Shown here piece by piece: positions 1 to 64,000 of a DNA stretch of 64,000 bases. Within the stretch, counting starts at the first letter, position 1. Each line of letters begins with the position of its first letter. The position numbers were made by a program, and so were the translations under genes. This DNA comes from Paenibacillus timonensis (lineage in GTDB: Bacteria > Bacillota > Bacilli > Paenibacillales > Paenibacillaceae). A model generated the notes under the pieces. That model was not told the origin of the DNA. It was given only the letters and a program-made list of their open reading frames with translations, and searched no databases. The stretch lies in contig NZ_WNZY01000004.1 of assembly GCF_009725205.1 (NCBI RefSeq), forward strand, positions 124,001-188,000, in the 5' to 3' direction.

Positions 1-1270
1 AGTTCCGGTGAATGAGGTCTAGCATAATTTTGACTTCGCGGTGTTTCCCGTCTTCACCGAGTTGATTCATGATCTGCTGCAGTAGAACCTCTGCCTGCCC
101 GTTTAATTCCAGAATGGAATAGGCCTTTTGGATCTTGGAAAAACCGTCCGAAAACTCCTTGCCGCGGCTTTGCAGCTCCGGCGACTGCTTCAGCGCCTTG
201 CTGTATATCGTCGTCAACAGCTCAACGTAACGGTTCTTGATTTCATTCTCCATCGCGCCATCCGTCATATACGCTTCGCCCAGTTGGCGCAGCAAAGATT
301 TCACGGCATCCTGATTGCCGATGTCTACCGCATAAAAGAGCTGTTCCCCCAGTTCTTCGGTCGACAAATCCCCTGCGTCAGCAGCCCTTCCGGATCGCTT
401 GTCTTCCGGGGTCAAAACGGTTCCCTGGTCTAGAAAAAAATGATGCCGAACCAGTTCGCACGCTGTCCGATAGGATTCCCGAATTTCCGTCAAGCAACCG
501 ACCTTCCCGCCAAGTGCTACAGAGAAACGGATCCCCGTGCCGGCCAATTCAGCCGTGAGCTCGCGATAGATCCCCCCGAGTTCAACCGATAAAAGCGGTT
601 CTTTAATCAGGACTCCAAGCTTGGCGTGAATGGCGAACACCCAACCGCGGCCGGGTTCCTCGAACAGCCGAGCCAGCGCTTTGCGGACCAGTGCATTGCC
701 TTGGGCCTCGACGTCCCCTTCCGTTTGCGCGCTAAGCAACAGGACTTGATACACCTTACCGCTGATGCCGACTTCACTGGCCCGCTCGCATAGCGGAGCA
801 GGATCGTCATCTTCTTCACCGGTCAGCACGGACTGTATCAGTGCTTCCCGGTTCCATTCGGTCGTGACGTGCTTCCACTGCTGGGAGGCCCTCTCCTCAT
901 CGACCGTCAGCTTGATCTTCCAGAGATAATCCTTCAGTTCATCCTCATCCACCGGCTTCAGCAAATAACCGTCCACACGCTGGGTCATCGCCTTCTTAGC
1001 GTAACTAAAGTCCGCGTACCCGCTAAGTATCAAAATATGCAGGAGCGGATCCTGCATTCGGAGCTTTTCGATCAATTGCAACCCGTCCATACCAGGCATA
1101 CGGATGTCAGCCACCACCAGGTCGGGTTGATATCGTTGAAATTTATCCAGTGCTTCGTTCCCGTTCGCCGCTGTATCCACAACTTCGTAGCCACAGGCTT
1201 CCCAATCGATGAACGTACGTAGGCCTTCTCTGAGCTTGGGTTCGTCGTCAACAATAAGCACTTTTATCAT
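1..1270 (-). CDS. YesN-type response regulator, 3' end cut by the window edge
   Basis: Reading leftwards from an ATG at 1270, preceded by a GGAGG site 9 nt upstream, an uninterrupted frame runs off the left edge. It begins MIKVLIVDDEPKLREGLRTF, a CheY-like receiver with the acidic pair near residue 9, the phosphorylated Asp in VVADIRMPGMDG and the conserved Lys in YLLKPVDEDE. After the receiver comes the long, poorly conserved middle typical of YesN proteins; the expected C-terminal AraC helix-turn-helix would lie outside the window. Such regulators pair with YesM sensor kinases and control sugar ABC importers. No kinase is visible here, so the partner may be to the left. Family call is firm; target genes are unknown. 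Confidence 0.85.
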   Translation of the reverse strand, partial: MIKVLIVDDEPKLREGLRTFIDWEACGYEVVDTAANGNEALDKFQRYQPDLVVADIRMPGMDGLQLIEKLRMQDPLLHILILSGYADFSYAKKAMTQRVDGYLLKPVDEDELKDYLWKIKLTVDEERASQQWKHVTTEWNREALIQSVLTGEEDDDPAPLCERASEVGISGKVYQVLLLSAQTEGDVEAQGNALVRKALARLFEEPGRGWVFAIHAKLGVLIKEPLLSVELGGIYRELTAELAGTGIRFSVALGGKVGCLTEIRESYRTACELVRHHFFLDQGTVLTPEDKRSGRAADAGDLSTEELGEQLFYAVDIGNQDAVKSLLRQLGEAYMTDGAMENEIKNRYVELLTTIYSKALKQSPELQSRGKEFSDGFSKIQKAYSILELNGQAEVLLQQIMNQLGEDGKHREVKIMLDLIHRN

Positions 1271-1323
1271 TAGGCATTCCTCCGACCGGAAAAAAAGTTT
1301 CGTTCTTCCAGTTAGTAAGAGTA

Positions 1324-1337
1324 ATAAAGCGTTTACA
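1324..1337. promoter_or_regulatory. Possible catabolite-responsive element (cre)
   Basis: ATAAAGCGTTTACA matches the CcpA site consensus TGWAANCGNTNWCA at all but the first two positions. It lies 54 bp upstream of the regulator that starts at 1270, a plausible position for carbon catabolite repression. Two mismatches make this tentative. Confidence 0.35.
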
Positions 1338-1416
1338 ATTTATTATATTTCAATTTTTGCTTCATCCACAAACATTATTCTGTTGACTTGTTGCACTATT
1401 TTGATGTAAAGAAACG

Positions 1417-1458
1417 AAAAAGCTGCTCCTTCTCATCGTTGGATGAGCCTAGAGCAGC
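1417..1458 (-). terminator. Terminator after the GH43 gene
   Basis: Hairpin with outer arms GCTGCTC/GAGCAGC and inner arms CTCATC/GATGAG. On the minus strand it is followed by a short T run. It closes the abfA-araNPQ-GH43 transcription unit; the T run on the plus side suggests it could act both ways. Confidence 0.75.
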
Positions 1459-1511
1459 CTTTTTCCTGAATGGATCAAACCCGCCGCAAGGACTTGGGTT
1501 CAACTGATGCC

Positions 1512-2483
1512 CTAATTCCCCTTAAGGGAAGAGTCCGGCACCGGCACACCGAAATTCGGCGTACCATCTTCGTTCCATTCCAGAAACTGAGCCCGCGTAT
1601 GCCGGTTCGGGTCATACAGCGGATCGCCGACGATCTCCCTGTAATTGCGGGCATGATAGACCAACACGTCGCGCCCGTCTTCCGAGACGGTAAAGCTGTT
1701 GTGTCCCGGTCCGAACTGACCGGCAGCCTCATTGGAGACGAACACCGGGATCGGCGATTTCATCCAGGAGCCGGAGTCCAACAAGTTTGCAGATGCATCG
1801 GCGGAGAGCAAACCCATACAATAATGATGGTTGGTGGCACTAGCCGAATAGCTGATGAAAATACGCCCATTCCGTTTTAGTACCGCCGGTCCTTCGTTTA
1901 CTTTAAAACCGATGGTTTCCCAGTCGAATTCGGGCGTAGAGATCATGACTTGTTCTCCAATCAGCGTCCAAGGATTGCTCATTCGGGAGATGTAGAGATT
2001 GGAGTTGCCTTCAATCTTCGGGTCCTTTTGTGCCCAAACATAATAACGTTCGCCTTGGTGCTCGAACATCGTTGCATCCAGCGCAAACGACTCCCATGAC
2101 GTGCGAACCTGTCCTTTCTCTTGCCATATGCCTTCGAGCGGATTGGCTGAAGGGTTCTCCAGCACGTACATCCGGTGATCAAATAACCCCTCGTTCGTCT
2201 CGGTCGTTCGCGCCGCGGCAAAATAGATATACCATTTTCCTTCGATGAAATGGAGTTCTGGCGCCCAGATGTTGGCGCTCAACGGACCGGATTCATATTT
2301 ACGCCAGGCCACGACCGGCTCGGCCTCCCCCAATCCTTGCAGCGTCGTCGATCGCCGGATTTCGATCCGGTCGTACTCGGGAACCGAAGCCGTAAAGTAA
2401 TAATAACCGTCCTGATGCTTGTAAACCCACGGATCCGCCCGCTGCTCCACGATCGGATTCAGATACTCCTGCTTGTGACTCAT
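1512..2483 (-). CDS. Family GH43 glycoside hydrolase, probable alpha-L-arabinofuranosidase
   Basis: 323-residue cytoplasmic enzyme with no signal peptide. The opening YLNPIVEQRADPWVYKHQDG carries the GH43 general-base Asp in the RADPW motif. ANIWAPELHFIEGKWYIYFA is the hallmark WAPE strand. The modulating Asp sits in ALDATMF, and the acid Glu in VNEGPAVL. These three acidic residues define the five-bladed propeller active site. It is the last gene of a unit that also holds GH51 abfA and an arabino-oligosaccharide-type importer, so hydrolysis of imported arabinan fragments is the likely job. Xylosidase activity cannot be excluded from sequence alone. Start is ATG after GGAGAAACCGAG. Confidence 0.85.
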   Translation of the reverse strand: MSHKQEYLNPIVEQRADPWVYKHQDGYYYFTASVPEYDRIEIRRSTTLQGLGEAEPVVAWRKYESGPLSANIWAPELHFIEGKWYIYFAAARTTETNEGLFDHRMYVLENPSANPLEGIWQEKGQVRTSWESFALDATMFEHQGERYYVWAQKDPKIEGNSNLYISRMSNPWTLIGEQVMISTPEFDWETIGFKVNEGPAVLKRNGRIFISYSASATNHHYCMGLLSADASANLLDSGSWMKSPIPVFVSNEAAGQFGPGHNSFTVSEDGRDVLVYHARNYREIVGDPLYDPNRHTRAQFLEWNEDGTPNFGVPVPDSSLKGN

Positions 2484-2552
2484 CTCGGTTTCTCCTTCTC
2501 CTTCTATTATTTGGATTTCATGCCGGCCTGCTTCTCGGGCATTATTTCCGAT

Positions 2553-3395
2553 CTAGCCTTTGACCGCTCCCGCTGTCATCCCATCGATAAAGTATTTTTG
2601 GAAAGCGACGAACAAGATAAAAATCGGAATGATGGAGAAAAACGAACCTACTATCAGCAAATCATAGTTGTTGCCGTAAGGGGTTAGCAGCGTCTTTAAC
2701 CCGATTGGCAACGTATATTTGTTCGCGTCACTCAGGACCATAAACGGCCACAGGAAATTATTCCAGCTGTTCATGCCGTTCAGGATTGCCATCGCCGCAA
2801 AAGAAGGCTTCATGATCGGCAGGATCAGCCGCACGTAGATCCCGTACTCGCTTGCCCCGTCAACGCGGCCGGCCGCGATAATTTCCCGGGGAATTCCTCG
2901 CAGATATTGTCTGAAGAAGAAGATGGTCGCTGCGCTGGCGATCCCCGGCAGTATGATGGCCGAGTAGGAATTCATCAGCCCGATATCGTAGGTCAACGTA
3001 TACAGCGGCAGCAGCAGAATTTCGAACGGAACCATCATGATCAGCAGCACGCAGACGAACAGGACGTTTTTCCCCTTAAATTCATAAGCCGAAAACCCGT
3101 ACGCCACCGTAGCGCTGACCAACAGCGTCAATACCACCTGTATGACTGTCAGCAACAGCGAGTTGAAGAACCACATAAAATAGGAATGATTCCCTGTGAA
3201 CAAGTAAACAAAGTTATCAAAGCTCATGGCAGGCAGATCAAACCGCAAATTGAGCCCGTACCGGATCAAATCCTCGCCAGGCTTAAACGAAGCTAGCGTT
3301 ACGGCGTAAAATGGCAGAAGGATCAGTACGCACAGGAAGGCAAAAAACAGGAACAAGACGATTTTGATCGGCAAGCCGCGGGTTGATTTCGTCAT
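2553..3395 (-). CDS. araQ: Carbohydrate ABC transporter permease, AraQ type
   Basis: 280-residue inner-membrane protein with six hydrophobic segments and the MalG-family cytoplasmic loop around GRVDGASEYGIYVRLILPIM (EAA-type motif contacting the ATPase). It ends in the DGMTAGAVKG tail common in CUT1 permeases. Its ATG overlaps the stop of the next permease by 4 bp, so the two are translationally coupled. By context with abfA it should import arabino-oligosaccharides with the AraN- and AraP-like proteins. No ATPase is encoded here; as in Bacillus, a shared MsmX-type ATPase elsewhere is expected. Confidence 0.8.
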   Translation of the reverse strand: MTKSTRGLPIKIVLFLFFAFLCVLILLPFYAVTLASFKPGEDLIRYGLNLRFDLPAMSFDNFVYLFTGNHSYFMWFFNSLLLTVIQVVLTLLVSATVAYGFSAYEFKGKNVLFVCVLLIMMVPFEILLLPLYTLTYDIGLMNSYSAIILPGIASAATIFFFRQYLRGIPREIIAAGRVDGASEYGIYVRLILPIMKPSFAAMAILNGMNSWNNFLWPFMVLSDANKYTLPIGLKTLLTPYGNNYDLLIVGSFFSIIPIFILFVAFQKYFIDGMTAGAVKG

Positions 3396-4291
3396 ACTTC
3401 CTCCTCCTTCTTAAACATACCGGTAAAGGCCAGCTGCGTGAGGTTAATGACCATCGTAATGACGAGAAGTACGATACCGACGGCAGCCGCATACCCCAGG
3501 TTGTTCTTCTCGATCCCTTGGCGGTATAAATAGCCAACGATAGTTAACCCGATGTTCTTCGGAGAATTGTTGCCGTTCCAGAGCATCATGCTTTCGATGA
3601 ACATCGCCAGGCCGGCATAAATACTGATCGTCAAAACATAAATCGTTGTCGGCTTCAACAGCGGCATCGTGATCTTCATAAATCGCTGGATGGGTGAGGC
3701 ACCATCGATCGAAGCAGCTTCGTAATATTCGTCAGGAATATTCTTAAGTCCGGATAGGAAATAGAGCATGTTCACCCCGGTCCATCGCCAGGTCGCCAGG
3801 GCCAATAAAGCAATGAAGCCGGTGGTTTGCCCTTTCAGGAACTTAATGGGCTCCACGCCAAATAACCCGAGGAAGCTATTGATCAAGGAACCTTCCATTT
3901 CCCCGAACATCAGTCGAAAAATGGTCCCGGCCACCACGACCGAGGTCAATGCCGGGAAGAAAAATGAGGATTTGAAAAACTCCCTGGCCCACATGAACTT
4001 GTTGTTGATCAATACGGCAAACAGCATCGGAAACGGAATCAGAATCACTATAGTCAAGACCATATAGATGGCGCTGTTACCAACCGCTTTGAGGAAAATA
4101 CCGTCCCCCATCAATTTCTCGTAATTGTCCATTCCGATCCACGCCGCTTCCTGCCCCAGGGTCACTTTCTGAAAGCTCATCCCGAAAGAGCTGGCCAGAG
4201 GATACACCCAAAAGATGAGGAACACGAGCACAAACGGAAAAATAAATACGTAAGGTGCTACTTTTTGTGAGTATAGGAATTTTTTGACCAT
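3392..4291 (-). CDS. araP: Carbohydrate ABC transporter permease, AraP type
   Basis: 299-residue MalF-family permease, N terminus VKKFLYSQKVAPYVFIFPFV then six membrane segments. The EAA-type loop reads EAASIDGASPIQRFMKITMP. The start ATG at 4291 follows GGGGTAGGG. Together with the overlapping permease at 2553 it forms the heterodimeric channel of a CUT1 importer. A perfect hairpin lies between this gene and the binding-protein gene upstream, which may lower permease expression relative to the binding protein. Confidence 0.8.
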   Translation of the reverse strand: MVKKFLYSQKVAPYVFIFPFVLVFLIFWVYPLASSFGMSFQKVTLGQEAAWIGMDNYEKLMGDGIFLKAVGNSAIYMVLTIVILIPFPMLFAVLINNKFMWAREFFKSSFFFPALTSVVVAGTIFRLMFGEMEGSLINSFLGLFGVEPIKFLKGQTTGFIALLALATWRWTGVNMLYFLSGLKNIPDEYYEAASIDGASPIQRFMKITMPLLKPTTIYVLTISIYAGLAMFIESMMLWNGNNSPKNIGLTIVGYLYRQGIEKNNLGYAAAVGIVLLVITMVINLTQLAFTGMFKKEEEV

Positions 4292-4314
4292 CGCCCTACC
4301 CCTTTTTTTAAACA

Positions 4315-4338
4315 GAGCTACTCCGGATGGAGTAGCTC
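4315..4338 (-). promoter_or_regulatory. Intercistronic hairpin between binding protein and permeases
   Basis: Perfect 10-bp stem GAGCTACTCC/GGAGTAGCTC with a 4-nt loop, followed on the minus strand by TGTTTA and an A run rather than a T tract. This suggests an RNA-stabilising or partial attenuation element, not a full terminator. Confidence 0.6.
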
Positions 4339-4363
4339 GCTGTTTATTTCTGCAGATTTGGGA

Positions 4364-5695
4364 TTACTTCAGTTCCTGCTCGATTTGTGCTTGCGCATCG
4401 TCCAAAGCCTGCTTGATATCCTTGCCGTCTTCAAATATTTCGTTTAACGTGACCGTACAGAGCACATTGTTGATCGTTGGCGACGCCGAAGTCGATTTGA
4501 TGAGTCGAATTTCGTCCTTGATATCGGCCAGCACGTCAAATGGATTGTTCACGAAATATTGAACGAACTGGTTATCCGGGTTATGGGTAACGTCCTTCAT
4601 TTCCCATACATCCATGTTGACCGGGTCAAAACCCAACGTATTCCAGATCTCAATATTGGCATCCTCCGACAGTTTAGCGAAAGCCAAGAAATCCTTCGCC
4701 AGTTGAACATCTTTCGCCGTCTTGGTCACAACGGTTCCGGTTCCTCCGCCGCCGACCGACCGAGGCATCCCTTTCTCGATGACCGGGATCGGTGCGATCG
4801 CGATCTTTCCGGATAAATCCTTCATATAGTTCGTGTATCTCGACATTTGCCACAGCGGCATGAAAGCGGTCGCATAGTTCCCTGCGTTAAACTCCCCGTA
4901 CGCTTCTTCCGTATCCGGCTGCCCGCCGGCGATCGTGGCGATGACATTGTTGTCCTGTAGGTCTTTCAGCAACGTGAGCGCCTTGACCATCGCTTCCGAA
5001 TTGACGACCGGGTTCCCGGCGTCGTCCGTAAAGTCCGTCCCTTGCTGCGCCAGCAGCTGGGAAGTTTGCCACGTTGCGCTCGTATCGGCGGTCCCCATGT
5101 ATTTCCCGGTTTTCTCATAAACTTGGATCCCGGCTTTTTTATAATCATCCCATGTGACGATCGTCTTGTAATCCACCCCGGCCGCTTCCAAAATTTCCGT
5201 ATTGTAAAAAGCGACCGAAGCGCCGACGTGGGTCGGAATACCGTAATTCTTACCGTCCTTGCTGTAAAGGTCGATTCTGGATTTGACGATCGTGTCTCGG
5301 TACGGGTCGATGACGTCGTTCAATTCAACCAACTGCGGCGTCCCGGCCAAGAAATCCGGGAACTTGCCCAGCTCGATATCGGCGATATCCGGAGCGCCGA
5401 CGCCCGTCTGCACGGCAATCGATAATTTGTTATGCATATCATCGTAAGGCATCACGGTGACGTTCAGCTTAATTTGCCGATCCGGATTCGCGGCGTTCCA
5501 CTTCTCCAACATCTTTTCAAAATGCTGTCCATGCAGTTCTACGAATGTCCAATAAGAGAGTTCTGTCGCACTTTCACCAGCACCGCCGTCCAGCACGGAG
5601 GTTTCCCCTCCGGCCGTCGTCGACGCCTTGCCGCAGCCCCATAACCAGGTAGCCATCGTTAATATCAAGAGCACTATGAATCCTTTTTTCTTCAT
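4364..5695 (-). CDS. araN: Sugar-binding lipoprotein of ABC importer, AraN type
   Basis: 443-residue extracellular solute-binding protein. The signal peptide ends in the lipobox LWGC at about residues 18-21, so the mature protein is lipid-anchored outside the membrane. ELSYWTFVELHGQHFEKMLE and the later YGIPTHVGASVAFYNTEILE follow the family 1 binding-protein pattern. It is first in the importer gene set (araN-araP-araQ) and lies 183 nt downstream of abfA. That gap holds a weak inverted repeat GGTCA-N5-TGACC (5772-5786) but no clear terminator, so both co-transcription and a private promoter are possible. Ligand specificity (arabino-oligosaccharides) is inferred from neighbours. Confidence 0.82.
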   Translation of the reverse strand: MKKKGFIVLLILTMATWLWGCGKASTTAGGETSVLDGGAGESATELSYWTFVELHGQHFEKMLEKWNAANPDRQIKLNVTVMPYDDMHNKLSIAVQTGVGAPDIADIELGKFPDFLAGTPQLVELNDVIDPYRDTIVKSRIDLYSKDGKNYGIPTHVGASVAFYNTEILEAAGVDYKTIVTWDDYKKAGIQVYEKTGKYMGTADTSATWQTSQLLAQQGTDFTDDAGNPVVNSEAMVKALTLLKDLQDNNVIATIAGGQPDTEEAYGEFNAGNYATAFMPLWQMSRYTNYMKDLSGKIAIAPIPVIEKGMPRSVGGGGTGTVVTKTAKDVQLAKDFLAFAKLSEDANIEIWNTLGFDPVNMDVWEMKDVTHNPDNQFVQYFVNNPFDVLADIKDEIRLIKSTSASPTINNVLCTVTLNEIFEDGKDIKQALDDAQAQIEQELK

Positions 5696-5878
5696 CCTTG
5701 ACCCTCCCTGACAAAATAAAATCTACACACTCCATCTACAGTCTGTTTCTCTCACTTCTAGTCAACCCGTTGGTCAATCAATGACCCTAAGAAGCGCTCA
5801 CCTGTTGTGCATAGCTCATGTTGTCATCGTTAATTGGGAGATGAACCGGCTTCTCTTGGAGGAGCACCGATTCGCTAG

Positions 5879-7777
<1,899 letters not shown>

Positions 7778-8695
7778 ATGATCTATATTAAGGATTTGAT
7801 GAGCGGGATCGACATTTTTAAAGCATTAAGCTCCGAGATCAGGATTCAAATCCTCGAACTGCTGGCGAAGAACCAAGCCTTAAATCTGAACGACCTGGCC
7901 ACCAAACTAGGCTTAAGTAACGGGGCCATTACCATGCATATTAAGAAGCTCGAAGAGAGCGGTTTGATCGAAATCAATACTTCGGTAGGCAAACATGGCA
8001 TCCAGAAGATTTGTTATTTGAACAAAGACAAGCTGATGGTCGACCTGCGGAGCAAGGATGTCGACAATTTATATGAAGTGGAAATTCAAGTGGGTCACTA
8101 CAGTAATTATCAGGTTGCTCCAACCTGCGGGCTCGCGACAAAGGACAGCATCATCGGCGATTTTGACGAACCTCGCTACTTTGCCGATCCGCAGCGAATC
8201 GATTCGGAGATCATTTGGTTGTCCGAGGGTTTCCTCGAATATCGCATTCCGAATTACCTTAAGCCGAATCAGACCTTTCGGGAAATTCAATTTTCGATGG
8301 AGCTCGGCTCGGAGGCCCCAGGATATTGCGACAACTACCCATCCGACATCTATTTCTATTTGAACGGCGTTGAAATTGGCTTCTGGACGAGTCCGGGAGA
8401 TTTCGGCGATGCACGTGGCACGTTTAACCCGGATTGGTGGCCGCCGCATCTGAACCAATACGGCATGCTGAAGCTGATCCGGATCAACAATGAGGGCAGC
8501 TTTATCGACGGATGCCGCATCTCCGACGTCACACTGGAGCAGATCTACCTTGATTACAAAAGCGAGCTGACGTTTCGCATCGCCGTCACCGACAAGCCGA
8601 TCAACAAGCGGGGGTTGACTATCTTCGGCAAGAACTTCGGCAACTACAGCCAGGACCTCCTGGCCCGGGTGCTGTATGATGTGCGAGAGGAATAA
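7778..8695 (+). CDS. ArsR-type winged-helix regulator with a C-terminal ligand-like domain
   Basis: 305 residues. Residues about 9-75 form a winged helix: DIFKALSSEIRIQILELLAK, then LATKLGLSNGAITMHIKKLE as the recognition region. The remaining 220 residues are unusual for ArsR proteins, which are normally near 100 residues; they are rich in aromatic residues (FWTSPGDFGDARGTFNPDWW) and look like a beta-rich ligand domain. No metal-binding Cys pattern is visible, so sugar sensing rather than metal sensing is likely. Divergence from abfA suggests it controls the arabinan unit. ATG 7799, after AAGGA, is an alternative start. Terminated by a clear hairpin. Confidence 0.75.
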   Translation: MIYIKDLMSGIDIFKALSSEIRIQILELLAKNQALNLNDLATKLGLSNGAITMHIKKLEESGLIEINTSVGKHGIQKICYLNKDKLMVDLRSKDVDNLYEVEIQVGHYSNYQVAPTCGLATKDSIIGDFDEPRYFADPQRIDSEIIWLSEGFLEYRIPNYLKPNQTFREIQFSMELGSEAPGYCDNYPSDIYFYLNGVEIGFWTSPGDFGDARGTFNPDWWPPHLNQYGMLKLIRINNEGSFIDGCRISDVTLEQIYLDYKSELTFRIAVTDKPINKRGLTIFGKNFGNYSQDLLARVLYDVREE

Positions 8696-8702
8696 CAAAA
8701 GA

Positions 8703-8747
8703 AGCAGCGATCAGGTTCCCCATTCGGCCTGAAAGCTGCTTTTTTTA
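8703..8747 (+). terminator. Terminator of the ArsR-type gene
   Basis: Arms AGCAGC..TCAGG and CCTGA..AGCTGCT followed by seven T residues on the plus strand, 8 bp after the stop codon. Confidence 0.85.
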
Positions 8748-8760
8748 TGAACAACCTATT

Positions 8761-9498
8761 CTACATCGTTTGCCCGTTATCGACGGTAACGATTTGCCCG
8801 GTCAGTGAGGGCTGTTCCAGGACAGCGGCGATGAGTGCGGCAATTTCCTCCGGTGTGGAGATCCGGTCCAAGGGCAGATGACGAATGAGCGCACGCATCT
8901 GCTCCTCCTTACCTGCCCACCAACGCGTGTCTACCGCTCCGGGGGCTACGCCGGTGACGCGAATGTCCGGCGCCAAGGCATGGGCCAGCGACTTCGTCAA
9001 ACCATGGACGGCGGCCTTCGATACTGCATACGGAAGCGAAGAGCCTTTCCCCGTGATTCCTGCGATGCTGCCGACGTTGACGATGGCTCCCTTCCCGGCC
9101 TTTAAATACGGCGCGGCGGCCCGTGCACAGTTGAACATGCCTTTGACATTCACCGCAAACAAATCGTCCCATGCCTCCTCCGTGACCGCCTCCAGATCGT
9201 CCATGGCGATATATCGGGTGATGCTGGCGTTATTGACCAAGTAATGGATCGTGCCGAAGGACTTGACGATTTGCTCGATCATGGAGACGACCTCCGCATT
9301 TCGGGCCACATCGGCCTGAATGGCCATCGCACGGCCGCCGAATTGCCGAATGGCCTGCGCGGTCTCCTCGGCCTCCACCGCGGAACGGGAGTAGTTAATG
9401 GCGACGATCGCCCCGCGTTCGGCCAGCAGCATGGCTGTAGCTCTGCCGATTCCCGTACCGCCCCCGGTAACCAGAACAACCTTGTTAAGGTAACCCAT
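8761..9498 (-). CDS. Short-chain dehydrogenase/reductase (SDR), FabG-like
   Basis: 245 residues from the ATG at 9498, chosen because GGAGGAGATG lies just upstream; a longer frame would run into the preceding gene. It has the Rossmann motif TGGGTGIG, the NNAS motif, catalytic Ser in NVGSIAG and the YxxxK pair in YAVSKAA, and ends VTVDNGQTM as in classical tetrameric SDRs. Substrate cannot be told from sequence. It starts 2 nt after the stop of the EamA transporter gene, so the two form an operon that diverges from a LysR regulator. Confidence 0.85.
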   Translation of the reverse strand: MGYLNKVVLVTGGGTGIGRATAMLLAERGAIVAINYSRSAVEAEETAQAIRQFGGRAMAIQADVARNAEVVSMIEQIVKSFGTIHYLVNNASITRYIAMDDLEAVTEEAWDDLFAVNVKGMFNCARAAAPYLKAGKGAIVNVGSIAGITGKGSSLPYAVSKAAVHGLTKSLAHALAPDIRVTGVAPGAVDTRWWAGKEEQMRALIRHLPLDRISTPEEIAALIAAVLEQPSLTGQIVTVDNGQTM

Positions 9499-9500
9499 AT

Positions 9501-10403
9501 TTACATCTCCTCCTGTATCAAATATGGACTCGTTGCCTTCGCGTGGATCTGCGGGCTGCGTTTCGCCTGCCAGTTCACCAGGAATACGCCCGCGCAGGTC
9601 AAGGCTCCGCCAACGTATACATACCAATCGATGTGCTCGCCAAGCAGCAGCCAGCTGCAAAGCACGCTAAAGATCGGAACGAGGAACAGGAACGAGCTCG
9701 TTTTTCCCGGATCACTATGGCTAAGCAAATAGAACCAAAGCGTAAATTGGACGATGGAACAGAAGAGAACCATCCAAACGACCACCAACCCCGACGTAAC
9801 ATTCAGATCAAAGACGGGTTTCTCCCCTATTAAGCTGAGGGTCAGCAGCATAACGCCGCCTGCGAGCATTTGGTAGGCGGCCAGCACGCTTTTATCGAAC
9901 GCAGGGCCAAATCGATTGATGAGCAACGTGGCGACGGTAAAGCAAACCGCTCCGGCAAAAGCAAACACCATGCCGGGGTCCAAGCTCATATGCAGCCCAA
10001 AGGTGATCATCACGCCGATAAAACCGATCGCTACGCCAAACCATTGCCTCACGCGATAAGCAGTGCCCATCAACGCACCCCATAGGATCAGCATGAGCGG
10101 GCTGGTACTCGAGATAATCGCCGACTCCCCGGAGGTGATCCATCTCATGCTGTAAGCGGTGAATCCCATCACCCCCACCGATTGAAATAAACCGAGCAGC
10201 AGGATCTGCCGCCAGGACTTGACTCCTTGGGGTTGCGGTTTTTTAGCGCTGAATAAGGCAAGTAATCCCCCGGCAAACAAGAACCGGAGTCCCATTAACA
10301 TCAGCGGGGTCGTATAAACCATTCCCAGCTTAGCAACGGGGTAGGCCGTCCCCATTAAGAACGTGGTCAACAGCAGCAAACCTGTATATTTATAAGTCCT
10401 CAT
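9501..10403 (-). CDS. EamA/DMT-family membrane transporter
   Basis: 300 residues with ten predicted membrane segments and two EamA repeats. The first opens GLLLLTTFLMGTAYPVAKLG, with the typical small-residue helix and following RFLFAGG; the second begins near ALLINRFGPAFDKSVLAAYQ. Members export metabolites or amino acids, but this one's cargo is unknown. It is coupled to the downstream SDR gene and is read away from a LysR regulator whose operator lies between them. Confidence 0.85.
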   Translation of the reverse strand: MRTYKYTGLLLLTTFLMGTAYPVAKLGMVYTTPLMLMGLRFLFAGGLLALFSAKKPQPQGVKSWRQILLLGLFQSVGVMGFTAYSMRWITSGESAIISSTSPLMLILWGALMGTAYRVRQWFGVAIGFIGVMITFGLHMSLDPGMVFAFAGAVCFTVATLLINRFGPAFDKSVLAAYQMLAGGVMLLTLSLIGEKPVFDLNVTSGLVVVWMVLFCSIVQFTLWFYLLSHSDPGKTSSFLFLVPIFSVLCSWLLLGEHIDWYVYVGGALTCAGVFLVNWQAKRSPQIHAKATSPYLIQEEM

Positions 10404-10486
10404 GTAGCTCTTCCTCCCATGGTGTCATTCTTGTTTGTATTGTAAGGGAGGTTTGAAATTATGTATAATGATTGGTAGAGATAGTT

Positions 10487-10507
10487 GATATCATTTTTGG
10501 TGATATC
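10487..10507. promoter_or_regulatory. LysR-type operator
   Basis: Inverted repeat GATATCA-N7-TGATATC, with the T-N11-A core expected for LysR regulators. It sits downstream of a TATAAT (10464-10469) that can serve lysR, fitting auto-repression and control of the divergent EamA-SDR pair. Confidence 0.7.
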
Positions 10508-10530
10508 CGCACAAAAGGAGGACTCCCCCG

Positions 10531-11385
10531 ATGGAAAGCGCAGAATTACGCATTTTTCAAGCCGTTGCCCGAGAAGGCTCCATCACGAAAGCCGCCGACC
10601 GGCTGGGTTATGTACAGTCCAATGTGACCGCTCGCATTAGACAACTGGAGACTGAGCTGGGGACGGGGCTGTTCTACCGCCATAACCGAGGCATGACCTT
10701 GACCTCCAGCGGCAAAATGCTGCTGGATTACGCCGATAAAATCGTCGGTCTTCTGGACGAAGCGGTAGCAGCGCTTTCCTTCTCCGGCGAGCCTACCGGT
10801 CCGTTGCTGATCGGCTCGACCCAAACAACGGCAGCCGTGCGGCTGCCCAAGCTGCTGAGCAAGTATTACGAAATGCATCCAAAGGTCGAATTAACGCTGA
10901 CCACCGATCTCTCCGACCGCCTGGCGGAGAAGGTGATCCATTACGATCTAGACGTAGCCTTCGGCAACTTCCGCTACAATCATGACGAGTTGACCCGTAT
11001 TCCCGTGTTCGACGAGGAGGTTGTCGTCATTTCTCCCCCGGGCATTGATAACCTGGACGAAGCCCTGACGAAGCCAAGCCTTGTCTACAGCCGAGGCTGT
11101 ACCTACCGCGAAATGCTGGAAGAAATGCAGCAGTCTCGCGGCCGAACTTACGTGGGAGCAATGGAATTCGGCACGCTGGAAGCGATCCTCGGCGGCGTTT
11201 CGGCCGGCCTCGGCATCTCGCTGGTGCCGCGGATCGTCGCCGAGAAGCAGGCGCAGGACGGTACCGTGCGGATTCATGAGGTCCCCGAAGCGATGCGCCA
11301 TATGCAGACCGAGCTCATCTACCGCAAAAACGCCCAACCAACCAGCGCGCTCCGCGCTTTGATTGATTTGTTGAGCGTGGCTTAA
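10531..11385 (+). CDS. LysR-family transcriptional regulator
   Basis: 284 residues. The N-terminal helix-turn-helix begins MESAELRIFQAVAREGSITK and continues AADRLGYVQSNVTARIRQLE, followed by a linker helix and a periplasmic-binding-like effector domain from about residue 90 (TGPLLIGSTQTTAAVRLPKL). Start ATG follows AAAGGAGGA. It is divergent to the EamA transporter and SDR genes, its likely targets, as is usual for this family. Effector unknown. Confidence 0.9.
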   Translation: MESAELRIFQAVAREGSITKAADRLGYVQSNVTARIRQLETELGTGLFYRHNRGMTLTSSGKMLLDYADKIVGLLDEAVAALSFSGEPTGPLLIGSTQTTAAVRLPKLLSKYYEMHPKVELTLTTDLSDRLAEKVIHYDLDVAFGNFRYNHDELTRIPVFDEEVVVISPPGIDNLDEALTKPSLVYSRGCTYREMLEEMQQSRGRTYVGAMEFGTLEAILGGVSAGLGISLVPRIVAEKQAQDGTVRIHEVPEAMRHMQTELIYRKNAQPTSALRALIDLLSVA

Positions 11386-11394
11386 GGGGCTTTT

Positions 11395-11432
<38 letters not shown>

Positions 11433-11442
11433 ATAAATAGCG

Positions 11443-11640
11443 GTAAAAAATCACCTTATTTCCGACGGAACGCCCGTTTTCACCGGAATAAGGTGATTTT
11501 TTGGTCTTATTTCGCCCCGGAATCCCTTTGGAAGGCGGAATACGGGGAGATAAGGTGATTTTGTGGCGCTATTTCGCCAAAAAATCGAAGTTTACGCGAA
11601 ATAAGGTGATGAATCACCGCTATTTCGCGCCAAACGAGCC
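11443..11640. repeat. Cluster of short dispersed repeats with core TAAGGTGAT
   Basis: The stretch holds three direct copies of ATAAGGTGAT and an inverted copy (ATCACCTTAT), each near TATTTCGCC-like words. The first inverted pair (about 11447-11463 and 11485-11501) makes a long stem around a 20-odd-nt loop. No gene is visible. The layout is that of a non-coding interspersed repeat family rather than a terminator alone, though the hairpin could also end lysR or araM transcripts. Confidence 0.7.
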
Positions 11641-11669
11641 GGCAGCCCGGCCGCGGGACGGTTCGCGCG

Positions 11670-12803
11670 CTAGGCCTGCTCCGCCTCGTTCAGCGCCCGC
11701 AGCAGCGTGCGGCGGTCGCGCACCAGGTGGGCTTCGCGCAGGCTGCGCGCGAACAGCTCCTCGCCGACGCCCAGCTCGGCGAGGGTTGCCGGCCCGCCGG
11801 CCTTGCGCAGCAGGCCGCGGAGCTCGGCTTCGCCGGGCAGGTCCCGCAGCCACGCGCGGACCTGCTCCCCGTGCTCCCGGAGCGCCGCCGGCGCGGCGCC
11901 CGGGAAGGTCCCTTCGCCCGCGGCGTGGTACGCGCGGGCGATTTCGGCGCAGGCAACGCCGACTTTGGCGCCGTGCAGCAGCGCCCGCCGGCCCAAGCGC
12001 AGGTATTCCATCTCCCAGTAATGGGAGAGATGGTGTTCTGCGCCGGAGGCCGGGTGCGACTGCCCGAACAGCAGCATGGCGATGCCCGATTCGATCAGCG
12101 CCGTCATCAAGGCGCGGATCCCTTCTTCCGAGCGCGCGCCAATCGCATCGGCGTGCGTCACGCAGTTCAAGAGCGCGCGCTCGGTTATCGCCGCCGCCTG
12201 TTCGTCATAGGGTTCCCCCGCGGTCAGACGGGAGAACTTCCAGTCGAACAGGCTGGTATACTTGCCGAGCATATCGCCAAAACCCGCGGCGACCAGCCGC
12301 TGCGGGGCCGCCATCAGAACGTCGAGGTCGGCGAATATCGCTACCGGCGGCACCGCCGGCACTGTCTTCTTGACCCCGCGAATAATGAGCGGCGCGCCCG
12401 CGGAAGTGAAGCCGTCCACGGACGGTGCCGTTGGCACCGATACGAACGGCTTGCCGGTCTTGTACGCGGCAAACCGGACGATATCGTGAATCGTCCCGGA
12501 GCCCACAGCGATGAGCGCGTCCGTCTCCTCGGGACGGATCTCCAGCAGCAGCTGGACAAGCGCGATCTCGTCAGCGACCACATCGCCCTGCGCGTCAGGC
12601 TGAATCAGGCAAACGCGCGTCTCGACGACCTCGGCCGCCAGCAAACCGCTCAGTTGCTCCCCCGCCGCCGCATACGTGTGATCGTCCGCCACCAGCAGGA
12701 CATGATCATAACCTTGTTCCCGCAAGTAAGGAACGACCTTCCGGATCGCACCCCGTTCTAGTTCAATCACTTTCAATTGCTCCAATAACCTGTCTTTCAG
12801 CAT
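11670..12803 (-). CDS. araM: Glycerol-1-phosphate dehydrogenase family protein AraM
   Basis: 377-residue iron-alcohol-dehydrogenase-fold enzyme that reduces dihydroxyacetone phosphate to sn-glycerol-1-phosphate. Key features are the nucleotide-binding AVGSGTIHDIVRFAAY, the substrate loop SVPTAPSVDGFTSAGAP and metal-ligand histidines in GQSHPASGAEHHLSHYWE. Start ATG 12803 is used because GGAGGGG lies upstream, against an earlier in-frame ATG at 12824. As in Bacillus subtilis, araM sits in the arabinose operon although its reaction belongs to lipid metabolism. The 3' part is much richer in G+C than its neighbours. It follows araB by 148 bp. Confidence 0.9.
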   Translation of the reverse strand: MLKDRLLEQLKVIELERGAIRKVVPYLREQGYDHVLLVADDHTYAAAGEQLSGLLAAEVVETRVCLIQPDAQGDVVADEIALVQLLLEIRPEETDALIAVGSGTIHDIVRFAAYKTGKPFVSVPTAPSVDGFTSAGAPLIIRGVKKTVPAVPPVAIFADLDVLMAAPQRLVAAGFGDMLGKYTSLFDWKFSRLTAGEPYDEQAAAITERALLNCVTHADAIGARSEEGIRALMTALIESGIAMLLFGQSHPASGAEHHLSHYWEMEYLRLGRRALLHGAKVGVACAEIARAYHAAGEGTFPGAAPAALREHGEQVRAWLRDLPGEAELRGLLRKAGGPATLAELGVGEELFARSLREAHLVRDRRTLLRALNEAEQA

Positions 12804-12951
12804 GGTATCCCCTCCCTGGGCCATCCATCGACTCCTGCAACTTTCCGCAACATCCTAATACTTCCCGCAGCTTCTGCAATAGGCGACAGGCGAAGCCTTT
12901 GAGCCATCGGTACGTTACTCGCCAGCCCATCTCTCCGCCCGTCCCCTACTC

Positions 12952-14628
12952 TTACTCCGCTGCCTGCTTAATCCGCTTCAGACGTTTCATCACATCGTTT
13001 TCCCCGCGGCCAAAATAATCGTGCAGCTGGCTGTACTCCTGGTACAACTTCTCGTACACTTCCACGTGCGCCGGAATCGGCTTGAACGTTTCCTCCTTGA
13101 CGCGGGCCATCTTCCCGGCCGCATCCAGGATCGAATCGTACCCGCCAGCCGCCTCACCCGCCGCAACGGCCGCGAACATCGCCGCACCAAGAGCCGGCGT
13201 CTGCTTGGAATCCGCCACAAAAATCTCACGGTTCGTCACATCCGCATAAATTTGCATCAACAGGCGGTTTTTCTGCGGCAGTCCCCCACAGGCATACAGC
13301 GCATCCACCCGTACGCCGTTTTGATCAAACGCGTCAACGATTTTGCGCGTGCCAAAAGCCGTCGATTCCAACAGCGCCCGGTAAATCTCCTGCGGCTTGG
13401 TCAGCAGCGTCATCCCCACAATCAGACCGGTCAAATCGGTATCCACCAGCACGGACCGGTTGCCGTTCCACCAATCCAGCGCGAGCAGGCCGGTTTGCCC
13501 CGGTTGGTACGCGGCCGCTTCCCGCTCCAGCCATTGGTGCACATTCAGGCCTTCCTTCTCGGCGGCCTCCTTCACGTAAGCCGGCAACGCTTCTTCGACG
13601 TACCATTCAAAAATATCGCCCACGGCCGACTGCCCAGCCTCATAACCGTACAAGCCCGGAATGATTCCATCCTCGACCACGCCGCACATGCCTTCCACCT
13701 GTTTCTCTTCCGTCCCCAGCAGCATGTGGCAAATCGAGGTTCCCATCGCCATGACCAGCTTGCCCGGCGTAACGACGCCGACGGCCGGCACGGCCGCATG
13801 CGCGTCCACGTTACCCACCGCCACGGCGATGCCTGGCGTAAGGCCCATCATCTCGGCCATTTCCGGCAGAAGTCCGCCCGCGTTCGTCCCCAGCGGAATC
13901 ACGTCGCCGCGCAGCTTCGTATCCGTCAAATCCTCCATCCGAGGATCCAGCGCCTTAAAATACGCCTTGCTCGGATATCCGTCTTGCTTATGCCATATTG
14001 CTTTATAACCCGCCGTACAACTGTTGCGGGCGATGTTGCCGGTCATTTGCGCAATAACCCAATCGGTTGCTTCCAGAAACAGATCCGTCTTCTCGTAGAT
14101 CTCCGGCGCTTCATCGAGAATTTGCCATACCTTGGCCATCATCCATTCGGAGGAAATCTTCCCCCCATATCGCGGCAAAAAAGCCTCTCCCCGCTCAGCC
14201 GCAATCGCGTTGATCTTGTCGGCCTCCGGCTGGGCCGCATGGTGCTTCCATAACTTCACCCAGCTATGCGGGTTGTCGGCCAGCTCCGGATCGAAGCTAA
14301 GCGGCTGACCTTGGGCGTCCACCGGGAGCATCGTGCAGGCGGTAAAATCGATCCCGATCCCGATCACGTCCGCCGGATCGATCCCCGATTCCTTTAGCAC
14401 CGCGGGCACGGAGCGCCGAAGCACCTCCAGATAGTCGCCGGGATGCTGCAAGGCCCAATCATGCTCGAGCTTGATCCCGGAACCGGGCAGCCGCTCGTCG
14501 ATGACATGATGCGGATATGGCGTGACATGGTCAGCGACCTCCCGGCCGTCCGACAAATCTACCAGTACTGCGCGTCCGGACTGGGTGCCGTAGTCGACGC
14601 CGATCGTGTACTTTTTCCCTTTGCTCAT
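12952..14628 (-). CDS. araB: L-ribulokinase
   Basis: 558-residue FGGY-family kinase phosphorylating L-ribulose at C5. The N-terminal phosphate-binding loop is [20 protein letters not shown]; the conserved [16 protein letters not shown] and the C-terminal [20 protein letters not shown] with [13 protein letters not shown] mark the ribulokinase branch. Length matches the family. It lies 15 bp downstream of araD in araA-araR-araD-araB-araM, so it completes the arabinose to xylulose-5-phosphate route with AraA and AraD. Confidence 0.96.
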
Positions 14629-14643
14629 GGTTATCCCTCCCCG

Positions 14644-15351
14644 TTATTTCTGCCCGTAATAAGCATTTACTCCGTGCTTCCGCAAAAAATGCCGATCCAA
14701 CAGTGTCTGATCCATCGCTTGCGTATCCGGGTTGATCTGCAGCATGCGGGCGGCGATTTTCGCTACTTCCTCCAGCACGACCGCGTTATGAACGGCATTA
14801 TGCGCATCCTTGCCCCATACGAACGGGGCATGCGAATGCACAAGCACCCCAGGCACCTGGTTCGGATCGAGGCCAAGCTCGGCAAACCGCTCCACGATGA
14901 CATTGCCTGTCTCCAACTCGTAAGCACCCTCGATTTCTTCCCGCGTCATCGGCCGCGTTACCGGGATCTCTCCGTAGAAGTAATCGGCATGCGTCGTTCC
15001 GTACGCCGGTAATCCCCGCCCCGCCTGGGCCCAACTGGTTCCCCATGGGGAATGCGTGTGCACGACCCCGCCGATTTCGGGGAATTCACGGTAGAGCACC
15101 CGATGCGTTGGCGTATCGGAGGACGGTCGCAGGTTCCCCTCCACTACATTGCCTTCCAGATCGACCACGACCATATGCTCCGGCTTTAATTCCTCATACG
15201 GCACGCCGCTTGGTTTGATGACGAACAATCCGCTTTCCCGATCGATCCCGCTGACGTTTCCCCACGTAAACGTGACCAGGCCATATTTGGGCAACTCCAA
15301 ATTGGCTTCCCACACCTGCTGCTTTAAGGCTTCCAACATCGCTTGATCCAA
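14644..15351 (-). CDS. araD: L-ribulose-5-phosphate 4-epimerase
   Basis: 235-residue class II aldolase-fold enzyme giving D-xylulose-5-phosphate. Diagnostic motifs are [20 protein letters not shown], the phosphate-binding [12 protein letters not shown], the zinc-binding [18 protein letters not shown] and a later His in [10 protein letters not shown]. It is preceded by an AraR box at 15386-15401, implying a second regulated promoter within the cluster, downstream of araR. Confidence 0.95.
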
Positions 15352-15385
15352 CCCCTTTCCTCATCCCATGTGATCCCATATAACA

Positions 15386-15401
15386 AAAGGTACGTACAAG
15401 T
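15386..15401. promoter_or_regulatory. AraR operator upstream of araD
   Basis: AAAGGTACGTACAAGT keeps the GTACGTAC centre and the right half of the known ARA box (ATTTGTACGTACAAGT-like). It sits 35 bp before the araD start and would let AraR block transcription of araD-araB-araM. Confidence 0.7.
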
Positions 15402-15487
15402 TACCAAGCACCTGCTTCAACCTAAAGCGGCACCGCCCCGCCGAACTTCAGCAGGACGATGACACCGCCAAGTTGTCTCATTCCCGT

Positions 15488-16588
15488 TTATTTCTGACCC
15501 GTCAGTTCCAGCACCGAATCCCGTTCAATCAGCTCCGGTTCGAACACCGTATCGCCCGGCGTTTCTCCCCGCTCAATCATCCCGATCAGTTGGCGGGCGG
15601 CGAGCTCTCCCATCGTTGTTTTTGGGTGGGTCAGCGTCGTCAGCTTCGTGCCCGAGGCTGCCGCCAGGCTGGAATCGTCGAAGCCGACGACGGACAAATC
15701 CTCAGGTACCCGTAAGCCGCATGCGGCCGCGGCGTCCATCAGCATCACCGCCAGCTCGTCGTTATAACACACTAATGCGGTTGGACGCTGATCCGGCGTT
15801 TTTTGAAGCAGCTCCAGCGCTTTTTGATAGGCGTACTCGCCTTTTTGCTCCGTCGTAAACGTCACCACATGCTGCGGTGACACCGCAATCCCGAAGTCCC
15901 GATGGGCGGACAGGAAGCCCTTCAGCCGGTTTACGCCCTGCAGGTCATCCCTTTTGAAGAACCCGGCGATCTGCCGGTGCCCCTTCTCCAGCAAGTAACG
16001 CGCCGCCTTCCGGCCTCCCGCCTCGTCATCCACCTTCAGGCAGGGGCATTCCAACTCGTGATACTTCTCATTGATCATGAGATACGGGATGCCCTTCTCC
16101 TGCAACTCCAAAAAATACCCCAAATTCGGGTTGCCCTCCGCGCTTTTCGTCGGCTCGATGATCAGTCCGCTGAGCGGCTGGCTCGTCATGAGCTGAAGAC
16201 TGTCCATCTCCTTCTCCTTCGTGTTGTCCGTGCTCGACAGCATCAATCGATACCCCTGCTGGCGCAGCTCCGCTTCCGCCCCCCGAACGATATGGGGAAA
16301 AATATAATCCGAAATATACGTCGTCATGATCCCGATCGTTTTGACTGCTTCGCCGTCTCGCCGTCCGGGATGCCGGACGAATGTGCCCTTGCCCTGGATG
16401 CGCTCCAGCCAGCCGTCCTTCTCCAGCTCGCCGAACGTTTGCCGAACCGTCTGCCGGCTTAAGCCGAACTGCTCCGCGATCTCGTTCTCCGACGGAACCT
16501 GTTTCCCGGGCTGGAGCTTTCCTTGCTCCAGCCAAGACAACATTTCGTTTTTGAGCTGCATATATTTCGGAATTTTCCGGTCATTCAT
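15488..16588 (-). CDS. araR: Arabinose repressor AraR (GntR head, LacI-type effector domain)
   Basis: 366 residues from ATG 16588 (GGGTGG upstream). Residues 1-70 form a GntR-type winged helix: KIPKYMQLKNEMLSWLEQGK, then PSENEIAEQFGLSRQTVRQT. The rest is a periplasmic-binding-like sugar domain starting near TIGIMTTYISDYIFPHIVRG and containing VVGFDDSSLAA. This chimera is specific to AraR, which leaves DNA on binding L-arabinose. Unusually, the gene sits inside the structural cluster between araA and araD, in the same direction, rather than divergently. Confidence 0.93.
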   Translation of the reverse strand: MNDRKIPKYMQLKNEMLSWLEQGKLQPGKQVPSENEIAEQFGLSRQTVRQTFGELEKDGWLERIQGKGTFVRHPGRRDGEAVKTIGIMTTYISDYIFPHIVRGAEAELRQQGYRLMLSSTDNTKEKEMDSLQLMTSQPLSGLIIEPTKSAEGNPNLGYFLELQEKGIPYLMINEKYHELECPCLKVDDEAGGRKAARYLLEKGHRQIAGFFKRDDLQGVNRLKGFLSAHRDFGIAVSPQHVVTFTTEQKGEYAYQKALELLQKTPDQRPTALVCYNDELAVMLMDAAAACGLRVPEDLSVVGFDDSSLAAASGTKLTTLTHPKTTMGELAARQLIGMIERGETPGDTVFEPELIERDSVLELTGQK

Positions 16589-16695
16589 GTTTCGTCCACC
16601 CTTCACCAATGCCACCGTTCTATTGACTACCCGTTATTGTAACATAGGCCGGGCGAACGTATCGGGCCGAAATCATCGGTCGATTTGGACTGTGA

Positions 16696-18183
16696 TTAAC
16701 GCAGCCGGTAAGCCGCATCGCTCCAGCGCAGCTCATTCTTAAATCGAGGTACCGAGGTATCCTTGTCGATGATCACCGCTTCGATGCCGGTCATTTCCGC
16801 CCAATCGGACAGGTTCTCCGCCGTGATGGCGTAAGACAACACCGTATGGTGCGCCCCGCCGGCTAAAATCCACGCCTCCGCCGATTCTCGCAGCGAAGGC
16901 TGCGGCTTCCACAACACGCGAGCGACCGGCAGCTTCGGCATCGTCTTCTCTACCTTCACGCCGTCCACCACGTTGACCAGCAGCCGGAAACGATGGCCCA
17001 GATCGACGAGCGAAGCGTTGACCGCCGGACCGGCCTGGCCGTCGAATACGATCCGTGCCGGATCGGCTTTACCGCCGATGCCCAGCGGATGTACCTCGAT
17101 GGTAGGCTTCGTCGCGGCAATCGTCGGGCACACCTCCAGCATGTGCGCGCCAAGAATCATGTGGTTACCCGGCTCAAAATGATACGTGTAATCCTCCATA
17201 AACGAGGTGCTCTTGTTGTCCGCCAGCACCTTCAATACGCGCGTCAAAGCCGCGGTTTTCCAGTCGCCTTCGCCGCCGAAGCCGTACCCGGCTTCCATCA
17301 GCCGCTGCACGGCGAGGCCCGGAAGCTGCTTAAGCCCGTGCAGGTCTTCGAACGTCGTCGTAAACGCGCCAAAGCCGCCCTGCTCCAAAAACCGCTTCAT
17401 GGCGATTTCAAGCTTCGCCTGATAGGCGATAGATTCGCGAACCGGTCCGTTGCTTAGGCCCGCTTGCGTAATCGCGTACTGCTCGGCGTATTCCTTCAGC
17501 AGCGCTTCGGCTTCCGCATCGCTGACTTCGTTTAACACCTGCACCAGATCACCGACGCCATATCCGTTCACCGACCAACCGAACTTGATTTGCGCTTCGA
17601 CCTTGTCGCCTTCCGTCACCGCCACCTCGCGCATGTTGTCGCCGAAGCGGGCCACCTTAAGCTGACGGCTCTCGGCGTAAGCGGCCGCCGTCCGCATCCA
17701 GCCGGCGATCGAGCCGCGCACTTCGCCGTCTTCCCAATGGCCGACCACGATTTTGCGAGCGATGCCCAGCCGGGCGCCGATATGGCCATACTCACGGTCG
17801 CCGTGGGCCGACTGGTTCAGGTTCATGAAGTCCATATCGATGGTTTCCCAAGGAATATCGCGGTTAAACTGCGTATGGAAATGCAACAGCGGTTTTTGCA
17901 GCTGCGACAAGCCGGCGATCCACATTTTGGCCGGCGAGAACGTGTGCATCCAGGTGATGATCCCCGCGCAGGTCTCATCGCCGTTCGCGGCCAGGATCAA
18001 CTTGTAGATTTCGTCTGGCGTCGTTACGATCGGTTTGAACACGACCGGGAATCCGATCGCCGGGTCTTGGTCCAGTTGTTCTGCGATGATGCGGGAATGG
18101 GCGGCCACTTCCTCCAGCGTTTCAGGGCCGTATAAGTGCTGGCTGCCGGTCACGAACCAAAAAGAATGCGGTTTCAATTTCAT
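16696..18183 (-). CDS. araA: L-arabinose isomerase
   Basis: 495 residues converting L-arabinose to L-ribulose. FWFVTGSQHLYGPETLEEVA is the family signature; further conserved stretches are IITWMHTFSPAKMWIAGL, LLHFHTQFNRDIPW, and the manganese-binding Glu/His residues in GFGGEGDWKTAAL, DYTYHFEPGNHMILGAHMLE. It is the first gene of the arabinose cluster, with two AraR boxes 40-96 bp upstream. The next gene (araR) begins 107 bp after its stop. Confidence 0.97.
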   Translation of the reverse strand: MKLKPHSFWFVTGSQHLYGPETLEEVAAHSRIIAEQLDQDPAIGFPVVFKPIVTTPDEIYKLILAANGDETCAGIITWMHTFSPAKMWIAGLSQLQKPLLHFHTQFNRDIPWETIDMDFMNLNQSAHGDREYGHIGARLGIARKIVVGHWEDGEVRGSIAGWMRTAAAYAESRQLKVARFGDNMREVAVTEGDKVEAQIKFGWSVNGYGVGDLVQVLNEVSDAEAEALLKEYAEQYAITQAGLSNGPVRESIAYQAKLEIAMKRFLEQGGFGAFTTTFEDLHGLKQLPGLAVQRLMEAGYGFGGEGDWKTAALTRVLKVLADNKSTSFMEDYTYHFEPGNHMILGAHMLEVCPTIAATKPTIEVHPLGIGGKADPARIVFDGQAGPAVNASLVDLGHRFRLLVNVVDGVKVEKTMPKLPVARVLWKPQPSLRESAEAWILAGGAHHTVLSYAITAENLSDWAEMTGIEAVIIDKDTSVPRFKNELRWSDAAYRLR

Positions 18184-18222
18184 ATGCCAAAGCGCCTCCT
18201 AATCATAAATAACTGCTAGCTA

Positions 18223-18279
18223 ACTTGTACATACCATATCGGTATTTTCGACAATTCTTCTCTAATTGTACGTACAAGT
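18223..18279. promoter_or_regulatory. Pair of AraR operators upstream of araA
   Basis: The upstream box AATTGTACGTACAAGT (18264-18279) has a perfect TTGTACGTACAA palindrome. A second, half-conserved box ACTTGTACATACCAT lies at 18223-18237. Centre spacing is about 41-42 bp, close to four helical turns, matching the cooperative two-box layout known for AraR. Confidence 0.85.
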
Positions 18280-18364
18280 CGATTTACCCTCATTGTACTG
18301 CCCGCCGCTCAAAATGACAATAGGATTTGTTTGCGAATTTGAGATCAATTTTGTCCCATCCTAC

Positions 18365-18551
18365 TTCTAACGGACCGGAGCGCCCTTATTCCGTCCAGTT
18401 GCGCCTCTTCCGAGTTCTAACGGACCCAGGAGCCCTTATCGGCTCCCCATCGGACGTTTCCATCATCAATTTGGCGAAACAAGTGCACTAGGGTCCGTTA
18501 GAAATGCGAACCTTCGCTTTTGGGCTAAATAACGTCTCCTGTGTCCGTTAG
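18365..18551. repeat. Cluster of dispersed repeats with core TAACGGAC
   Basis: Within the 563-bp gap between araA and rhaD, TTCTAACGGACC occurs at 18365 and 18415, and its reverse complement at about 18491-18503 and 18543-18551. The copies frame GCCCTTAT words. No gene is supported here; besides the AraR boxes and the rhaD terminator the gap holds only these repeats. Confidence 0.75.
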
Positions 18552-18585
18552 CCGAACCTCCCTTTCGAGGTCGCCGGCAGCATGT

Positions 18586-18612
18586 AAAAAAGGACCCCTG
18601 CACCGGAGTCCT
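18586..18612 (-). terminator. Terminator of the rhaB-rhaA-rhaD operon
   Basis: Stem AGGACTCC/GGGGTCCT (one mismatch pair) followed by six T residues when read on the minus strand, 135 bp after the rhaD stop. Confidence 0.75.
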
Positions 18613-18746
18613 GATCTGTATTCCCAACGATCGTCTCTTCTCTATTATCGTCTATGCTCTATACTAGCTCTCCATCGCTATCCCTCTTGCTCTCCACTTA
18701 CAGCTTTTAGCCCGTGCGCCTAGCCTCTGCTCCTCCGCTATAATCC

Positions 18747-19601
18747 CTAGCTCAAAATCCCCGGCTGCGGTGTCACACCAAACGCTACTGCCAAGTCGCG
18801 CAACTGGGCATCGGTGATCTTTTGCAGCACCGGACGGTCGCCGAGCAGCATGTAGATTTGCGCCGCCTTTTCGACCGTTTCGATCAAGCCGAACGCCTCG
18901 TCCATCGTCGTACCGGTGCCAAAAATCCCGTGCTGCGGCCATACGACGACGCGATGCTCTCGCATCTTCGCGGCGGTCGCCCGCCCGATGTCCGGGCTGC
19001 CGGGCACCATCCACGGCACGATGCCGATGCCGTCGGGGAACACCACGAGACATTCCGTGCACATTTCCCACAGCGTTTTCGTCAGTTTTTTCTCATCCAG
19101 CTCATGGACGAACGTCATGGCCAGCGCATGGGTCGCATGGCAATGCATGATGATCCGGTGCGCCGGGTCCACCTTCAAACGCTCGATATGGCTCATGAAG
19201 TGCGCTGGCAGTTCGCTGGTCGGTACCGCCCCGTCCCGAAGGCCCCACAGTACCTCGACTTGGTCGCCGCCTTCAGCCACCCGCAATACGCCCAGATTCG
19301 CTTCCGGATCGGAGATCACATTTTTGAAATACTTGCCCGAGCCCGTCACGATAAAATAACGTCCCGCCAGCTCCTTCACCGGAAACGCGAGTTGCAGCTT
19401 ACGGCGCTCCGTTACAGAAGCGGCTCCAAGATATTTCGCCACCTCTGCTTCATCCAGCAGATAGCTGATATTCCCTCCGTTGCGTTCATCCCAGCCCAGC
19501 CGCCACATATGGAACGTGATTTCCGCCATCTCCCGGATGAAAGGCACTTCCATCCCCGGGACCCGCCGACCTTGCTCCACTTCCGTTAATGTCGTACTCA
19601 C
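18747..19601 (-). CDS. rhaD: L-rhamnulose-1-phosphate aldolase
   Basis: 284-residue class II aldolase splitting L-rhamnulose-1-phosphate into dihydroxyacetone phosphate and L-lactaldehyde. Motifs: [13 protein letters not shown] (substrate loop), [13 protein letters not shown] (phosphate), [12 protein letters not shown] (zinc His pair) and a third His in [12 protein letters not shown]. The start is GTG 19601 behind AGGAGAGG. It is last in rhaB-rhaA-rhaD. A second enzyme with the same aldolase activity, RhaEW, is encoded 7 kb away, so the locus has two ways to cleave this intermediate. Confidence 0.95.
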
Positions 19602-19659
19602 AGTAGGTTCCTCTCCTTTTGGTCAAGCTTATATTAAAAAACGGATAACCTAGGTTGCA

Positions 19660-20916
19660 TTACCGAGTCGCCAGCACGTTCGTTTCGTATTCTTTCACGT
19701 CTGCCAGCCAAGCTTCACGCACTGGCACGCCTTGCGCTGCGCAGAAGTAATCCCAAATCGCACCGTACGGATACGATTTGAATTCTTCGACCAAGGCCAG
19801 CCGCGATGTGTAATCGCCGTCCAGTTCCAATTGCTTCAGCGTGCCGAGCGGCTCCAGCATCGCCCGCAGCAGCGCTTTTTGCGTGTTGCGCGTCCCGATG
19901 ACCCAAGCCGCGATATGATTGATGCTGCCGTCGAAGAAGTCGAGACCGATGTGCGTACGGTCCAGCAGCTCGCCGCGTACCAGCTCGCGGGCGATTTCCA
20001 ACAGCTCGTCGTCCATCGTCACGACGTGATCGCTGTCCCATCGCACCGGGCGGCTGACGTGAAGGAGAAGCTCGCGGCCAAACAACAGCCAGGAGGACAA
20101 CTTGTTAGAGATCGTCTCCGTCGGATGGAAATGGCCGGCGTCGAAGCAGACCGCTTTGCCGCGAGACAACGCATACCCCATGTAAAATTCATGCGAGCCG
20201 ACGACATAGCTCTCCGAGCCGATCCCGAACAGCTTGCTCTCCACCGCATCGATATTGTATTTCTCATCGATCGGTTCGGCGAAAACTTCATCAAGAGCCT
20301 CCATCAAACGAGCCCGAGGCGTGAGTCGATCCACCGGTGAATCCTTGAAGCCATCCGGGATCCAGACGTTAGTCACGCACGGCTGGCCGAGCTCCCGTCC
20401 AAACGACTCGGCAATCTTGCGCGACGCTTTGCAGTGGTCGATCCAGAACTTGCGGATATCGAGGTCCGGGTGACTAAGCGTGAACCCGTCCTTGGCTTTC
20501 TCGTGCGAGAAGCAAGTTGGGTTAAAATCCAGCCCCAGCCCCCGCTCCTTCGCCCAATCTACCCAACCGGCAAAGTGTCTAGGCTCCAGGGCGTCAAGCT
20601 CAACCCGTTCGTCCGTATCGGCATAAATTGCATGAAGATTGACCTTGTGCCGGCCAGGAATCAAGCGGAGCGCCTCGTCTAGATCCTGCCGCAGTTCGTC
20701 CGGCGTCCGCGCCCGGCCCGGATAACTGCCGGTAACCGCCAGGCCGCCGCCCAGCTCTTGATCCTTGCCCAGGAATCCCTTGACGTCGTCCCCCTGCCAG
20801 CAATGCAGCGAAATCTTGATTTGACTCAGTCGGGCCAGTGCAGCGTCGACGTCGATTCCATGGTGCTCATACAGCTTTTTCGCCTCGTGATAGCTGGTTT
20901 GAATCGCGTTGTCCAT
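19660..20916 (-). CDS. rhaA: L-rhamnose isomerase
   Basis: 418 residues, converting L-rhamnose to L-rhamnulose. [14 protein letters not shown] is the family signature near the N terminus; metal and substrate residues appear in [31 protein letters not shown] and [20 protein letters not shown]. The ATG at 20916 is preceded by AAAGGAGG and preferred over an upstream in-frame ATG. It lies between rhaB and rhaD with short gaps, consistent with one mRNA. Confidence 0.96.
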
Positions 20917-20971
20917 GTTCTGTTCCTCCTTTTGCATAACTTATCTATCGCTCGCTAGCTCCGTCCAACCG

Positions 20972-22429
20972 TCATCGTGCCAACAAATTCACGAACCGTT
21001 TCCGCGCCTCTGTAATCGGGTCGGTATTTGTCTCCCGAGGAACATACGTCTGGATCGGAATAGACCGCCGAATCAACTCACGCCCCTCGCCGATATCGCG
21101 AATCGCGCCGCTGCTGATCATTTGCACCAGCAAATTGCCCAGAGCCGTCGACTCCGTCGGCCCGGCTTCCACTTGGATGCCTGACACGTCCGCCGTCCAT
21201 TGGCACAGCAGCCCATTGTTGGCACCACCGCCGACGATATGCAGCGTCTCCAGCCTTTGACCGGTCAGCCGCTCAAGTTCTTTCAAGTAAAAATCATAGG
21301 ACAAGGCCAAGCTGTCAAAAATGCACCGCGCCACCTCGCCCGGCGTATCCGGAACCGGCTGGCCCGTCGCCGCGCAGAACCGCCGAATCTCTTCGGTCAT
21401 ATTCGCCGGGTTCAGGAATCGATCGTCGTTACAATCGATCAAGGAACGAAACGGCGAGACCGCCTCCGCCAATTCCACCAATTCGGCGTAGCTGTGTTGT
21501 TTGTCGTAATCCTTACGAACCTCTTGGATCAACCACATGCCCATGATGTTTTTCAAAAAGCGGTACGTTCCGTACGCGCCCCATTCATTGGTATAGTTAC
21601 GCTCCATCGCTTCCGCCGTCGCCAGAGGCGTCTGCCGCTCGACACCGATCAGCGACCACGTCCCGCTGCTGAGGTACGCCCACGAATCGCCGCTGGCCGG
21701 CACGCCTAATACGGCGGAGGCCGTATCGTGTGTTGCCGCGACGATCAGCTCGCATTCGGGCAACCCATAATCCCGAACCAATTCCGGCTTGATCTTCCCA
21801 AGCCGCGTCCCGGGCTCCGTCAGCGCCGGAAACTTCGATCGGGGCAACCCCAGCAACTCAAGCAAGCCCGGGTCGTAATCGCGGGTTTGCAGGTTTAATA
21901 ACGCGGTTGTCGAAGCGTTGGTCATCTCACTGATCCGCCGCCCGGATAACAAATAATAGAGATAATCCGGAACGAGCAGGATCTGCTCTGCCGTCGCCAA
22001 CTCCTCGCGGTCATGCGCGAATAACTGGTACACCGTATTGAAAGGCAGATGCTGAATGCCCGTTTTCTCATAAATCCGTGCAAATGGATGGATCTCGTGA
22101 ACTTGAGGAACTGCTTCAAGCGTACGGGAATCGCGGTAAGCATAAACCTCGCCGATCCGTTCCCCTTTCCCGTCCAGCAGCGCATAATCGACCGCCCATG
22201 TATCAAAGCCTAGCGTACAGTTCTCGATCCCAAGCTGTTTGGCCTGCTGTAGCCCACGGAGGATTTCCCGATATAAATGATCGATATCCCAATAACAATG
22301 CCCGTCACGTTCGGAAAACCCGTTGTCAAACCGGTGGATTTCCTGCAGCGACAACCGTCCATCCTGCAGTTCTCCCCTTACCAGCCTCCCGCTGGAGGCG
22401 CCGATATCAACCGCAACGTAATCTCTCAT
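20972..22429 (-). CDS. rhaB: Rhamnulokinase
   Basis: 485-residue FGGY kinase phosphorylating L-rhamnulose at C1. VAVDIGASSGRLVRGE is the rhamnulokinase phosphate loop; LGFDTWAVDYALLDGKG, ATHDTASAVLGVPASG and HIVGGGANNGLLCQWTADVS are further hallmarks. Start ATG follows AGGAGCG. It is the first gene of rhaBAD and is read away from the DeoR-type regulator; the 258-bp gap carries a T-rich word similar to the repeats upstream of rhaEW. Confidence 0.95.
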   Translation of the reverse strand: MRDYVAVDIGASSGRLVRGELQDGRLSLQEIHRFDNGFSERDGHCYWDIDHLYREILRGLQQAKQLGIENCTLGFDTWAVDYALLDGKGERIGEVYAYRDSRTLEAVPQVHEIHPFARIYEKTGIQHLPFNTVYQLFAHDREELATAEQILLVPDYLYYLLSGRRISEMTNASTTALLNLQTRDYDPGLLELLGLPRSKFPALTEPGTRLGKIKPELVRDYGLPECELIVAATHDTASAVLGVPASGDSWAYLSSGTWSLIGVERQTPLATAEAMERNYTNEWGAYGTYRFLKNIMGMWLIQEVRKDYDKQHSYAELVELAEAVSPFRSLIDCNDDRFLNPANMTEEIRRFCAATGQPVPDTPGEVARCIFDSLALSYDFYLKELERLTGQRLETLHIVGGGANNGLLCQWTADVSGIQVEAGPTESTALGNLLVQMISSGAIRDIGEGRELIRRSIPIQTYVPRETNTDPITEARKRFVNLLAR

Positions 22430-22530
22430 CGTTCAGCGCTCCTCGCTCTGAAATGCTGCCTGTTCTTACTTCTATCCTATGTCCGTTTTGTTTTGCAGTC
22501 AACATAAACAAAGATAATTTATGTTGTTTT

Positions 22531-22544
22531 ATTTTTGTTTTTGT
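22531..22544. promoter_or_regulatory. Possible RhaR-type operator upstream of rhaB
   Basis: ATTTTTGTTTTTGT closely resembles ATTTTTGTTTGTTT, which occurs twice upstream of rhaEW. It lies about 100 bp before rhaB in the gap shared with the DeoR-type regulator gene. T-rich sequence makes chance similarity possible. Confidence 0.4.
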
Positions 22545-22687
22545 CTATTTCGTGAAGCAACTCTGTCTTACTCACCCGCTTCATTCCCGAAATACGGTTG
22601 CCAAGCGCCCCTTTTTCTCGCTATGATGGGAGGGAACCCAAGACCCTGGTGTCTTGACAATATGAACGGATCCCGAGGTGAATCGCC

Positions 22688-23443
22688 ATGCTGGCGGCAG
22701 AACGCAAACAAAAAATCATCGACCTGCTTCATCAGGACAAGCGTGTCCTGGTGTCCGAGCTCAGCCGAATGTTCGAAGTAACGGAGGAGACGATCCGCCG
22801 CGACCTGGAGAAGCTCGAGAAAGAGGGGATCGCAACCCGCTCCTACGGCGGTGCCATACTCAACCGGCACACGAACGAAGATTTGCCGTATACGACCCGG
22901 AACACGCTTAATGTGGAGATCAAACGGGACATCGCGCTCAAGGTCATCGACCTAGTGAACGACGGCGACACGCTGATGATCGACCCGAGCTCTACAAGCT
23001 TTGAATTTTTGAAGACGCTGCATTCCAAAAACAACGTTACTGTCATCACCAATTCCGTCAGCGTCCTGAACGAATTCGCCAGCTCGAACCTGAACATTAT
23101 TTCCACCGGCGGTTCGCTGCGCGCGCGTTCCCTGTCGCTGGTCGGCCCCGCCGCCCAGGAAACAGTGCAGAAGTACAACGTCGACACCGCGATCATCAGT
23201 TGCAAAGGCATGTCGCCGGACAAAGGCATCTCCGATTCCAACGAGCCGGAATGCGAGCTGAAGAAGCACATGCTCCGTCACGCGGACAAAGTCATTTTGC
23301 TGGCCGACCATACGAAATTTGACAAGAATGCTTTCGTCAAGCTGGCGGACTGGGAGCAAATCGACTATCTAATCACGGACGAGCGCCCCTCCGACGCCTG
23401 GCTTCAGCTTCTGCAAGGCAAGAACATCGAAGTGTTGTATTAA
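22688..23443 (+). CDS. rhaR: DeoR-family regulator, probable rhamnose repressor
   Basis: 251 residues. The N-terminal winged helix reads ERKQKIIDLLHQDKRVLVSE then VTEETIRRDLEKLEKEGIAT, the DeoR signature. The C-terminal DeoRC sugar-phosphate sensor starts near residue 75, with MIDPSSTSFEFLKTL, VITNSVSVLNE and the ISCKGMSPDKGISD loop. It lies divergent to rhaBAD and convergent to rhaEW-lutABC, so it very likely controls both. Its stop overlaps the lutC stop by 4 bp on opposite strands. Confidence 0.9.
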   Translation: MLAAERKQKIIDLLHQDKRVLVSELSRMFEVTEETIRRDLEKLEKEGIATRSYGGAILNRHTNEDLPYTTRNTLNVEIKRDIALKVIDLVNDGDTLMIDPSSTSFEFLKTLHSKNNVTVITNSVSVLNEFASSNLNIISTGGSLRARSLSLVGPAAQETVQKYNVDTAIISCKGMSPDKGISDSNEPECELKKHMLRHADKVILLADHTKFDKNAFVKLADWEQIDYLITDERPSDAWLQLLQGKNIEVLY

Positions 23444-24174
23444 CCAACGAGTAGCGCAAACACGATGCCCGGCCCATGAACTCCGATCGTCAGATCGTTT
23501 TCGATGTCCGCCGAACGGCTTGGGCCGGAGATGAAATGGATGCCGGCAGGCAAGGTTTCGCGTCCGACCGCATCGAACGTATCCAGCACCTCGCCCAAAC
23601 GGGTTTTCATCCGCTCTACGGGGATGATCGCGAACAGCGCCGTCGGCAACAGGCTAACCGAGCGACCTTCCTCCGCGGCCGACTGAACGACCAGCGAACC
23701 GGTATAAGCGACGGCAAAGTCCGGCGCCACGATGCCGAAGTCCGCCTCCGCCGCCCGGGCGATCCAGGCCTCGGAGCGATGCCCGTTCCACACGGACACG
23801 CGGGCGCCGTCTGCGGCAAGCGCCTCATCCAGTCCGAGCTCTGCCAGTAGCGGATTGTCCTGGCGTAGAATATAACGGGCGCCAAGCGCTTGCGCCTTGG
23901 CCATAATATACGCCTTGGCCGCTTCGTGATCGGCCAACCGGGAGACATGCCCCCCCGCTGCCGTAAAATTGTCCTCAAATCGAGCCAACCGCTCCTCCAG
24001 GCTCCAATCCAGCTCCCTCCAGTACGCCGGCGCTCCCCGGAACGGATGATCCGGCGCTTCCCGCAGCCGCGGCCGCTTGAGTTTCCCGGCAATCCGGTCC
24101 ATAAACTGCTCCTGCTTCTGCCGCGCTTCCGCTTCCTTCACTTTTAACCAATCGTTATATTCGTTATCCATCAT
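23440..24174 (-). CDS. lutC: LutC, lactate utilisation protein C (LUD domain)
   Basis: 244 residues from ATG 24174, which overlaps the end of lutB; a further ATG lies one codon downstream. LUD-domain hallmarks are EAWIARAAEADFGIVAPDFA, YTGSLVVQSAAEEGRSVSLL and the C-terminal ISGPSRSADIENDLTIGVHG. With LutA and LutB it forms an iron-sulphur complex oxidising L-lactate to pyruvate. Located last in rhaEW-lutA-lutB-lutC, it would consume the lactate made from rhamnose. Confidence 0.93.
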   Translation of the reverse strand: MMDNEYNDWLKVKEAEARQKQEQFMDRIAGKLKRPRLREAPDHPFRGAPAYWRELDWSLEERLARFEDNFTAAGGHVSRLADHEAAKAYIMAKAQALGARYILRQDNPLLAELGLDEALAADGARVSVWNGHRSEAWIARAAEADFGIVAPDFAVAYTGSLVVQSAAEEGRSVSLLPTALFAIIPVERMKTRLGEVLDTFDAVGRETLPAGIHFISGPSRSADIENDLTIGVHGPGIVFALLVG

Positions 24175-25684
24175 AGGTATGACCTTCTTTCCGGTCGATT
24201 GGCTTAGCCGCACGCTTGTGTAACGCCGCCTTCATCCGCTCCTGCGCGACCGTGCCGGTCACTGTTTGCGCAACGGAAGCCCGCAGTTCATGCTGAAGCG
24301 CATCCCAGCGTTCGCGGAACGGTTCGTTTGCCAGGCTTGGCGCAATGCGGTAACGATTCCAGCCCTTCAGCGGGCCAATCCGCGCCGAAATTTCACCGTT
24401 ACGAACGATAATTCGCTGCAAGATCCTTCCCGCCTTCAGCGCGCGATGGAACCGCTTGGAGCTTGACGTCACGGCGGCAAAGCCCCTCATCCCTGCCGTC
24501 TCCAGCTTGTTTCCAAAGCCTTGCTCGACCTTGCGCCTGCGCAAATAGACAAGCATGTCGTGCAGCGGGATTTTGACCGGACACGCTTCATAACAGGCAC
24601 CGCATAAGCTGGAGGCCGAAGCGATATCGTCCCATTCTGCTACATTCTTGTTCAGCGCCGGCGTCAGGACCGCTCCAATCGGGCCGCTGTACGTTCCGCC
24701 GTAAGCATGGCCGCCGATATGGCGATATACCGGACAAGCGTTGAGGCAGGCTCCGCAGCGGATGCAGTTCAGCAGCTCCTGAAACTCCGGATCACCCAGT
24801 TGCTCGGACCGGCCGTTATCGAGGATGATGATGTGCATCTCCTCCGGGCCGTCCCCATCCGCTGTACGGCGCGGTCCGGTGATGCCGGACATATAAACCG
24901 TCAACTTCTGACCGGTCGCCGAGCGCGGCAGCAGCGTCGCCATCACCTCGAGGTCACTCCAGGAGGGGATGATGCGCTCCATGCCCATAAACGTGATTTG
25001 CGTTTTCGGCACGGTCGACACCATGCGGGCGTTGCCTTCGTTCTCGAACAGCACGATCGAACCGGTCTCGGCGATCGCGAAGTTGCAGCCGGTCATGCCG
25101 ATGTCCGCCGCCAGAAACTTCGCCCGTAGCTTCCGGCGCACGAAGCCCGCCAGCACGCTCGTTTCCGGCGGCAGCTCTTCCCCCGCCTCGCGGGACAGCA
25201 GCTCGGCGATCTGGTAACGGTTTTTGTGAATCGCCGGGATGATGATATGCGAAGGGGCTTCACCGGCAAGCTGAATGATATACTCGCCCAGATCGGTTTC
25301 AACCGCCTCCACGCCCGCTTCTTCCAGCGCCCGGTTGATGTGCAGTTCCTCGCTGACCATCGATTTCGACTTCACGACGGAACGGGCTTGCTTGCGTGCC
25401 GCAATCTCCAAAGCAATCCGCACCGCCTCTTCACCGGTCGAAGCAAAGTGAACATGCGCCCCATTCGCCCGAGCTTGCTCGGCAAACCGATTTAAGTAGT
25501 AATCGAGATGCGCGATCGTATGCAGGCGAATTTGCCGCCCCCGCTCCCGCCATTCCTCCCAATTCCCATGGTCATCGGCGGCTTTCCGCTTCCCGTCGCG
25601 CAGACGTTCGGTCGTAAATCGCACCGCCTTACGCAAGAAATCATTGTTTAGTGCTAGGTCCGCTCGCTCTTTTACGCTGCTCAT
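24164..25684 (-). CDS. lutB: LutB, iron-sulphur LUD protein of L-lactate oxidation
   Basis: 506 residues. The N-terminal half is a LUD domain (KSKSMVSEELHINRALEEAG, NFAIAETGSIVLFENEGNAR). Two 4Fe-4S ferredoxin motifs follow: CIRCGACLNACPVYRHIG and CGACYEACPVKIP. Its ATG overlaps the lutA stop (ATGA), and its own end overlaps lutC, so the three are tightly coupled. Role in lactate oxidation is established for the family; the link to rhamnose comes from the upstream rhaEW gene. Confidence 0.95.
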   Translation of the reverse strand: MSSVKERADLALNNDFLRKAVRFTTERLRDGKRKAADDHGNWEEWRERGRQIRLHTIAHLDYYLNRFAEQARANGAHVHFASTGEEAVRIALEIAARKQARSVVKSKSMVSEELHINRALEEAGVEAVETDLGEYIIQLAGEAPSHIIIPAIHKNRYQIAELLSREAGEELPPETSVLAGFVRRKLRAKFLAADIGMTGCNFAIAETGSIVLFENEGNARMVSTVPKTQITFMGMERIIPSWSDLEVMATLLPRSATGQKLTVYMSGITGPRRTADGDGPEEMHIIILDNGRSEQLGDPEFQELLNCIRCGACLNACPVYRHIGGHAYGGTYSGPIGAVLTPALNKNVAEWDDIASASSLCGACYEACPVKIPLHDMLVYLRRRKVEQGFGNKLETAGMRGFAAVTSSSKRFHRALKAGRILQRIIVRNGEISARIGPLKGWNRYRIAPSLANEPFRERWDALQHELRASVAQTVTGTVAQERMKAALHKRAAKPIDRKEGHTYDG

Positions 25685-26454
25685 GCCCCGCTCACCCCCT
25701 CATACAGCAGCTCCGCCAGATGCATCACGCGTACCGGCTGACGGCGGTGCCGAAGTTGGCCGGCGATGTTCATCAGGCAGGCCATGTCCAACCCGGTCAG
25801 TACCTCGGCTGACGTCTCCAGGACGTGGTCGGCTTTTTCCGTCACCATCGCCCCGGATATATCGGCCATCTTCACGGCAAACGTGCCCCCGAATCCGCAG
25901 CAATCCTCCGCAAATGGGAGCGGTACAAGCTCCATGCCCCTTACGTTTTGGAGTAGTGCCATCGGCTCCTCCCTGATTCCGAGCAACCGACTGCCATGAC
26001 AGGACGGGTGGTACGTAACCTTATGCGGAAACGTCGCCCCAAGATCGGTTACGCCCAGCACCTGAACGAGGAATTGGGTAAATTCATACGACTTCGCTTT
26101 CAAGTCCTCGGCCATCGCCAGCCGGACCGGATCCAGCTCGAACAGCTTCGGGTAGTGATGAATCATTCCGATGCATGAGCCTGAAGGTCCAACAACGAAA
26201 TCGCTATCTGAAAAAGCCTCAAGCAGCGTGGCCGCCGAACGTCGCGCTTCATCCCAATACCCGCTGTTGAACGCCGGCTGACCACAGCAGGTTTGCACCT
26301 GCGGAAATTCCAGTTTGACGCCGACCCGAGCCAGTAATCGAGCCATCGCCTCCGCGATGCGCGGGTACACCGCATCGCCGATACAAGTGACAAACATCGA
26401 GACCTTGATGCCTGTCTCGGTCGTTACCGTGTCCGCTTTATTCAGCAGCTCCAT
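25681..26454 (-). CDS. lutA: LutA, cysteine-rich (CCG) subunit of L-lactate oxidation
   Basis: 257 residues with two CCG domains, which ligate an iron-sulphur cofactor and contact the electron acceptor. The first contains FVTCIGDAVYP and VQTCCGQPAFNSGYWD; the second has YHPSCHGSRLLGIREEP and FAEDCCGFGGTFAVKM. Start ATG is behind GGGAGGTG, 27 bp after the rhaEW stop, implying a shared transcript. Confidence 0.95.
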   Translation of the reverse strand: MELLNKADTVTTETGIKVSMFVTCIGDAVYPRIAEAMARLLARVGVKLEFPQVQTCCGQPAFNSGYWDEARRSAATLLEAFSDSDFVVGPSGSCIGMIHHYPKLFELDPVRLAMAEDLKAKSYEFTQFLVQVLGVTDLGATFPHKVTYHPSCHGSRLLGIREEPMALLQNVRGMELVPLPFAEDCCGFGGTFAVKMADISGAMVTEKADHVLETSAEVLTGLDMACLMNIAGQLRHRRQPVRVMHLAELLYEGVSGA

Positions 26455-26481
26455 CCTCGCACCTCCCTTAGGTTTTTTATG

Positions 26482-28563
26482 CTACCTTACAAACGCCGCC
26501 GGGACACCACCGTCGATCGTCAACATGCAACCGGTCGTTTTCGCCGACTTGGACGAAGCAAAGAAGGCGACGCCCTCGGCGATATCGCGCGGATAAATAT
26601 TTACCAGCAGGGTCGTGCGCTTGCGGTAATATTCCTCCAGTTGGTCCGGCTCAATGCCGTAAGCGGCGGCCCGTTCATTCCGCCAGTTAGAATTCCAAAT
26701 GGCCGAGCCCTGCAAAATCGCATCGGGCAAAATCGTATTCACCCGAATGCCCAGCTCCCCGCCCTCGGCCGCGATGCAGCGGGCCAAATGAGCTTCGAGC
26801 GCCTTGGCGGAGCTGTAAGCAGTGACGTTTTTGCCGGCGTACACCGAGTTCTTCGAGCCGATAAACACCATGCTGCCGCCGAGGCTTTGCTCCTTCATCA
26901 GCTTGAACGCTTCCCGCGCGACGAGAAAATATCCCGTCCCCAGCACAGACATATTCAAATTCCATTCCTTTAGCGAAGTTTCCGTGAACGGGCTGGACGT
27001 CGCTAACCCAGCGTTATTCACGATGATATCGACGCCTCCGTAGGTTAACGCTGTTTCGGCGTAAGCAGCCGTGACCTGTTCTTCACTCGTTACATCCATC
27101 TTCACCGCCAGTGCCCGGTTCTCTCCGTATTGGGCATTAATTTCGGCAGCAATCTTCTGCGCACCCTCCAAATTGAGATCTGCCAATACGACATGAGCTC
27201 CCTCTCCAGCCAGTCGCCGAGCCGATTCACTGCCAATCCCGCCAGCGCCTCCGGTAATGAATGCAACCTTGCGGGAGAATTCCGCTTCTGCTGGAGCCAA
27301 TGACAATTTGTACAGCTCAAGCGGCCAATACTCGACGTTGTAGGACTCGTTCTCACTGAGCGATACGAACCGACCGAGAGCCGTTGCACCTTTCATCACT
27401 GCGATCGCCCGATGGTATAACGCCCCGCTCAGCTTGGAGTTGACCCAGCTTTTGCCGGTGTTCAGCATGCCCACGCCAGGGATCAGAATGACGCGCGGTG
27501 CAGCGTCAAACATGGCGTCATTCGCCTGTTTATTGCGCTCAAAATAAGCTTGGTAACGCACTTTGTAATCGGCGATTCCTGCCGCCAGCTTCTCTTTCAG
27601 CCCGGTGACGTCTGTGGCATCCGGCTTCCAGTCGATGAAAAGCGGCACCACCTTGGTGTGCACCAAGTGATCGGGACAAGCCGCTCCAATCTGCGACAGC
27701 CCACCCGCATCCTTGCTGCCGGCAAATTCGAGCACGTCCGCCTCGTCATCGAACGTGACGATGACCGGCTTCTCCCCGCTCGCCAACCCACGGATCAGCG
27801 GCATGACCTCGGCCGCGATCGCTCGGCGCTGTCCGGCTTCGAGCGGCTCAGCCAACTGCCCGCCAAACACGCGGCCTTCCGCGGCTTGAGTACCGCTTTT
27901 CGCTTCAATATACGCCTCTGCCTCATTGATAATGGCAATGGTTTTGGTGTAAGTTTCTTCTTGCGTCTCGCCCCAGGTCACCAGGCCGTGCTTTTCCATC
28001 AGTACCAGCTGCGCATCCGGATTACACAGCACGCCTTCGGCGATCATTTTGGATAACATAAACCCTGGGCGGATATAAGGAACCCACACAAACCGATTGC
28101 CGTAGATTTCCCGGGCCATTTCTTGGCCGTTATCGGCACAGCACAAGCTGATGATCGCGTCCGGATGTGTATGGTCCACATGCTTGAAGGGCAAAAACGC
28201 ATGAAGCAGCGTTTCAATCGATGCTCGCGGATGTTTGGCGTCGATCATACAGTTCGTCAGGTAAGCCACCATCTCTTCATCCGACATCTCCTCCCGCTCA
28301 AAAAGGGGCCGAATGTCGTCCATGCGCAATCCGGTGAAGTTACCGGCTTTCATCGTTGCGAGATCCGAACCGCTGCCCTTCACCCACATCACTTCAACAT
28401 CCCGGCCACGGAAGTCCTTCTCCATGGTTTTGCTCGACGTATTGCCGCCACCCCAGTTGCACACCCGTCGGTCTGCCCCAAGTAAATTAGAACGGTAGAC
28501 GAGTTGCTCCAATCCCGTGGATAAAGCCGATGCTTTGGATGAGTCCCATAAGTTCTGTACCAT
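26482..28563 (-). CDS. rhaEW: Bifunctional rhamnulose-1-phosphate aldolase / lactaldehyde dehydrogenase
   Basis: 693 residues from ATG 28563 (GGAGG 4 nt upstream; longer in-frame starts lack a ribosome site). Residues 1-400 are a class II aldolase: RRVCNWGGGNTSSKTMEKDF, MWVKGSGSDLATMKAGNF, VDHTHPDAIISLCCAD, LMEKHGLVTWGETQ. The last 260 are an SDR: VAFITGGAGGIGSESARRLA, NNAGLATSSPF and YSSAKALEAH (Tyr and Lys). The known family product pair is dihydroxyacetone phosphate and L-lactate, matching the lutABC genes that follow. It is functionally redundant with RhaD for the cleavage step but differs in the fate of lactaldehyde. Confidence 0.94.
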   Translation of the reverse strand: MVQNLWDSSKASALSTGLEQLVYRSNLLGADRRVCNWGGGNTSSKTMEKDFRGRDVEVMWVKGSGSDLATMKAGNFTGLRMDDIRPLFEREEMSDEEMVAYLTNCMIDAKHPRASIETLLHAFLPFKHVDHTHPDAIISLCCADNGQEMAREIYGNRFVWVPYIRPGFMLSKMIAEGVLCNPDAQLVLMEKHGLVTWGETQEETYTKTIAIINEAEAYIEAKSGTQAAEGRVFGGQLAEPLEAGQRRAIAAEVMPLIRGLASGEKPVIVTFDDEADVLEFAGSKDAGGLSQIGAACPDHLVHTKVVPLFIDWKPDATDVTGLKEKLAAGIADYKVRYQAYFERNKQANDAMFDAAPRVILIPGVGMLNTGKSWVNSKLSGALYHRAIAVMKGATALGRFVSLSENESYNVEYWPLELYKLSLAPAEAEFSRKVAFITGGAGGIGSESARRLAGEGAHVVLADLNLEGAQKIAAEINAQYGENRALAVKMDVTSEEQVTAAYAETALTYGGVDIIVNNAGLATSSPFTETSLKEWNLNMSVLGTGYFLVAREAFKLMKEQSLGGSMVFIGSKNSVYAGKNVTAYSSAKALEAHLARCIAAEGGELGIRVNTILPDAILQGSAIWNSNWRNERAAAYGIEPDQLEEYYRKRTTLLVNIYPRDIAEGVAFFASSKSAKTTGCMLTIDGGVPAAFVR

Positions 28564-28573
28564 AATTACCTCC

Positions 28574-28613
28574 ATTTTTGTTTGTTTGGTTTTTCCTTTA
28601 TTTTTGTTTGTTT
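28574..28613. promoter_or_regulatory. Direct repeat upstream of rhaEW, probable DeoR-type operator
   Basis: ATTTTTGTTTGTTT occurs exactly at 28574-28587 and 28600-28613, 26 bp apart, just upstream of the rhaEW ribosome site. Direct repeats of this kind are usual for DeoR regulators, and a near copy lies upstream of rhaB. Confidence 0.6.
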
Positions 28614-28641
28614 TAATTTTAAACGATTTGGTTTGTTTTGG

Positions 28642-28655
28642 GTATAGCGCTTTCA
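28642..28655. promoter_or_regulatory. Possible cre site upstream of rhaEW
   Basis: On the minus strand TGAAAGCGCTATAC matches the CcpA consensus except for the last two bases. Its position 80 bp before rhaEW fits catabolite repression. Confidence 0.45.
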
Positions 28656-28749
28656 TAAAATACCGATTAAAATTTTGGACTTTGGGCACTTATCGCTTTA
28701 TCGGATTAAAGCAATTGGTAATTGGGTACTCTTCACACCTCTCTCCACG

Positions 28750-28767
28750 ATTATCCCTTTAGCTCAG
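28750..28767. repeat. Single copy of the ATTATCCC dispersed repeat
   Basis: ATTATCCCTTTAGCTCAG is 15/18 identical to a word at 38452-38469 and related to inverted copies at 30135 and 38533. It lies in the 372-bp gap between rhaEW and the transposase-like gene, which otherwise shows only the rhaEW operators and AT-rich DNA. Confidence 0.5.
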
Positions 28768-28935
28768 AAAGCAGTGATTGCAGGATTCGAGTTGTCCAGG
28801 GAGATGGTGAATAAAAAATAATGCAAAAAAGTTTATTAAAGTGAGGTTTAAAGCTTGATTTGAAAACGTATGTTTGGTAAAATTTTCTTACACCGAACAT
28901 ACGTACGTATTTTCATTGAAATGGGGGATGCGATC

Positions 28936-29847
28936 ATGGGAGACAGTTCGGATACGGATCTTCAAATTATTAACAGTTTCTATCAGAATGAAGAGGCCTG
29001 CATAGAGGCGTTAATTGCCATGAAGTGGCCTACTGGCTTCGTCTGCCCGCGCTGTGCTTATCCTCGGTGTACCCGCCTGACCACCCGACGTATCCCCTTG
29101 TTTGAGTGTGGACGATGCATGCATCAAACTTCACCTTTGGTCGGTACCATTTTTGAAAGAACACATCTCTCTTTAATGAAGTGGTTTCGCGCTCTGGAGC
29201 TATTCCTGCTCCCCGACGGCATCTCGGCGATGCGGCTAAGTCAGGTGATCCAGGTCACCTATAAGACCGCCTGGTTGATGCTGCACAAAATACGCCATAC
29301 CCTCGGTGAATCCGATGCCCGGGTACTACTGAGTGGTGATGTGAAAGTGAATAGCGACCAGTACGGTCGCAACCCGTCCCGGTGTCAGTTCCCCCACCCG
29401 CATGCCACGGCGGTCGTAGCCGGATGCACACTAACGGAATCAGGCGAACCAGAGCTAGTCAAAATACGCCTGTTGCCTCACAAAAGAGGCGATGGAAGAA
29501 GGCCCAACCGCCTTGAACTCGACGAGTTTATCACCCGAAATGTGGATGTTCGTACTTCTGCCGTACAGTCGTTCCCTCTGGCTTTTCGGTTATATACTCC
29601 CTTGCGAAAATTGGTGAGAGAGGCGTGGGATTCACTGAAGAGTACCTATGTTGCCTTAGGATCGAAGCATCTTCAAGCGTACCTGAACGAATTCACCGGA
29701 CGCAGGCAACTGCATCTAGCTGGAACGAAAGAAACGCAACAGCAGAGACTGCTAAAGTTGCTTTCCATGTGTGTATCGGTTACAGCAATCTCTTACCACA
29801 AACTAATCGCCCGTCAACTGAATTCTCCCCTTGCAGCTGCGGCCTAA
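28936..29847 (+). CDS. IS1595-like transposase, apparently catalytically inactive
   Basis: 303 residues from ATG 28936 behind GGGGGA; an earlier in-frame ATG lacks a ribosome site. The N-terminal zinc ribbon is intact (CPRCAYPRCTRL with CGRCMHQTSPLVGTIFER after it), followed by the MKWFRALELFL helix. The ISXO2-type domain follows, but the first catalytic acid region, normally like EVDEtY, reads GDVKVNSDQYG, and no HTDG-like second Asp motif is seen. The distal SKHLQAYLNEFTGRR block is kept. No terminal inverted repeats or target duplication were found. The open frame is full length, so a domesticated DNA-binding protein is possible; simple decay is the alternative. Confidence 0.75.
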   Translation: MGDSSDTDLQIINSFYQNEEACIEALIAMKWPTGFVCPRCAYPRCTRLTTRRIPLFECGRCMHQTSPLVGTIFERTHLSLMKWFRALELFLLPDGISAMRLSQVIQVTYKTAWLMLHKIRHTLGESDARVLLSGDVKVNSDQYGRNPSRCQFPHPHATAVVAGCTLTESGEPELVKIRLLPHKRGDGRRPNRLELDEFITRNVDVRTSAVQSFPLAFRLYTPLRKLVREAWDSLKSTYVALGSKHLQAYLNEFTGRRQLHLAGTKETQQQRLLKLLSMCVSVTAISYHKLIARQLNSPLAAAA

Positions 29848-29891
29848 TCATAGACTCGACTACCGCTCTAGTCGTCGCCTTACATCGTTTT

Positions 29892-30041
29892 TTCGCTTCT
29901 TTCGCTTCTTTCGCTTCTTTCGCTTCTTTCATTTCTTGCGTTCGGACTGCTACATTCTGATTTAAACTTAATTGTTTCTTCTCTTTAAGCTACTTTCTTT
30001 CGCATTAAGCTACTTTCTTCTCATTAAGTTACTTTCTTCCT
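29892..30041. repeat. Pyrimidine-rich tandem repeats
   Basis: Four exact copies of the 9-mer TTCGCTTCT (29892-29927) plus a degenerate fifth, then about three copies of a 19-20-bp unit containing TTAAGCTACTTTCTT (29985-30041). They lie in the 486-bp gene-free stretch after the transposase-like gene. Confidence 0.85.
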
Positions 30042-30134
30042 CTTGGCTGTTTTCTTCATCCTAAACTACTTTCATCTCGGAAGATCTTCTTGTTGTCCCG
30101 ATTCATTCGGATTCATTTCAAGACCGGCCGTAAC

Positions 30135-30153
30135 CTGATCAAATGGGATAATC
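30135..30153. repeat. Copy of the ATTATCCC dispersed repeat (inverted)
   Basis: CTGATCAAATGGGATAATC differs at two positions from the word at 38533-38551 and is the reverse complement of the ATTATCCC-TTTGATCAG core. Confidence 0.6.
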
Positions 30154-30160
30154 GTTAAGG

Positions 30161-30240
30161 GAGGGGGGCAGACATAGGTGACGGTGGGGCTGACGGAGGG
30201 TGTCGGGGGTGACAGGGGTGGCAGGGGGGTCGGTGGGGTG
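30161..30240. repeat. G-rich tract with quadruplex potential
   Basis: More than six runs of three to six G residues separated by short loops on the plus strand. This far exceeds local composition and meets the usual G-quadruplex pattern. The short frame that crosses it looks non-coding. Confidence 0.65.
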
Positions 30241-30271
30241 AAAGAGGGTCGATCTTACCTCTTTGAATCAC

Positions 30272-30318
30272 AAAAAATACTGGTCCCCAAGGCGAAGTTC
30301 CGCCTCGAAAGGACCAGT
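30272..30318 (-). terminator. Terminator of the SDR-aldo/keto reductase-ThuA operon
   Basis: Stem ACTGGTCC/GGACCAGT with an inner GGCG/CGCC pairing, followed by ATTTTTTG on the minus strand, 16 bp after the ThuA stop. Confidence 0.85.
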
Positions 30319-30333
30319 CCAGTTCATACTAAT

Positions 30334-30972
30334 TTATTTTGCCGCCCACTTCGCTCCGCCTCGCAGTAGTTTTGCTACCTCGGGATGCTGAAACGTGGGG
30401 AGGTGATGCCCCGGCATCAGGAACACGACCTTGCCGAGTCCATAAGCATGCGCCCAGGCCGCCGGCCAATCTTGGCCTTCATGGTGGTACGTGAGCAGCA
30501 CCTCCTTGGCGCAAAACGGATCGAATTCGAAGCGATAAGGCTCTTCCGCCAGCACAAAGGGGTCGATCCCTTCCACGACCGGATGCCCAGCTCCGACCAC
30601 TACCTGGAACTCAAGCTCCGTATATGGCGGATGCTCTGTAAACTTGGCCCCGATTAATTGGGCCAACTCCGGTCGGACCTGCAGGGAGATCCCGTTATGC
30701 ACGACAAGCAACCCGCCGCCATTTGCCACGTAGGTAAGCAGCCCCGCCGCCTGCTCCGCGCTAACCGCGTCCTCCCAACGGTCCGTATAGGAAATGCAGA
30801 GATCGTATTCCTCTAATGCTCCAGCGGCCAGCATGCCGTAATCCAGGCTGGTCATAAGCTCGAAATCATCCTGCAGAATCCGCTCCAGCTCATCTTGTAC
30901 CGCGTTCAGCGGATGGTAAGGTGCGTCAGCGTTATTGCCGATTACCCATGCGTTCTTCCGCGTGTTACTCAT
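30334..30972 (-). CDS. ThuA-like domain protein
   Basis: 212 residues from ATG 30972, chosen for the AAGGGGG site and to avoid a long overlap with the gene upstream. The fold resembles class I amidotransferase/trehalose-utilisation ThuA: AWVIGNNADAPYHPLNAVQD, then YDLCISYTDRWEDAVSAEQA, GGGLLVVHNGISL and PAAWAHAYGLGKVVFLMPGH. ThuA proteins occur with sugar oxidoreductases in sugar-alcohol and disaccharide pathways; the precise reaction is unsettled. It is the last gene after an SDR and an aldo/keto reductase. Confidence 0.8.
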   Translation of the reverse strand: MSNTRKNAWVIGNNADAPYHPLNAVQDELERILQDDFELMTSLDYGMLAAGALEEYDLCISYTDRWEDAVSAEQAAGLLTYVANGGGLLVVHNGISLQVRPELAQLIGAKFTEHPPYTELEFQVVVGAGHPVVEGIDPFVLAEEPYRFEFDPFCAKEVLLTYHHEGQDWPAAWAHAYGLGKVVFLMPGHHLPTFQHPEVAKLLRGGAKWAAK

Positions 30973-30988
30973 CTCCGTCATCCCCCTT

Positions 30989-31966
30989 TTACCAAGCGTA
31001 AGCTTGTGGTGCCGAACCTCCCGGACCCGGGAAGATCTCATCTAATCTCTTCAACGCGGCCTCATCCAGCTTGATATCGACCACCCGCAATGTATCCTGG
31101 AACTGCTCCAGCGTACGCGGTCCGATGATCGGCGCGGTCATCGCGGGATTCACGAGAGTCCAAGCCAAAGCCACGTTGGCTTCGCTTTCACCCAACTCCC
31201 GACACAACGCCGAGAATGCCTCAAGCTGCGGACGGAACTGCTCGTAGCGGTTATCATTCGCCGTGCGCGAGCCAGCTTGCTTCTTTGACGCGTTGCCGCC
31301 GAGCAACCCGCCTTCGAGCGGGCTCCAAGCTACGACGCCGATGCCGAGATGCTCGGCGGCTGGCAACACTTCCAGCTCCGGCAAACGGCAGAGCAGATTA
31401 TATTTATGCTGCTCCGATACGAGGCCCAGCATATGGCGGTTCTTCGCCTCATACTGCGCCTTCACCAGATCCCAACCGGCGAAGTTACTGGAGCCAACAT
31501 AACCGATTTTCCCTTGCAGGATGGAAACTTGGAATGCTTCCCACAGCTCATCCCAAGATACGTTGCGGTCGATATGGTGCATTTGGTACAACTCGATGTG
31601 GTCGGTTTGCAGCCGGCGCAGCGAGCCTTCCAGATGGCGACGGATTTTATAGGATGATAACCCGGCTGGGCTGTTTGGTCCGTCGAGGGGATCGCTCATA
31701 TCGCCATGAACCTTGGTGGCCAGCACGACTTTCTCGCGGCGACTTCCGCCTTGGGCAAACCAGCGGCCAATGATTTCTTCTGTCTTCCCAGCGTTTTCGC
31801 CCCATCCGTAAATATTGGCCGTATCAAAAAAGTTCACGCCCGCATCCAGCGCTGCGTCCATGATCCGGAATGCTTCCTTCTCGTCGGTGTTCACTCCGAA
31901 GTTCATCGTGCCGAGGCACAGCTTGCTCACTTTTATTCCAGAACGTCCTAAGTACGTGTATTCCAT
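30989..31966 (-). CDS. Aldo/keto reductase
   Basis: 325 residues, NADPH-dependent (beta/alpha)8 barrel. MEYTYLGRSGIKVSKLCLGT is the usual N terminus. The catalytic tetrad is present: Asp and Tyr in FFDTANIYGWG, Lys in VVLATKVHG, His in LYQMHHIDR. The cofactor-binding end reads PIIGPRTLEQFQDTL. It belongs to the large AKR11/YghZ-like group; substrate undetermined. Neighbours SDR and ThuA suggest a small sugar or polyol redox operon. Start ATG follows ATGGAGG. Confidence 0.9.
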   Translation of the reverse strand: MEYTYLGRSGIKVSKLCLGTMNFGVNTDEKEAFRIMDAALDAGVNFFDTANIYGWGENAGKTEEIIGRWFAQGGSRREKVVLATKVHGDMSDPLDGPNSPAGLSSYKIRRHLEGSLRRLQTDHIELYQMHHIDRNVSWDELWEAFQVSILQGKIGYVGSSNFAGWDLVKAQYEAKNRHMLGLVSEQHKYNLLCRLPELEVLPAAEHLGIGVVAWSPLEGGLLGGNASKKQAGSRTANDNRYEQFRPQLEAFSALCRELGESEANVALAWTLVNPAMTAPIIGPRTLEQFQDTLRVVDIKLDEAALKRLDEIFPGPGGSAPQAYAW

Positions 31967-32005
31967 TTGTCGATACCTCCATTTTCAATTAAGGATCCTT
32001 CTTGT

Positions 32006-32737
32006 TTACCACGGTAAGATATGGCCATCCACATCAAGGAATACCGGCGCCTCGGCAGGCTCGCTTCGCCGCTGCTCCATCGCCTCTCGGATAATGCTCC
32101 ATAACTTGCCGGCCGATTGTTCCGGTGTGAGGGTTGCGGCGGAATCTTTTTCCCCGCGCATAAACGTCTGCACCCAGCCGGGATGAAGGACTAGCACTTG
32201 TCCCCCTTGCGCTTTCACGCCGTTATGTACGACGTTCGAATGCATGTTCACTGCCGTCTTCGACATCGTATAGGCGAACCAGCTGTCCCTGTAGCATTGG
32301 CCGATGCTTCCCGCTTCTGAGGAAATGTTGGCGATCGTCCGCGACTCGCTGTTCAGGATCAACCTAATCAGTGCATTCGTCATCCGCAGACTGCCCAAAG
32401 CGTTGACATTGAATACCTGCAGCATTTCTTCAAAGTTTAACTCACCGAGGACCGTCGTTTCGGTATCGCCCAGAATCGCCGCATTATTGATCAGGAGGTC
32501 CAACGAATCCGTATGCTCCCGCACCTTGGCGGCTGCCGCCTGCACGCTGGCATCGCTGCCCACGTCCAGGTCCACAAGAATCAACCCGTTGCCGTACGTT
32601 GAAACCAACTCCGGCAGCCCTGGATCCGCCGAATTGAACCTCCCGGCAAACACCCGGTGGCCTTCCTCCAGCAGCTTGCGCACCAGTTCAAGTCCGATGC
32701 CGTGATCGGCGCCGGTCACCAATGCCGTATAACTCAT
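32006..32737 (-). CDS. SDR-family oxidoreductase (C-factor-like)
   Basis: 243 residues from ATG 32737 (GGGGAG upstream). TALVTGADHGIGLELVRKLL holds the dinucleotide motif; NNAAIL, ISSEAGS and YTMSKTAVNM complete the SDR active site. The long C-terminal tail with HPGWVQTFMRGE resembles the C-factor/carbonyl-reductase branch. Probably first gene of the SDR-AKR-ThuA operon. A cre-like word lies 67 bp upstream. Confidence 0.85.
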   Translation of the reverse strand: MSYTALVTGADHGIGLELVRKLLEEGHRVFAGRFNSADPGLPELVSTYGNGLILVDLDVGSDASVQAAAAKVREHTDSLDLLINNAAILGDTETTVLGELNFEEMLQVFNVNALGSLRMTNALIRLILNSESRTIANISSEAGSIGQCYRDSWFAYTMSKTAVNMHSNVVHNGVKAQGGQVLVLHPGWVQTFMRGEKDSAATLTPEQSAGKLWSIIREAMEQRRSEPAEAPVFLDVDGHILPW

Positions 32738-32803
32738 TGCCGTCCACTCCCCTTCTCCGAAGCCCAATCTGCTCATTCTGTCCGAGGCCGCGGTCTCTTT
32801 TAT

Positions 32804-32817
32804 TGTAAACGCTTTTT
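32804..32817. promoter_or_regulatory. Possible cre site upstream of the SDR operon
   Basis: TGTAAACGCTTTTT matches the CcpA consensus at all but the last two bases and lies 67 bp before the SDR start. Confidence 0.4.
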
Positions 32818-32826
32818 CTCGGCGTT

Positions 32827-32858
32827 AAAAGGGGGCATGCCTTCCGGCAGCCCCCTTT
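32827..32858 (-). terminator. Terminator of the fucose operon
   Basis: Stem AAAGGGGGC/GCCCCCTTT with a 13-nt loop containing a CCGG, followed on the minus strand by a short T run, 18 bp after the fucU stop. Confidence 0.75.
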
Positions 32859-32875
32859 GCATTCGATAACTTTTC

Positions 32876-33307
32876 TTATGATTTTACTACGCCTTTTTTT
32901 AGAATCACGTTAGCGTACAACGCTTTTTCCCCGGTGGAGACGATCGCATACGCCTGTTTGGCCCGTTCGTAAAAGGCAAACCGCTCGACTTCCTCGAACG
33001 GCTGATCCGCCGAGTGGTGGCGGCTCACGATCTGACGGTACTCATCCCAAATCGGCGTTTCGACCGGATCGCCGGGCATGACCGCCATCAACGCGACCGG
33101 GTGGTCCACGTAGACGTCGAGCGGAAACAGCGGCAGGATGGCATCCAGCAACGCGGGGATGCCGTGACCGTCACAGCGGATTAAGCGCTGGGCGTGGCTG
33201 GCTGCCGGAAAATTGCCGTCGGCAAGCACGATCTCGTCCGAATGCCCCATTTCCATCAGAGTCTTCAACAGCTCAGGTGAAAGGAGGCTGGATATCCCTT
33301 TTAACAT
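32876..33307 (-). CDS. fucU: L-fucose mutarotase, RbsD/FucU family
   Basis: 143 residues, cytoplasmic; interconverts fucose anomers. MLKGISSLLSPELLKTLMEM and GHSDEIVLADGNFPAASHAQ carry the conserved His/Asp of the decameric RbsD/FucU fold; the C-terminal YANVILKKGVV is also typical. It overlaps the kinase gene by 7 bp and is last in fucI-fucA-kinase-fucU. Confidence 0.93.
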   Translation of the reverse strand: MLKGISSLLSPELLKTLMEMGHSDEIVLADGNFPAASHAQRLIRCDGHGIPALLDAILPLFPLDVYVDHPVALMAVMPGDPVETPIWDEYRQIVSRHHSADQPFEEVERFAFYERAKQAYAIVSTGEKALYANVILKKGVVKS

Positions 33308-34863
33308 TTCATCGACCTCCCAAGTCGTTCGAATCGCTCATAGGCGGCGGCCCAAGCCGACTGGCTTTCCTCAGACTCCGGCTCGTAAATCCGGAGCGGG
33401 AAGGATGCCTTGACCAGTGCGAGGCCTTCCTGCAAATCCTTAAGCCAGCCGCCGGTTCGCAGCTGGACAAGCAGATTGCCGATCGCGCTGGCTTCCACCG
33501 GTCCTGCCCAGACCCGGCGACCGATCGCTTCTGCCGTAAACCGGCAGAGTAGCTCGTTCTGAATACCGCCGCCGACCATATGCAGCCCGGCAAACCGCAA
33601 GCCGGTCAGTTCCTTGGCCTGCTCCAACACCTGGCGGTAGCGGAGTGCCAGGCTTTCGAGGATGCAGCGGGCGAAGGCACCGGGCGATTCCGGTACCGGT
33701 TGGCCCGTTTCTCGGCAGTAAGCCCGGATCTCCTCCGGCATGTCGACCGGATTCATAAACCGCAAGTCATCCGGGTCGATCAAGGTGCGCAGTGGCTCGG
33801 CCTGCTCAGCTAGCAGTACGAGTTCGGCGAAAGAGTAGACTTCGCCGTCCTGCTCCCATTTGCGTTTACACTCTTGGAGGATCCACAGGCCCATGATGTT
33901 TTTGAGCAAATGGTAGGTGCCGTCCACGCCGCCCTCGTTAGAGAATTGGCGCTCCAGCACCTCCGACGTCAGCAGCGGCTTCGCCATCTGAGTCCCCAGC
34001 AGCGACCAGGTGCCGCTCACGAGGTAGGCGAACGCCGGCGAATCCGCCGGCACGGCCGCAGCCGCGGATTCCGTGTCGTGTGAGGCTGCGGCGATGATCT
34101 TGATCGGCGGCACGCCAAGTTCCGCACAGACCTCCGCCGTCAATTCGCCGATTTCGGTGCCCGGGGGTACAGGATCGGGAAGTATCGCGCTCGGGATACC
34201 GAGTTGCTCCATCAATGCGACATTCCACGCGCCCCTTCCCGGATCGAACAGCCCCGTCGTCGTCGCCATCGTAAATTCGCAAACGCGCCGGCCGGTCAGA
34301 AAATAGCTCAGCAAATCCGGCGTCAACAACAGCGTTTCGGCCAGATCCAGTTTGGGAGAACCGGCTTTTCTCATGGCATACAGCTGATACAACGTGTTAA
34401 AGGGCATAAACTGCAGTCCGCTTTCGCGGAACAATCGCTCCGGGCCGACCAGGGCGGATACCTCCTCGACCATTCCTTCGGTTTGACGATCCCGATAATG
34501 GTACGGAATGCCGAGCAGCTCTCCGTTTCGATCCAACAGGCCAAAATCGACGCCCCAGGTATCGATGGCGCAGCTCTCCGGCCGGTACCCGGCCTGGAAC
34601 GCTTTGCGAATGCCGGTTTTGATCTCTCGCAGGAGCATCGGCGTATCCCAATACAGGTGCCCGCCGATTTGGACCGGAACGTTTGGGAAACGGTGAACCT
34701 CGATGATATTCAGCTTCCGAACGCTGGAAGAGCCGTTGTCGGCACCGGCACCGGAGGGGTCACCAGGGCGTTCAGAGATGATCTCGCCGACGAACGCCCG
34801 ACCGCTGCTAGCGCCTAAATCAAACGCGAGGACGCAAGGGAAACGTTGTTGTTCCGATGACAT
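33301..34863 (-). CDS. FGGY-family kinase, probable L-fuculokinase of rhamnulokinase type
   Basis: 520 residues from ATG 34863 (GTG at 34872 is an alternative). CVLAFDLGASSGRAFVGE, CAIDTWGVDFGLLDRNG, ASHDTESAAAAVPADS and LHMVGGGIQNELLCRFTAEA are rhamnulokinase-like rather than FucK-like and resemble rhaB at 20972 throughout. The setting between fucA and fucU argues for phosphorylation of L-fuculose at C1, a known non-orthologous solution in Gram-positives. An insertion near residues 30-50, rich in Gly/Ser, is absent from rhaB. Confidence 0.8.
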   Translation of the reverse strand: MSSEQQRFPCVLAFDLGASSGRAFVGEIISERPGDPSGAGADNGSSSVRKLNIIEVHRFPNVPVQIGGHLYWDTPMLLREIKTGIRKAFQAGYRPESCAIDTWGVDFGLLDRNGELLGIPYHYRDRQTEGMVEEVSALVGPERLFRESGLQFMPFNTLYQLYAMRKAGSPKLDLAETLLLTPDLLSYFLTGRRVCEFTMATTTGLFDPGRGAWNVALMEQLGIPSAILPDPVPPGTEIGELTAEVCAELGVPPIKIIAAASHDTESAAAAVPADSPAFAYLVSGTWSLLGTQMAKPLLTSEVLERQFSNEGGVDGTYHLLKNIMGLWILQECKRKWEQDGEVYSFAELVLLAEQAEPLRTLIDPDDLRFMNPVDMPEEIRAYCRETGQPVPESPGAFARCILESLALRYRQVLEQAKELTGLRFAGLHMVGGGIQNELLCRFTAEAIGRRVWAGPVEASAIGNLLVQLRTGGWLKDLQEGLALVKASFPLRIYEPESEESQSAWAAAYERFERLGRSMKC

Positions 34864-34879
34864 GACCTTCACCGTCCAA

Positions 34880-35539
34880 TCACTTCATTTTTTGCAGCAG
34901 CGTGATCCGGTAGTCTTCACTTTCGAGCGCCGCGATGTCCGCGACCTCCTGGTCCGATAAAGGGACAGGCGTACCCGCCGCCTTCGCGTTTAAGTAAATT
35001 TTCGCGCTTTCCTCCACGACCTGGGTTCGGTAGTAAGCCTCCCGCAAATTACGGCCCGTTGTCACCAGCCCATGGTTCCCAAGCAAAATCGAGCTCGCCT
35101 CGTTCACCTTTTCGGCGACCGCATTCGCCAGCAGATCCGTCGTTGGGATCAAATACGGGATAAACGCCGTCCGACCGACCAAAGCGGCCTGATCCGGGAA
35201 CATGATCGGCAGGTCCCGCTCAATTAGCGTAAAAGCGATGCAATGGGACGGATGCGTATGCACCATGGCTCCCATGTCCGGCTTTTGGCGGTAGCCGTAT
35301 AGATGCATCAGCACCTCGGACGACGGACGCAGGCCGATCTCGGTCACTTCCCCCGTCGGAATATCCACCTCGATCCACTGCTCCGGCTCGATCTCCTCGA
35401 GCGCGAAGCCGCTCGGCGACAGATACATCTTATCGCCAGCCCGGGCGCTGATGTTGCCGCCCGGCCCCACGACCAACCCGCTCTCCACAATCTTACGGGC
35501 ATATTTGCAAAGCTCCTGGCGTGTTTCCATGTTTTGCAT
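34880..35539 (-). CDS. fucA: Class II aldolase, L-fuculose-1-phosphate aldolase
   Basis: 219 residues from ATG 35539 (AGGAG upstream), avoiding overlap with fucI. Motifs: GGNISARAGDKMYLSPSGFA, MVHTHPSHCIAF (zinc His pair) and LLGNHGLVTTGRNLREA (third His). Cleaves L-fuculose-1-phosphate to dihydroxyacetone phosphate and L-lactaldehyde. Assignment to fuculose rather than another sugar phosphate rests on adjacent fucI and fucU. No lactaldehyde dehydrogenase is in this operon; the aldo/keto reductase next door is one candidate for lactaldehyde reduction. Confidence 0.88.
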   Translation of the reverse strand: MQNMETRQELCKYARKIVESGLVVGPGGNISARAGDKMYLSPSGFALEEIEPEQWIEVDIPTGEVTEIGLRPSSEVLMHLYGYRQKPDMGAMVHTHPSHCIAFTLIERDLPIMFPDQAALVGRTAFIPYLIPTTDLLANAVAEKVNEASSILLGNHGLVTTGRNLREAYYRTQVVEESAKIYLNAKAAGTPVPLSDQEVADIAALESEDYRITLLQKMK

Positions 35540-35573
35540 CTCGTTTAGCTCCTTTATAGGCTCGAGTAACGGT

Positions 35574-37364
35574 TTACTTGTACAGCGGTCCAAACGCGGT
35601 GCACGCCCGGAAGTCTGCGCTCTCCGCATCCTCGGTACCGAACAGACCCCAGGCCCGCGGACGGAACACCTTCTCCTTCGGCACGTTGTGCATGCTGACC
35701 GGGATGCGCAGGATTGACGCCAGCGTGATGAGATCGGCGCCGATATGGCCGTAGCTAATCACGCCGTGGTTCGCGCCCCAGTGATCCATCACGTCGTAGA
35801 CGCTAGCGAACGCGCCGCTGCCGGTTAGGTTTGGCGCAAACCAGGTCGACGGCCACGTTGGGTCCGTTCGTTTATCCAGCGTGTCGTGCACTTGCTCCGG
35901 CAGATCCACCGAGTACCCCTCGGCGATTTGCAGCACTGGCCCGAGCCCTTTGACCAGGTTGAGCCGGGTCATCGTCATCGGCATGCCGCCACGGGTCAAA
36001 TAGTCGGTGGAGAATCCGCCGCCGCGGAAATACTCCAGCGAAGCCGGTCGGAATTGCGTCGCTTGCAACATGCGATCGACCTCCTCGTCGCTGATCTCCC
36101 AGAACGGCTTGATGATGGGAGCGCCGTCCTTCATTTGCTCGCCGGTTCCGTCGAGCGCCGCCGAACCGGAGTTAATCAAGTGCAGGAGACCGCCCGCAGC
36201 GCGTCCTTCCAGCTTATGGCCGGTCACCCGCTCCACGGAGGCCGGGCTCCAGTACGTACGCACATCGGCAAAAATCTGCGCCGTATTCGTCAACAAATAC
36301 CCAAACAGCATGCCGACGCCGTTCAGACTGTCGTTCTCCGTTGCCACAAGGTAAGGCGCGCGCGTGCCGTTCCAGTCGAACGACGAATTGAGCATCGTCT
36401 CCATGAAATCGCCGTTCGGGAAGTGATCCGTCCACTGACGTTGCCCCTGGAAGCCGGAGGCAATCGCGTGATGGCCTTGCGCTTCTTCCTCGTACCCCAA
36501 TTCGGCAAGGCGCGGGTTGCCGATCATCAGGTCGCGCGTGATCAGCGTCATTTTAACGACCGTCTCCCATTCTTGGTCCTTGCGCTCCCGCGTCGTCTGT
36601 AGCTGAGCCGGGTTATTATCCGGACCTTCCTGGCAATTCTCCTTGACCCAGGCCAATGCTGCATCGTATTCCTCGGGATCATAAATCCCTTCCTCCATCC
36701 GCCGCGTAAACTCGGTCATGTCGATATACTCGTTGCGCATTCCCAGATACTCCTGGAAAAAGGCGTCGTTCACCATCGACCCGGCGATCCCCATCGACAC
36801 CGAGCCCATCGATAGATAGGCCCGGTCGCGCATCAGCGCCGCCGCCAGCCCGCTGCGGGCAAACCGCAGCAGCTTCTCCTGCACGTCGGCCGGGATCCGG
36901 TCGTCGCCTTCGTCCTGTACGTCCTCGCCGTAGATGCCAAACGCCGGCAGCCCTTTTTGCGCATGCGCGGACAACACGGCGGCCAAATACACCGCACCCG
37001 GACGGCCGGTGCCGTTAAAGCCCCATACCGCCTTCGGGATCTGCGGATCGGTATCCATCGTTTCCGTACCGTAACACCAGCACGGCGTTACGGTGATCGA
37101 TACGCCGACCTCGGCCGCCTTGAATTTCTTCGCCGCGGCCGCCGCTTCCGCTACGCCGCCGATGCACGTATCGGCGATTACGCATTCCACCGGCTGCCCG
37201 TTCGGGTAACGGAGCTCCGCCTCTAGCAGCCGGGCCACTGCCTTGGCCAGGTTCATCGTCTGCTCCTCCAGCGATTCGCGTACGCCTCGTCTTCTGCCGT
37301 CGATCGTTGGACGAATGCCGATTTTCGGAAATCCGTCCCGCCATCTGTAACCGTTTTCAACCAT
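35574..37364 (-). CDS. fucI: L-fucose isomerase
   Basis: 596 residues. [20 protein letters not shown] at the N terminus and [30 protein letters not shown], and the manganese residues around [16 protein letters not shown] identify FucI of usual length. The ATG at 37364 is preferred (AAGGAGG 10 nt upstream); a TTG two codons earlier is possible. It is the first gene of the fucose operon and is divergent to an AraC regulator, its likely activator. A TATAAT on the minus strand lies at 37391-37396 with a poor -35, as expected for activator-dependent transcription. Confidence 0.95.
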
Positions 37365-37571
37365 ACCCAACCTGCCTCCTTGGACAATGAATTATAGTCC
37401 CATTCTAAAGTTGGCTCGGTACGTTCGGGAACCTACTATATTGCCCTCTTGCCGCCGCAACACCGCAAAATAGTGAACCGCCTCTCCGCTGCGTAATTTT
37501 CCTGCAATTTCCTCCCATTCGCCTTCGCTTCCGCTATAATGGGAGTATCCAACGTTCGGGAGGAGCCCATC

Positions 37572-38414
37572 GTGCCGAAAATCGAAATTCCTCATCGCAA
37601 AAGCGACCGCTTCCGCTTCAAAAAAACGCCCGAGCTGCTGTACGCCGGCCAAGTCGTGGACGAACGCCGTTTCTACGCGCCGCCGCAAATCCACGACTAT
37701 TGCGAGATCATCTATATCGTCGAAGGCCGAGGGGAATTCCGGATCGGGGGCACGACCTACGAAGTGCATCCCGGCGATGTCGCTGTCTATAACGCAGGCG
37801 TTCCGCATGAGGAACGTTCGGTGAGTCCAGAGCCGTTTAAGTTAATCTACTGCGGTGTTGGCAACGTGCATATCGACGGCGTACCGCCGGGGCAGCTGCT
37901 GCCCGCCTCCGTCGACCCGGTGATCCCGTGTGAGAAATACGCCTATAAAGTCGAGAGCTACCTGTCGGAAATGCTGCAGGAATGTGATTCCCAAGTGCTC
38001 GGCTACGAGACGCTCAGCAACAACCTGCTCATGTCACTGATCACGCTCCTATACCGGATCGTTGACGTGAAGCATCCTTTTGATCCTTTAAAGGACAAGA
38101 ACGAAATTACCGTTCGCACCAAGCAGTTCATCGATAAGAATTACACCCGCAGCATTACGCTCAAGGAAATTGCCGATACCCTCTACGTCAGTCAACATTA
38201 TTTATCTCATCTGTTCAAAAAAGAACTTGGCGACTCGCCCGTCAACTATCTCATCACCCGCCGGATCGAGGAGGCCAAGCGCCTGCTCCGCGAAACCAAC
38301 GCGCCGATACATGAAGTCGCCGCACGGGTCGGTTACGGGAACGACAAATATTTCTCCATGCTGTTCAAAAAAGTAACCGGCCAATCGCCCAGCGCTTTCC
38401 GGGAAACGAAATAA
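37572..38414 (+). CDS. AraC-family regulator with N-terminal cupin, probable fucose activator
   Basis: 280 residues from GTG 37572, chosen because GGGAGGAG precedes it; an upstream ATG at 37539 lacks a site. Residues 20-110 form an AraC-type cupin (QIHDYCEIIYIVEGRGEFRI, VHPGDVAVYNAGVPHEE). Residues 185-280 hold two helix-turn-helices: LKEIADTLYVSQHYLSHLFK and IHEVAARVGYGNDKYFSMLF. Divergent placement to fucI suggests control of fucose genes by a sugar effector. Confidence 0.88.
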   Translation: MPKIEIPHRKSDRFRFKKTPELLYAGQVVDERRFYAPPQIHDYCEIIYIVEGRGEFRIGGTTYEVHPGDVAVYNAGVPHEERSVSPEPFKLIYCGVGNVHIDGVPPGQLLPASVDPVIPCEKYAYKVESYLSEMLQECDSQVLGYETLSNNLLMSLITLLYRIVDVKHPFDPLKDKNEITVRTKQFIDKNYTRSITLKEIADTLYVSQHYLSHLFKKELGDSPVNYLITRRIEEAKRLLRETNAPIHEVAARVGYGNDKYFSMLFKKVTGQSPSAFRETK

Positions 38415-38450
38415 ACCGGTCGCTTTGTGCTCTGTGCGGGCGTTTTTCAC

Positions 38451-38551
38451 CATTATCCCTTTTGTTCAGTGGGCATAAGTTTGCTCATCCGAGTTGGCCT
38501 GTTTCTTGTTGTAGTCTTAACTGTCTTAACTTCTGATCAAACGGGATAATG
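38451..38551. repeat. Inverted pair of the ATTATCCC dispersed repeat
   Basis: CATTATCCCTTTTGTTCAG (38451-38469) and, 64 bp on, CTGATCAAACGGGATAATG (38533-38551) are inverted copies with two mismatches. Related single copies lie at 28750 and 30135. No gene is seen between the AraC gene and the GH3 terminator. Confidence 0.7.
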
Positions 38552-38610
38552 CTGCAAAGCGTCCGACAAAGGGGATTCTCTGGCGCCAAAGCCGCTTCCC
38601 CTTCCCCCCA

Positions 38611-38663
38611 TAAAAACAAAACAGCGCAAGTACCAGGGCGACCGCCCTTGGAACCTTACGCTG
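38611..38663 (-). terminator. Terminator of the ABC-YesMN-GH3 operon
   Basis: Long stem CAGCG..CGCTG enclosing AAGGGCG/CGCCCT, followed on the minus strand by TTTTGTTTTTA, 26 bp after the GH3 stop. Confidence 0.8.
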
Positions 38664-38688
38664 CAAATTACGAAATTATCTCCTATAG

Positions 38689-40998
38689 TTACACTGTGAC
38701 GGTCAGATCAGCGGAAAGCGTGTCGCGGCTGTCGCCCCCGACTTGAACGGAGACTATGCAAGGAACCGCCGCAAAACGCAACTCGTGGTTCCAGATCCCC
38801 AGCTCCTCCAGGCCCAACATGAACTCGACGACACGACTTTCTCCCGGGTTCATCTCGATTTTGTGGAACCCCTTCAGCTCGGCAATCCGCCGGGTGATGC
38901 CCGATTCCCGGGCTCGGATGTACAGTTGGACCGTTTCCGCCCCGCTCCTGGCCCCCGTATTTTCTACCTCGACGCGAACCTTCACCCGCTCCCCGTTCTC
39001 CAGCTCCGCCGTCGAGACGACTTCCCGGGACAAGGATAAATGGGCATAAGCAAACTGCGTATAGCTCAACCCGTAGCCAAACGGGTACAACGGCGCGGAG
39101 GGCATATCGACGTAATTTCGGGTTCGTCCGGGATCCTTTTGGTTGTAATACACGGGAAGTTGGGCTGAGGATCGCGGCAGCGTCACAGGCAGCTTGCCGC
39201 TCGGATTCGCGATGCCGAACAGGAGCTCCCCGATCGCCCGGCCGCCTTCCGTGCCGGGATACCACGCGCAGAGGACCGCACCGCATAAATCAACGACGTC
39301 GAGGAGCGCATGCGGGCGGCCTTGCACGATGACGGCGACGACCGGCGTGCCGGTGGCGGCAACGGCCTCGAGCAGTTCCCGCTGGACTCCGCCGAGCGAA
39401 AGGTCAGCCAGGTCGACGCCTTCGCCGCAGTCCATCTCGGACGGGCTGCCCTCTTTGACGATCGCCGCGCCGTTGTCTTCGAAGTCGCCTCCGAACTCTC
39501 GGGCGCTGCTTCCGCCGAGCACGAGTACCGCGACGTCCGCGCCCTGGGCAGCTTCAACCGCCTCGGCGAAGCCCGCCTTGGACCGGTCGCGGATGCCGCA
39601 TCCCAGGGCGTACACGACCTCGGTCTCTTCCGGGGCGCACGAACGGATGCCCTGCAGCACCGTCGTGCCCGTCCCTTCCCGCTGGACGCTCGTATAGTCG
39701 CCCAGCTGGTTGTACAAGCGGTCGGCGTTCGGGCCGATCACCGCGATCCTCCGCGTTCGGCCGACGATCGGCAGCAAGTCGCCTTCGTTCTTGAGCAGCA
39801 CGGCCGATTCGCGGGCGACCTGCAGGTTCACGTCCCGGAATTCCGGGCTGCCGACAATGGAAATGGCCCGGAGCTCCGGCACGTAAGGCCGGTCGAACAG
39901 CCCCAGCCGGAATTTCAGCCGCAGCACGCGCGCGGCCGCACGGTCGATCTCCGCCTCCTGCACCCATCCTAGGCGTACCGCCTCTTCCAGCGTGGAAAAA
40001 GCGGTATCCCATAAGCTAAGATCGACGCCTGACGCCAAGGCGAGGGCAGCCGCGGACTCATAGGTGCAGGTTAGCGCCAGCAGCCGGTCTACCGCGCAGC
40101 CGTCTGCCATCACCAGTCCTTCGAAGCCCCATTCCTCCCGTAGGATGCCGGTCAGCAAATCGCGGTTGGCATGGCACGGCACGCCATCAATTTCGTTATA
40201 GGCTGCCATGAAACCTGCAGCTCCGGCAAGAGCTCCCGCCCGGGCAGCCGGGAGATGGATCTCCCGCAGCTCCCGCGGCCCGATGGCCGCCGGACCGGCA
40301 TTACGCCCGCCTTGAGCCGCCCCCTGCGCGCATAAATGCTTCAGGACGACCGCGACGCGATCCGGCGCATCCAGCTTCTGCGGCTCGTCACCCTGCATTC
40401 CGCGCACCGCCGCTTCCGTGAAGCGGGCGGCCAAATAAGGATCCTCGCCGTAACATTCCTCGGAACGCCCCCAGCGCGGTTCCTGCAAAATATCGAGCGC
40501 CGAGACCAGCCCCACGTGCGCGCCGCGGCTGCGGATTTCCGCCGCCACATGGGCGTACGCCCGCTCCATCAGCTCGGGATTCCAGGTTGCCCCGGCGCCG
40601 AGATTGACCGGCAGCAGCGTCCCGTCCAGCGCCTGGTGGCCGTGCGGGCATTCCTCCGTCAACAGGACGGGAATGCCCAGCCGAGTATGCTCCAGCACGT
40701 ACTGCTGCACCATGTTCGCCACCCTCGCGCTATCCGCCGCGGCTATGCCGTTATCGTAATTCACGCCCGACCAAGGGTCGCTGCGAAACAAGCCGTACAG
40801 CGCGCCCATTCCGCCGCCTTTGGCTACTTCGTCCCTGAACGCATCGGTCAGCTCGAACGTTTCTCCCTTCCGCACATAAGCGTCCCAGCCGTACATCCGC
40901 TGATTGAGTTGGCCCACCTTTTCCCGGAGCGTCATCCGGGACAGCAAATCCGCTACCCGCTCTTCTAACGGAGCGGACGGCAGCTTGTAAGTTTCCAT
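38689..40998 (-). CDS. Family GH3 beta-glycosidase (beta-glucosidase-like)
   Basis: 769 residues, no signal peptide. Domains: GH3 N-terminal barrel (1-370) with LTEECPHGHQALDGTLLPVN, VGLVSALDILQEPRWGRSEE and the nucleophile Asp in GFEGLVMADGCAVDRLL; GH3 C-terminal sandwich (400-600, AVLVLGGSSAREFGGD); fibronectin III-like tail (680-769). It is the last gene of a unit with an ABC importer and YesM/YesN, so it should attack imported beta-linked oligosaccharides in the cytoplasm. Exact sugar unknown; the motif set suits glucosidase or xylosidase more than N-acetylglucosaminidase. Confidence 0.9.
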   Translation of the reverse strand: METYKLPSAPLEERVADLLSRMTLREKVGQLNQRMYGWDAYVRKGETFELTDAFRDEVAKGGGMGALYGLFRSDPWSGVNYDNGIAAADSARVANMVQQYVLEHTRLGIPVLLTEECPHGHQALDGTLLPVNLGAGATWNPELMERAYAHVAAEIRSRGAHVGLVSALDILQEPRWGRSEECYGEDPYLAARFTEAAVRGMQGDEPQKLDAPDRVAVVLKHLCAQGAAQGGRNAGPAAIGPRELREIHLPAARAGALAGAAGFMAAYNEIDGVPCHANRDLLTGILREEWGFEGLVMADGCAVDRLLALTCTYESAAALALASGVDLSLWDTAFSTLEEAVRLGWVQEAEIDRAAARVLRLKFRLGLFDRPYVPELRAISIVGSPEFRDVNLQVARESAVLLKNEGDLLPIVGRTRRIAVIGPNADRLYNQLGDYTSVQREGTGTTVLQGIRSCAPEETEVVYALGCGIRDRSKAGFAEAVEAAQGADVAVLVLGGSSAREFGGDFEDNGAAIVKEGSPSEMDCGEGVDLADLSLGGVQRELLEAVAATGTPVVAVIVQGRPHALLDVVDLCGAVLCAWYPGTEGGRAIGELLFGIANPSGKLPVTLPRSSAQLPVYYNQKDPGRTRNYVDMPSAPLYPFGYGLSYTQFAYAHLSLSREVVSTAELENGERVKVRVEVENTGARSGAETVQLYIRARESGITRRIAELKGFHKIEMNPGESRVVEFMLGLEELGIWNHELRFAAVPCIVSVQVGGDSRDTLSADLTVTV

Positions 40999-41050
40999 CC
41001 GTCTTCCTCCCGCTTATCGGCCGGAGGCCCAAACGCCGTCCGACCGTCTC

Positions 41051-42706
41051 CTAGTCATTGGCCGGTTCCATACCGGCCGCCGTATTCCCGCCGCCCGCAG
41101 ACGCCTCCTTGCAGACGCGCAGACCGCGGTACTCCTTCGGCGTCATGCCCGTGTACGTTTTGAACACGGACACGAAATACTTGTATTCCTTATAACCGAC
41201 CTTGTCCGCAATCTCGAATACCTTATCTTGCGTCGTGGCCAGCAGGTTTTTGGCCTGATCAATCCGCATCTCATTCATATACTCCGTAAACCCTTTTCCC
41301 GTGCTCTGCTTAAAAATATAACTGAAATAGCTCGGAGTGATTTTCAGCCAAGCGGCGACCTCGGAAGCCTTGAGGTCCGTGCGGTAACGGTCGACGATGA
41401 ACTTTTTCGCTTTTTCGACGATCCAGTAAGACTTGTCGATTCCGTTCTGGTCAATTAACCGCTGCAGTTCCTCCATATCCTCCAAGACCACCGTTTCAAG
41501 TCCGGCATAGGAGTTATATATATTCGGGTCCGGCTGTCCCCGGCGGGCGTAATCCAACCCGGTCATGCCGCTTTTGCGCAAGCGCTGGCGGAGCAGTGCA
41601 AACAATTCCTCGTACAGGTTCCAGAATTCCGGCAGCAAATAACCCGATTCCCGGCAAAACCGAACCATGCCCTCCACCGCCCGGCGAACTTCCTCCCGGT
41701 CCTGCTTGAAGAACGCGGATACGAGTCCTTGCACCGTCTCCGTGATATCGAACGCCGGCAGCGTCCGGCCGAACATCGCCGCATCGCCGTAGTCGGCCGT
41801 CAGGACCCGGCGCCCGTCCAGCACATGAAGCGCCAGCAGACGCACGGCTTCGGCGCAGCGATCCGCGGTTTCTTCCAGATCCTCGTATACGGAGGAAGCA
41901 CCGCCATAAATACGTCCCCCCGCTCCAGGGTCAAGCGAACCCATAGCCGAGGACAGCCTTTCGTCCCAAGCCTCCAGTTCGGCCCTTTGCTCCGAAGCCA
42001 AGAAGGTGATAAGTAAGTTTTCATGGTCGAAAACGGACAGCGCTCGAAACGGGCCAGCCTCCAGATTGCGATGCAACCCGAGCAACCAAGCTTCTTGGAT
42101 TTCTTCGAACCGCTCCGCTTCCATATCGGCAAATCGTTCGTGGAAATCGGCCAATTGGGTCGCTACGATGCGAAATTGGACGCCGTCCAGCGAAGGCGGC
42201 GGCTCTTTGCCGTACGCCGAGCCGTGCCGGGCCATGCCCGAAAGCCATAGCTCGATTTCCCGGTCTTTCTCTTCCTTATCGCCGGTCCGAATGCCGGCAA
42301 CGATTTTTTTCACGACCGAGCTCAATTCCTCGATATCGACCGGCTTCAGCAGATAGTCTTCCACGCCAAGCCGAATGGCCTGGCGTGCATATTCGAAATC
42401 CTCATAGCCGCTGATCATGACCACCTGCACCGCAGGATGCCGTTGCCGCAAATGCTTGGCCAGCTCCAGCCCGTCCATGCCGTCCATGCGGATGTCCGAA
42501 AGCACCAGTTGGACGCCATGCTCCTCGACCAGCCGCAGCGCCTCTTTTCCGTCATACGCCTCGCCTACGACTTCCACGCCCAGCTTCGTCCAGTCGATCG
42601 TATAACGCAGCCCCTCGCAGATGACCGCTTCGTCGTCCACGATCAGCATCTTCACCCGTTTACCAACGCCGGCAGGATCTATATTCGTTCCATAATCAAG
42701 ATTCAT
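41051..42706 (-). CDS. yesN: YesN-type response regulator (receiver plus AraC helix-turn-helix)
   Basis: 551 residues from ATG 42706 behind GGAGGTG, overlapping the kinase end by 11 bp. Receiver at about 17-135: KMLIVDDEAVICEGLRYTID, phospho-Asp in LVLSDIRMDGMDG, Lys in DYLLKPVDIEE. The middle 250 residues are the variable YesN linker. The C-terminal AraC region shows LKASEVAAWLKITPSYFSYI and FEIADKVGYKEYKYFVSVFK. With the upstream YesM kinase it likely senses a sugar signal and activates its own operon and two further units sharing the GGATAT promoter element. Confidence 0.92.
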   Translation of the reverse strand: MNLDYGTNIDPAGVGKRVKMLIVDDEAVICEGLRYTIDWTKLGVEVVGEAYDGKEALRLVEEHGVQLVLSDIRMDGMDGLELAKHLRQRHPAVQVVMISGYEDFEYARQAIRLGVEDYLLKPVDIEELSSVVKKIVAGIRTGDKEEKDREIELWLSGMARHGSAYGKEPPPSLDGVQFRIVATQLADFHERFADMEAERFEEIQEAWLLGLHRNLEAGPFRALSVFDHENLLITFLASEQRAELEAWDERLSSAMGSLDPGAGGRIYGGASSVYEDLEETADRCAEAVRLLALHVLDGRRVLTADYGDAAMFGRTLPAFDITETVQGLVSAFFKQDREEVRRAVEGMVRFCRESGYLLPEFWNLYEELFALLRQRLRKSGMTGLDYARRGQPDPNIYNSYAGLETVVLEDMEELQRLIDQNGIDKSYWIVEKAKKFIVDRYRTDLKASEVAAWLKITPSYFSYIFKQSTGKGFTEYMNEMRIDQAKNLLATTQDKVFEIADKVGYKEYKYFVSVFKTYTGMTPKEYRGLRVCKEASAGGGNTAAGMEPAND

Positions 42707-44498
42707 GGGGTTCACCTCCGGGATAGCAAGCCTCGGCAAAAGGGAAACGAAGCCGTACCCACGTGCCTTCGGCCGAAGTCTCTACGATCTCCAAACCGTA
42801 GTTCTGTCCGAAAAAGATCGATAGTCTTTCGTGAATGTTATGCATGGCTCCCTCCCTGGTTCCGCTGGTTCCTGTTCGCTCCAGGGCGTTCCGGATGGCT
42901 TCCGCCTTGCCGGGATCCATTCCTTTGCCGTTGTCGATGACGTCCACTCGAATTTCGCCTTCGCGGGCGTAACAGCGCACGCTCACTTCCCCGAACGGTT
43001 TGCCGCGGTCCAGGCCATGCTTGATGAAGTTCTCCACCAACGGCTGGATCGTAGCTTTCAACGTTACGGCCTCCTCGATGCCCGCCTCGGCGTGGAGGGA
43101 ATACTTCAACTTTTTCTCCCCGAGCCGACGCTGCTGCAGGTACAAGTAGGATTGGGCGAATTCCAGCTCCTTGCGCAGCGTGGTCTGATAGCTTCCGTTA
43201 TTCATGCTGGACCGGAAGAACTTCGACAGCATTTCGATCAGTTGGCTCGATTTCGTCGCCTGCTCCAATCGTGCCGTCCAACGGATCATATCGAGCGTAT
43301 TGTACAGAAAATGCGGATCCATCTGGTTTTGCATGAGCTTTAGCTCGGATTCCCGTTCCCTTAGCTCCAGCTTATATTTATGCTCGATGAGCTGCTGAAT
43401 CGTCGCGACCATCTCATTGAATTTGCGGTTTAATTCGGAAATTTCGTCGTTGGAATTGACCGGAACCCGAGCGTTGAAATCGCCGTAGGTGACTTTGCTG
43501 GTTTCTTTTTTGAGTCGCAAAATCGGTCGGATGATCGTATAGTGGAACCCGATCAATGCGGTTAACCCCAGCAGCATAATCGCCGTCAGGATGACCAGCA
43601 TCGTCATCTTGATCCCTCGGAACTCCTCGGATACCTTCGCTTCGGGAATCATGGCGACCACTTTCCAGTCGGTGTTTTCCATCCCCTTATATAGGGTCAA
43701 ATAACGCTGGCCGTTCACCTCGTACGTTAAGTCTCCCCGTCCGGACGAGAGCTTGTCCAGAAGCGGCGCTCCCGGTTGGAGCACGTCCGGCAACGGATTC
43801 TTCGATCCCAGGATCACCTGGCCTTCCGAGCCGACGATAAACACGCTCCCGGCCCCGTCCTTAAAAATCCCTTTCTCCAGTAAACCGACGATACTCGCTT
43901 CGTCCAAACGAATGATCAGCCTTCCGAGCGGTTTGGTAATCTGGCTGTAGGAGTTGAGGACGCGGAACATCGACAGGACGCGAACTTCGCCGTTCCAATC
44001 GCTATGGAGCGCATATCCTTCAGTCCAGGTAATCCCGCCTTTGCGCAACTTGGCGGCCTGTTCCCATTTTGTCTCGTCGCCGCTGAACGGCTCTCCCATT
44101 TCGATAAAGCTGCCATTGAATCCATTAACTTCGATGGATCGAATGTACCCCTTTGACATCAGTTGGAATGTTAAAAAATCCTCGATATTCCGCTTATAAG
44201 AAGCTTGCTGTTCGCTGCTGAGCGGAGGCGACGTGCGCAGAAAGTTCCGCATGTCCGGACTCAATATCAAGTAATTGGCGATATCCTCGACCATCTTGGT
44301 CTGCTCGCTGAGTTGGCCGGCGACGTTATCGAGATTTCGCTTGGTCGAATTGATGAACTGCTCCCGCAGGACCTCGTTAAATTGGATTTGCACGACCACG
44401 CCGACGCCAAACGTCGGGAGGATGACGAAGATCAAGAAGATGACAAGCGCCTTCCGCTTTAAACCAAAGCTGCCGAGCAACCTTCTATAGCCTGTCAT
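42696..44498 (-). CDS. yesM: YesM-type sensor histidine kinase
   Basis: 600 residues from ATG 44498 (GGAGGTG upstream). A membrane helix near residues 18-40, a large extracellular dCache-like sensor (to about 295), a second helix (MTMLVILTAIMLLGLTALIG), then HAMP, and a His_kinase domain with the phospho-His in LMQNQMDPHFLYNTLDMI. The HATPase contains QPLVENFIKHGL and VIDNGKGM. Such kinases respond to extracellular sugars, often with the cognate binding protein encoded just upstream, as here. Confidence 0.93.
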   Translation of the reverse strand: MTGYRRLLGSFGLKRKALVIFLIFVILPTFGVGVVVQIQFNEVLREQFINSTKRNLDNVAGQLSEQTKMVEDIANYLILSPDMRNFLRTSPPLSSEQQASYKRNIEDFLTFQLMSKGYIRSIEVNGFNGSFIEMGEPFSGDETKWEQAAKLRKGGITWTEGYALHSDWNGEVRVLSMFRVLNSYSQITKPLGRLIIRLDEASIVGLLEKGIFKDGAGSVFIVGSEGQVILGSKNPLPDVLQPGAPLLDKLSSGRGDLTYEVNGQRYLTLYKGMENTDWKVVAMIPEAKVSEEFRGIKMTMLVILTAIMLLGLTALIGFHYTIIRPILRLKKETSKVTYGDFNARVPVNSNDEISELNRKFNEMVATIQQLIEHKYKLELRERESELKLMQNQMDPHFLYNTLDMIRWTARLEQATKSSQLIEMLSKFFRSSMNNGSYQTTLRKELEFAQSYLYLQQRRLGEKKLKYSLHAEAGIEEAVTLKATIQPLVENFIKHGLDRGKPFGEVSVRCYAREGEIRVDVIDNGKGMDPGKAEAIRNALERTGTSGTREGAMHNIHERLSIFFGQNYGLEIVETSAEGTWVRLRFPFAEACYPGGEPHES

Positions 44499-44526
44499 CG
44501 CCTTCACCTCCGCCATTCGTGATGTC

Positions 44527-45357
44527 TTAGCCCTTAACCGCTCCTGCTGTCATTCCGGTAACCAATTGTTTCTGCAACAGGAGATAAAAGATAATGATCG
44601 GAATGAGCGCCATCGTTAGCGCCGCCATTTGCAGGGTGAGGCTCGCCGTCTCGATGCCGACGAAGTTGGCCAAGCCAAGCGGCAGCGTTTTGAGTGCGGA
44701 AGAGCTGATCAACACCAAGGCGAACAAGTACTCATTCCAGTTGTATATGAAGTTGAGGATGACGACGGTGGCCATCGCGGGTCTCGTGATCGGGAGAATG
44801 ATCGACCAGAAGATCCGGAAAATGCCCGCGCCGTCCATCACGCCCGATTCCTCCAAATCCTTGGGGAATCCCCGCATGAAGCCCTCCAGAATAATGATCG
44901 TTAAGGATAGGTGGAACGCCGTATACGGCAAGATTAACGATAAATGCGTATCCAGCAGATGCAATTTTTGCATGATCAGAAAGATCGGAATCAAAGTCGC
45001 ATGAATCGGCACCAGCATGCCGAGCAGAAATACGCCGTAGGTGAATCCGCGAAGCTTGAATTGAAACCGCGATAGGAAATAGGACGCCAAGGCCCCGAAA
45101 AATACGGTCACGATCAAGGAAGCAAACGTGACGAAAAGGCTGTTCAGAAAGTATACATTCATATTCGCGACCTTCCACGCCTCGGCGTAGTTGGAAAAAT
45201 GCAATGCCTCCGGGAACGAAAACGGACTGGCCGCGTATTCCTGTTCGTTTTTGAAAGAGTTGACGACCATCCAGAACAGCGGGACTATATTCATCATAGC
45301 GAATAGGCTTAGAAAAGTGTATGCAAATATTCGGAAGCCGACAGACTTCTTATTCAT
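44527..45357 (-). CDS. Carbohydrate ABC transporter permease, MalG/AraQ family
   Basis: 276 residues with six membrane segments; EAA-type loop near EESGVMDGAGIFRIFWSIIL and the C-terminal tail VTGMTAGAVKG. Start ATG follows GGAAGGAGG, 17 bp after the other permease. Second channel subunit of the importer whose binding protein starts at 47725. No ATPase gene nearby. Confidence 0.87.
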   Translation of the reverse strand: MNKKSVGFRIFAYTFLSLFAMMNIVPLFWMVVNSFKNEQEYAASPFSFPEALHFSNYAEAWKVANMNVYFLNSLFVTFASLIVTVFFGALASYFLSRFQFKLRGFTYGVFLLGMLVPIHATLIPIFLIMQKLHLLDTHLSLILPYTAFHLSLTIIILEGFMRGFPKDLEESGVMDGAGIFRIFWSIILPITRPAMATVVILNFIYNWNEYLFALVLISSSALKTLPLGLANFVGIETASLTLQMAALTMALIPIIIFYLLLQKQLVTGMTAGAVKG

Positions 45358-45374
45358 GGGTATATCCTCCTTCC

Positions 45375-46250
45375 TTAAGCTTCTTTTTCTCGGCCCAGTC
45401 GATTCACCAGGGAGATGACGATCAAGCTGAACAGCAGAATCAGGATCGACACGGCACTGCCGTATCCGTAACGCATGTTCATGAAGGCGCTGTTGTACAT
45501 GTGAATCGTCATGACCTCGGTTTGATGCGCCGGACCGCCGCCCGTCAGGATCTGAATCAGGTCGAAGACGCGGAAGGAGTTACTGATACTGTAGACGACC
45601 CCAACCATAAGCGTGCTGCGAATCATCGGAATCGTAATGCGAAAGGTGCGTTTGAGCCCGGTGGCTCCATCCAGTTCGGCTGCTTCGTTCACCTCGTCGG
45701 GGATGTTCTGCAGCGCGGCCAGGAAAATCACCATGTATAGTCCGCAGTTCTGCCAGATGTACGCAATGCTGATCGACAGCATCGACCACCGGTCGTCGCC
45801 GAGCCAATTTTGCTTCCAGCCGTCTAGGCCGATGATACTCAGCAGATTGTTCAGCATCCCGTACTCCGTGTTATAAACCATGCCCCAGATCAGGGACACC
45901 ATGACGGATGATATCACGACCGGCATGAAGCCAACCGTCCGGAAAAATCCGGAGCCTTTGAGTCCGCGGTTGAGCAGAAGCGCAAGCAATAGACCAAGCG
46001 GAATTTGGCCGATCAAGCCGGTCACCATGATGATGATGTTATTTTTGACGGATAGCCAGAAGGTGTCATCGCCCAGGATCTTCACGAAATTATCAAGGCC
46101 GACGAACTTCATCGAACCGATGCCGTTCCAATCCATCACCGAATAGTACAGAGACATTCCGATCGGAACGATGGCAATGCCCAGATAGATGATTAACGCC
46201 GGAAACAACCCGATAAAGATCGCCAGTTTCGTGCCTCGTAACGTTTGCAC
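45375..46250 (-). CDS. Carbohydrate ABC transporter permease, MalF/AraP family
   Basis: 291 residues, start GTG 46250 behind GGAGGG. Six membrane helices; the EAA loop is EAAELDGATGLKRTFRITIP. Pairs with the downstream permease. An inverted repeat in the 149-bp gap from the binding-protein gene may set expression ratios. Confidence 0.87.
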   Translation of the reverse strand: MQTLRGTKLAIFIGLFPALIIYLGIAIVPIGMSLYYSVMDWNGIGSMKFVGLDNFVKILGDDTFWLSVKNNIIIMVTGLIGQIPLGLLLALLLNRGLKGSGFFRTVGFMPVVISSVMVSLIWGMVYNTEYGMLNNLLSIIGLDGWKQNWLGDDRWSMLSISIAYIWQNCGLYMVIFLAALQNIPDEVNEAAELDGATGLKRTFRITIPMIRSTLMVGVVYSISNSFRVFDLIQILTGGGPAHQTEVMTIHMYNSAFMNMRYGYGSAVSILILLFSLIVISLVNRLGREKEA

Positions 46251-46306
46251 CAGAGGTTCCCTCCTTTTCCTTTATGTCGAATCTAGGTTCAAGCCCGATG
46301 AATGAA

Positions 46307-46329
46307 GAAAACCCGGGATTCGGGTTTTC
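46307..46329 (-). promoter_or_regulatory. Intercistronic hairpin between binding protein and permease
   Basis: Perfect 9-bp stem GAAAACCCG/CGGGTTTTC with a 5-nt loop. The following bases on the minus strand are only moderately T-rich (TTCATTCATC), so partial termination or mRNA end protection is likelier than a stop. Confidence 0.6.
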
Positions 46330-46399
46330 TTTCACGCATCGATTTTGAAAGACGTAAGCGCAAGTTTGATCGCGAATATAGAATGCCTACTCTTCTTCG

Positions 46400-47725
46400 T
46401 TAATTGCTGCTATAGTTCTCCATGGCTTCCTGAACTTCCTTAGCCAGCTCTTCTGGAGTGCCGCGGCCCACGGTCAAGGCTTGCAATCCGTTTTGCAGGA
46501 CGTCCACCACTTGCGTAGGAATAACGCTATCGAATACCGGGGCTGTACCGCCACCTGTCAGCGATAGCATTTCTTTCAGATATGGGCTGGCGTCTTCGGG
46601 AATTTCTACCTTAGCGGGCACGACCACCCCGTTGCGGATCAACTCTTTATACAGATCTTCGCTCACGAAAAACTTCAAGAACTCCTCGGCAGCCGCTTTT
46701 TTCTTCTCGTCGAGCCCGTTCTTGATAGCGATGCCGTATTGCACGATCCCGGCGCTCTTCTTCGGATCGCCTTTGCCGCCTTCTACGCTTGGGAACAGAG
46801 CGATGCCGAATTTATCTCCCTCTTCGTTGTTAATCCGTACTCGTCCATCGACGGTTGCGGAGGAAATATGCATGGCTGCCTTCCCTTGAATGAAGTAGTC
46901 CTGGCCTTGAACGGAGTCCATGTTGTTGGCGTCCGTATTGAAGGCACCCAACTTCGTCAGCTCATCGATGACCGAAAGCGCCTTGACGAACTCAGGGTCG
47001 GTGAACTTCGCTTTGCCTTCAAGCACGGCCGGAAGGAAATCGCTTCCGGTGAACCTGTCGCCGATGATGGAAATATAAGACGATTGCAGCGGCCATTGCT
47101 CTTTATTGCCGAGCGAAATCGGGGTAATCCCCGCCGCTTTCAGCTTCTTCACTGCATCGATGAATTTATCGTAGGTGTCGGGGAATTGATCGTAACCCAC
47201 TTGAGCGAACATCTCTTTGTTGTAATAAATGATGTCTACGAAGTTTTGCTTGGTCGGTACCGCATATTGCTGTCCGTCCACGTTAAATCCGGCTAACGCG
47301 GCCTCCGGCAGAATGGAGCCCCAGTTGTCCATCAGATCGTTGATCGGCTGAAGCAAATTACCGGCAACAAGCGGCGACAAATCCGCCCCTGGCCATACGA
47401 CGTTGATATCGGACAGGTTGTTGGCGGCCGCTAACGTGCGTAGCTTGGTTTTGTATTGGGCGGATGGTACGCCGTCTTGCTTAATTACGATGTTCGGGTG
47501 CTGCTTTTCGAACTCGGCGATCCGCGCTTTGTAGACTTCGTTGTCCACGTTCGGGGAAGTCCAAGGATGCATCATGTTTAAGGTAATCGTCTCCGCTTCG
47601 CCTGCGCCGCCGGAGTTGTTGTTGCTGCCCGCCGCGTTTTCGTTACCGCAAGCCGCCGTGAACAATGCCAGCACCGCAACCAAACCGAGCAGTACCGCTT
47701 TATTGCCTCTGTGTTTTTTGCCCAT
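46400..47725 (-). CDS. Sugar-binding lipoprotein of ABC importer
   Basis: 441 residues from ATG 47725. Signal peptide with lipobox ALFTAACG (Cys about residue 27), then a Ser/Asn/Gly-rich linker and a family 1 binding fold: LNMMHPWTSPNVDNEVYKAR, YAVPTKQNFVDIIYYNKEMF, YGIAIKNGLDEKKKAAAEEF. First gene of the importer-YesMN-GH3 operon. Its promoter carries the GGATAT element shared with GH130 and the DUF4127 operon. Ligand unknown; GH3 and GH130 suggest a beta-linked gluco- or manno-configured oligosaccharide. Confidence 0.88.
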   Translation of the reverse strand: MGKKHRGNKAVLLGLVAVLALFTAACGNENAAGSNNNSGGAGEAETITLNMMHPWTSPNVDNEVYKARIAEFEKQHPNIVIKQDGVPSAQYKTKLRTLAAANNLSDINVVWPGADLSPLVAGNLLQPINDLMDNWGSILPEAALAGFNVDGQQYAVPTKQNFVDIIYYNKEMFAQVGYDQFPDTYDKFIDAVKKLKAAGITPISLGNKEQWPLQSSYISIIGDRFTGSDFLPAVLEGKAKFTDPEFVKALSVIDELTKLGAFNTDANNMDSVQGQDYFIQGKAAMHISSATVDGRVRINNEEGDKFGIALFPSVEGGKGDPKKSAGIVQYGIAIKNGLDEKKKAAAEEFLKFFVSEDLYKELIRNGVVVPAKVEIPEDASPYLKEMLSLTGGGTAPVFDSVIPTQVVDVLQNGLQALTVGRGTPEELAKEVQEAMENYSSN

Positions 47726-47767
47726 AGTCAACCCTCTTCTCTTGTTTTTTGGATCTAGTCCTTAAAC

Positions 47768-47806
47768 ATAACAGGAAATGATCACTTTTGTTTCCTTACC
47801 TGTTAT
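47768..47806 (-). promoter_or_regulatory. Inverted repeat in the 5' leader of the binding-protein mRNA
   Basis: ATAACAGG/CCTGTTAT arms, 23 nt apart, begin right at the expected transcription start (about 47807) of the operon, so the mRNA would open with a hairpin or the DNA could bind a repressor. Confidence 0.5.
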
Positions 47807-47813
47807 ATTACCT

Positions 47814-47866
47814 ATTATAAAAGCTGCATCGATTCGACTATATCCTATAAATCTTCGATTATATCC
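47814..47866 (-). promoter_or_regulatory. Promoter of the ABC-YesMN-GH3 operon with paired GGATAT element
   Basis: On the minus strand: GGATAT (47861-47866), second GGATAT 21 bp later (47840-47845), then 20 bp and TATAAT (47814-47819). The proximal half site abuts the -35 position and no good -35 hexamer is present, as expected for an AraC/YesN-activated promoter. Confidence 0.75.
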
Positions 47867-47915
47867 GAAATATCTAGCTGGTTTTGATGTTTTTTATGCC
47901 GCTTTCAGAAAACAA

Positions 47916-47927
47916 TGTTATATAACA
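47916..47927. promoter_or_regulatory. Palindrome TGTTATATAACA
   Basis: Perfect 12-bp palindrome 50 bp upstream of the GGATAT pair, in the gap between GH130 and the binding-protein gene. May be an additional operator; no second copy of the exact word was noticed. Confidence 0.35.
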
Positions 47928-47990
47928 TAACATTTATTTTTCACTAACCGGTGCCTTTTCCCTTTTCAACCTCTTTCAGTAAGCGGTTGC

Positions 47991-48030
47991 AAAAATCGCT
48001 CTTGGAATAACCGCTTGATGCGGTCATTCC
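47991..48030 (-). terminator. Terminator of the GH130 gene
   Basis: Stem GGAATAACCGC/GCGGTCATTCC with one mismatch and a 5-nt loop, followed at short distance on the minus strand by GATTTTTGC. It lies 19 bp after the GH130 stop. Confidence 0.6.
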
Positions 48031-48048
48031 AATGGAGGCATTAGCAGT

Positions 48049-49068
48049 TTAGGCCTGTGGATCATTCAGGATATAATCAACGAGTTCCTCGACCGGCACA
48101 GTCGCCAGCGCGATCGCCGTATCGGTCACCCCGTAGTAAATGTAAAGCAGTCCGTCTTTAACGACGTTCCCTGTCGGGAAAACCACGTTTGGAATCTGAT
48201 ACCCGAATTTTTCGTAATACGTTTCCGGTTCCATGATGAAGTTTTGGGTGCGGGCGATGACCTTCTCCGGGTTCTCCAGATCCAGCAGCATGGCGCCGAC
48301 ACGGTAGACCACCTCGTCGTCCACACCGTGATACAACACGAGCCACCCGCGATCCGTCCGTACCGGTGGTGTCGAACCGCCGATTTTGCGCGACTCCCAC
48401 GCCATGTTTTCCGCTTTCGCCAGCAACTTCGGCTCCTCCCAGTGGATCAGATCCTCCGAATAGGTGATCCACATCGCCGCTTTTTCCGTCCCGTACGCTT
48501 CGCCCACATATTCCTCCGGCCGGCGTAACAACACGAACTTGCCGTTAATTTTCTCCGGAAACAGGATGTTATCCCGATCGTTGATCTCCAGCGGGGTCGT
48601 GTCGGCCACGAACTCCCAATCGATCAGGTTCTTAGAGGCGAGGATCGACGAACGCGTCAGCCAATGGCCTTCCTGTTCGCCCCAACCGTCTGGGTACTCG
48701 GGGATCGAACGCTCCGGGACCCCTCGGCCTGTCGGGTAATAGCTCATCGCACACGGACGAAGCGCATAATTCAGGTAAAACGTATCGTCGATTTTCACGA
48801 TCCGTGGATCTTGCACGCTGCCATACGGGAAACCGAGCATGTCCGGCGTAACGATCGGCTCGTCCTTCACATGGGTGAAATGCACGCCGTCTTCGCTTTC
48901 CAGAAGGCCCAGGTAGTTTTTGCACGGCGTCAGCGATCCTGCCGTCCGTTCAATCATATAGAACTTACCGTTATCCATGATCACCGCCGGATTGAATACG
49001 GTTACTTTTCTCCATTCGAAACCTCCCGGTACCACGATCGGATTTTCCGGATGCCTCGTTATCTTCAT
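48049..49068 (-). CDS. Family GH130 beta-mannoside phosphorylase or hydrolase
   Basis: 339 residues, no signal peptide, five-bladed propeller. Opening KITRHPENPIVVPGGFEWRK and FNPAVIMDNGKFYMIERTAG are typical GH130; the catalytic Asp is probably in SVQDPRIVKIDDTFYLNYA, and RKIGGSTPPVRTDRGWLVLY and YYGVTDTAIALATVPVEEL complete the family core. Members phosphorolyse beta-mannosides such as mannobiose or mannosyl-N-acetylglucosamine; some hydrolyse. The phosphate-binding residues could not be judged by eye. It has its own GGATAT-type promoter and lies between the importer operon and the amino-sugar-acid operon. Confidence 0.9.
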   Translation of the reverse strand: MKITRHPENPIVVPGGFEWRKVTVFNPAVIMDNGKFYMIERTAGSLTPCKNYLGLLESEDGVHFTHVKDEPIVTPDMLGFPYGSVQDPRIVKIDDTFYLNYALRPCAMSYYPTGRGVPERSIPEYPDGWGEQEGHWLTRSSILASKNLIDWEFVADTTPLEINDRDNILFPEKINGKFVLLRRPEEYVGEAYGTEKAAMWITYSEDLIHWEEPKLLAKAENMAWESRKIGGSTPPVRTDRGWLVLYHGVDDEVVYRVGAMLLDLENPEKVIARTQNFIMEPETYYEKFGYQIPNVVFPTGNVVKDGLLYIYYGVTDTAIALATVPVEELVDYILNDPQA

Positions 49069-49111
49069 CTGTGTTCCTCCTCATGAAACCCTTTGTAAGT
49101 GCTTTAATGCT

Positions 49112-49164
49112 ATTATAGCTTTGGCTATCCGGAGGAAATATCCCATAAACTTTCGAAAACATCT
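49112..49164 (-). promoter_or_regulatory. GH130 promoter with paired GGATAT element
   Basis: Minus-strand AGATGT (49159-49164), GGATAT 21 bp later (49138-49143), 20 bp, then TATAAT (49112-49117). Spacing is identical to the promoters at 47814 and 55845; the distal half site is the least conserved. Confidence 0.75.
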
Positions 49165-49189
49165 GAATAATTCGGATCGTTTGGTGCGA

Positions 49190-49364
49190 TTATACTCGGT
49201 ATTTCGCATATATTTAGTCGCTAACGCCAAAAAGTTCGGATTCTATTCGAAATATCATCTATAATCGCGACTTTTCACTCACCGGGACTTCAATCTGTAT
49301 GAAATTTCATATATATTCCGCGAAAATCACCGGGCACGGCGAATTGTACTCGGTTTTTCGCATA
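49190..49364. repeat. Pair of direct repeats TACTCGGT-TTTCGCATA
   Basis: Two 21-bp words at 49190-49210 and 49344-49364 agree at 18 positions. They lie in the 362-bp gap between the GntR gene and GH130; the second abuts the GntR terminator. Function unknown; operator or degenerate dispersed repeat. Confidence 0.55.
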
Positions 49365-49403
49365 AAAAAACCAGATCGTTGCGCAATCAGGGCAACGATC
49401 TGG
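49364..49403 (-). terminator. Terminator of the amino-sugar-acid operon
   Basis: Perfect 12-bp stem CCAGATCGTTGC/GCAACGATCTGG with a 9-nt loop and seven T residues on the minus strand, 28 bp after the GntR stop. Confidence 0.92.
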
Positions 49404-49430
49404 GGCCTAGAGTTCATTCGACCAGCCGCG

Positions 49431-50144
49431 TTACGCGTCATAATCGACGATGTAAGCTTGCTGCTCCGTATTGTAGTAGCCGACGCTGTATTCGGCCAAG
49501 CTTCCCTGAACATCCCGCGAATAGCGCGACCGCTTCAATACGGGTACCCCGTCGGTTAACCGCAGGAACCGCTTCGCCTCGCCCGGCGGAAGGGTCACCG
49601 CAAATTCGTCCCGGAGCTTGTCCAGCGACACGCCCCACTCCTCCAGCACTTCGTAAAGCGAATGATCGCGGAAATCGTCGAGATCCGGTTCTTTCCGGGG
49701 AGTCTTCACGTAATGCTCGTAAAAAATATAAGGCTGGCCGTCGAGATAATACGCGCGTTCCAGCTTCAAGCAACGCTCCCCGAACATCCCGTGGAGCTCG
49801 GAGCCCGCGTCGTTCCGCACCGTTTCAGCACGGAGCCACTCCTTGCGGATTTGATGGTTCTCCTCCACCAGAATCTCCGTGAAGTGCTTCCACTTGGACC
49901 ACTTGGAGGCCGCCTTATTGCGGATCACTTTGGTGCCTTTGCCGCTGCCCTTCTCCAGGTAACCTTCCTGGACGAGCTCCTGAATCGCGCCGCGGACGGT
50001 GATTTTACTGACGGCGAATTCCTCCTCCAGTTGAGGCTCGGAAGGGATATTCGATCCGAGCGGGTAAACGCCATATAAGATGCGATCCTTCAGGATATTT
50101 TTGATTTGCAAATATAACGGTCGATCTTTACGGGACAAATTCAT
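49431..50144 (-). CDS. GntR-family regulator with UTRA effector domain
   Basis: 237 residues from ATG 50144 (AGGAAGAGG upstream). Winged helix at 1-70 (PLYLQIKNILKDRILYGVYP, EEEFAVSKITVRGAIQELVQ), UTRA fold from about 95 (LKLERAYYLDGQPYIFYEHY, GVPVLKRSRYSRDVQGSLAE), as in NagR/DgaR-like regulators that sense sugar phosphates. Last gene of the operon, so self-controlling; palindromes at 54171-54195 are candidate sites. Probably senses an amino-sugar-acid or ketodeoxy acid intermediate. Confidence 0.88.
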   Translation of the reverse strand: MNLSRKDRPLYLQIKNILKDRILYGVYPLGSNIPSEPQLEEEFAVSKITVRGAIQELVQEGYLEKGSGKGTKVIRNKAASKWSKWKHFTEILVEENHQIRKEWLRAETVRNDAGSELHGMFGERCLKLERAYYLDGQPYIFYEHYVKTPRKEPDLDDFRDHSLYEVLEEWGVSLDKLRDEFAVTLPPGEAKRFLRLTDGVPVLKRSRYSRDVQGSLAEYSVGYYNTEQQAYIVDYDA

Positions 50145-50154
50145 GGCCCTCTTC

Positions 50155-51174
50155 CTACCTTTCCACATCACCGGCGGCGGATTGCTCCATCGCCCGGAGG
50201 ATCTCCGCCTCCGTCGCCATCGGGGTATCGCCCGGCACGGTATGCGCCAGCATGCCCGCCGCCGCCGCGAACCGGACGGTTCGCTCCGGGGCGAAGCCCT
50301 CTAGCTCGCCGTGGATAATCCCACTCGCAAAAGCGTCCCCCGCCCCTATTCTATCATAGACGGAAAAGGTCAGCCGATCAGAGTAAACGAGCCGCTCCCC
50401 CTTGTAGAGAAATCCGCGCAGCGAATGGGAATTGTCGCCGTGGATCTGGCGATGCGTTCCGGCAATCGCGGAAATGCCGTAGCTTTCCGCCACGACCGGA
50501 ATCAGCTCCGCCAGTTGATCCTCCCGTTCCTGCAGGGCCGTGGTCATCCCCAGGGTAAGCATCGCGTCCTGTTCGTTCATCATCACGATGTCTGCTAGCC
50601 GCAGCATCGTTTCGTAATGCGGTTTAGCTTTGGCATACCCGCCTTCCCCCCAAAGGGACGGGCGGTAATTGCAGTCGAAAATCACCTTGCCCCCCTGCCG
50701 CTTGACCGCTTCGGCGAACGATTTCATGTGCGCCCGCACGCCGTCGTTTATCGCCAGCGTAATCCCGCAGAAATGGACCGCATCGATCCCGGCGGCGATT
50801 TCCGCGAAATCGTAGGTTCCTTCAGGCGCGGTGTTAAAGCTGCTGTCCAACCGGTTCGAGTATGTCACGCGACTAGGCCGCACGCCAAAGCCGTTCTCCA
50901 AGAAGTACATGCCAACGTACTTGCCTCCTCGCAGGACGCGCGAGGTATCGATACCCAGTTTGCGCAGGTAGGCCGAAGCGGCGCCTCCAAGCGGATTGTC
51001 CGGCAACCGCGTAACCAGCGAACCGGCATGCCCGTAACGGGACAAGGCCGATGCGACGTTGACGCCGGTGCCCGAAAAGGAATATTTCAACGTATCGCCC
51101 TGCGCCAACGTTTCGTAACCCGGCACCTGCAGGCGCATCATGACTTCGCCGAAGGCTGCTATGCGTTTAGGCAT
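50155..51174 (-). CDS. PfkB-family sugar kinase, probable 2-keto-3-deoxygluconate kinase
   Basis: 339 residues; ATG 51174 overlaps the end of the aldolase gene (ATG 51180 also possible). PKRIAAFGEVMMRLQVPGYE and FSGTGVNVASALSRYGHAGS are ribokinase-fold entry motifs; the catalytic Asp lies in YDRIGAGDAFASG. Coupling to a KDPG-type aldolase implies phosphorylation of 2-keto-3-deoxygluconate. In the Salmonella glucosaminate pathway a PTS does the phosphorylation; the kinase here would replace it. Confidence 0.85.
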   Translation of the reverse strand: MPKRIAAFGEVMMRLQVPGYETLAQGDTLKYSFSGTGVNVASALSRYGHAGSLVTRLPDNPLGGAASAYLRKLGIDTSRVLRGGKYVGMYFLENGFGVRPSRVTYSNRLDSSFNTAPEGTYDFAEIAAGIDAVHFCGITLAINDGVRAHMKSFAEAVKRQGGKVIFDCNYRPSLWGEGGYAKAKPHYETMLRLADIVMMNEQDAMLTLGMTTALQEREDQLAELIPVVAESYGISAIAGTHRQIHGDNSHSLRGFLYKGERLVYSDRLTFSVYDRIGAGDAFASGIIHGELEGFAPERTVRFAAAAGMLAHTVPGDTPMATEAEILRAMEQSAAGDVER

Positions 51175-51922
51175 AAGCATCCGCCAGCTTTTTCATGACT
51201 TTCGTCAGCAGCAGCACATCTTCGGTGCGGGTGTTGCCGGTCGCTTTGTCGATGATGGACGTATACACATGCGGAATTACCTGCGGAACGCCGGCTTCCA
51301 AGGCGATGCGCAGGATCGCTTCGAAGTTGTCCAGGTCAATGCCGCCTGTCGGTTCCAGTGCAAAATCTGCCTTGGCACAGGCGGCTGCCACGGCGCGAAG
51401 CTCTTCTTCACGGCTGAGCCCCTGCATCGGGAAGTATTTGAGCGCATTGCCGCCCATATCGCGCACCAGCGCGATCGCCGCTTCGACCGGAACGATCGCC
51501 TGGTTCTCCTGGGCGGCGCTGATTGGGCCAGTGGAAATGTTCACGTAACCCGCTTGCCCCGTCGGTGAAACCAAGCTATTAATCCAGCTGTCTTGCGTGC
51601 CGAGGTTTGCCCGGGTCGCCCCAACAGCCGGGAACACCTGGTTGATGTGGCTGCCGGGGTAATACTTGGCGATTTCCGCAACGACCGCCGCCTGGCGGTT
51701 ATCGCCGGCGCCCAGGCCGATCGAAACTGCATCGTCGATCTCCCGGCCGTACGCTTTCATCGCCGTGACGGCTTCCTGGGCAGTGGGGTAGTCTTTAGAT
51801 AATACCCCGACGAGAACGTATCCTTCCGCGGCTTCGAACACTTCTTTGGCGTTCGGAATGTCTTTGGCCAATACATTGAGAGCTACCCGTTTTTTATAAA
51901 ATCGTTTTGCAATCTGCGACAT
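51167..51922 (-). CDS. dgaF: DgaF-type 2-keto-3-deoxy-6-phosphogluconate aldolase
   Basis: 251 residues from ATG 51922 behind AGGAGG. RVALNVLAKDIPNAKEVFEA, FPAVGATRANLGTQDSWINS, GYVNISTGPISAAQENQAIV and EPTGGIDLDNFEAILRIALE match the DgaF/EF_0839 family, distinct from classical Eda. It splits the phosphorylated ketodeoxy acid into pyruvate and glyceraldehyde-3-phosphate. It starts 2 bp beyond the DgaE stop. Confidence 0.88.
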   Translation of the reverse strand: MSQIAKRFYKKRVALNVLAKDIPNAKEVFEAAEGYVLVGVLSKDYPTAQEAVTAMKAYGREIDDAVSIGLGAGDNRQAAVVAEIAKYYPGSHINQVFPAVGATRANLGTQDSWINSLVSPTGQAGYVNISTGPISAAQENQAIVPVEAAIALVRDMGGNALKYFPMQGLSREEELRAVAAACAKADFALEPTGGIDLDNFEAILRIALEAGVPQVIPHVYTSIIDKATGNTRTEDVLLLTKVMKKLADAYA

Positions 51923-51923
51923 C

Positions 51924-53027
51924 TTAACGTCCTCCTGCCAATTCGCGTATTTTTTCGGCAATCACCTGGATATCGTCCCCCATCAGCGGGCGCGGATCGA
52001 TATCGAAAAACCCTTGTCTGACGCCGTAATCCCGGGTATAAATCGCAATATCTCCGGTTTGCAGCGCATGAACCATTTCCTTCGCGTTAATGCCGGCCTG
52101 CTGCGGATCAACCTGCACCCGTGCCCGGTAAATCGCCCGTCCGGCTTCGTCCTGCACGATCGAAACCCGGATTCCCGGGAGATCGCTAAGCGGCATCAGC
52201 GTCTGCAAAGCCGCCTTTTCCCGCTCGCTGTGGTCAGGCTTGACGGCGTACTCATCCAGGGCCTGCAGCAGGCCGAAGGATGTTTCCTTGCCGACCTTCA
52301 TGCTCCGTCCAATGCCGTGCAACTGCACCTTCACCCATTCGATATAGGTACGTTTCCCGGCGACGATTCCGGAGGTCGGGCCTTCGATCGCCTTGGATCC
52401 GCTATAAATCGCCAAATCGGAGAACTTCACGTACTTTTGCAGATCCTCTTCCGCGGCCGCGTCCACGATCATCGGCACGTGGTTCCGTTTCGCCACCTCC
52501 CACGCTTCTTCGACGGAGATCATGTTCTTCTGCACCGCATGATGCGATTTCACGTAGAGGATCGCCGCCGTTTTCTCACCGATCGCGTCTTCGAAATGTT
52601 CCGCCCGTCCTTCGTTGGCATAGCCCACTTCCACCAATTTGCCGCCGCCGAGGTAAACCATCGTTTCCACCGGAGCGCCGTATTGCACGTTGTGGCCCTT
52701 CAGGATAAGGATTTCGTTACGGGGAATCTCGTCCTGGTGCAAACGCAAGCTCTTGCGCCGATCGCCTTGTGTCACGATCGCCGCTACCGACAAGGCGATG
52801 CCGCTAGATGCCGAGTTCACGATCACTGCCGCCTCCGAACCGATGTGCTTGGCGACATAGTCCCCCGCCTTATCGACCAGATCGGCGATTTCGACGTAGC
52901 TCTGGCCGCCTCGCTTCATCGCCTCCATCACGGTATCGCTCGGTGCAGATACGCCGAGGATGCTCATCCGCCCGCTGGCGTTGATGACGCGTTTAAGCCC
53001 GTACTTCGCATTCAATGAACTTTCCAT
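51924..53027 (-). CDS. dgaE: DgaE-type PLP-dependent ammonia lyase (SelA-related)
   Basis: 367 residues. KYGLKRVINASGRMSILGVS and AAVIVNSASSGIALSVAAIV are SelA-like; the PLP Lys is in LAIYSGSKAIEGPTSGIVAG. The family eliminates ammonia from D-glucosaminate-6-phosphate to give the 2-keto-3-deoxy acid. With a downstream kinase instead of a PTS, the substrate here may be unphosphorylated glucosaminate or a relative. It overlaps the amidohydrolase gene by 35 bp. Confidence 0.87.
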   Translation of the reverse strand: MESSLNAKYGLKRVINASGRMSILGVSAPSDTVMEAMKRGGQSYVEIADLVDKAGDYVAKHIGSEAAVIVNSASSGIALSVAAIVTQGDRRKSLRLHQDEIPRNEILILKGHNVQYGAPVETMVYLGGGKLVEVGYANEGRAEHFEDAIGEKTAAILYVKSHHAVQKNMISVEEAWEVAKRNHVPMIVDAAAEEDLQKYVKFSDLAIYSGSKAIEGPTSGIVAGKRTYIEWVKVQLHGIGRSMKVGKETSFGLLQALDEYAVKPDHSEREKAALQTLMPLSDLPGIRVSIVQDEAGRAIYRARVQVDPQQAGINAKEMVHALQTGDIAIYTRDYGVRQGFFDIDPRPLMGDDIQVIAEKIRELAGGR

Positions 53028-54105
53028 GGATGATCGCTCCTTTTACTTCAATATGGCGATTCGAAACGCGCCGTTCTCCTTCCGAATCAATCAATTCCGT
53101 CGGTTCCTCCTTGACGGCAAATAAGGTCAAATTAGCCGGATCCCCGACCCGAATGCGGCCGAGCTCTTCTCTGCCCAGCCAATGCGCGGCGCGAGTGGTC
53201 ACCGCCGCGATGACCTCTTCAAGCGGATAGCCGAGATAGAGGAATTTGCTTAGCACGTTCGCCATGCTATACACCGGACCGTTCAGCCGGTTACCCCGAT
53301 AAATGTCGGTGCTGATCGTATCCGGGTTGATGCCGTGCCGCTTGGCCGCCTCGGCCACCCGGAAGGAGAAGCTCGCTGTGCCGTGGCCCACGTCGAGATG
53401 CACGCCCCGGCTGATGGCTTCGGTCAACACCGGAAGCGGTTCGCCTGATGCGTCGAACAGATTGTTCGCTTTGCCGTTGAGATAATGGGTAATGATATCT
53501 TTTCGCTGCAGCAGCGGAACCACCTCCCGGATATCGGGCGGAGCCGAACCGATGTGCACCATGAGCGGCATTCCCGTCTCAAGTGACAACTCCCGCGCGA
53601 TACGCAGCGGCTCTACGCCGTTCTCCCGAACCACGCTTTGACTGATCCTCGCTTTCAGGCCGACGATCGAGTCGCTGTAATCCGCTAGCGCTGCTTTGAT
53701 CCGATCGCGGTCGATCCAGGCCAATTGGGACAGTTCGTCGATGCGTTTCAACCCGATCCGCGAGATGTTCAAGAACGCCAACAGGTTGGTGGCGGATCGT
53801 TTCCCGCTCGCCACTAGATCGCCGATTCGGTCCGCACCGCAGCTGCCGGCGTCCACGATCGTCGTAACGCCTTGCTTCGCGCCGATCTCATCGATTTCAT
53901 CGCCGTACGGATCGAATTCTGGAAAAGCGTGAACATGCATATCGATCCAGCCGCTGGATACGTAAAGGGACGATCCGTCCCATTCCCGATCGCCGCGAGC
54001 TAGGCCGGCTCCGGTGATCTCGGCGATTTTTCCGTCCTCGATCACGATGTCGATCTCTTCCCCGTTCACTTTCTTCAGATGGCGGAGAACAATTCTTTCC
54101 TTCAT
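52993..54105 (-). CDS. Amidohydrolase/deacetylase-family metallohydrolase (EF_0837 type)
   Basis: 370 residues. The metal site begins with SSGWIDMHVHAFPEFDPYGD; further residues are a possible carboxylated Lys in SIVGLKARIS, His in PLMVHIGSAPPD and ITHYLNGKAN, and Asp in HLDVGHGTASF. NLTLFAVKEEPTELIDSEGE is the terminal beta-sandwich. This family travels with DgaE and DgaF; deacylation of an N-acyl amino-sugar acid is the best guess. Start ATG follows AGAGGCG; a small gap with two palindromes separates it from the DUF4127 gene. Confidence 0.85.
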   Translation of the reverse strand: MKERIVLRHLKKVNGEEIDIVIEDGKIAEITGAGLARGDREWDGSSLYVSSGWIDMHVHAFPEFDPYGDEIDEIGAKQGVTTIVDAGSCGADRIGDLVASGKRSATNLLAFLNISRIGLKRIDELSQLAWIDRDRIKAALADYSDSIVGLKARISQSVVRENGVEPLRIARELSLETGMPLMVHIGSAPPDIREVVPLLQRKDIITHYLNGKANNLFDASGEPLPVLTEAISRGVHLDVGHGTASFSFRVAEAAKRHGINPDTISTDIYRGNRLNGPVYSMANVLSKFLYLGYPLEEVIAAVTTRAAHWLGREELGRIRVGDPANLTLFAVKEEPTELIDSEGERRVSNRHIEVKGAIIHGKFIECEVRA

Positions 54106-54170
54106 TGGGTTCGCCTCTTTTTAATAGATCGTTGTCATGCTTACGGTTGGGTTTAGCATAACACGGAAAA

Positions 54171-54195
54171 ATTCTCTTGAGAATATAACGTTATA
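54171..54195. promoter_or_regulatory. Adjacent palindromes upstream of the amidohydrolase gene
   Basis: ATTCTC-TT-GAGAAT (54171-54184) runs directly into ATAACGTTAT (54185-54194; TATAACGTTATA with flanks). This looks like an internal operator, perhaps for the operon's GntR protein, lying 5 bp beyond the DUF4127 stop. Confidence 0.55.
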
Positions 54196-54199
54196 ATGT

Positions 54200-55774
54200 T
54201 TATGTGTGAAGTGCATCGAATCCTTCGAACGTCAGCTCAAACCCCACCTCAAACATGCGTCTCCACGGAAAATGCAGCCCGCTTAGCCGAATCCGACCTT
54301 CCTTTATATCCGCAAAATAGTGCGATGCCGCTCGGTTCATTTTCTCCGCTAAAATCGCCTCAGCCTGCCCCAAGCAATGCTCCAGCACATAGTAGCTCGC
54401 GTTCAGTCCGGGAAGGTCGTTCGCCAGCATGTCTTGCCGCACCAGCGACTGATACAGGAAATCTTCTGCCAGACGGTGGTAATAAAAAACACGACTCGCC
54501 TCATATGCCTTCGCCAACTCGCCCTGCGCCCAGCGATTCGCGTAATAAGAAGCAATCACCAAGTGGGCCACCACCGTTCCCAGCGTGTTCCCTGACGTAT
54601 TCCAGCCGGCGTAGGACGTTAATTGGTCCAACTGTCCTTTTTGCTGCAGCAGGTTTATCAGCACCGGATCGCCACCGTTGCACGTCGCCACGTCGCCTAA
54701 TGCGACCAGTTTCCCTTTGCGCAAGTAAGCCCCCATCGCTTCGGCAAACTCCCGATAATGAATTTCCGAGAAATAGGTGCGATGCCGTTCCTGGAACGGG
54801 ATTTGCTCGGCCATCCCCGCCTGGTCGACCGCCGGCGAGTGAACGAGAAGCACTAAATCCGTCTCTGCGGAATGGTCGGCCAGGACGGCTCCCGCCGCGG
54901 TAATCTGCGATTTGACGCTTTCGTTCAGGCTGCGGTCTTCGTATTTCGGCTTGATCCGCGGACCCAGGGTTGAAGAATAACGCACAAAAATCTCCGGCTT
55001 GTACTGTTTCAATTCCCCGAAAATGCGGGCAAACATTGTGCAGCCTACCTCGTCTGCCCCTGGGTAGATCAAGACCTTATCCAGCACGTTCAACGCTTCC
55101 ACGCGGCAAACCATCATTTGCTGTTCCGCCCGAGAGAAGCCGTATTGGGAATTGTCGTCCAACGGGACAACCAGATGGTCGATCACGCCTTCGCGGACCA
55201 GGGTCAATGCGTGCTGATTTACTTGTTGGTTGACGGCACGCCGCTCCAAAAAATCGCCTAAATCGGCTTTCGGGATGAACCGCGTGACATCCTCCAGTTC
55301 TCGTTGTTCCGCCGGGGTCAATACCTCCTGCTCCGCTTTGTCCGTCAAGTAACTGTATTTGAATATTTGCCCGCCGTGAAATTTGTAATAATCCGGCTCT
55401 TCTTCGTCTTTATTATTGTTTGGCACGCGCATAATTAAGTTAAAGGCGTGAATCTTGATGCCGGGGTAATGCCGTTTGACTTCCCCTAATACCGCCAACC
55501 GCCGCAAGCACTCCTTCAGAGATAAATGATGCAGCCGGGATGGCACGATCCCCCCGTAAACGAGCAGATCGATCGAGACAAGCAAATAATCCGCACCTTC
55601 CGCGGCCTCGAGCAGCCATTCCCGAAGCGCAGTCGTATTCGCCGGGCGTTTCTTGTTCCCGAGCATCGAACGGTCCGGAACGACGAGCGTTACGTCCGTC
55701 ATCCGCGCCAGCTGCCTGGGAAACCCCTCGTTGCACGGCCTTTCGTCCAGCGGCACATAAACCACTTTAGCCAT
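54200..55774 (-). CDS. DUF4127 family protein of unknown function
   Basis: 524 residues from ATG 55774 (GGAAGGAG upstream). No signal peptide or membrane helix. Recognisable conserved blocks: VVYVPLDERPCNEGFPRQLA at the N terminus, LLVSIDLLVYGGIVPSRLHH, VVPLDDNSQYGFSRAEQQMM, YPGADEVGCTMFARIFGELK, GDVATCNGGDPVLI and SYAGWNTSGNTLGTVVAHLV. The repeated Asp/Asn/His-rich motifs look like an enzyme active site. First gene of the operon with amidohydrolase, DgaE, DgaF, kinase and GntR, under a GGATAT-type promoter. A hydrolytic or processing step on the pathway substrate is an inference only. Confidence 0.8.
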   Translation of the reverse strand: MAKVVYVPLDERPCNEGFPRQLARMTDVTLVVPDRSMLGNKKRPANTTALREWLLEAAEGADYLLVSIDLLVYGGIVPSRLHHLSLKECLRRLAVLGEVKRHYPGIKIHAFNLIMRVPNNNKDEEEPDYYKFHGGQIFKYSYLTDKAEQEVLTPAEQRELEDVTRFIPKADLGDFLERRAVNQQVNQHALTLVREGVIDHLVVPLDDNSQYGFSRAEQQMMVCRVEALNVLDKVLIYPGADEVGCTMFARIFGELKQYKPEIFVRYSSTLGPRIKPKYEDRSLNESVKSQITAAGAVLADHSAETDLVLLVHSPAVDQAGMAEQIPFQERHRTYFSEIHYREFAEAMGAYLRKGKLVALGDVATCNGGDPVLINLLQQKGQLDQLTSYAGWNTSGNTLGTVVAHLVIASYYANRWAQGELAKAYEASRVFYYHRLAEDFLYQSLVRQDMLANDLPGLNASYYVLEHCLGQAEAILAEKMNRAASHYFADIKEGRIRLSGLHFPWRRMFEVGFELTFEGFDALHT

Positions 55775-55844
55775 ATTGCCACTCCTTCCCGTTAGCCTGA
55801 TTCCCATCGAAAAACAGCGCATAGCTCATCGTACGCCTAATGTA

Positions 55845-55897
55845 ATCTTAGCTTTCCGGGAGTCTGGGAAATATCCCACGGATTTACGATAATATCC
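55845..55897 (-). promoter_or_regulatory. Promoter of the DUF4127 operon with paired GGATAT element
   Basis: Minus-strand GGATAT (55892-55897), GGATAT 21 bp later (55871-55876), 20 bp, then TAAGAT as -10 (55845-55850). Geometry is identical to the promoters at 47814 and 49112. Confidence 0.75.
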
Positions 55898-55906
55898 GAA
55901 AAATGC

Positions 55907-55938
55907 AAAAAGGGCCGTTCGCCAAGGCGAAACGGCCC
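55907..55938 (-). terminator. Terminator after the WYL mini-protein gene
   Basis: GGGCCGTT..CGCC/GGCG..ACGGCCC stem with five T residues on the minus strand, 16 bp beyond the stop. It separates the lysis module from the DUF4127 operon. Confidence 0.88.
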
Positions 55939-55953
55939 AAAACAAGGGAAGGC

Positions 55954-56157
55954 TCAGGAGGCATGATGCCGTCCTTTTGCCACAGGAATACAAGCCAAAA
56001 TATTCTCCATTCGAAAAGCCCGAGGCGCATGGGAAGCCAGACAGGTCGCCCGAACTATACCCTCACGCACATCGTGCACCTCGATCCGCCGCTGGGTGAT
56101 CTTGCCCTCGCGGTCGACGTAGATGATTTCTACGGTCCGGCCGATGTATTTTTCCAC
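55954..56157 (-). CDS. WYL-like mini-protein
   Basis: 67 residues from GTG 56157, placed 9 nt after GGAG; an ATG three codons earlier sits too close to that site. GRTVEIIYVDREGKITQRRI followed by REGIVRATCLASHAPRAFRM resembles the core strands of a WYL domain, a ligand-sensing fold normally attached to a DNA-binding domain. Here it stands alone, last in the lysis module. Role unknown. Confidence 0.65.
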   Translation of the reverse strand: MEKYIGRTVEIIYVDREGKITQRRIEVHDVREGIVRATCLASHAPRAFRMENILACIPVAKGRHHAS

Positions 56158-56267
56158 CCGAATCATCTCCAAATAAGAACGTTTGTTTGTATTATATGCA
56201 AACATGTGTTCTTTATTCAACTGGAAAATAAAACAGGGGGTATCGTGTTAAGGCAACAGACGCTACG

Positions 56268-56546
56268 TCACTTTTCCTTCGTCTTCCCTTGACGATTGTT
56301 CCCAAGCTCGAACAGTCCGGTGGCCGACAAACCGGCTAAACCTCCCGCCCACAGCCGCAACACTAATTCCATTTCCGTAAAAGGGTAAGCCGCGGCTCCG
56401 ACCAATACGCCGATGACGACCCCGATGAAAGGGATCAGGTTTTTCGGCAGGTTGACGGTCGTTTTGACAAGTTGGACCAAAGCTAATACGAATACAGACA
56501 AAACCGAGGCAAAGGCCAACACATTGGTTAAAATCTCGTTTTGCAT
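56268..56546 (-). CDS. Phage-type holin, A118 family
   Basis: 92 residues with two to three hydrophobic helices: NVLAFASVLSVFVLALVQLV, LIPFIGVVIGVLVGAAAYPF and LWAGGLAGLSATGLFELG, with a charged C terminus. This matches the A118-like holin pattern. It would permeabilise the membrane and let the adjacent amidase reach the wall. Start ATG after GAAGGAGG, 14 bp after the amidase stop. Confidence 0.85.
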   Translation of the reverse strand: MQNEILTNVLAFASVLSVFVLALVQLVKTTVNLPKNLIPFIGVVIGVLVGAAAYPFTEMELVLRLWAGGLAGLSATGLFELGNNRQGKTKEK

Positions 56547-56560
56547 GACTTCCCTCCTTC

Positions 56561-57493
56561 TTATTGCTCCGGGATGCCCGCGGCCCGGCGCAAATAATTC
56601 GCCAGGTTGTTAAAATGCTGCGCTCGCGCCGAATTCCCTTCATCCCGCGCCTTAAACCAAGCCGGCGAAAGCCACCGGAAGATGATTTCCTGTGCATTAC
56701 TTTTCGGCAGCGGAATCAGCGGACCGGCTGCGGATGAGGAGGCCAGCGGAATCCCCGAGGCTACTCGCAGATTGTTTGCCAAATTGTGAAAATGCGTCAT
56801 TCCGACCTGGTCGCCCTTGGCTTGCGAGGCGAACCAAGCCGGAGAGACATAGTTGCCGATCAAGGACTGCGCGATGGTTGCGGGCAGCGGCGCAAATGAC
56901 GTACTCGAATTTGGCGTTGGCCTAGGCGTCCGCATCACGTTGAGTTCGGTCGAGATATCGTCCAGTAACTGGTTCAGCGTTTTCCTGCCTGTGGCCAGAG
57001 CCTCATCGGGATCCTGTCTGCGCGCCGGATCCAATTGCCGGTGGGACGGGATAAAGACATAAGGATTTTTGTTCCATATGCTGCAGCAATAGGCCAAATA
57101 CCAAACATACCGCTTGTACGCTTCTGTAAAGTTTATGCGCCCGCCGTAGCAAAATTCCACCCCGATCGCCGCATCGTTGGCATCATAGCCAAACAAATCA
57201 TTGTCGGTCGTGACGTCGTACAGCACGTGCCAGGCTTTTTCCGCCGGTTCGGGACCGGTGCCGGTCGGTATGATTTCAAGAATCTTCGTATCATCAATAA
57301 ATACATGGGCCGAGGCGGAGCGATTCGTTGGCGAGTTGAAATAGGCATAGTGATTGTCCGCCGTTGCTCCCGGATTTCCCGAGTCATGGGCCACAAAAAA
57401 CTCCGGCGTTCCGGTCGATAACCTCGTCCCGGGCCTAACGTTCGGCCGGATCGCGACGTACCGCCTTTCAATTCGGTATTTTTGTGTATCCAT
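56561..57493 (-). CDS. N-acetylmuramoyl-L-alanine amidase (endolysin) with duplicated C-terminal module
   Basis: 310 residues from ATG 57493. An Amidase_2 domain spans about 20-185: zinc His in EFFVAHDSGNPG, a second His-containing strand ASAHVFIDDTKILEIIP, GVEFCYGG, and the third ligand in IPSHRQLDPARRQDPDEAL. The tail holds two copies of a module of about 48 residues: SPAWFASQAKGDQVGMTHFH with NLANNLRVASGIP, and SPAWFKARDEGNSARAQHFN with NLANYLRRAAGIP. These are probably wall-binding repeats of a type I do not recognise. No signal peptide, so export depends on the holin. Confidence 0.9.
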   Translation of the reverse strand: MDTQKYRIERRYVAIRPNVRPGTRLSTGTPEFFVAHDSGNPGATADNHYAYFNSPTNRSASAHVFIDDTKILEIIPTGTGPEPAEKAWHVLYDVTTDNDLFGYDANDAAIGVEFCYGGRINFTEAYKRYVWYLAYCCSIWNKNPYVFIPSHRQLDPARRQDPDEALATGRKTLNQLLDDISTELNVMRTPRPTPNSSTSFAPLPATIAQSLIGNYVSPAWFASQAKGDQVGMTHFHNLANNLRVASGIPLASSSAAGPLIPLPKSNAQEIIFRWLSPAWFKARDEGNSARAQHFNNLANYLRRAAGIPEQ

Positions 57494-57617
57494 AAGCGAT
57501 TTCACCCCTTCCATTCATACTATTCCGTAAGGTTGCCGGTTCGCCTGTGCTCTTGTTTGTCCGACTCCAGGAGACAGGAGAATAAAAGAAAAGAGCCTGC
57601 GATAGATAGCAGACTCC

Positions 57618-57626
57618 TGGTATAAT
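57618..57626 (+). promoter_or_regulatory. Extended -10 promoter of the toxin mRNA
   Basis: TGGTATAAT, a TGN-extended consensus -10 on the plus strand with a poor -35. Start of transcription expected near 57633, giving a leader of about 54 nt before the toxin ATG. Confidence 0.65.
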
Positions 57627-57643
57627 TTAGCATGTACAACTGA

Positions 57644-57835
57644 ACTTGGGTGGGACAGTATCGCCTCCGGATGGGAGGTGATGCGTATGAAATTTTCGTT
57701 TTCGGAAGTGATCATGCTTGGCATGTTTGTCCTGGCACTGCTTACTTACCTGAATAAACGAAAATAACCCGCCCAGGTTAGCGCCATCGGTGCGGGTTAT
57801 TCTCTGATGAACATTTGGAGGTTTCCCACCCAAGT
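57644..57835 (+). repeat. Complementary 5' and 3' ends of the toxin mRNA
   Basis: ACTTGGGTGGGA (57644-57655) and its exact complement TCCCACCCAAGT (57824-57835) bracket the toxin gene. In the mRNA the ends could pair, hiding the ribosome site, a known trait of type I toxin messages. Confidence 0.75.
57687..57767 (+). CDS. Holin-like type I toxin peptide
   Basis: 26-residue peptide, one membrane helix (EVIMLGMFVLALLTYL) and a basic tail NKRK. GGGAGGTG lies 6 nt before the ATG; another in-frame ATG is two codons earlier. The pattern matches short putative holin-like toxins of Bacillales (TxpA/BsrG-style). It is read against the lysis operon, between the amidase and the XhlA-like gene. Flanking elements (own promoter, pairing ends, antisense promoter, two terminators) support a type I toxin-antitoxin unit. 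Confidence 0.75.
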   Translation: MKFSFSEVIMLGMFVLALLTYLNKRK

Positions 57836-57874
57836 GTTGTACCGGGGAGGCTGTGGCGCAGCCTCCTTGTTTCT
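57755..57874 (-). ncRNA. Candidate antisense RNA antitoxin
   Basis: On the minus strand TTGAGG (57904-57909), 17 bp, TAAGAT (57881-57886) forms a good sigma-A promoter; transcription from about 57874 would overlap the 3' half of the toxin mRNA. A perfect 10-bp stem AATAACCCGC/GCGGGTTATT (57763-57772 / 57792-57801) followed by TTCGTTTATT would end it at about 120 nt. Confidence 0.6.
57846..57870 (+). terminator. Terminator of the toxin mRNA
   Basis: Perfect 8-bp stem GGAGGCTG/CAGCCTCC with a TGGCG loop, followed by TTGTTTCTATTGTT on the plus strand. Confidence 0.7.
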
Positions 57875-57924
57875 ATTGTTATCTTAGCATACTCTGCCAT
57901 ATACCTCAATCATTCACAGGGCGT

Positions 57925-58212
57925 TTATTCCTCCAGCCGATCGATCCGCTTATGGGCTTGTTTGGCCGATTCCTCGACGCGCGTCAGTCGCTCGGAGAAC
58001 GCCTCAAATCGCTGGCCTTGCAGCTTTTGTTCGATTTTCATGTCATCAACGAGACGTGTGATGTTTACTATTTCCGTCTTCCTTATTGCCTCCGCTTCGG
58101 CTACGTCCTCAGCTTCCTGCCGAGTTGCTCTTGAACGTCCCGCCCACCCCAATGCAATTCCGCTAATCGCCGCCAGTACCGAAGTGATCGATGTAATAGC
58201 AGCCATATCCAT
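57925..58212 (-). CDS. XhlA-like small membrane/coiled-coil protein
   Basis: 95 residues from ATG 58212 (GAGGTG upstream). One N-terminal hydrophobic helix (AAITSITSVLAAISGIALGW), then a charged coiled coil to the end (RLVDDMKIEQKLQGQRFEAF, RVEESAKQAHKRIDRLEE). This resembles haemolysin XhlA of PBSX-type lysis cassettes but with the membrane helix first. First gene of the lysis module, read from a consensus promoter covered by repressor sites. Confidence 0.65.
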   Translation of the reverse strand: MDMAAITSITSVLAAISGIALGWAGRSRATRQEAEDVAEAEAIRKTEIVNITRLVDDMKIEQKLQGQRFEAFSERLTRVEESAKQAHKRIDRLEE

Positions 58213-58335
58213 TATCCTCACCTCTCTTAAGTTCATCCTGCGCAACAATAAATTACCGTATTGGAAACATCAATTAGCTTCACAGTTCACTTAGGCTTGT
58301 CCAAACAATCAACAATGAGAAGATCACCCTCTTTT

Positions 58336-58473
58336 TTACCAATTTGGTAACCATATCCTGATTATAGATTGCCATTTCGGTAATGTCAAGTCACATTATT
58401 ACCGATTTGACAATATAAAATATTCCCATTTGGTGTGCCCGTGCTTTACCAATTTGGCAACTTGTGCTACACT
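58336..58473. promoter_or_regulatory. Five-operator divergent control region of lysis module and XRE repressor
   Basis: Copies of a TTACCAATTTGGTAA palindrome: 58336-58350 (perfect), 58369-58383, 58399-58413, about 58422-58436 and 58446-58460. A consensus minus-strand promoter TTGACA (58384-58389), 17 bp, TATAAT (58361-58366) for the lysis operon is framed by operators 1-3. The plus-strand promoter TTTACC (58445-58450), 17 bp, TACACT (58468-58473) for the XRE gene overlaps operator 5. Confidence 0.85.
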
Positions 58474-58502
58474 AAATGAAACGGCAAGGAAGAGGAGTAA
58501 CC

Positions 58503-58856
58503 ATGCAAACGCTAGGCGATCGGATCAAATATCTTCGTGAACAACGTCTGCTCACGCAAAAAGACCTCGCCTCCCAAGCGGACATTTCGGTCGTGCAGTT
58601 GTCTCGGTACGAGACAAACGACCGCAAGCCGGATCCGGAGGTGCTGCGCAATATCGTCGACGCTCTGGATACCAGCGCCGATTACTTGCTGGGCCGAACA
58701 CCCGACCCGTCTCCTGCTGCGGAGAAAGGGATGAGCTTGTCTTTTTTTGGCGGTCCCGAAGCGTATACGGCGGATGAAATCGCCATGATGGAGGCCGCTT
58801 TGAAAGCGTATCGGGAGCAGAAGAAGAAGCTGCTGAACGGGGACGAAGCGAAGTAA
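58503..58856 (+). CDS. XRE-family repressor
   Basis: 117 residues from ATG 58503 (GAGGAG upstream). Helix-turn-helix at 3-65: LGDRIKYLREQRLLTQKDLA, SQADISVVQLSRYETNDRKP, then LRNIVDALDTSADYLLGRTP. The tail PSPAAEKGMSLSFFGGPEAY plus a basic end (QKKKLL) is the kind of region recognised by ImmA-type peptidases. Presumed repressor of the divergent lysis operon and of itself through the five palindromes. Confidence 0.9.
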   Translation: MQTLGDRIKYLREQRLLTQKDLASQADISVVQLSRYETNDRKPDPEVLRNIVDALDTSADYLLGRTPDPSPAAEKGMSLSFFGGPEAYTADEIAMMEAALKAYREQKKKLLNGDEAK

Positions 58857-58893
58857 GTTGAAGTGAACCAACCTATATATGACCAGCAATGAC

Positions 58894-58922
58894 GGCCCTG
58901 ATTCTGGAGGGCCCTTATTTCG
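58894..58922 (+). terminator. Weak terminator or attenuator between XRE and ImmA genes
   Basis: GGCCCT/AGGGCC stem with an 8-nt loop followed by CTTATTTC. May reduce readthrough from XRE into the peptidase gene. Confidence 0.4.
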
Positions 58923-58963
58923 GGCGATGAACCGAACATACATTCTGATTCGGGGTGACTTGG

Positions 58964-59563
58964 ATGCTGTACGCTTATTATCATGAGACCCATCTGGAAC
59001 AATGGATTAACGCCAAATTATTGAATCACGGGATATCGGCCCCCGCCGATCTCGACATCGAGCGAATCGCCGAAGCCTTCGGCATCGGGCTAATTTACGG
59101 GAATCACCCCTCCTTTTCGGATAATGAGGAGAACGTGATTTTCCTGAACAAGTGGTTGGAGGCGGTTCAGACCCGGGTCGTCTTTTTTCACGAGTTATGC
59201 CATGTGCTGCGCCATGCCGGGGATCAGCGCCGGATGACGGAGCTGTTCCTGCATGCCCAGGAGACCGAAGCCGAACAGTTCGTGCTTTACGCCGCCATCC
59301 CCTTTTACATGTTCGCCAAACTGCCGGTGCCGGATCATCGCAGCGAGGCGGTGGCTTATATCGCCGAGCAATTCCATGTCCCGCCGGAGCTGGCGGAGCA
59401 GCGGCTGGACCAAATCCAGCGGCGGGTTCTGCACGGCAGCTTGATCGCTGCAGCCCAGGAAGCAACCCGCCGCCAGCGCGAAGCGGAGCGAGGCTGGTCG
59501 CCGGAGACTCGGCGCATGTTGTCCCAGCTGGAACGGCAAATCGGCGGCCAGGGAGGGCGGTGA
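58964..59563 (+). CDS. ImmA/IrrE-family metallopeptidase
   Basis: 199 residues from ATG 58964 (GGGGTGA upstream). The zinc-protease motif is FFHELCHVLRHAG (HExxH), and the third ligand Glu lies in AQETEAEQFVLYAAIPFYMF. ImmA-type enzymes cleave XRE repressors on a damage or quorum signal, so this is the likely inducer of the lysis module. Downstream of the XRE gene and 2 bp from the next gene. Confidence 0.92.
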   Translation: MLYAYYHETHLEQWINAKLLNHGISAPADLDIERIAEAFGIGLIYGNHPSFSDNEENVIFLNKWLEAVQTRVVFFHELCHVLRHAGDQRRMTELFLHAQETEAEQFVLYAAIPFYMFAKLPVPDHRSEAVAYIAEQFHVPPELAEQRLDQIQRRVLHGSLIAAAQEATRRQREAERGWSPETRRMLSQLERQIGGQGGR

Positions 59564-59565
59564 CG

Positions 59566-59940
59566 ATGCGGATCGCGGCGTATTGCGATTTTTACGCGGA
59601 TTCCAACCGACCGCTGCAGTTGATTGTCGATGCCCGGCCGGGTGAGCTGGACTGGTCGGAGACGCTGTACATCCCGGTTTCCGGTCCGTTTGAGCCATTC
59701 ACAGCAGAGGATTACGGTGATTTGCCCGGCGTATCCGTCCTGCTGGAAGACCTGGTCCGCCCCAAAGAACCGCACGAATACTCCGGCGGCTCCGAGCTGG
59801 ACCCTTCATCCCCCGTTCCATCCCAACGGGTTCTCGGCATTCGTCTCCCGCAAATCGCCGCCCGCAGCGGCGATACGGACGAGATTCAGCGCCTGGTGGT
59901 GCAGATGGATGATGTCGAAGAAGTCTTAGGTTATGAGTGA
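59566..59940 (+). CDS. Hypothetical protein linked to XRE-ImmA
   Basis: 124 residues from ATG 59566, behind GGGAGGGCGG; a much longer in-frame extension upstream would overlap the peptidase gene and is rejected. Acidic, no membrane helix. Contains [20 protein letters not shown] and [21 protein letters not shown] do not recognise the family. Tight coupling to immA suggests a sensor, partner or inhibitor of the peptidase. Its end overlaps the convergent cupin gene by 10 bp. Confidence 0.75.
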
Positions 59941-61151
59941 GGTTTAGACGTACGGTCGTATTCCACCACCGGCCACTTTTGCTTCCGCAGCGCATCCACT
60001 AACAGAGGCCCGACATGCAAATTGTCCTGGACCAGCTCGCGCGGCGTCAGCGCCATCCATTGATTCAGCGACACATCGGCGAACCGGTCGCTGCGGAACA
60101 TCTCCAAGAACCAGATGCTGCGATCCCCGGTATTTTGAATATAGTGGCCAAAGGCAAATGGGACGTACCCCACATCCCCCGCCCTGACGTTGAATGTGCG
60201 AGCGACGCCGCCTCCGGCGAACACGGTCATGCGTCCTTTCCCGGACAAATAATATTGCCATTCGTCGTTGTTCGGATGCCAATGCATTTCCCGCATGGCG
60301 CCGGGCTTGATCTCCACGAGAGCAGCCGCAATCGTTTTGGCGATGGGAAAATTGGTGGAATCCGCGATGCGCACGGTTCCGCCCGGCGTTCGGATCGGCT
60401 TCTGGGCCAGCAGGCTATGCTTGAAACTGACGGGAATCTCTCCGTAAGGCGAAGTGATCTTTTGGCTGGCGATCGGCCCCGGGACTCGGTCTTGGTAGAT
60501 GTACACCTGCTTACCAGGGATATGGTCAAACGCTTTGCGCGGCACGCCAAAGTTCGCCGACAGCACCTCCTTGGGCGTGTGGGCGAACCAATCTGAAATC
60601 GACAGGGTGTTTAAGTCGGAGAAATGTCCGTCATCGAACACAAGGAGAAACTCGCAGCCCTCCTCCAGCCCTTGAATCGAATGAGGAATCCCCGGCGGAA
60701 AATACCATAAATCCCCGATGCCTACATCGGCGATGAAGTTCCTTCCATCCTGGTCCACGGCGGTGATCCGGGCTTTCCCCGAAATCATGAACGACCATTC
60801 CGCCTGCTGATGCCAATGCAGCTCCCGCACGCCTCCCGGCGTTAGGCGCATGTTCACCCCCGCCAGCGTCGTAGCGATAGGCAGTTCCCGAATCGTAATT
60901 TCCCGCGACCAGCCCCCTTGGTTCAACTGCATGTGCGTGTCCGAAAAAGAAAATTTCAGATTCGGAACCAATCCGTTATCGGTCACCGGAGGAACCAGCA
61001 TATCGGGATTTTCGCGATCCCGCATGACATCCCGTGGTCCTGTATCGGTCGCGCCGCTGCCGTCATCGCGTATCGGCTCGGGCACGGGGGATGCCCCAGC
61101 AGCGTGATTTTCCGGATGCCTTGAAGCGGATGGATCCATTCGATCCGTCAT
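59931..61151 (-). CDS. oxdC: Bicupin, oxalate decarboxylase family
   Basis: 406 residues from ATG 61151 (AAGGAGTG upstream). Two cupins with complete manganese sites: [27 protein letters not shown] and [30 protein letters not shown]. The decarboxylase proton donor is the lid Glu of SENST in characterised OxdC; here the lid reads [10 protein letters not shown], with Asp at that position, so activity may be altered. The second-site Glu (DEWQ) is kept. No formyl-CoA genes nearby. Function: oxalate to formate and CO2, or a related Mn-cupin reaction. Confidence 0.85.
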
Positions 61152-61306
61152 CGACAATCACTCCTTATTCTGGACGTGCCAATGTTAATTTTTTCCACAT
61201 TCTAATCATACAGTGATCCTATTCCCTCCCTAGCAGAAATATGTTCTGGCGAAACGGTTCATTTCCCAATAAAATCCGATGATTTCGGAGAAAATAACTT
61301 CAAGAG

Positions 61307-61367
61307 CTTGATAGTTGTCCAAGCTTCTGTATAATTAAAGTTAGTAAGTTTAGTCAACAAACTAACT
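61307..61367 (+). promoter_or_regulatory. Promoter and operator of the second GH43 gene
   Basis: TTGATA (61307-61312), 17 bp, TATAAT (61330-61335), followed by an inverted repeat AGTTAGT (61339-61345)/ACTAACT (61361-61367) with inner GTTT/AAAC. Placement over the transcription start suits a repressor. Confidence 0.8.
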
Positions 61368-61385
61368 AGGTAAAGGGGAATCCTC

Positions 61386-62366
61386 GTGGAAAAACCTGTA
61401 CGTCCGAATGAACCGCTCGTTACGCATATTTTTACGGCTGACCCATCCGCCCATGTGTATGACGGCAAAATTTATATTTACCCATCCCATGACCTCGATC
61501 ACAACGGTCCCGACAATGATAACGGCGACCAATACGCGATGGAAGATTACCACGTTCTCTCGCTGGACGATTTCAACTCACCGTGCGTCGATCACGGCGA
61601 AGCCTTGCATCTGCGGGATATTCCTTGGGCGAGCCAACAGTTGTGGGCTCCGGATGCGGCTTACAAGAACAATACCTATTATCTCTTTTTCCCTGCCCGG
61701 GACAAAGAAGGCATTTTCCGCATCGGCGTAGCTACGAGTTCCTCGCCTGCGGGTCCGTTCACGCCGCAAGAAAGCTACATTCCTGGCAGCTTCAGTATCG
61801 ATCCGGCCGTACTCGTCGATGACGACAACCGCGCCTATATGTATTTTGGCGGACTTTGGGGCGGCCAACTAGAGAAATGGCAAACCGGCACCTTCAAACC
61901 GGACGCCGAAGGACCGGCACCGGATGCGCCGGCGTTGGGGCCACAATTCGCTGAATTAAGCGATGACATGCTCAGCTTCAAATCCGCTCCGCAGGAAATT
62001 TCCATCGTTGACGAAGACGGAAATCCGCTGTTAGCCGGGGACGAAGACCGGCGGTATTTCGAAGGACCGTGGGTGCATAAATACAACGGTAATTATTACC
62101 TGTCCTATTCAACCGGATCCACCCATACCCTCGTGTACGCGATCAGCAAGAACCCGCAAGGGCCTTATGTCTTTAAAGGCAAAATCCTGACGCCGGTCAT
62201 CGGTTGGACCACGCACCATTCCATTGTGCAATTCCAGGACAAATGGTACCTGTTCTATCATGACAGCTCGTTGTCCGGCGGCGTGAACCACAAGCGCAGT
62301 GTCAAATACACCGAACTGCATTACAACCCGGACGGCACGATCCAAACGATCGATCCGTACAAATAA
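61386..62366 (+). CDS. Family GH43 glycoside hydrolase (xylosidase/arabinofuranosidase type)
   Basis: 326 residues, start GTG 61386 behind AAAGGGG. TADPSAHVYDGKIYIYPSHD holds the base Asp; WAPDAAYKNNTYYLFFPARD the WAPD strand; SIDPAVLVDDDNRAYMYFGG the second Asp; YFEGPWVHKYNGNYYLSYST the catalytic Glu. No signal peptide. Sequence is clearly different from the GH43 at 1512, nearer to the xylan-acting branch. Monocistronic: own promoter/operator and strong terminator. Confidence 0.9.
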   Translation: MEKPVRPNEPLVTHIFTADPSAHVYDGKIYIYPSHDLDHNGPDNDNGDQYAMEDYHVLSLDDFNSPCVDHGEALHLRDIPWASQQLWAPDAAYKNNTYYLFFPARDKEGIFRIGVATSSSPAGPFTPQESYIPGSFSIDPAVLVDDDNRAYMYFGGLWGGQLEKWQTGTFKPDAEGPAPDAPALGPQFAELSDDMLSFKSAPQEISIVDEDGNPLLAGDEDRRYFEGPWVHKYNGNYYLSYSTGSTHTLVYAISKNPQGPYVFKGKILTPVIGWTTHHSIVQFQDKWYLFYHDSSLSGGVNHKRSVKYTELHYNPDGTIQTIDPYK

Positions 62367-62374
62367 GCAAAGCA

Positions 62375-62423
62375 GGGGAGCACCGGCCGGCTGAATCAAG
62401 CCGGAGGTGCTCCCCTTTTTTTT
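62375..62423 (+). terminator. Terminator of the second GH43 gene
   Basis: Long stem GGGGAGCACC/GGTGCTCCCC with inner CCGGCT/AGCCGG and eight T residues. The convergent SLH gene stops inside the T tract, so the hairpin may serve both. Confidence 0.92.
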
Positions 62424-64000
62424 ATTTACTTGGTTCCTCTCCGCCTCCCGCTCTCGGCGTCGCAACATGCTCCGTCGATGCCTCTGCGATTTCGTGGAAA
62501 GCCCAGTGTGCTTGCGGTACGTCACGCCAAACCGGAAGCGCGTCGATGTTGCCAAATAGCGGCCCTCGGCCCAATGCCCGGTTGATCACGGTTACTGCTT
62601 CGGCCCGCGTGACGAATGCCGCCGGGCGGAACTTGCCGTCGGCATAGCCGCTAACGATCCCTGCCGCTTGGGCGGACCGGATCGCCTCCTCCGCCCAATG
62701 GCCGGCGGTGTCGGAGAAGCCGGTGCCCTGCCCCGCGGCCGACTTCATGAATTTCGCGGCGACGGCCGTGATTTCCGCCCGCGTCACCGGTTGTTCCGGC
62801 TTAAAGCTGCCATCGGCAAAACCTTGCATCAAGCCCATGCGGGACGCTTGGGCGATCGCTTCGGCAGCCCAATAACCTGCCGGAACATCGTTGAAGCCTA
62901 ACGCTTCCGTCGTCTCCTTCAGGCCCACGGCCTTGGATAGCATGGCAGCCATCTCCGCGCGGGTAATTCGGTTCTCCGGTTTGAATAGCCCCCCCGGATA
63001 GCCGCTGATATAAGCTTTATGCGTTGGCAACATGGACTCGGCCGTCTTCACCAGGACGAAGGTGCTGAAATGGTCTACGCTGAATTTCAACCCTTTGCCG
63101 TTCCCGAACGGAACAACCTCCCCCGTCAGGAACTCCGTCGTCCTGTCGGAGTGTTCGATATACACCCCTAGTTTGGCCGGGTCCGCATCGTTCAGCGCCG
63201 AGCCGGCCAGCGGCAGAATGAGCTCGACCTCCACGTTCTGCAGGTTCGTTTCGATTTGAACCGGACGACCGATAACAGTTACCCCTTGCCCCCCTGTGGA
63301 CGCAAGTACCACCTCGGCTTTGTTGGCGCGTCCTTCGATTTCCTTGCTTTGGTTAGCTGCTTTCACGGGATGGATTGTCACGGTCAGATCGCCGGTCGAA
63401 CCCTGCAAAGAGGCTGCCGGGATCAGGATCTCTCCGCTCGTCGATTGGAGTTTCAATTCCAAATCGCGTCCCGTAATCAACTGGATAAAGTCGCGGGCGA
63501 GCGACAACTGGACGGAGGCCACTTCATCCTTGGCATCCGGAATCGTAAGGGTTAGCGATGTGACGCCTTCGTCCTCTAGTTTGTCAATCGCAACCCGAAG
63601 CGGAGCATCGACCGTCAGTTTGACTTCATCTCGTTTCGTTCCGTCGGCTAGCGTCGTCCGAATGATATCCACCGGGATCTGATTGGCCGGATCGCGAACG
63701 ATTTCCGTTCCCGCCGCGCTAGGCGGCGCCGAAAGACCGGACGGTCCGGTTGGGGACGACGGCGGGTTGGACGGATTCGTTGGCGTTGTTGGCGTCGTCG
63801 AACCGGGGGCGACGCGGTAAATCAATAGATCCGCCAGCATCAGCTCGCCGGATTTTTTCACTACTTTGACCGTATGCTGGCCGGCTGTCAGGTTAGCGAT
63901 GCCGAACAACGGCTGCTGGGCGCTGCGGGACTCGGCATAGGCATCTACGGTCGATTTTAACTGTCCGTCGATGTAAACCTCCATTTCTCCTTGGGCTGGA
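62422..64000 (-). CDS. Surface protein with three SLH domains, 5' end outside the window
   Basis: At least 525 residues, still open at the right edge, so the N terminus and any signal peptide are missing. Visible order: a beta-sandwich, carbohydrate-binding-like segment ending DLLIYRV; a Pro/Thr/Ser linker; a region like those in cell-wall hydrolases (IRTTLADGTKRDEVKLTVDA); then three SLH repeats starting at about AYISGYPGGLFKPENRITRA, LMQGFADGSFKPEQPVTRAE and IVSGYADGKFRPAAFVTRAE. The SLH repeats anchor the protein to wall polysaccharide. An extracellular polysaccharide-degrading enzyme is a reasonable guess for the missing part. Confidence 0.88.
   Translation of the reverse strand, partial: PAQGEMEVYIDGQLKSTVDAYAESRSAQQPLFGIANLTAGQHTVKVVKKSGELMLADLLIYRVAPGSTTPTTPTNPSNPPSSPTGPSGLSAPPSAAGTEIVRDPANQIPVDIIRTTLADGTKRDEVKLTVDAPLRVAIDKLEDEGVTSLTLTIPDAKDEVASVQLSLARDFIQLITGRDLELKLQSTSGEILIPAASLQGSTGDLTVTIHPVKAANQSKEIEGRANKAEVVLASTGGQGVTVIGRPVQIETNLQNVEVELILPLAGSALNDADPAKLGVYIEHSDRTTEFLTGEVVPFGNGKGLKFSVDHFSTFVLVKTAESMLPTHKAYISGYPGGLFKPENRITRAEMAAMLSKAVGLKETTEALGFNDVPAGYWAAEAIAQASRMGLMQGFADGSFKPEQPVTRAEITAVAAKFMKSAAGQGTGFSDTAGHWAEEAIRSAQAAGIVSGYADGKFRPAAFVTRAEAVTVINRALGRGPLFGNIDALPVWRDVPQAHWAFHEIAEASTEHVATPRAGGGEEPSK

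Follow-up and report, generated by a model that had tools for sequence, protein, structure and literature searches.

A conserved promoter element with tandem half-sites precedes three operons of a YesMN locus in Paenibacillus timonensis

Escherichia coli AraC binds two direct half-sites, araI1 and araI2, that lie one 21-bp step apart, with the promoter-near one touching the -35 region. The second half-site is the weaker of the two, and AraC itself binds arabinose. Among response regulators that combine a receiver with an AraC-type helix-turn-helix (HTH), XydR and CuaR of R. cellulolyticum work with a kinase and control genes for glycan enzymes and importers. In the portions of these reports available to us, common repeats are listed for XydR with no site fixed, its own genes are reported to lie outside XydR regulation, and cuaDSR is described as constitutive (PMC3572039, PMC10384115). 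For the pneumococcal systems, the part of the source consulted gives a candidate RR07 motif, CTWWWWWWAG at N39-60 from the start, and finds no clear repeat for YesN (PMC11034029).

The window analysed here, a stretch of 64,000 nucleotides from P. timonensis, contains a locus of this kind, with three sugar-use operons side by side. Its genes and the three promoter sites (A, B and C) discussed below are as follows, the GH3 gene, the YesM gene and two of the importer genes (44527-45357 and 46400-47731) being assigned by domain matches and the importer gene at 45375-46250 by open reading frame position and conserved gene order only.

38689-40998, minus strand: GH3 glycosidase, last gene of operon A
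41051-42739, minus strand: YesN-type response regulator (receiver and AraC HTH), candidate binder of A, B and C
42696-44516, minus strand: YesM-type sensor kinase (dCache, HAMP and His_kinase)
44527-47731, minus strand: ABC importer (permeases 44527-45357 and 45375-46250; substrate-binding protein 46400-47731)
48049-49068, minus strand: GH130, mannoside phosphorylase family
49431-54105, minus strand: GntR/UTRA regulator, PfkB kinase, DgaF-type aldolase, DgaE-family ammonia lyase and EF_0837-type amidohydrolase/deacetylase
54200-55822, minus strand: DUF4127 protein, first gene of operon C
47866-47814, minus strand: site A, promoter of the operon for substrate-binding protein, two permeases, YesM, YesN and GH3; distal half-site 47866-47861, TCGAA, proximal half-site 47845-47840, N20, -10 TATAAT at 47819-47814; reads GGATAT-AATCGAAGATTTATA-GGATAT-N20-TATAAT from 47866
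49164-49112, minus strand: site B, GH130 promoter; reads AGATGT-TTTCGAAAGTTTATG-GGATAT-N20-TATAAT from 49164
55897-55845, minus strand: site C, promoter of the DUF4127-amidohydrolase-DgaE-DgaF-PfkB-GntR operon; reads GGATAT-TATCGTAAATCCGTG-GGATAT-N20-TAAGAT from 55897

The element that a preliminary description had proposed to be common to the upstream DNA of these three operons is present at each of them: direct half-sites spaced 21 bp, or about two helical turns, a TCGNA block at an identical place between them (TCGAA in A and B, TCGTA in C), and 20 bp leading to a -10. The distal half-site of B agrees with GGATAT at only four of six letters, and the B sites of relatives retain it as RGAYRT or RGATGA. 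Neither B nor C has the full TCGAA in its proximal half-site. The second half-site, at about -38 to -33 relative to the predicted starts, overlaps the -35 position, where there is no good -35 hexamer; both this overlap and the spacing are characteristic of AraC/XylS-type activators. A scan of 38500-56300 for sigma-70-type promoters gave 12 matches versus 10.2 expected by chance, and none falls on A, B or C, so these promoters have no TTGACA-like -35.

The exact pair GGATAT-N15-GGATAT occurs twice in the window, compared to a mean of 0.00 over 100 shuffles, and seven times in the whole genome, so the half-site pair alone is not unique. A profile (R1) built only from the A and B sites of relatives, from which the window sites and every C site were excluded, found three significant matches in the 5.12 Mb genome: B (E = 7.2e-13), A (E = 1.0e-12) and C (E = 2.9e-7), with the next match at E = 0.215. 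All three are in this locus, and the element does not precede many unrelated genes, the pattern that had been named as evidence against a common regulon. A weak match with three mismatches upstream of a cupin gene (61261-61287) lacks a correctly placed -10 and does not appear in the set of window profile matches scoring at least 8 bits; we rejected it. CcpA cre sites with one mismatch appeared as six rows at four window positions, and A, B and C have none nearby.

Conservation was examined in 33 Paenibacillaceae loci (L031-L063), the best 33 of 76, chosen for a YesN ortholog with 44-90% identity. An ungapped scan that included TATAAT, and could detect these spacings only, found the element in all 33, before the importer operon in 25 and before GH130 in 31; the loci were selected for YesN and site A heads the operon holding yesN, which means that this co-occurrence is partly built in. 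Across 146 genomes, a site with E <= 1e-4 was found in 25 of 27 genomes that have YesN versus 0 of 119 that do not, in a search whose filters lose weak matches and whose genomes overlap the species behind R1, where A and B matches are expected by construction. The two YesN genomes without such a site (G115 and G119) encode proteins 41-43% identical to YesN; G115 carries a 21.9-bit site upstream of GH130, and the G119 stretches that we read show none.

The element also follows the catabolic genes. Of 30 DUF4127 genes fetched, all 10 close ones (69-100% identity, our own included) keep site C, and none of the 20 distant ones, at 56% identity or less, does. After rearrangement, sites are found before the amidohydrolase (L044) or DgaF (L045), and they are likewise present with catabolic genes where DUF4127 is absent (L171 and L172). 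The element precedes none of the 15 GH130 copies that were fetched from elsewhere, among them those of two genomes (L185 and L186) that have the GH130 and amidohydrolase-Dga genes without YesN. Comparison of species shows that the predicted promoter element, two direct GGATRTWWTCGAA-like half-sites whose starts are 21 bp apart, then 20 bp and a -10, is conserved before these genes in Paenibacillaceae and tied to the YesMN locus; it strongly supports both the AraC-type activator geometry and the shared regulon put forward in the preliminary description.

The protein encoded at 41051 has a PF00072 receiver and a C-terminal PF12833 AraC HTH, both above cut-off, and adjoins a YesM-type kinase with a PF06580 His_kinase domain, a combination that identifies it as YesN-type. 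Its DNA-binding domain is its most conserved part (mean identity among orthologs of 0.84, versus 0.75 for the receiver and 0.50 for the middle). At 26 recognition-helix positions, YesN orthologs agree at 17-26, whereas the other AraC-family proteins of the genome agree at 15 at most (84 fetched, 77 of them aligned). We tested three regulator genes in the neighbourhood of the sites (YesN, GntR and the AraC gene at 37539), and only YesN, the candidate originally nominated, fits all loci, which were themselves chosen for YesN. It is by far the best candidate and most likely the binder of the element, and on this sequence evidence A, B and C are very probably binding sites through which the YesN encoded in operon A would activate transcription.

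The geometry of the element suits the AraC family and not one member of it, and the genome has 85 AraC-type HTH_18 matches, YesN included. Another activator of this family encoded elsewhere might therefore bind the sites, with YesN only looking right from its gene position; a one-component AraC gene (37539-38414) even lies 275 bp past the end of GH3. We consider this unlikely. That gene was rejected as the regulator since it is found in only 5 of the 33 loci, each time together with fucose isomerase. None of the 77 aligned AraC-type domains shares the recognition helices of YesN, and no YesN-less genome searched has the element at E <= 1e-4. The GntR/UTRA regulator (49431-50171) is a still weaker candidate for binding the half-sites, despite a gene that is inside the regulon and often adjacent, because in four loci (L044, L045, L049 and L050) the sites and the Dga genes are kept while the stretch fetched contains no GntR gene. 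Direct repeats over the -35 without palindromy are also unlike GntR operators.

A GGATAT at the -35 place and a fixed distance to the -10 could instead indicate recognition by an alternative sigma factor with no activator. This is about as improbable as binding by GntR: the -10 of A and B is an ordinary TATAAT, the second half-site 21 bp further up and the TCGAA block would be beyond the reach of a sigma factor, and the three significant genome sites are all near one regulator. Least probable of all is a recent duplication of upstream DNA as the sole cause of the likeness among the promoters, which would then share no regulator. Although A, B and C are all within about 8 kb, their flanks differ, and each promoter retains the element across species in which YesN identity goes down to 44%, a pattern of conservation that contradicts this reading.

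If YesN is the activator, then an extracytoplasmic ligand would cause YesM to phosphorylate YesN, which would bind the tandem half-sites, covering the -35 position at the promoter-near one, and recruit RNA polymerase with sigma A, replacing the missing -35. A single signal would then induce the importer and GH3, the GH130 phosphorylase and the DUF4127-Dga operon, and it would also raise yesMN itself by auto-activation.

Promoter A has two further features that are new here.

47915-47933, minus strand: dyad ATGTTA-N7-TAACAT, with its start 67 bp upstream of site A's distal half-site
47765-47809, minus strand: leader hairpin shortly after the -10 of A, with the inverted repeat 47765-47781 / 47793-47809

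The dyad is a strict match to the GlnR/TnrA box, given as TGTNAN7TNACA in the part of the source consulted (PMC9948412). Among relatives, a strict match occurs at 11 of 25 A sites, 0 of 30 B sites and 0 of 10 C sites. The same consensus precedes both glutamine synthetase genes of this genome, and glutamine synthetase is directly preceded by a MerR-family gene. The strict dyad is present at 11 of 15 A loci where an adjacent GntR gene was found and at none of 10 where it was not, three of these ten stretches ending at a contig end. This association speaks for GntR as the dyad binder or for common descent. We prefer GlnR as the putative binder, reading the dyad as a nitrogen box, because of its fit to the consensus and the glutamine synthetase genes that served as a control; operon A may also answer to nitrogen supply through such a GlnR/TnrA-type box. 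The leader hairpin has 12 pairs, five of them with changes on both sides across 17 sequences; other pairs are broken in some.

The geometry may represent a general promoter grammar in which half-sites are spaced 21 bp, about 20 bp separate the promoter-near half-site from the -10, and the half-site letters would be set by the recognition helices of each regulator. We hold only tentatively, as a possibility with the odds against it, the joint reading that such an AraC/YesN-type grammar is general in Paenibacillus and that operon A joins substrate induction by YesN with nitrogen control by GlnR. In 172 upstream regions (24 stretches of the genome and the window), a hexamer pair at spacing 21 with N20 and a -10 gave two matches, one of them site A, which is not significant versus a mean of 1.25 across all spacing and distance cells. 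In a looser 10-mer repeat test, chosen after earlier repeat tests had been seen, spacing 21 occurred in 5 of 82 gaps, one of which (L296) is simple-repeat-like DNA, compared to a mean of 1.35 and a maximum of 4 for the other 68 spacings. None of 300 mononucleotide shuffles reached five. In this exploratory analysis, 21-bp direct repeats seem to be enriched near other regulators of this genome, which were classed as YesN-type solely by the length of their open frames (520-589 aa). If the grammar is general, the regulons of many YesMN systems would be readable from sequence.

The element ties an uncharacterised catabolic route (GH130, GH3, DUF4127, deacetylase and Dga enzymes) to one sensor, and the question of the YesM ligand becomes a reporter assay with three ready promoters. 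No mention of DUF4127 was found in the literature searched.

AraC-type activation over the -35 by a YesN-type response regulator is a kind of system already known. The likeness to E. coli AraC at araI1-I2 extends to the 21-bp direct half-sites, the -35 contact and the weaker second half-site, but the half-site letters differ and YesN is a response regulator whereas AraC binds arabinose. The pneumococcal RR07 and YesN are likewise of YesMN type and were subjected to a motif search by species comparison; the RR07 motif, as given in the part consulted, is unlike the element here (PMC11034029). In the portions of the literature searched, which included PMC10766802 and PMC9722767, nothing was found on the element motif, and within that literature the operator and regulon look new. 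As far as the consulted parts of their reports go, XydR and CuaR resemble YesN in joining a receiver to an AraC HTH, in having a kinase and in their glycan enzyme or importer genes. Unlike those systems, yesMN is inside its own putative regulated operon, and where the literature compared, seen in part, fixes no clear operator for a YesN-type regulator, the site here is defined to the base and conserved.

The Paenibacillus-like genome (5.12 Mb) carries operon A on the minus strand, with genes for a substrate-binding protein, two permeases, the kinase YesM, the response regulator YesN and a GH3 enzyme. Upstream of it on the same strand lie GH130 and then an operon with the order DUF4127-amidohydrolase-DgaE-DgaF-PfkB-GntR. 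The following three sites each have half-site starts 21 bp apart, TCGNA at a fixed place, a further 20 bp and a -10:

47866-47814, minus strand: site A, before operon A
49164-49112, minus strand: site B, before GH130
55897-55845, minus strand: site C, before the DUF4127 operon

The common element proposed in a preliminary description is confirmed at all three promoters in each of these features. Site A has GGATAT..TCGAA at both half-sites. The distal half-site of B reads AGATGT, so the earlier wording "GGATAT-like" is correct, and the proximal half-sites of B and C have a degenerate second block. A 22-bp sequence also occurs twice upstream of GH130 (49189-49210 and 49343-49364), in copies 154 bp apart that are 91% alike.

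An exact half-site pair occurs twice in the window versus an expectation of 0.00, and seven times in the whole genome, so the pair by itself is a weak test. A sequence-only profile (R1) was trained on 56 sites of types A and B from 33 related loci, with the window's own sites and all C sites withheld. In a genome-wide scan, R1 recovers B (E = 7.2e-13), A (E = 1.0e-12) and C (E = 2.9e-7) from the 5.12 Mb, and past these the best remaining match has E = 0.215.

The element is conserved in relatives. A protein search gave 76 loci. The 33 kept (L031-L063) encode YesN-like proteins that are 44-90% identical to YesN; P. timonensis and P. mellifer supply the closest, at 90%. The site is present in 33/33 of these loci in an ungapped scan that used TATAAT as the -10, which builds the spacings and the -10 into the search. 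It precedes the importer operon in 25 loci and GH130 in 31, and the invariant positions of the 56 sites include the distal GA, the T of TCG, and the proximal GGAT and last T. The remaining 43 loci (674,857 bases), mostly receiver-only matches, served as background and have no match of at least 10 bits. Among 30 DUF4127 loci fetched, site C is found before 10/10 close genes (69-100%, own counted) versus 0/20 distant ones (≤56%) when up to 5 mismatches of 22 are allowed, with TAAGAT or TAATAT as its -10. The DUF4127 gene (54200-55822) is the first of a conserved catabolic operon and is not mentioned in the literature searched.

Presence of the element largely follows presence of YesN. A YesN match at E ≤ 1e-100 defines 27 of 146 genomes, and a site at E ≤ 1e-4 occurs in 25 of these versus 0 of the 119 others, in a profile search whose filters lose some weak matches. 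Several searched genomes coincide with training loci, and the matches are therefore less telling than the absences. One of the two exceptions (G115) has a weaker 21.9-bit site before GH130, and the other (G119) has no site in the stretches read; at E ≤ 1e-3, one YesN-less genome (G080) gives a partial match. The best control for the YesN link is GH130 outside the locus. None of 15 such copies (L182-L196, 72-95% identical; seven come from genomes lacking YesN, and eight are second copies in genomes that have it) has a site of at least 14 bits; copies about 60% identical in G050 and G078 were left out. Two genomes (G075 and G085; L185 and L186) have the amidohydrolase-Dga genes and GH130 with neither YesN nor the element. 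Where genes are rearranged, the element stands before the amidohydrolase (L044) or DgaF (L045), and in L171 and L172, from genomes without a DUF4127 match, a C-type element precedes the amidohydrolase.

Among YesN, GntR and the AraC protein at 37539, YesN alone fits all loci, which were chosen for YesN. Its conservation across 44 loci, some from the same genome twice, is 0.84 in the DNA-binding domain, 0.75 in the receiver and 0.50 in the middle. With recognition-helix spans that we take from the AraC layout, YesN orthologs agree at 17-26 of 26 positions, and the genome's remaining AraC-family proteins reach no more than 15 (77 aligned of 84 fetched). The proposal of one regulon under an AraC-type activator, with YesN as candidate, is well supported by species comparison, though unproven; auto-activation of yesMN would follow from gene order only.

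The predicted regulon content varies between species. Extra YesN-type sites lie before an alanine-racemase/(D-)serine-dehydratase-like gene and an other-family amidohydrolase (L178, 307), and 1.2 kb upstream of an amidohydrolase of another family (L175, 12108). In L173 (10118) and L174 (9789) the GH130 site is preceded, at a distance of 139 bp, by a second YesN-type site that resembles the L044 amidohydrolase site. The GH130 copies of L183 and L185 adjoin AraC-HTH proteins of 776-780 aa.

GH130 scores above its Pfam family cut-off, and the named proteins closest to it are beta-1,2-mannobiose and oligomannan phosphorylases, with the NCBIfam curated cut-off not reached. Two copies elsewhere were tested for neighbours: a GH38 gene is close to that of L183, and a GH125 gene to that of L192. 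Cut-offs are passed for DgaF, for the DgaE subfamily and for the EF_0837 amidohydrolase; for the narrower D-glucosaminate-6-phosphate lyase model the threshold is not reached. Our guess for the substrate is a compound in which a beta-mannoside is linked to an N-acetylated amino-sugar acid.

Two further features flank site A:

47915-47933, promoter A: dyad ATGTTATGTTATATAACAT, with its start 67 bp upstream of the distal half-site
47765-47809: predicted leader hairpin, directly after the -10 of A

Strict TGTNA-N7-TNACA, given as the GlnR/TnrA consensus in PMC9948412, occurs at A in 11/25 relatives (nine of them at positions agreeing to within 1 bp) and at 0/30 B and 0/10 C sites; over their full length (502,539 bases) the 25 loci contain 15 strict matches. 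The genome has the consensus 48 times versus 26 for a reversed control. Two consensus sites on contig C52 precede a MerR-type gene and glutamine synthetase, and one on C2 precedes a second glutamine synthetase. Nitrogen control of operon A is plausible because the route includes an ammonia lyase of the DgaE family and an amidohydrolase of deacetylase type. Against the GlnR reading, the strict dyad is found in 11/15 A loci with an adjacent GntR gene versus 0/10 without, and since all 11 dyads are in loci with such a gene, it is possibly a GntR operator or kept through plain descent. The predicted hairpin has both-sided changes in 5/12 pairs among 17 sequences, in some of which several pairs are broken.

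The 21-bp geometry near other AraC-HTH genes is a lead. In 24 own-genome stretches around long AraC-HTH genes, taken by open frames of 520-589 aa, 10-bp direct repeats with spacing 21 occur in 5/82 gaps, the top of 69 spacings (others: mean 1.35, maximum 4); a stricter test requiring a -10 is not significant. Direct repeats 21 bp apart lie upstream of lipoprotein-like genes, probably encoding substrate-binding proteins, near long AraC-HTH genes in L289, L295 and L311. On contig C22 (L302, 13550-13640), the 13-bp repeat CATTCCTCCATAC occurs twice, 21 bp apart, with TATATT a further 20 bp on. This promoter belongs to a GH4 gene and diverges from a one-component AraC gene. Its geometry equals that of A, B and C, but the half-site differs.

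With the -10 taken to begin at -12, the proximal GGATAT spans -38 to -33 and the distal -59 to -54, and no consensus -35 is present at A, B or C. This geometry, the missing -35 and the degenerate proximal block fit an AraC-type protein that would sit over the -35 and recruit sigma A polymerase. No description of the element or regulon was found in the openly searchable literature, which covers few subscription journals. Sequence comparison supports well, without proving it, a well-defined operator and regulon of a kind already known. The second block of a half-site is likewise degenerate in araI2, which the proximal half-sites of B and C appear to resemble.
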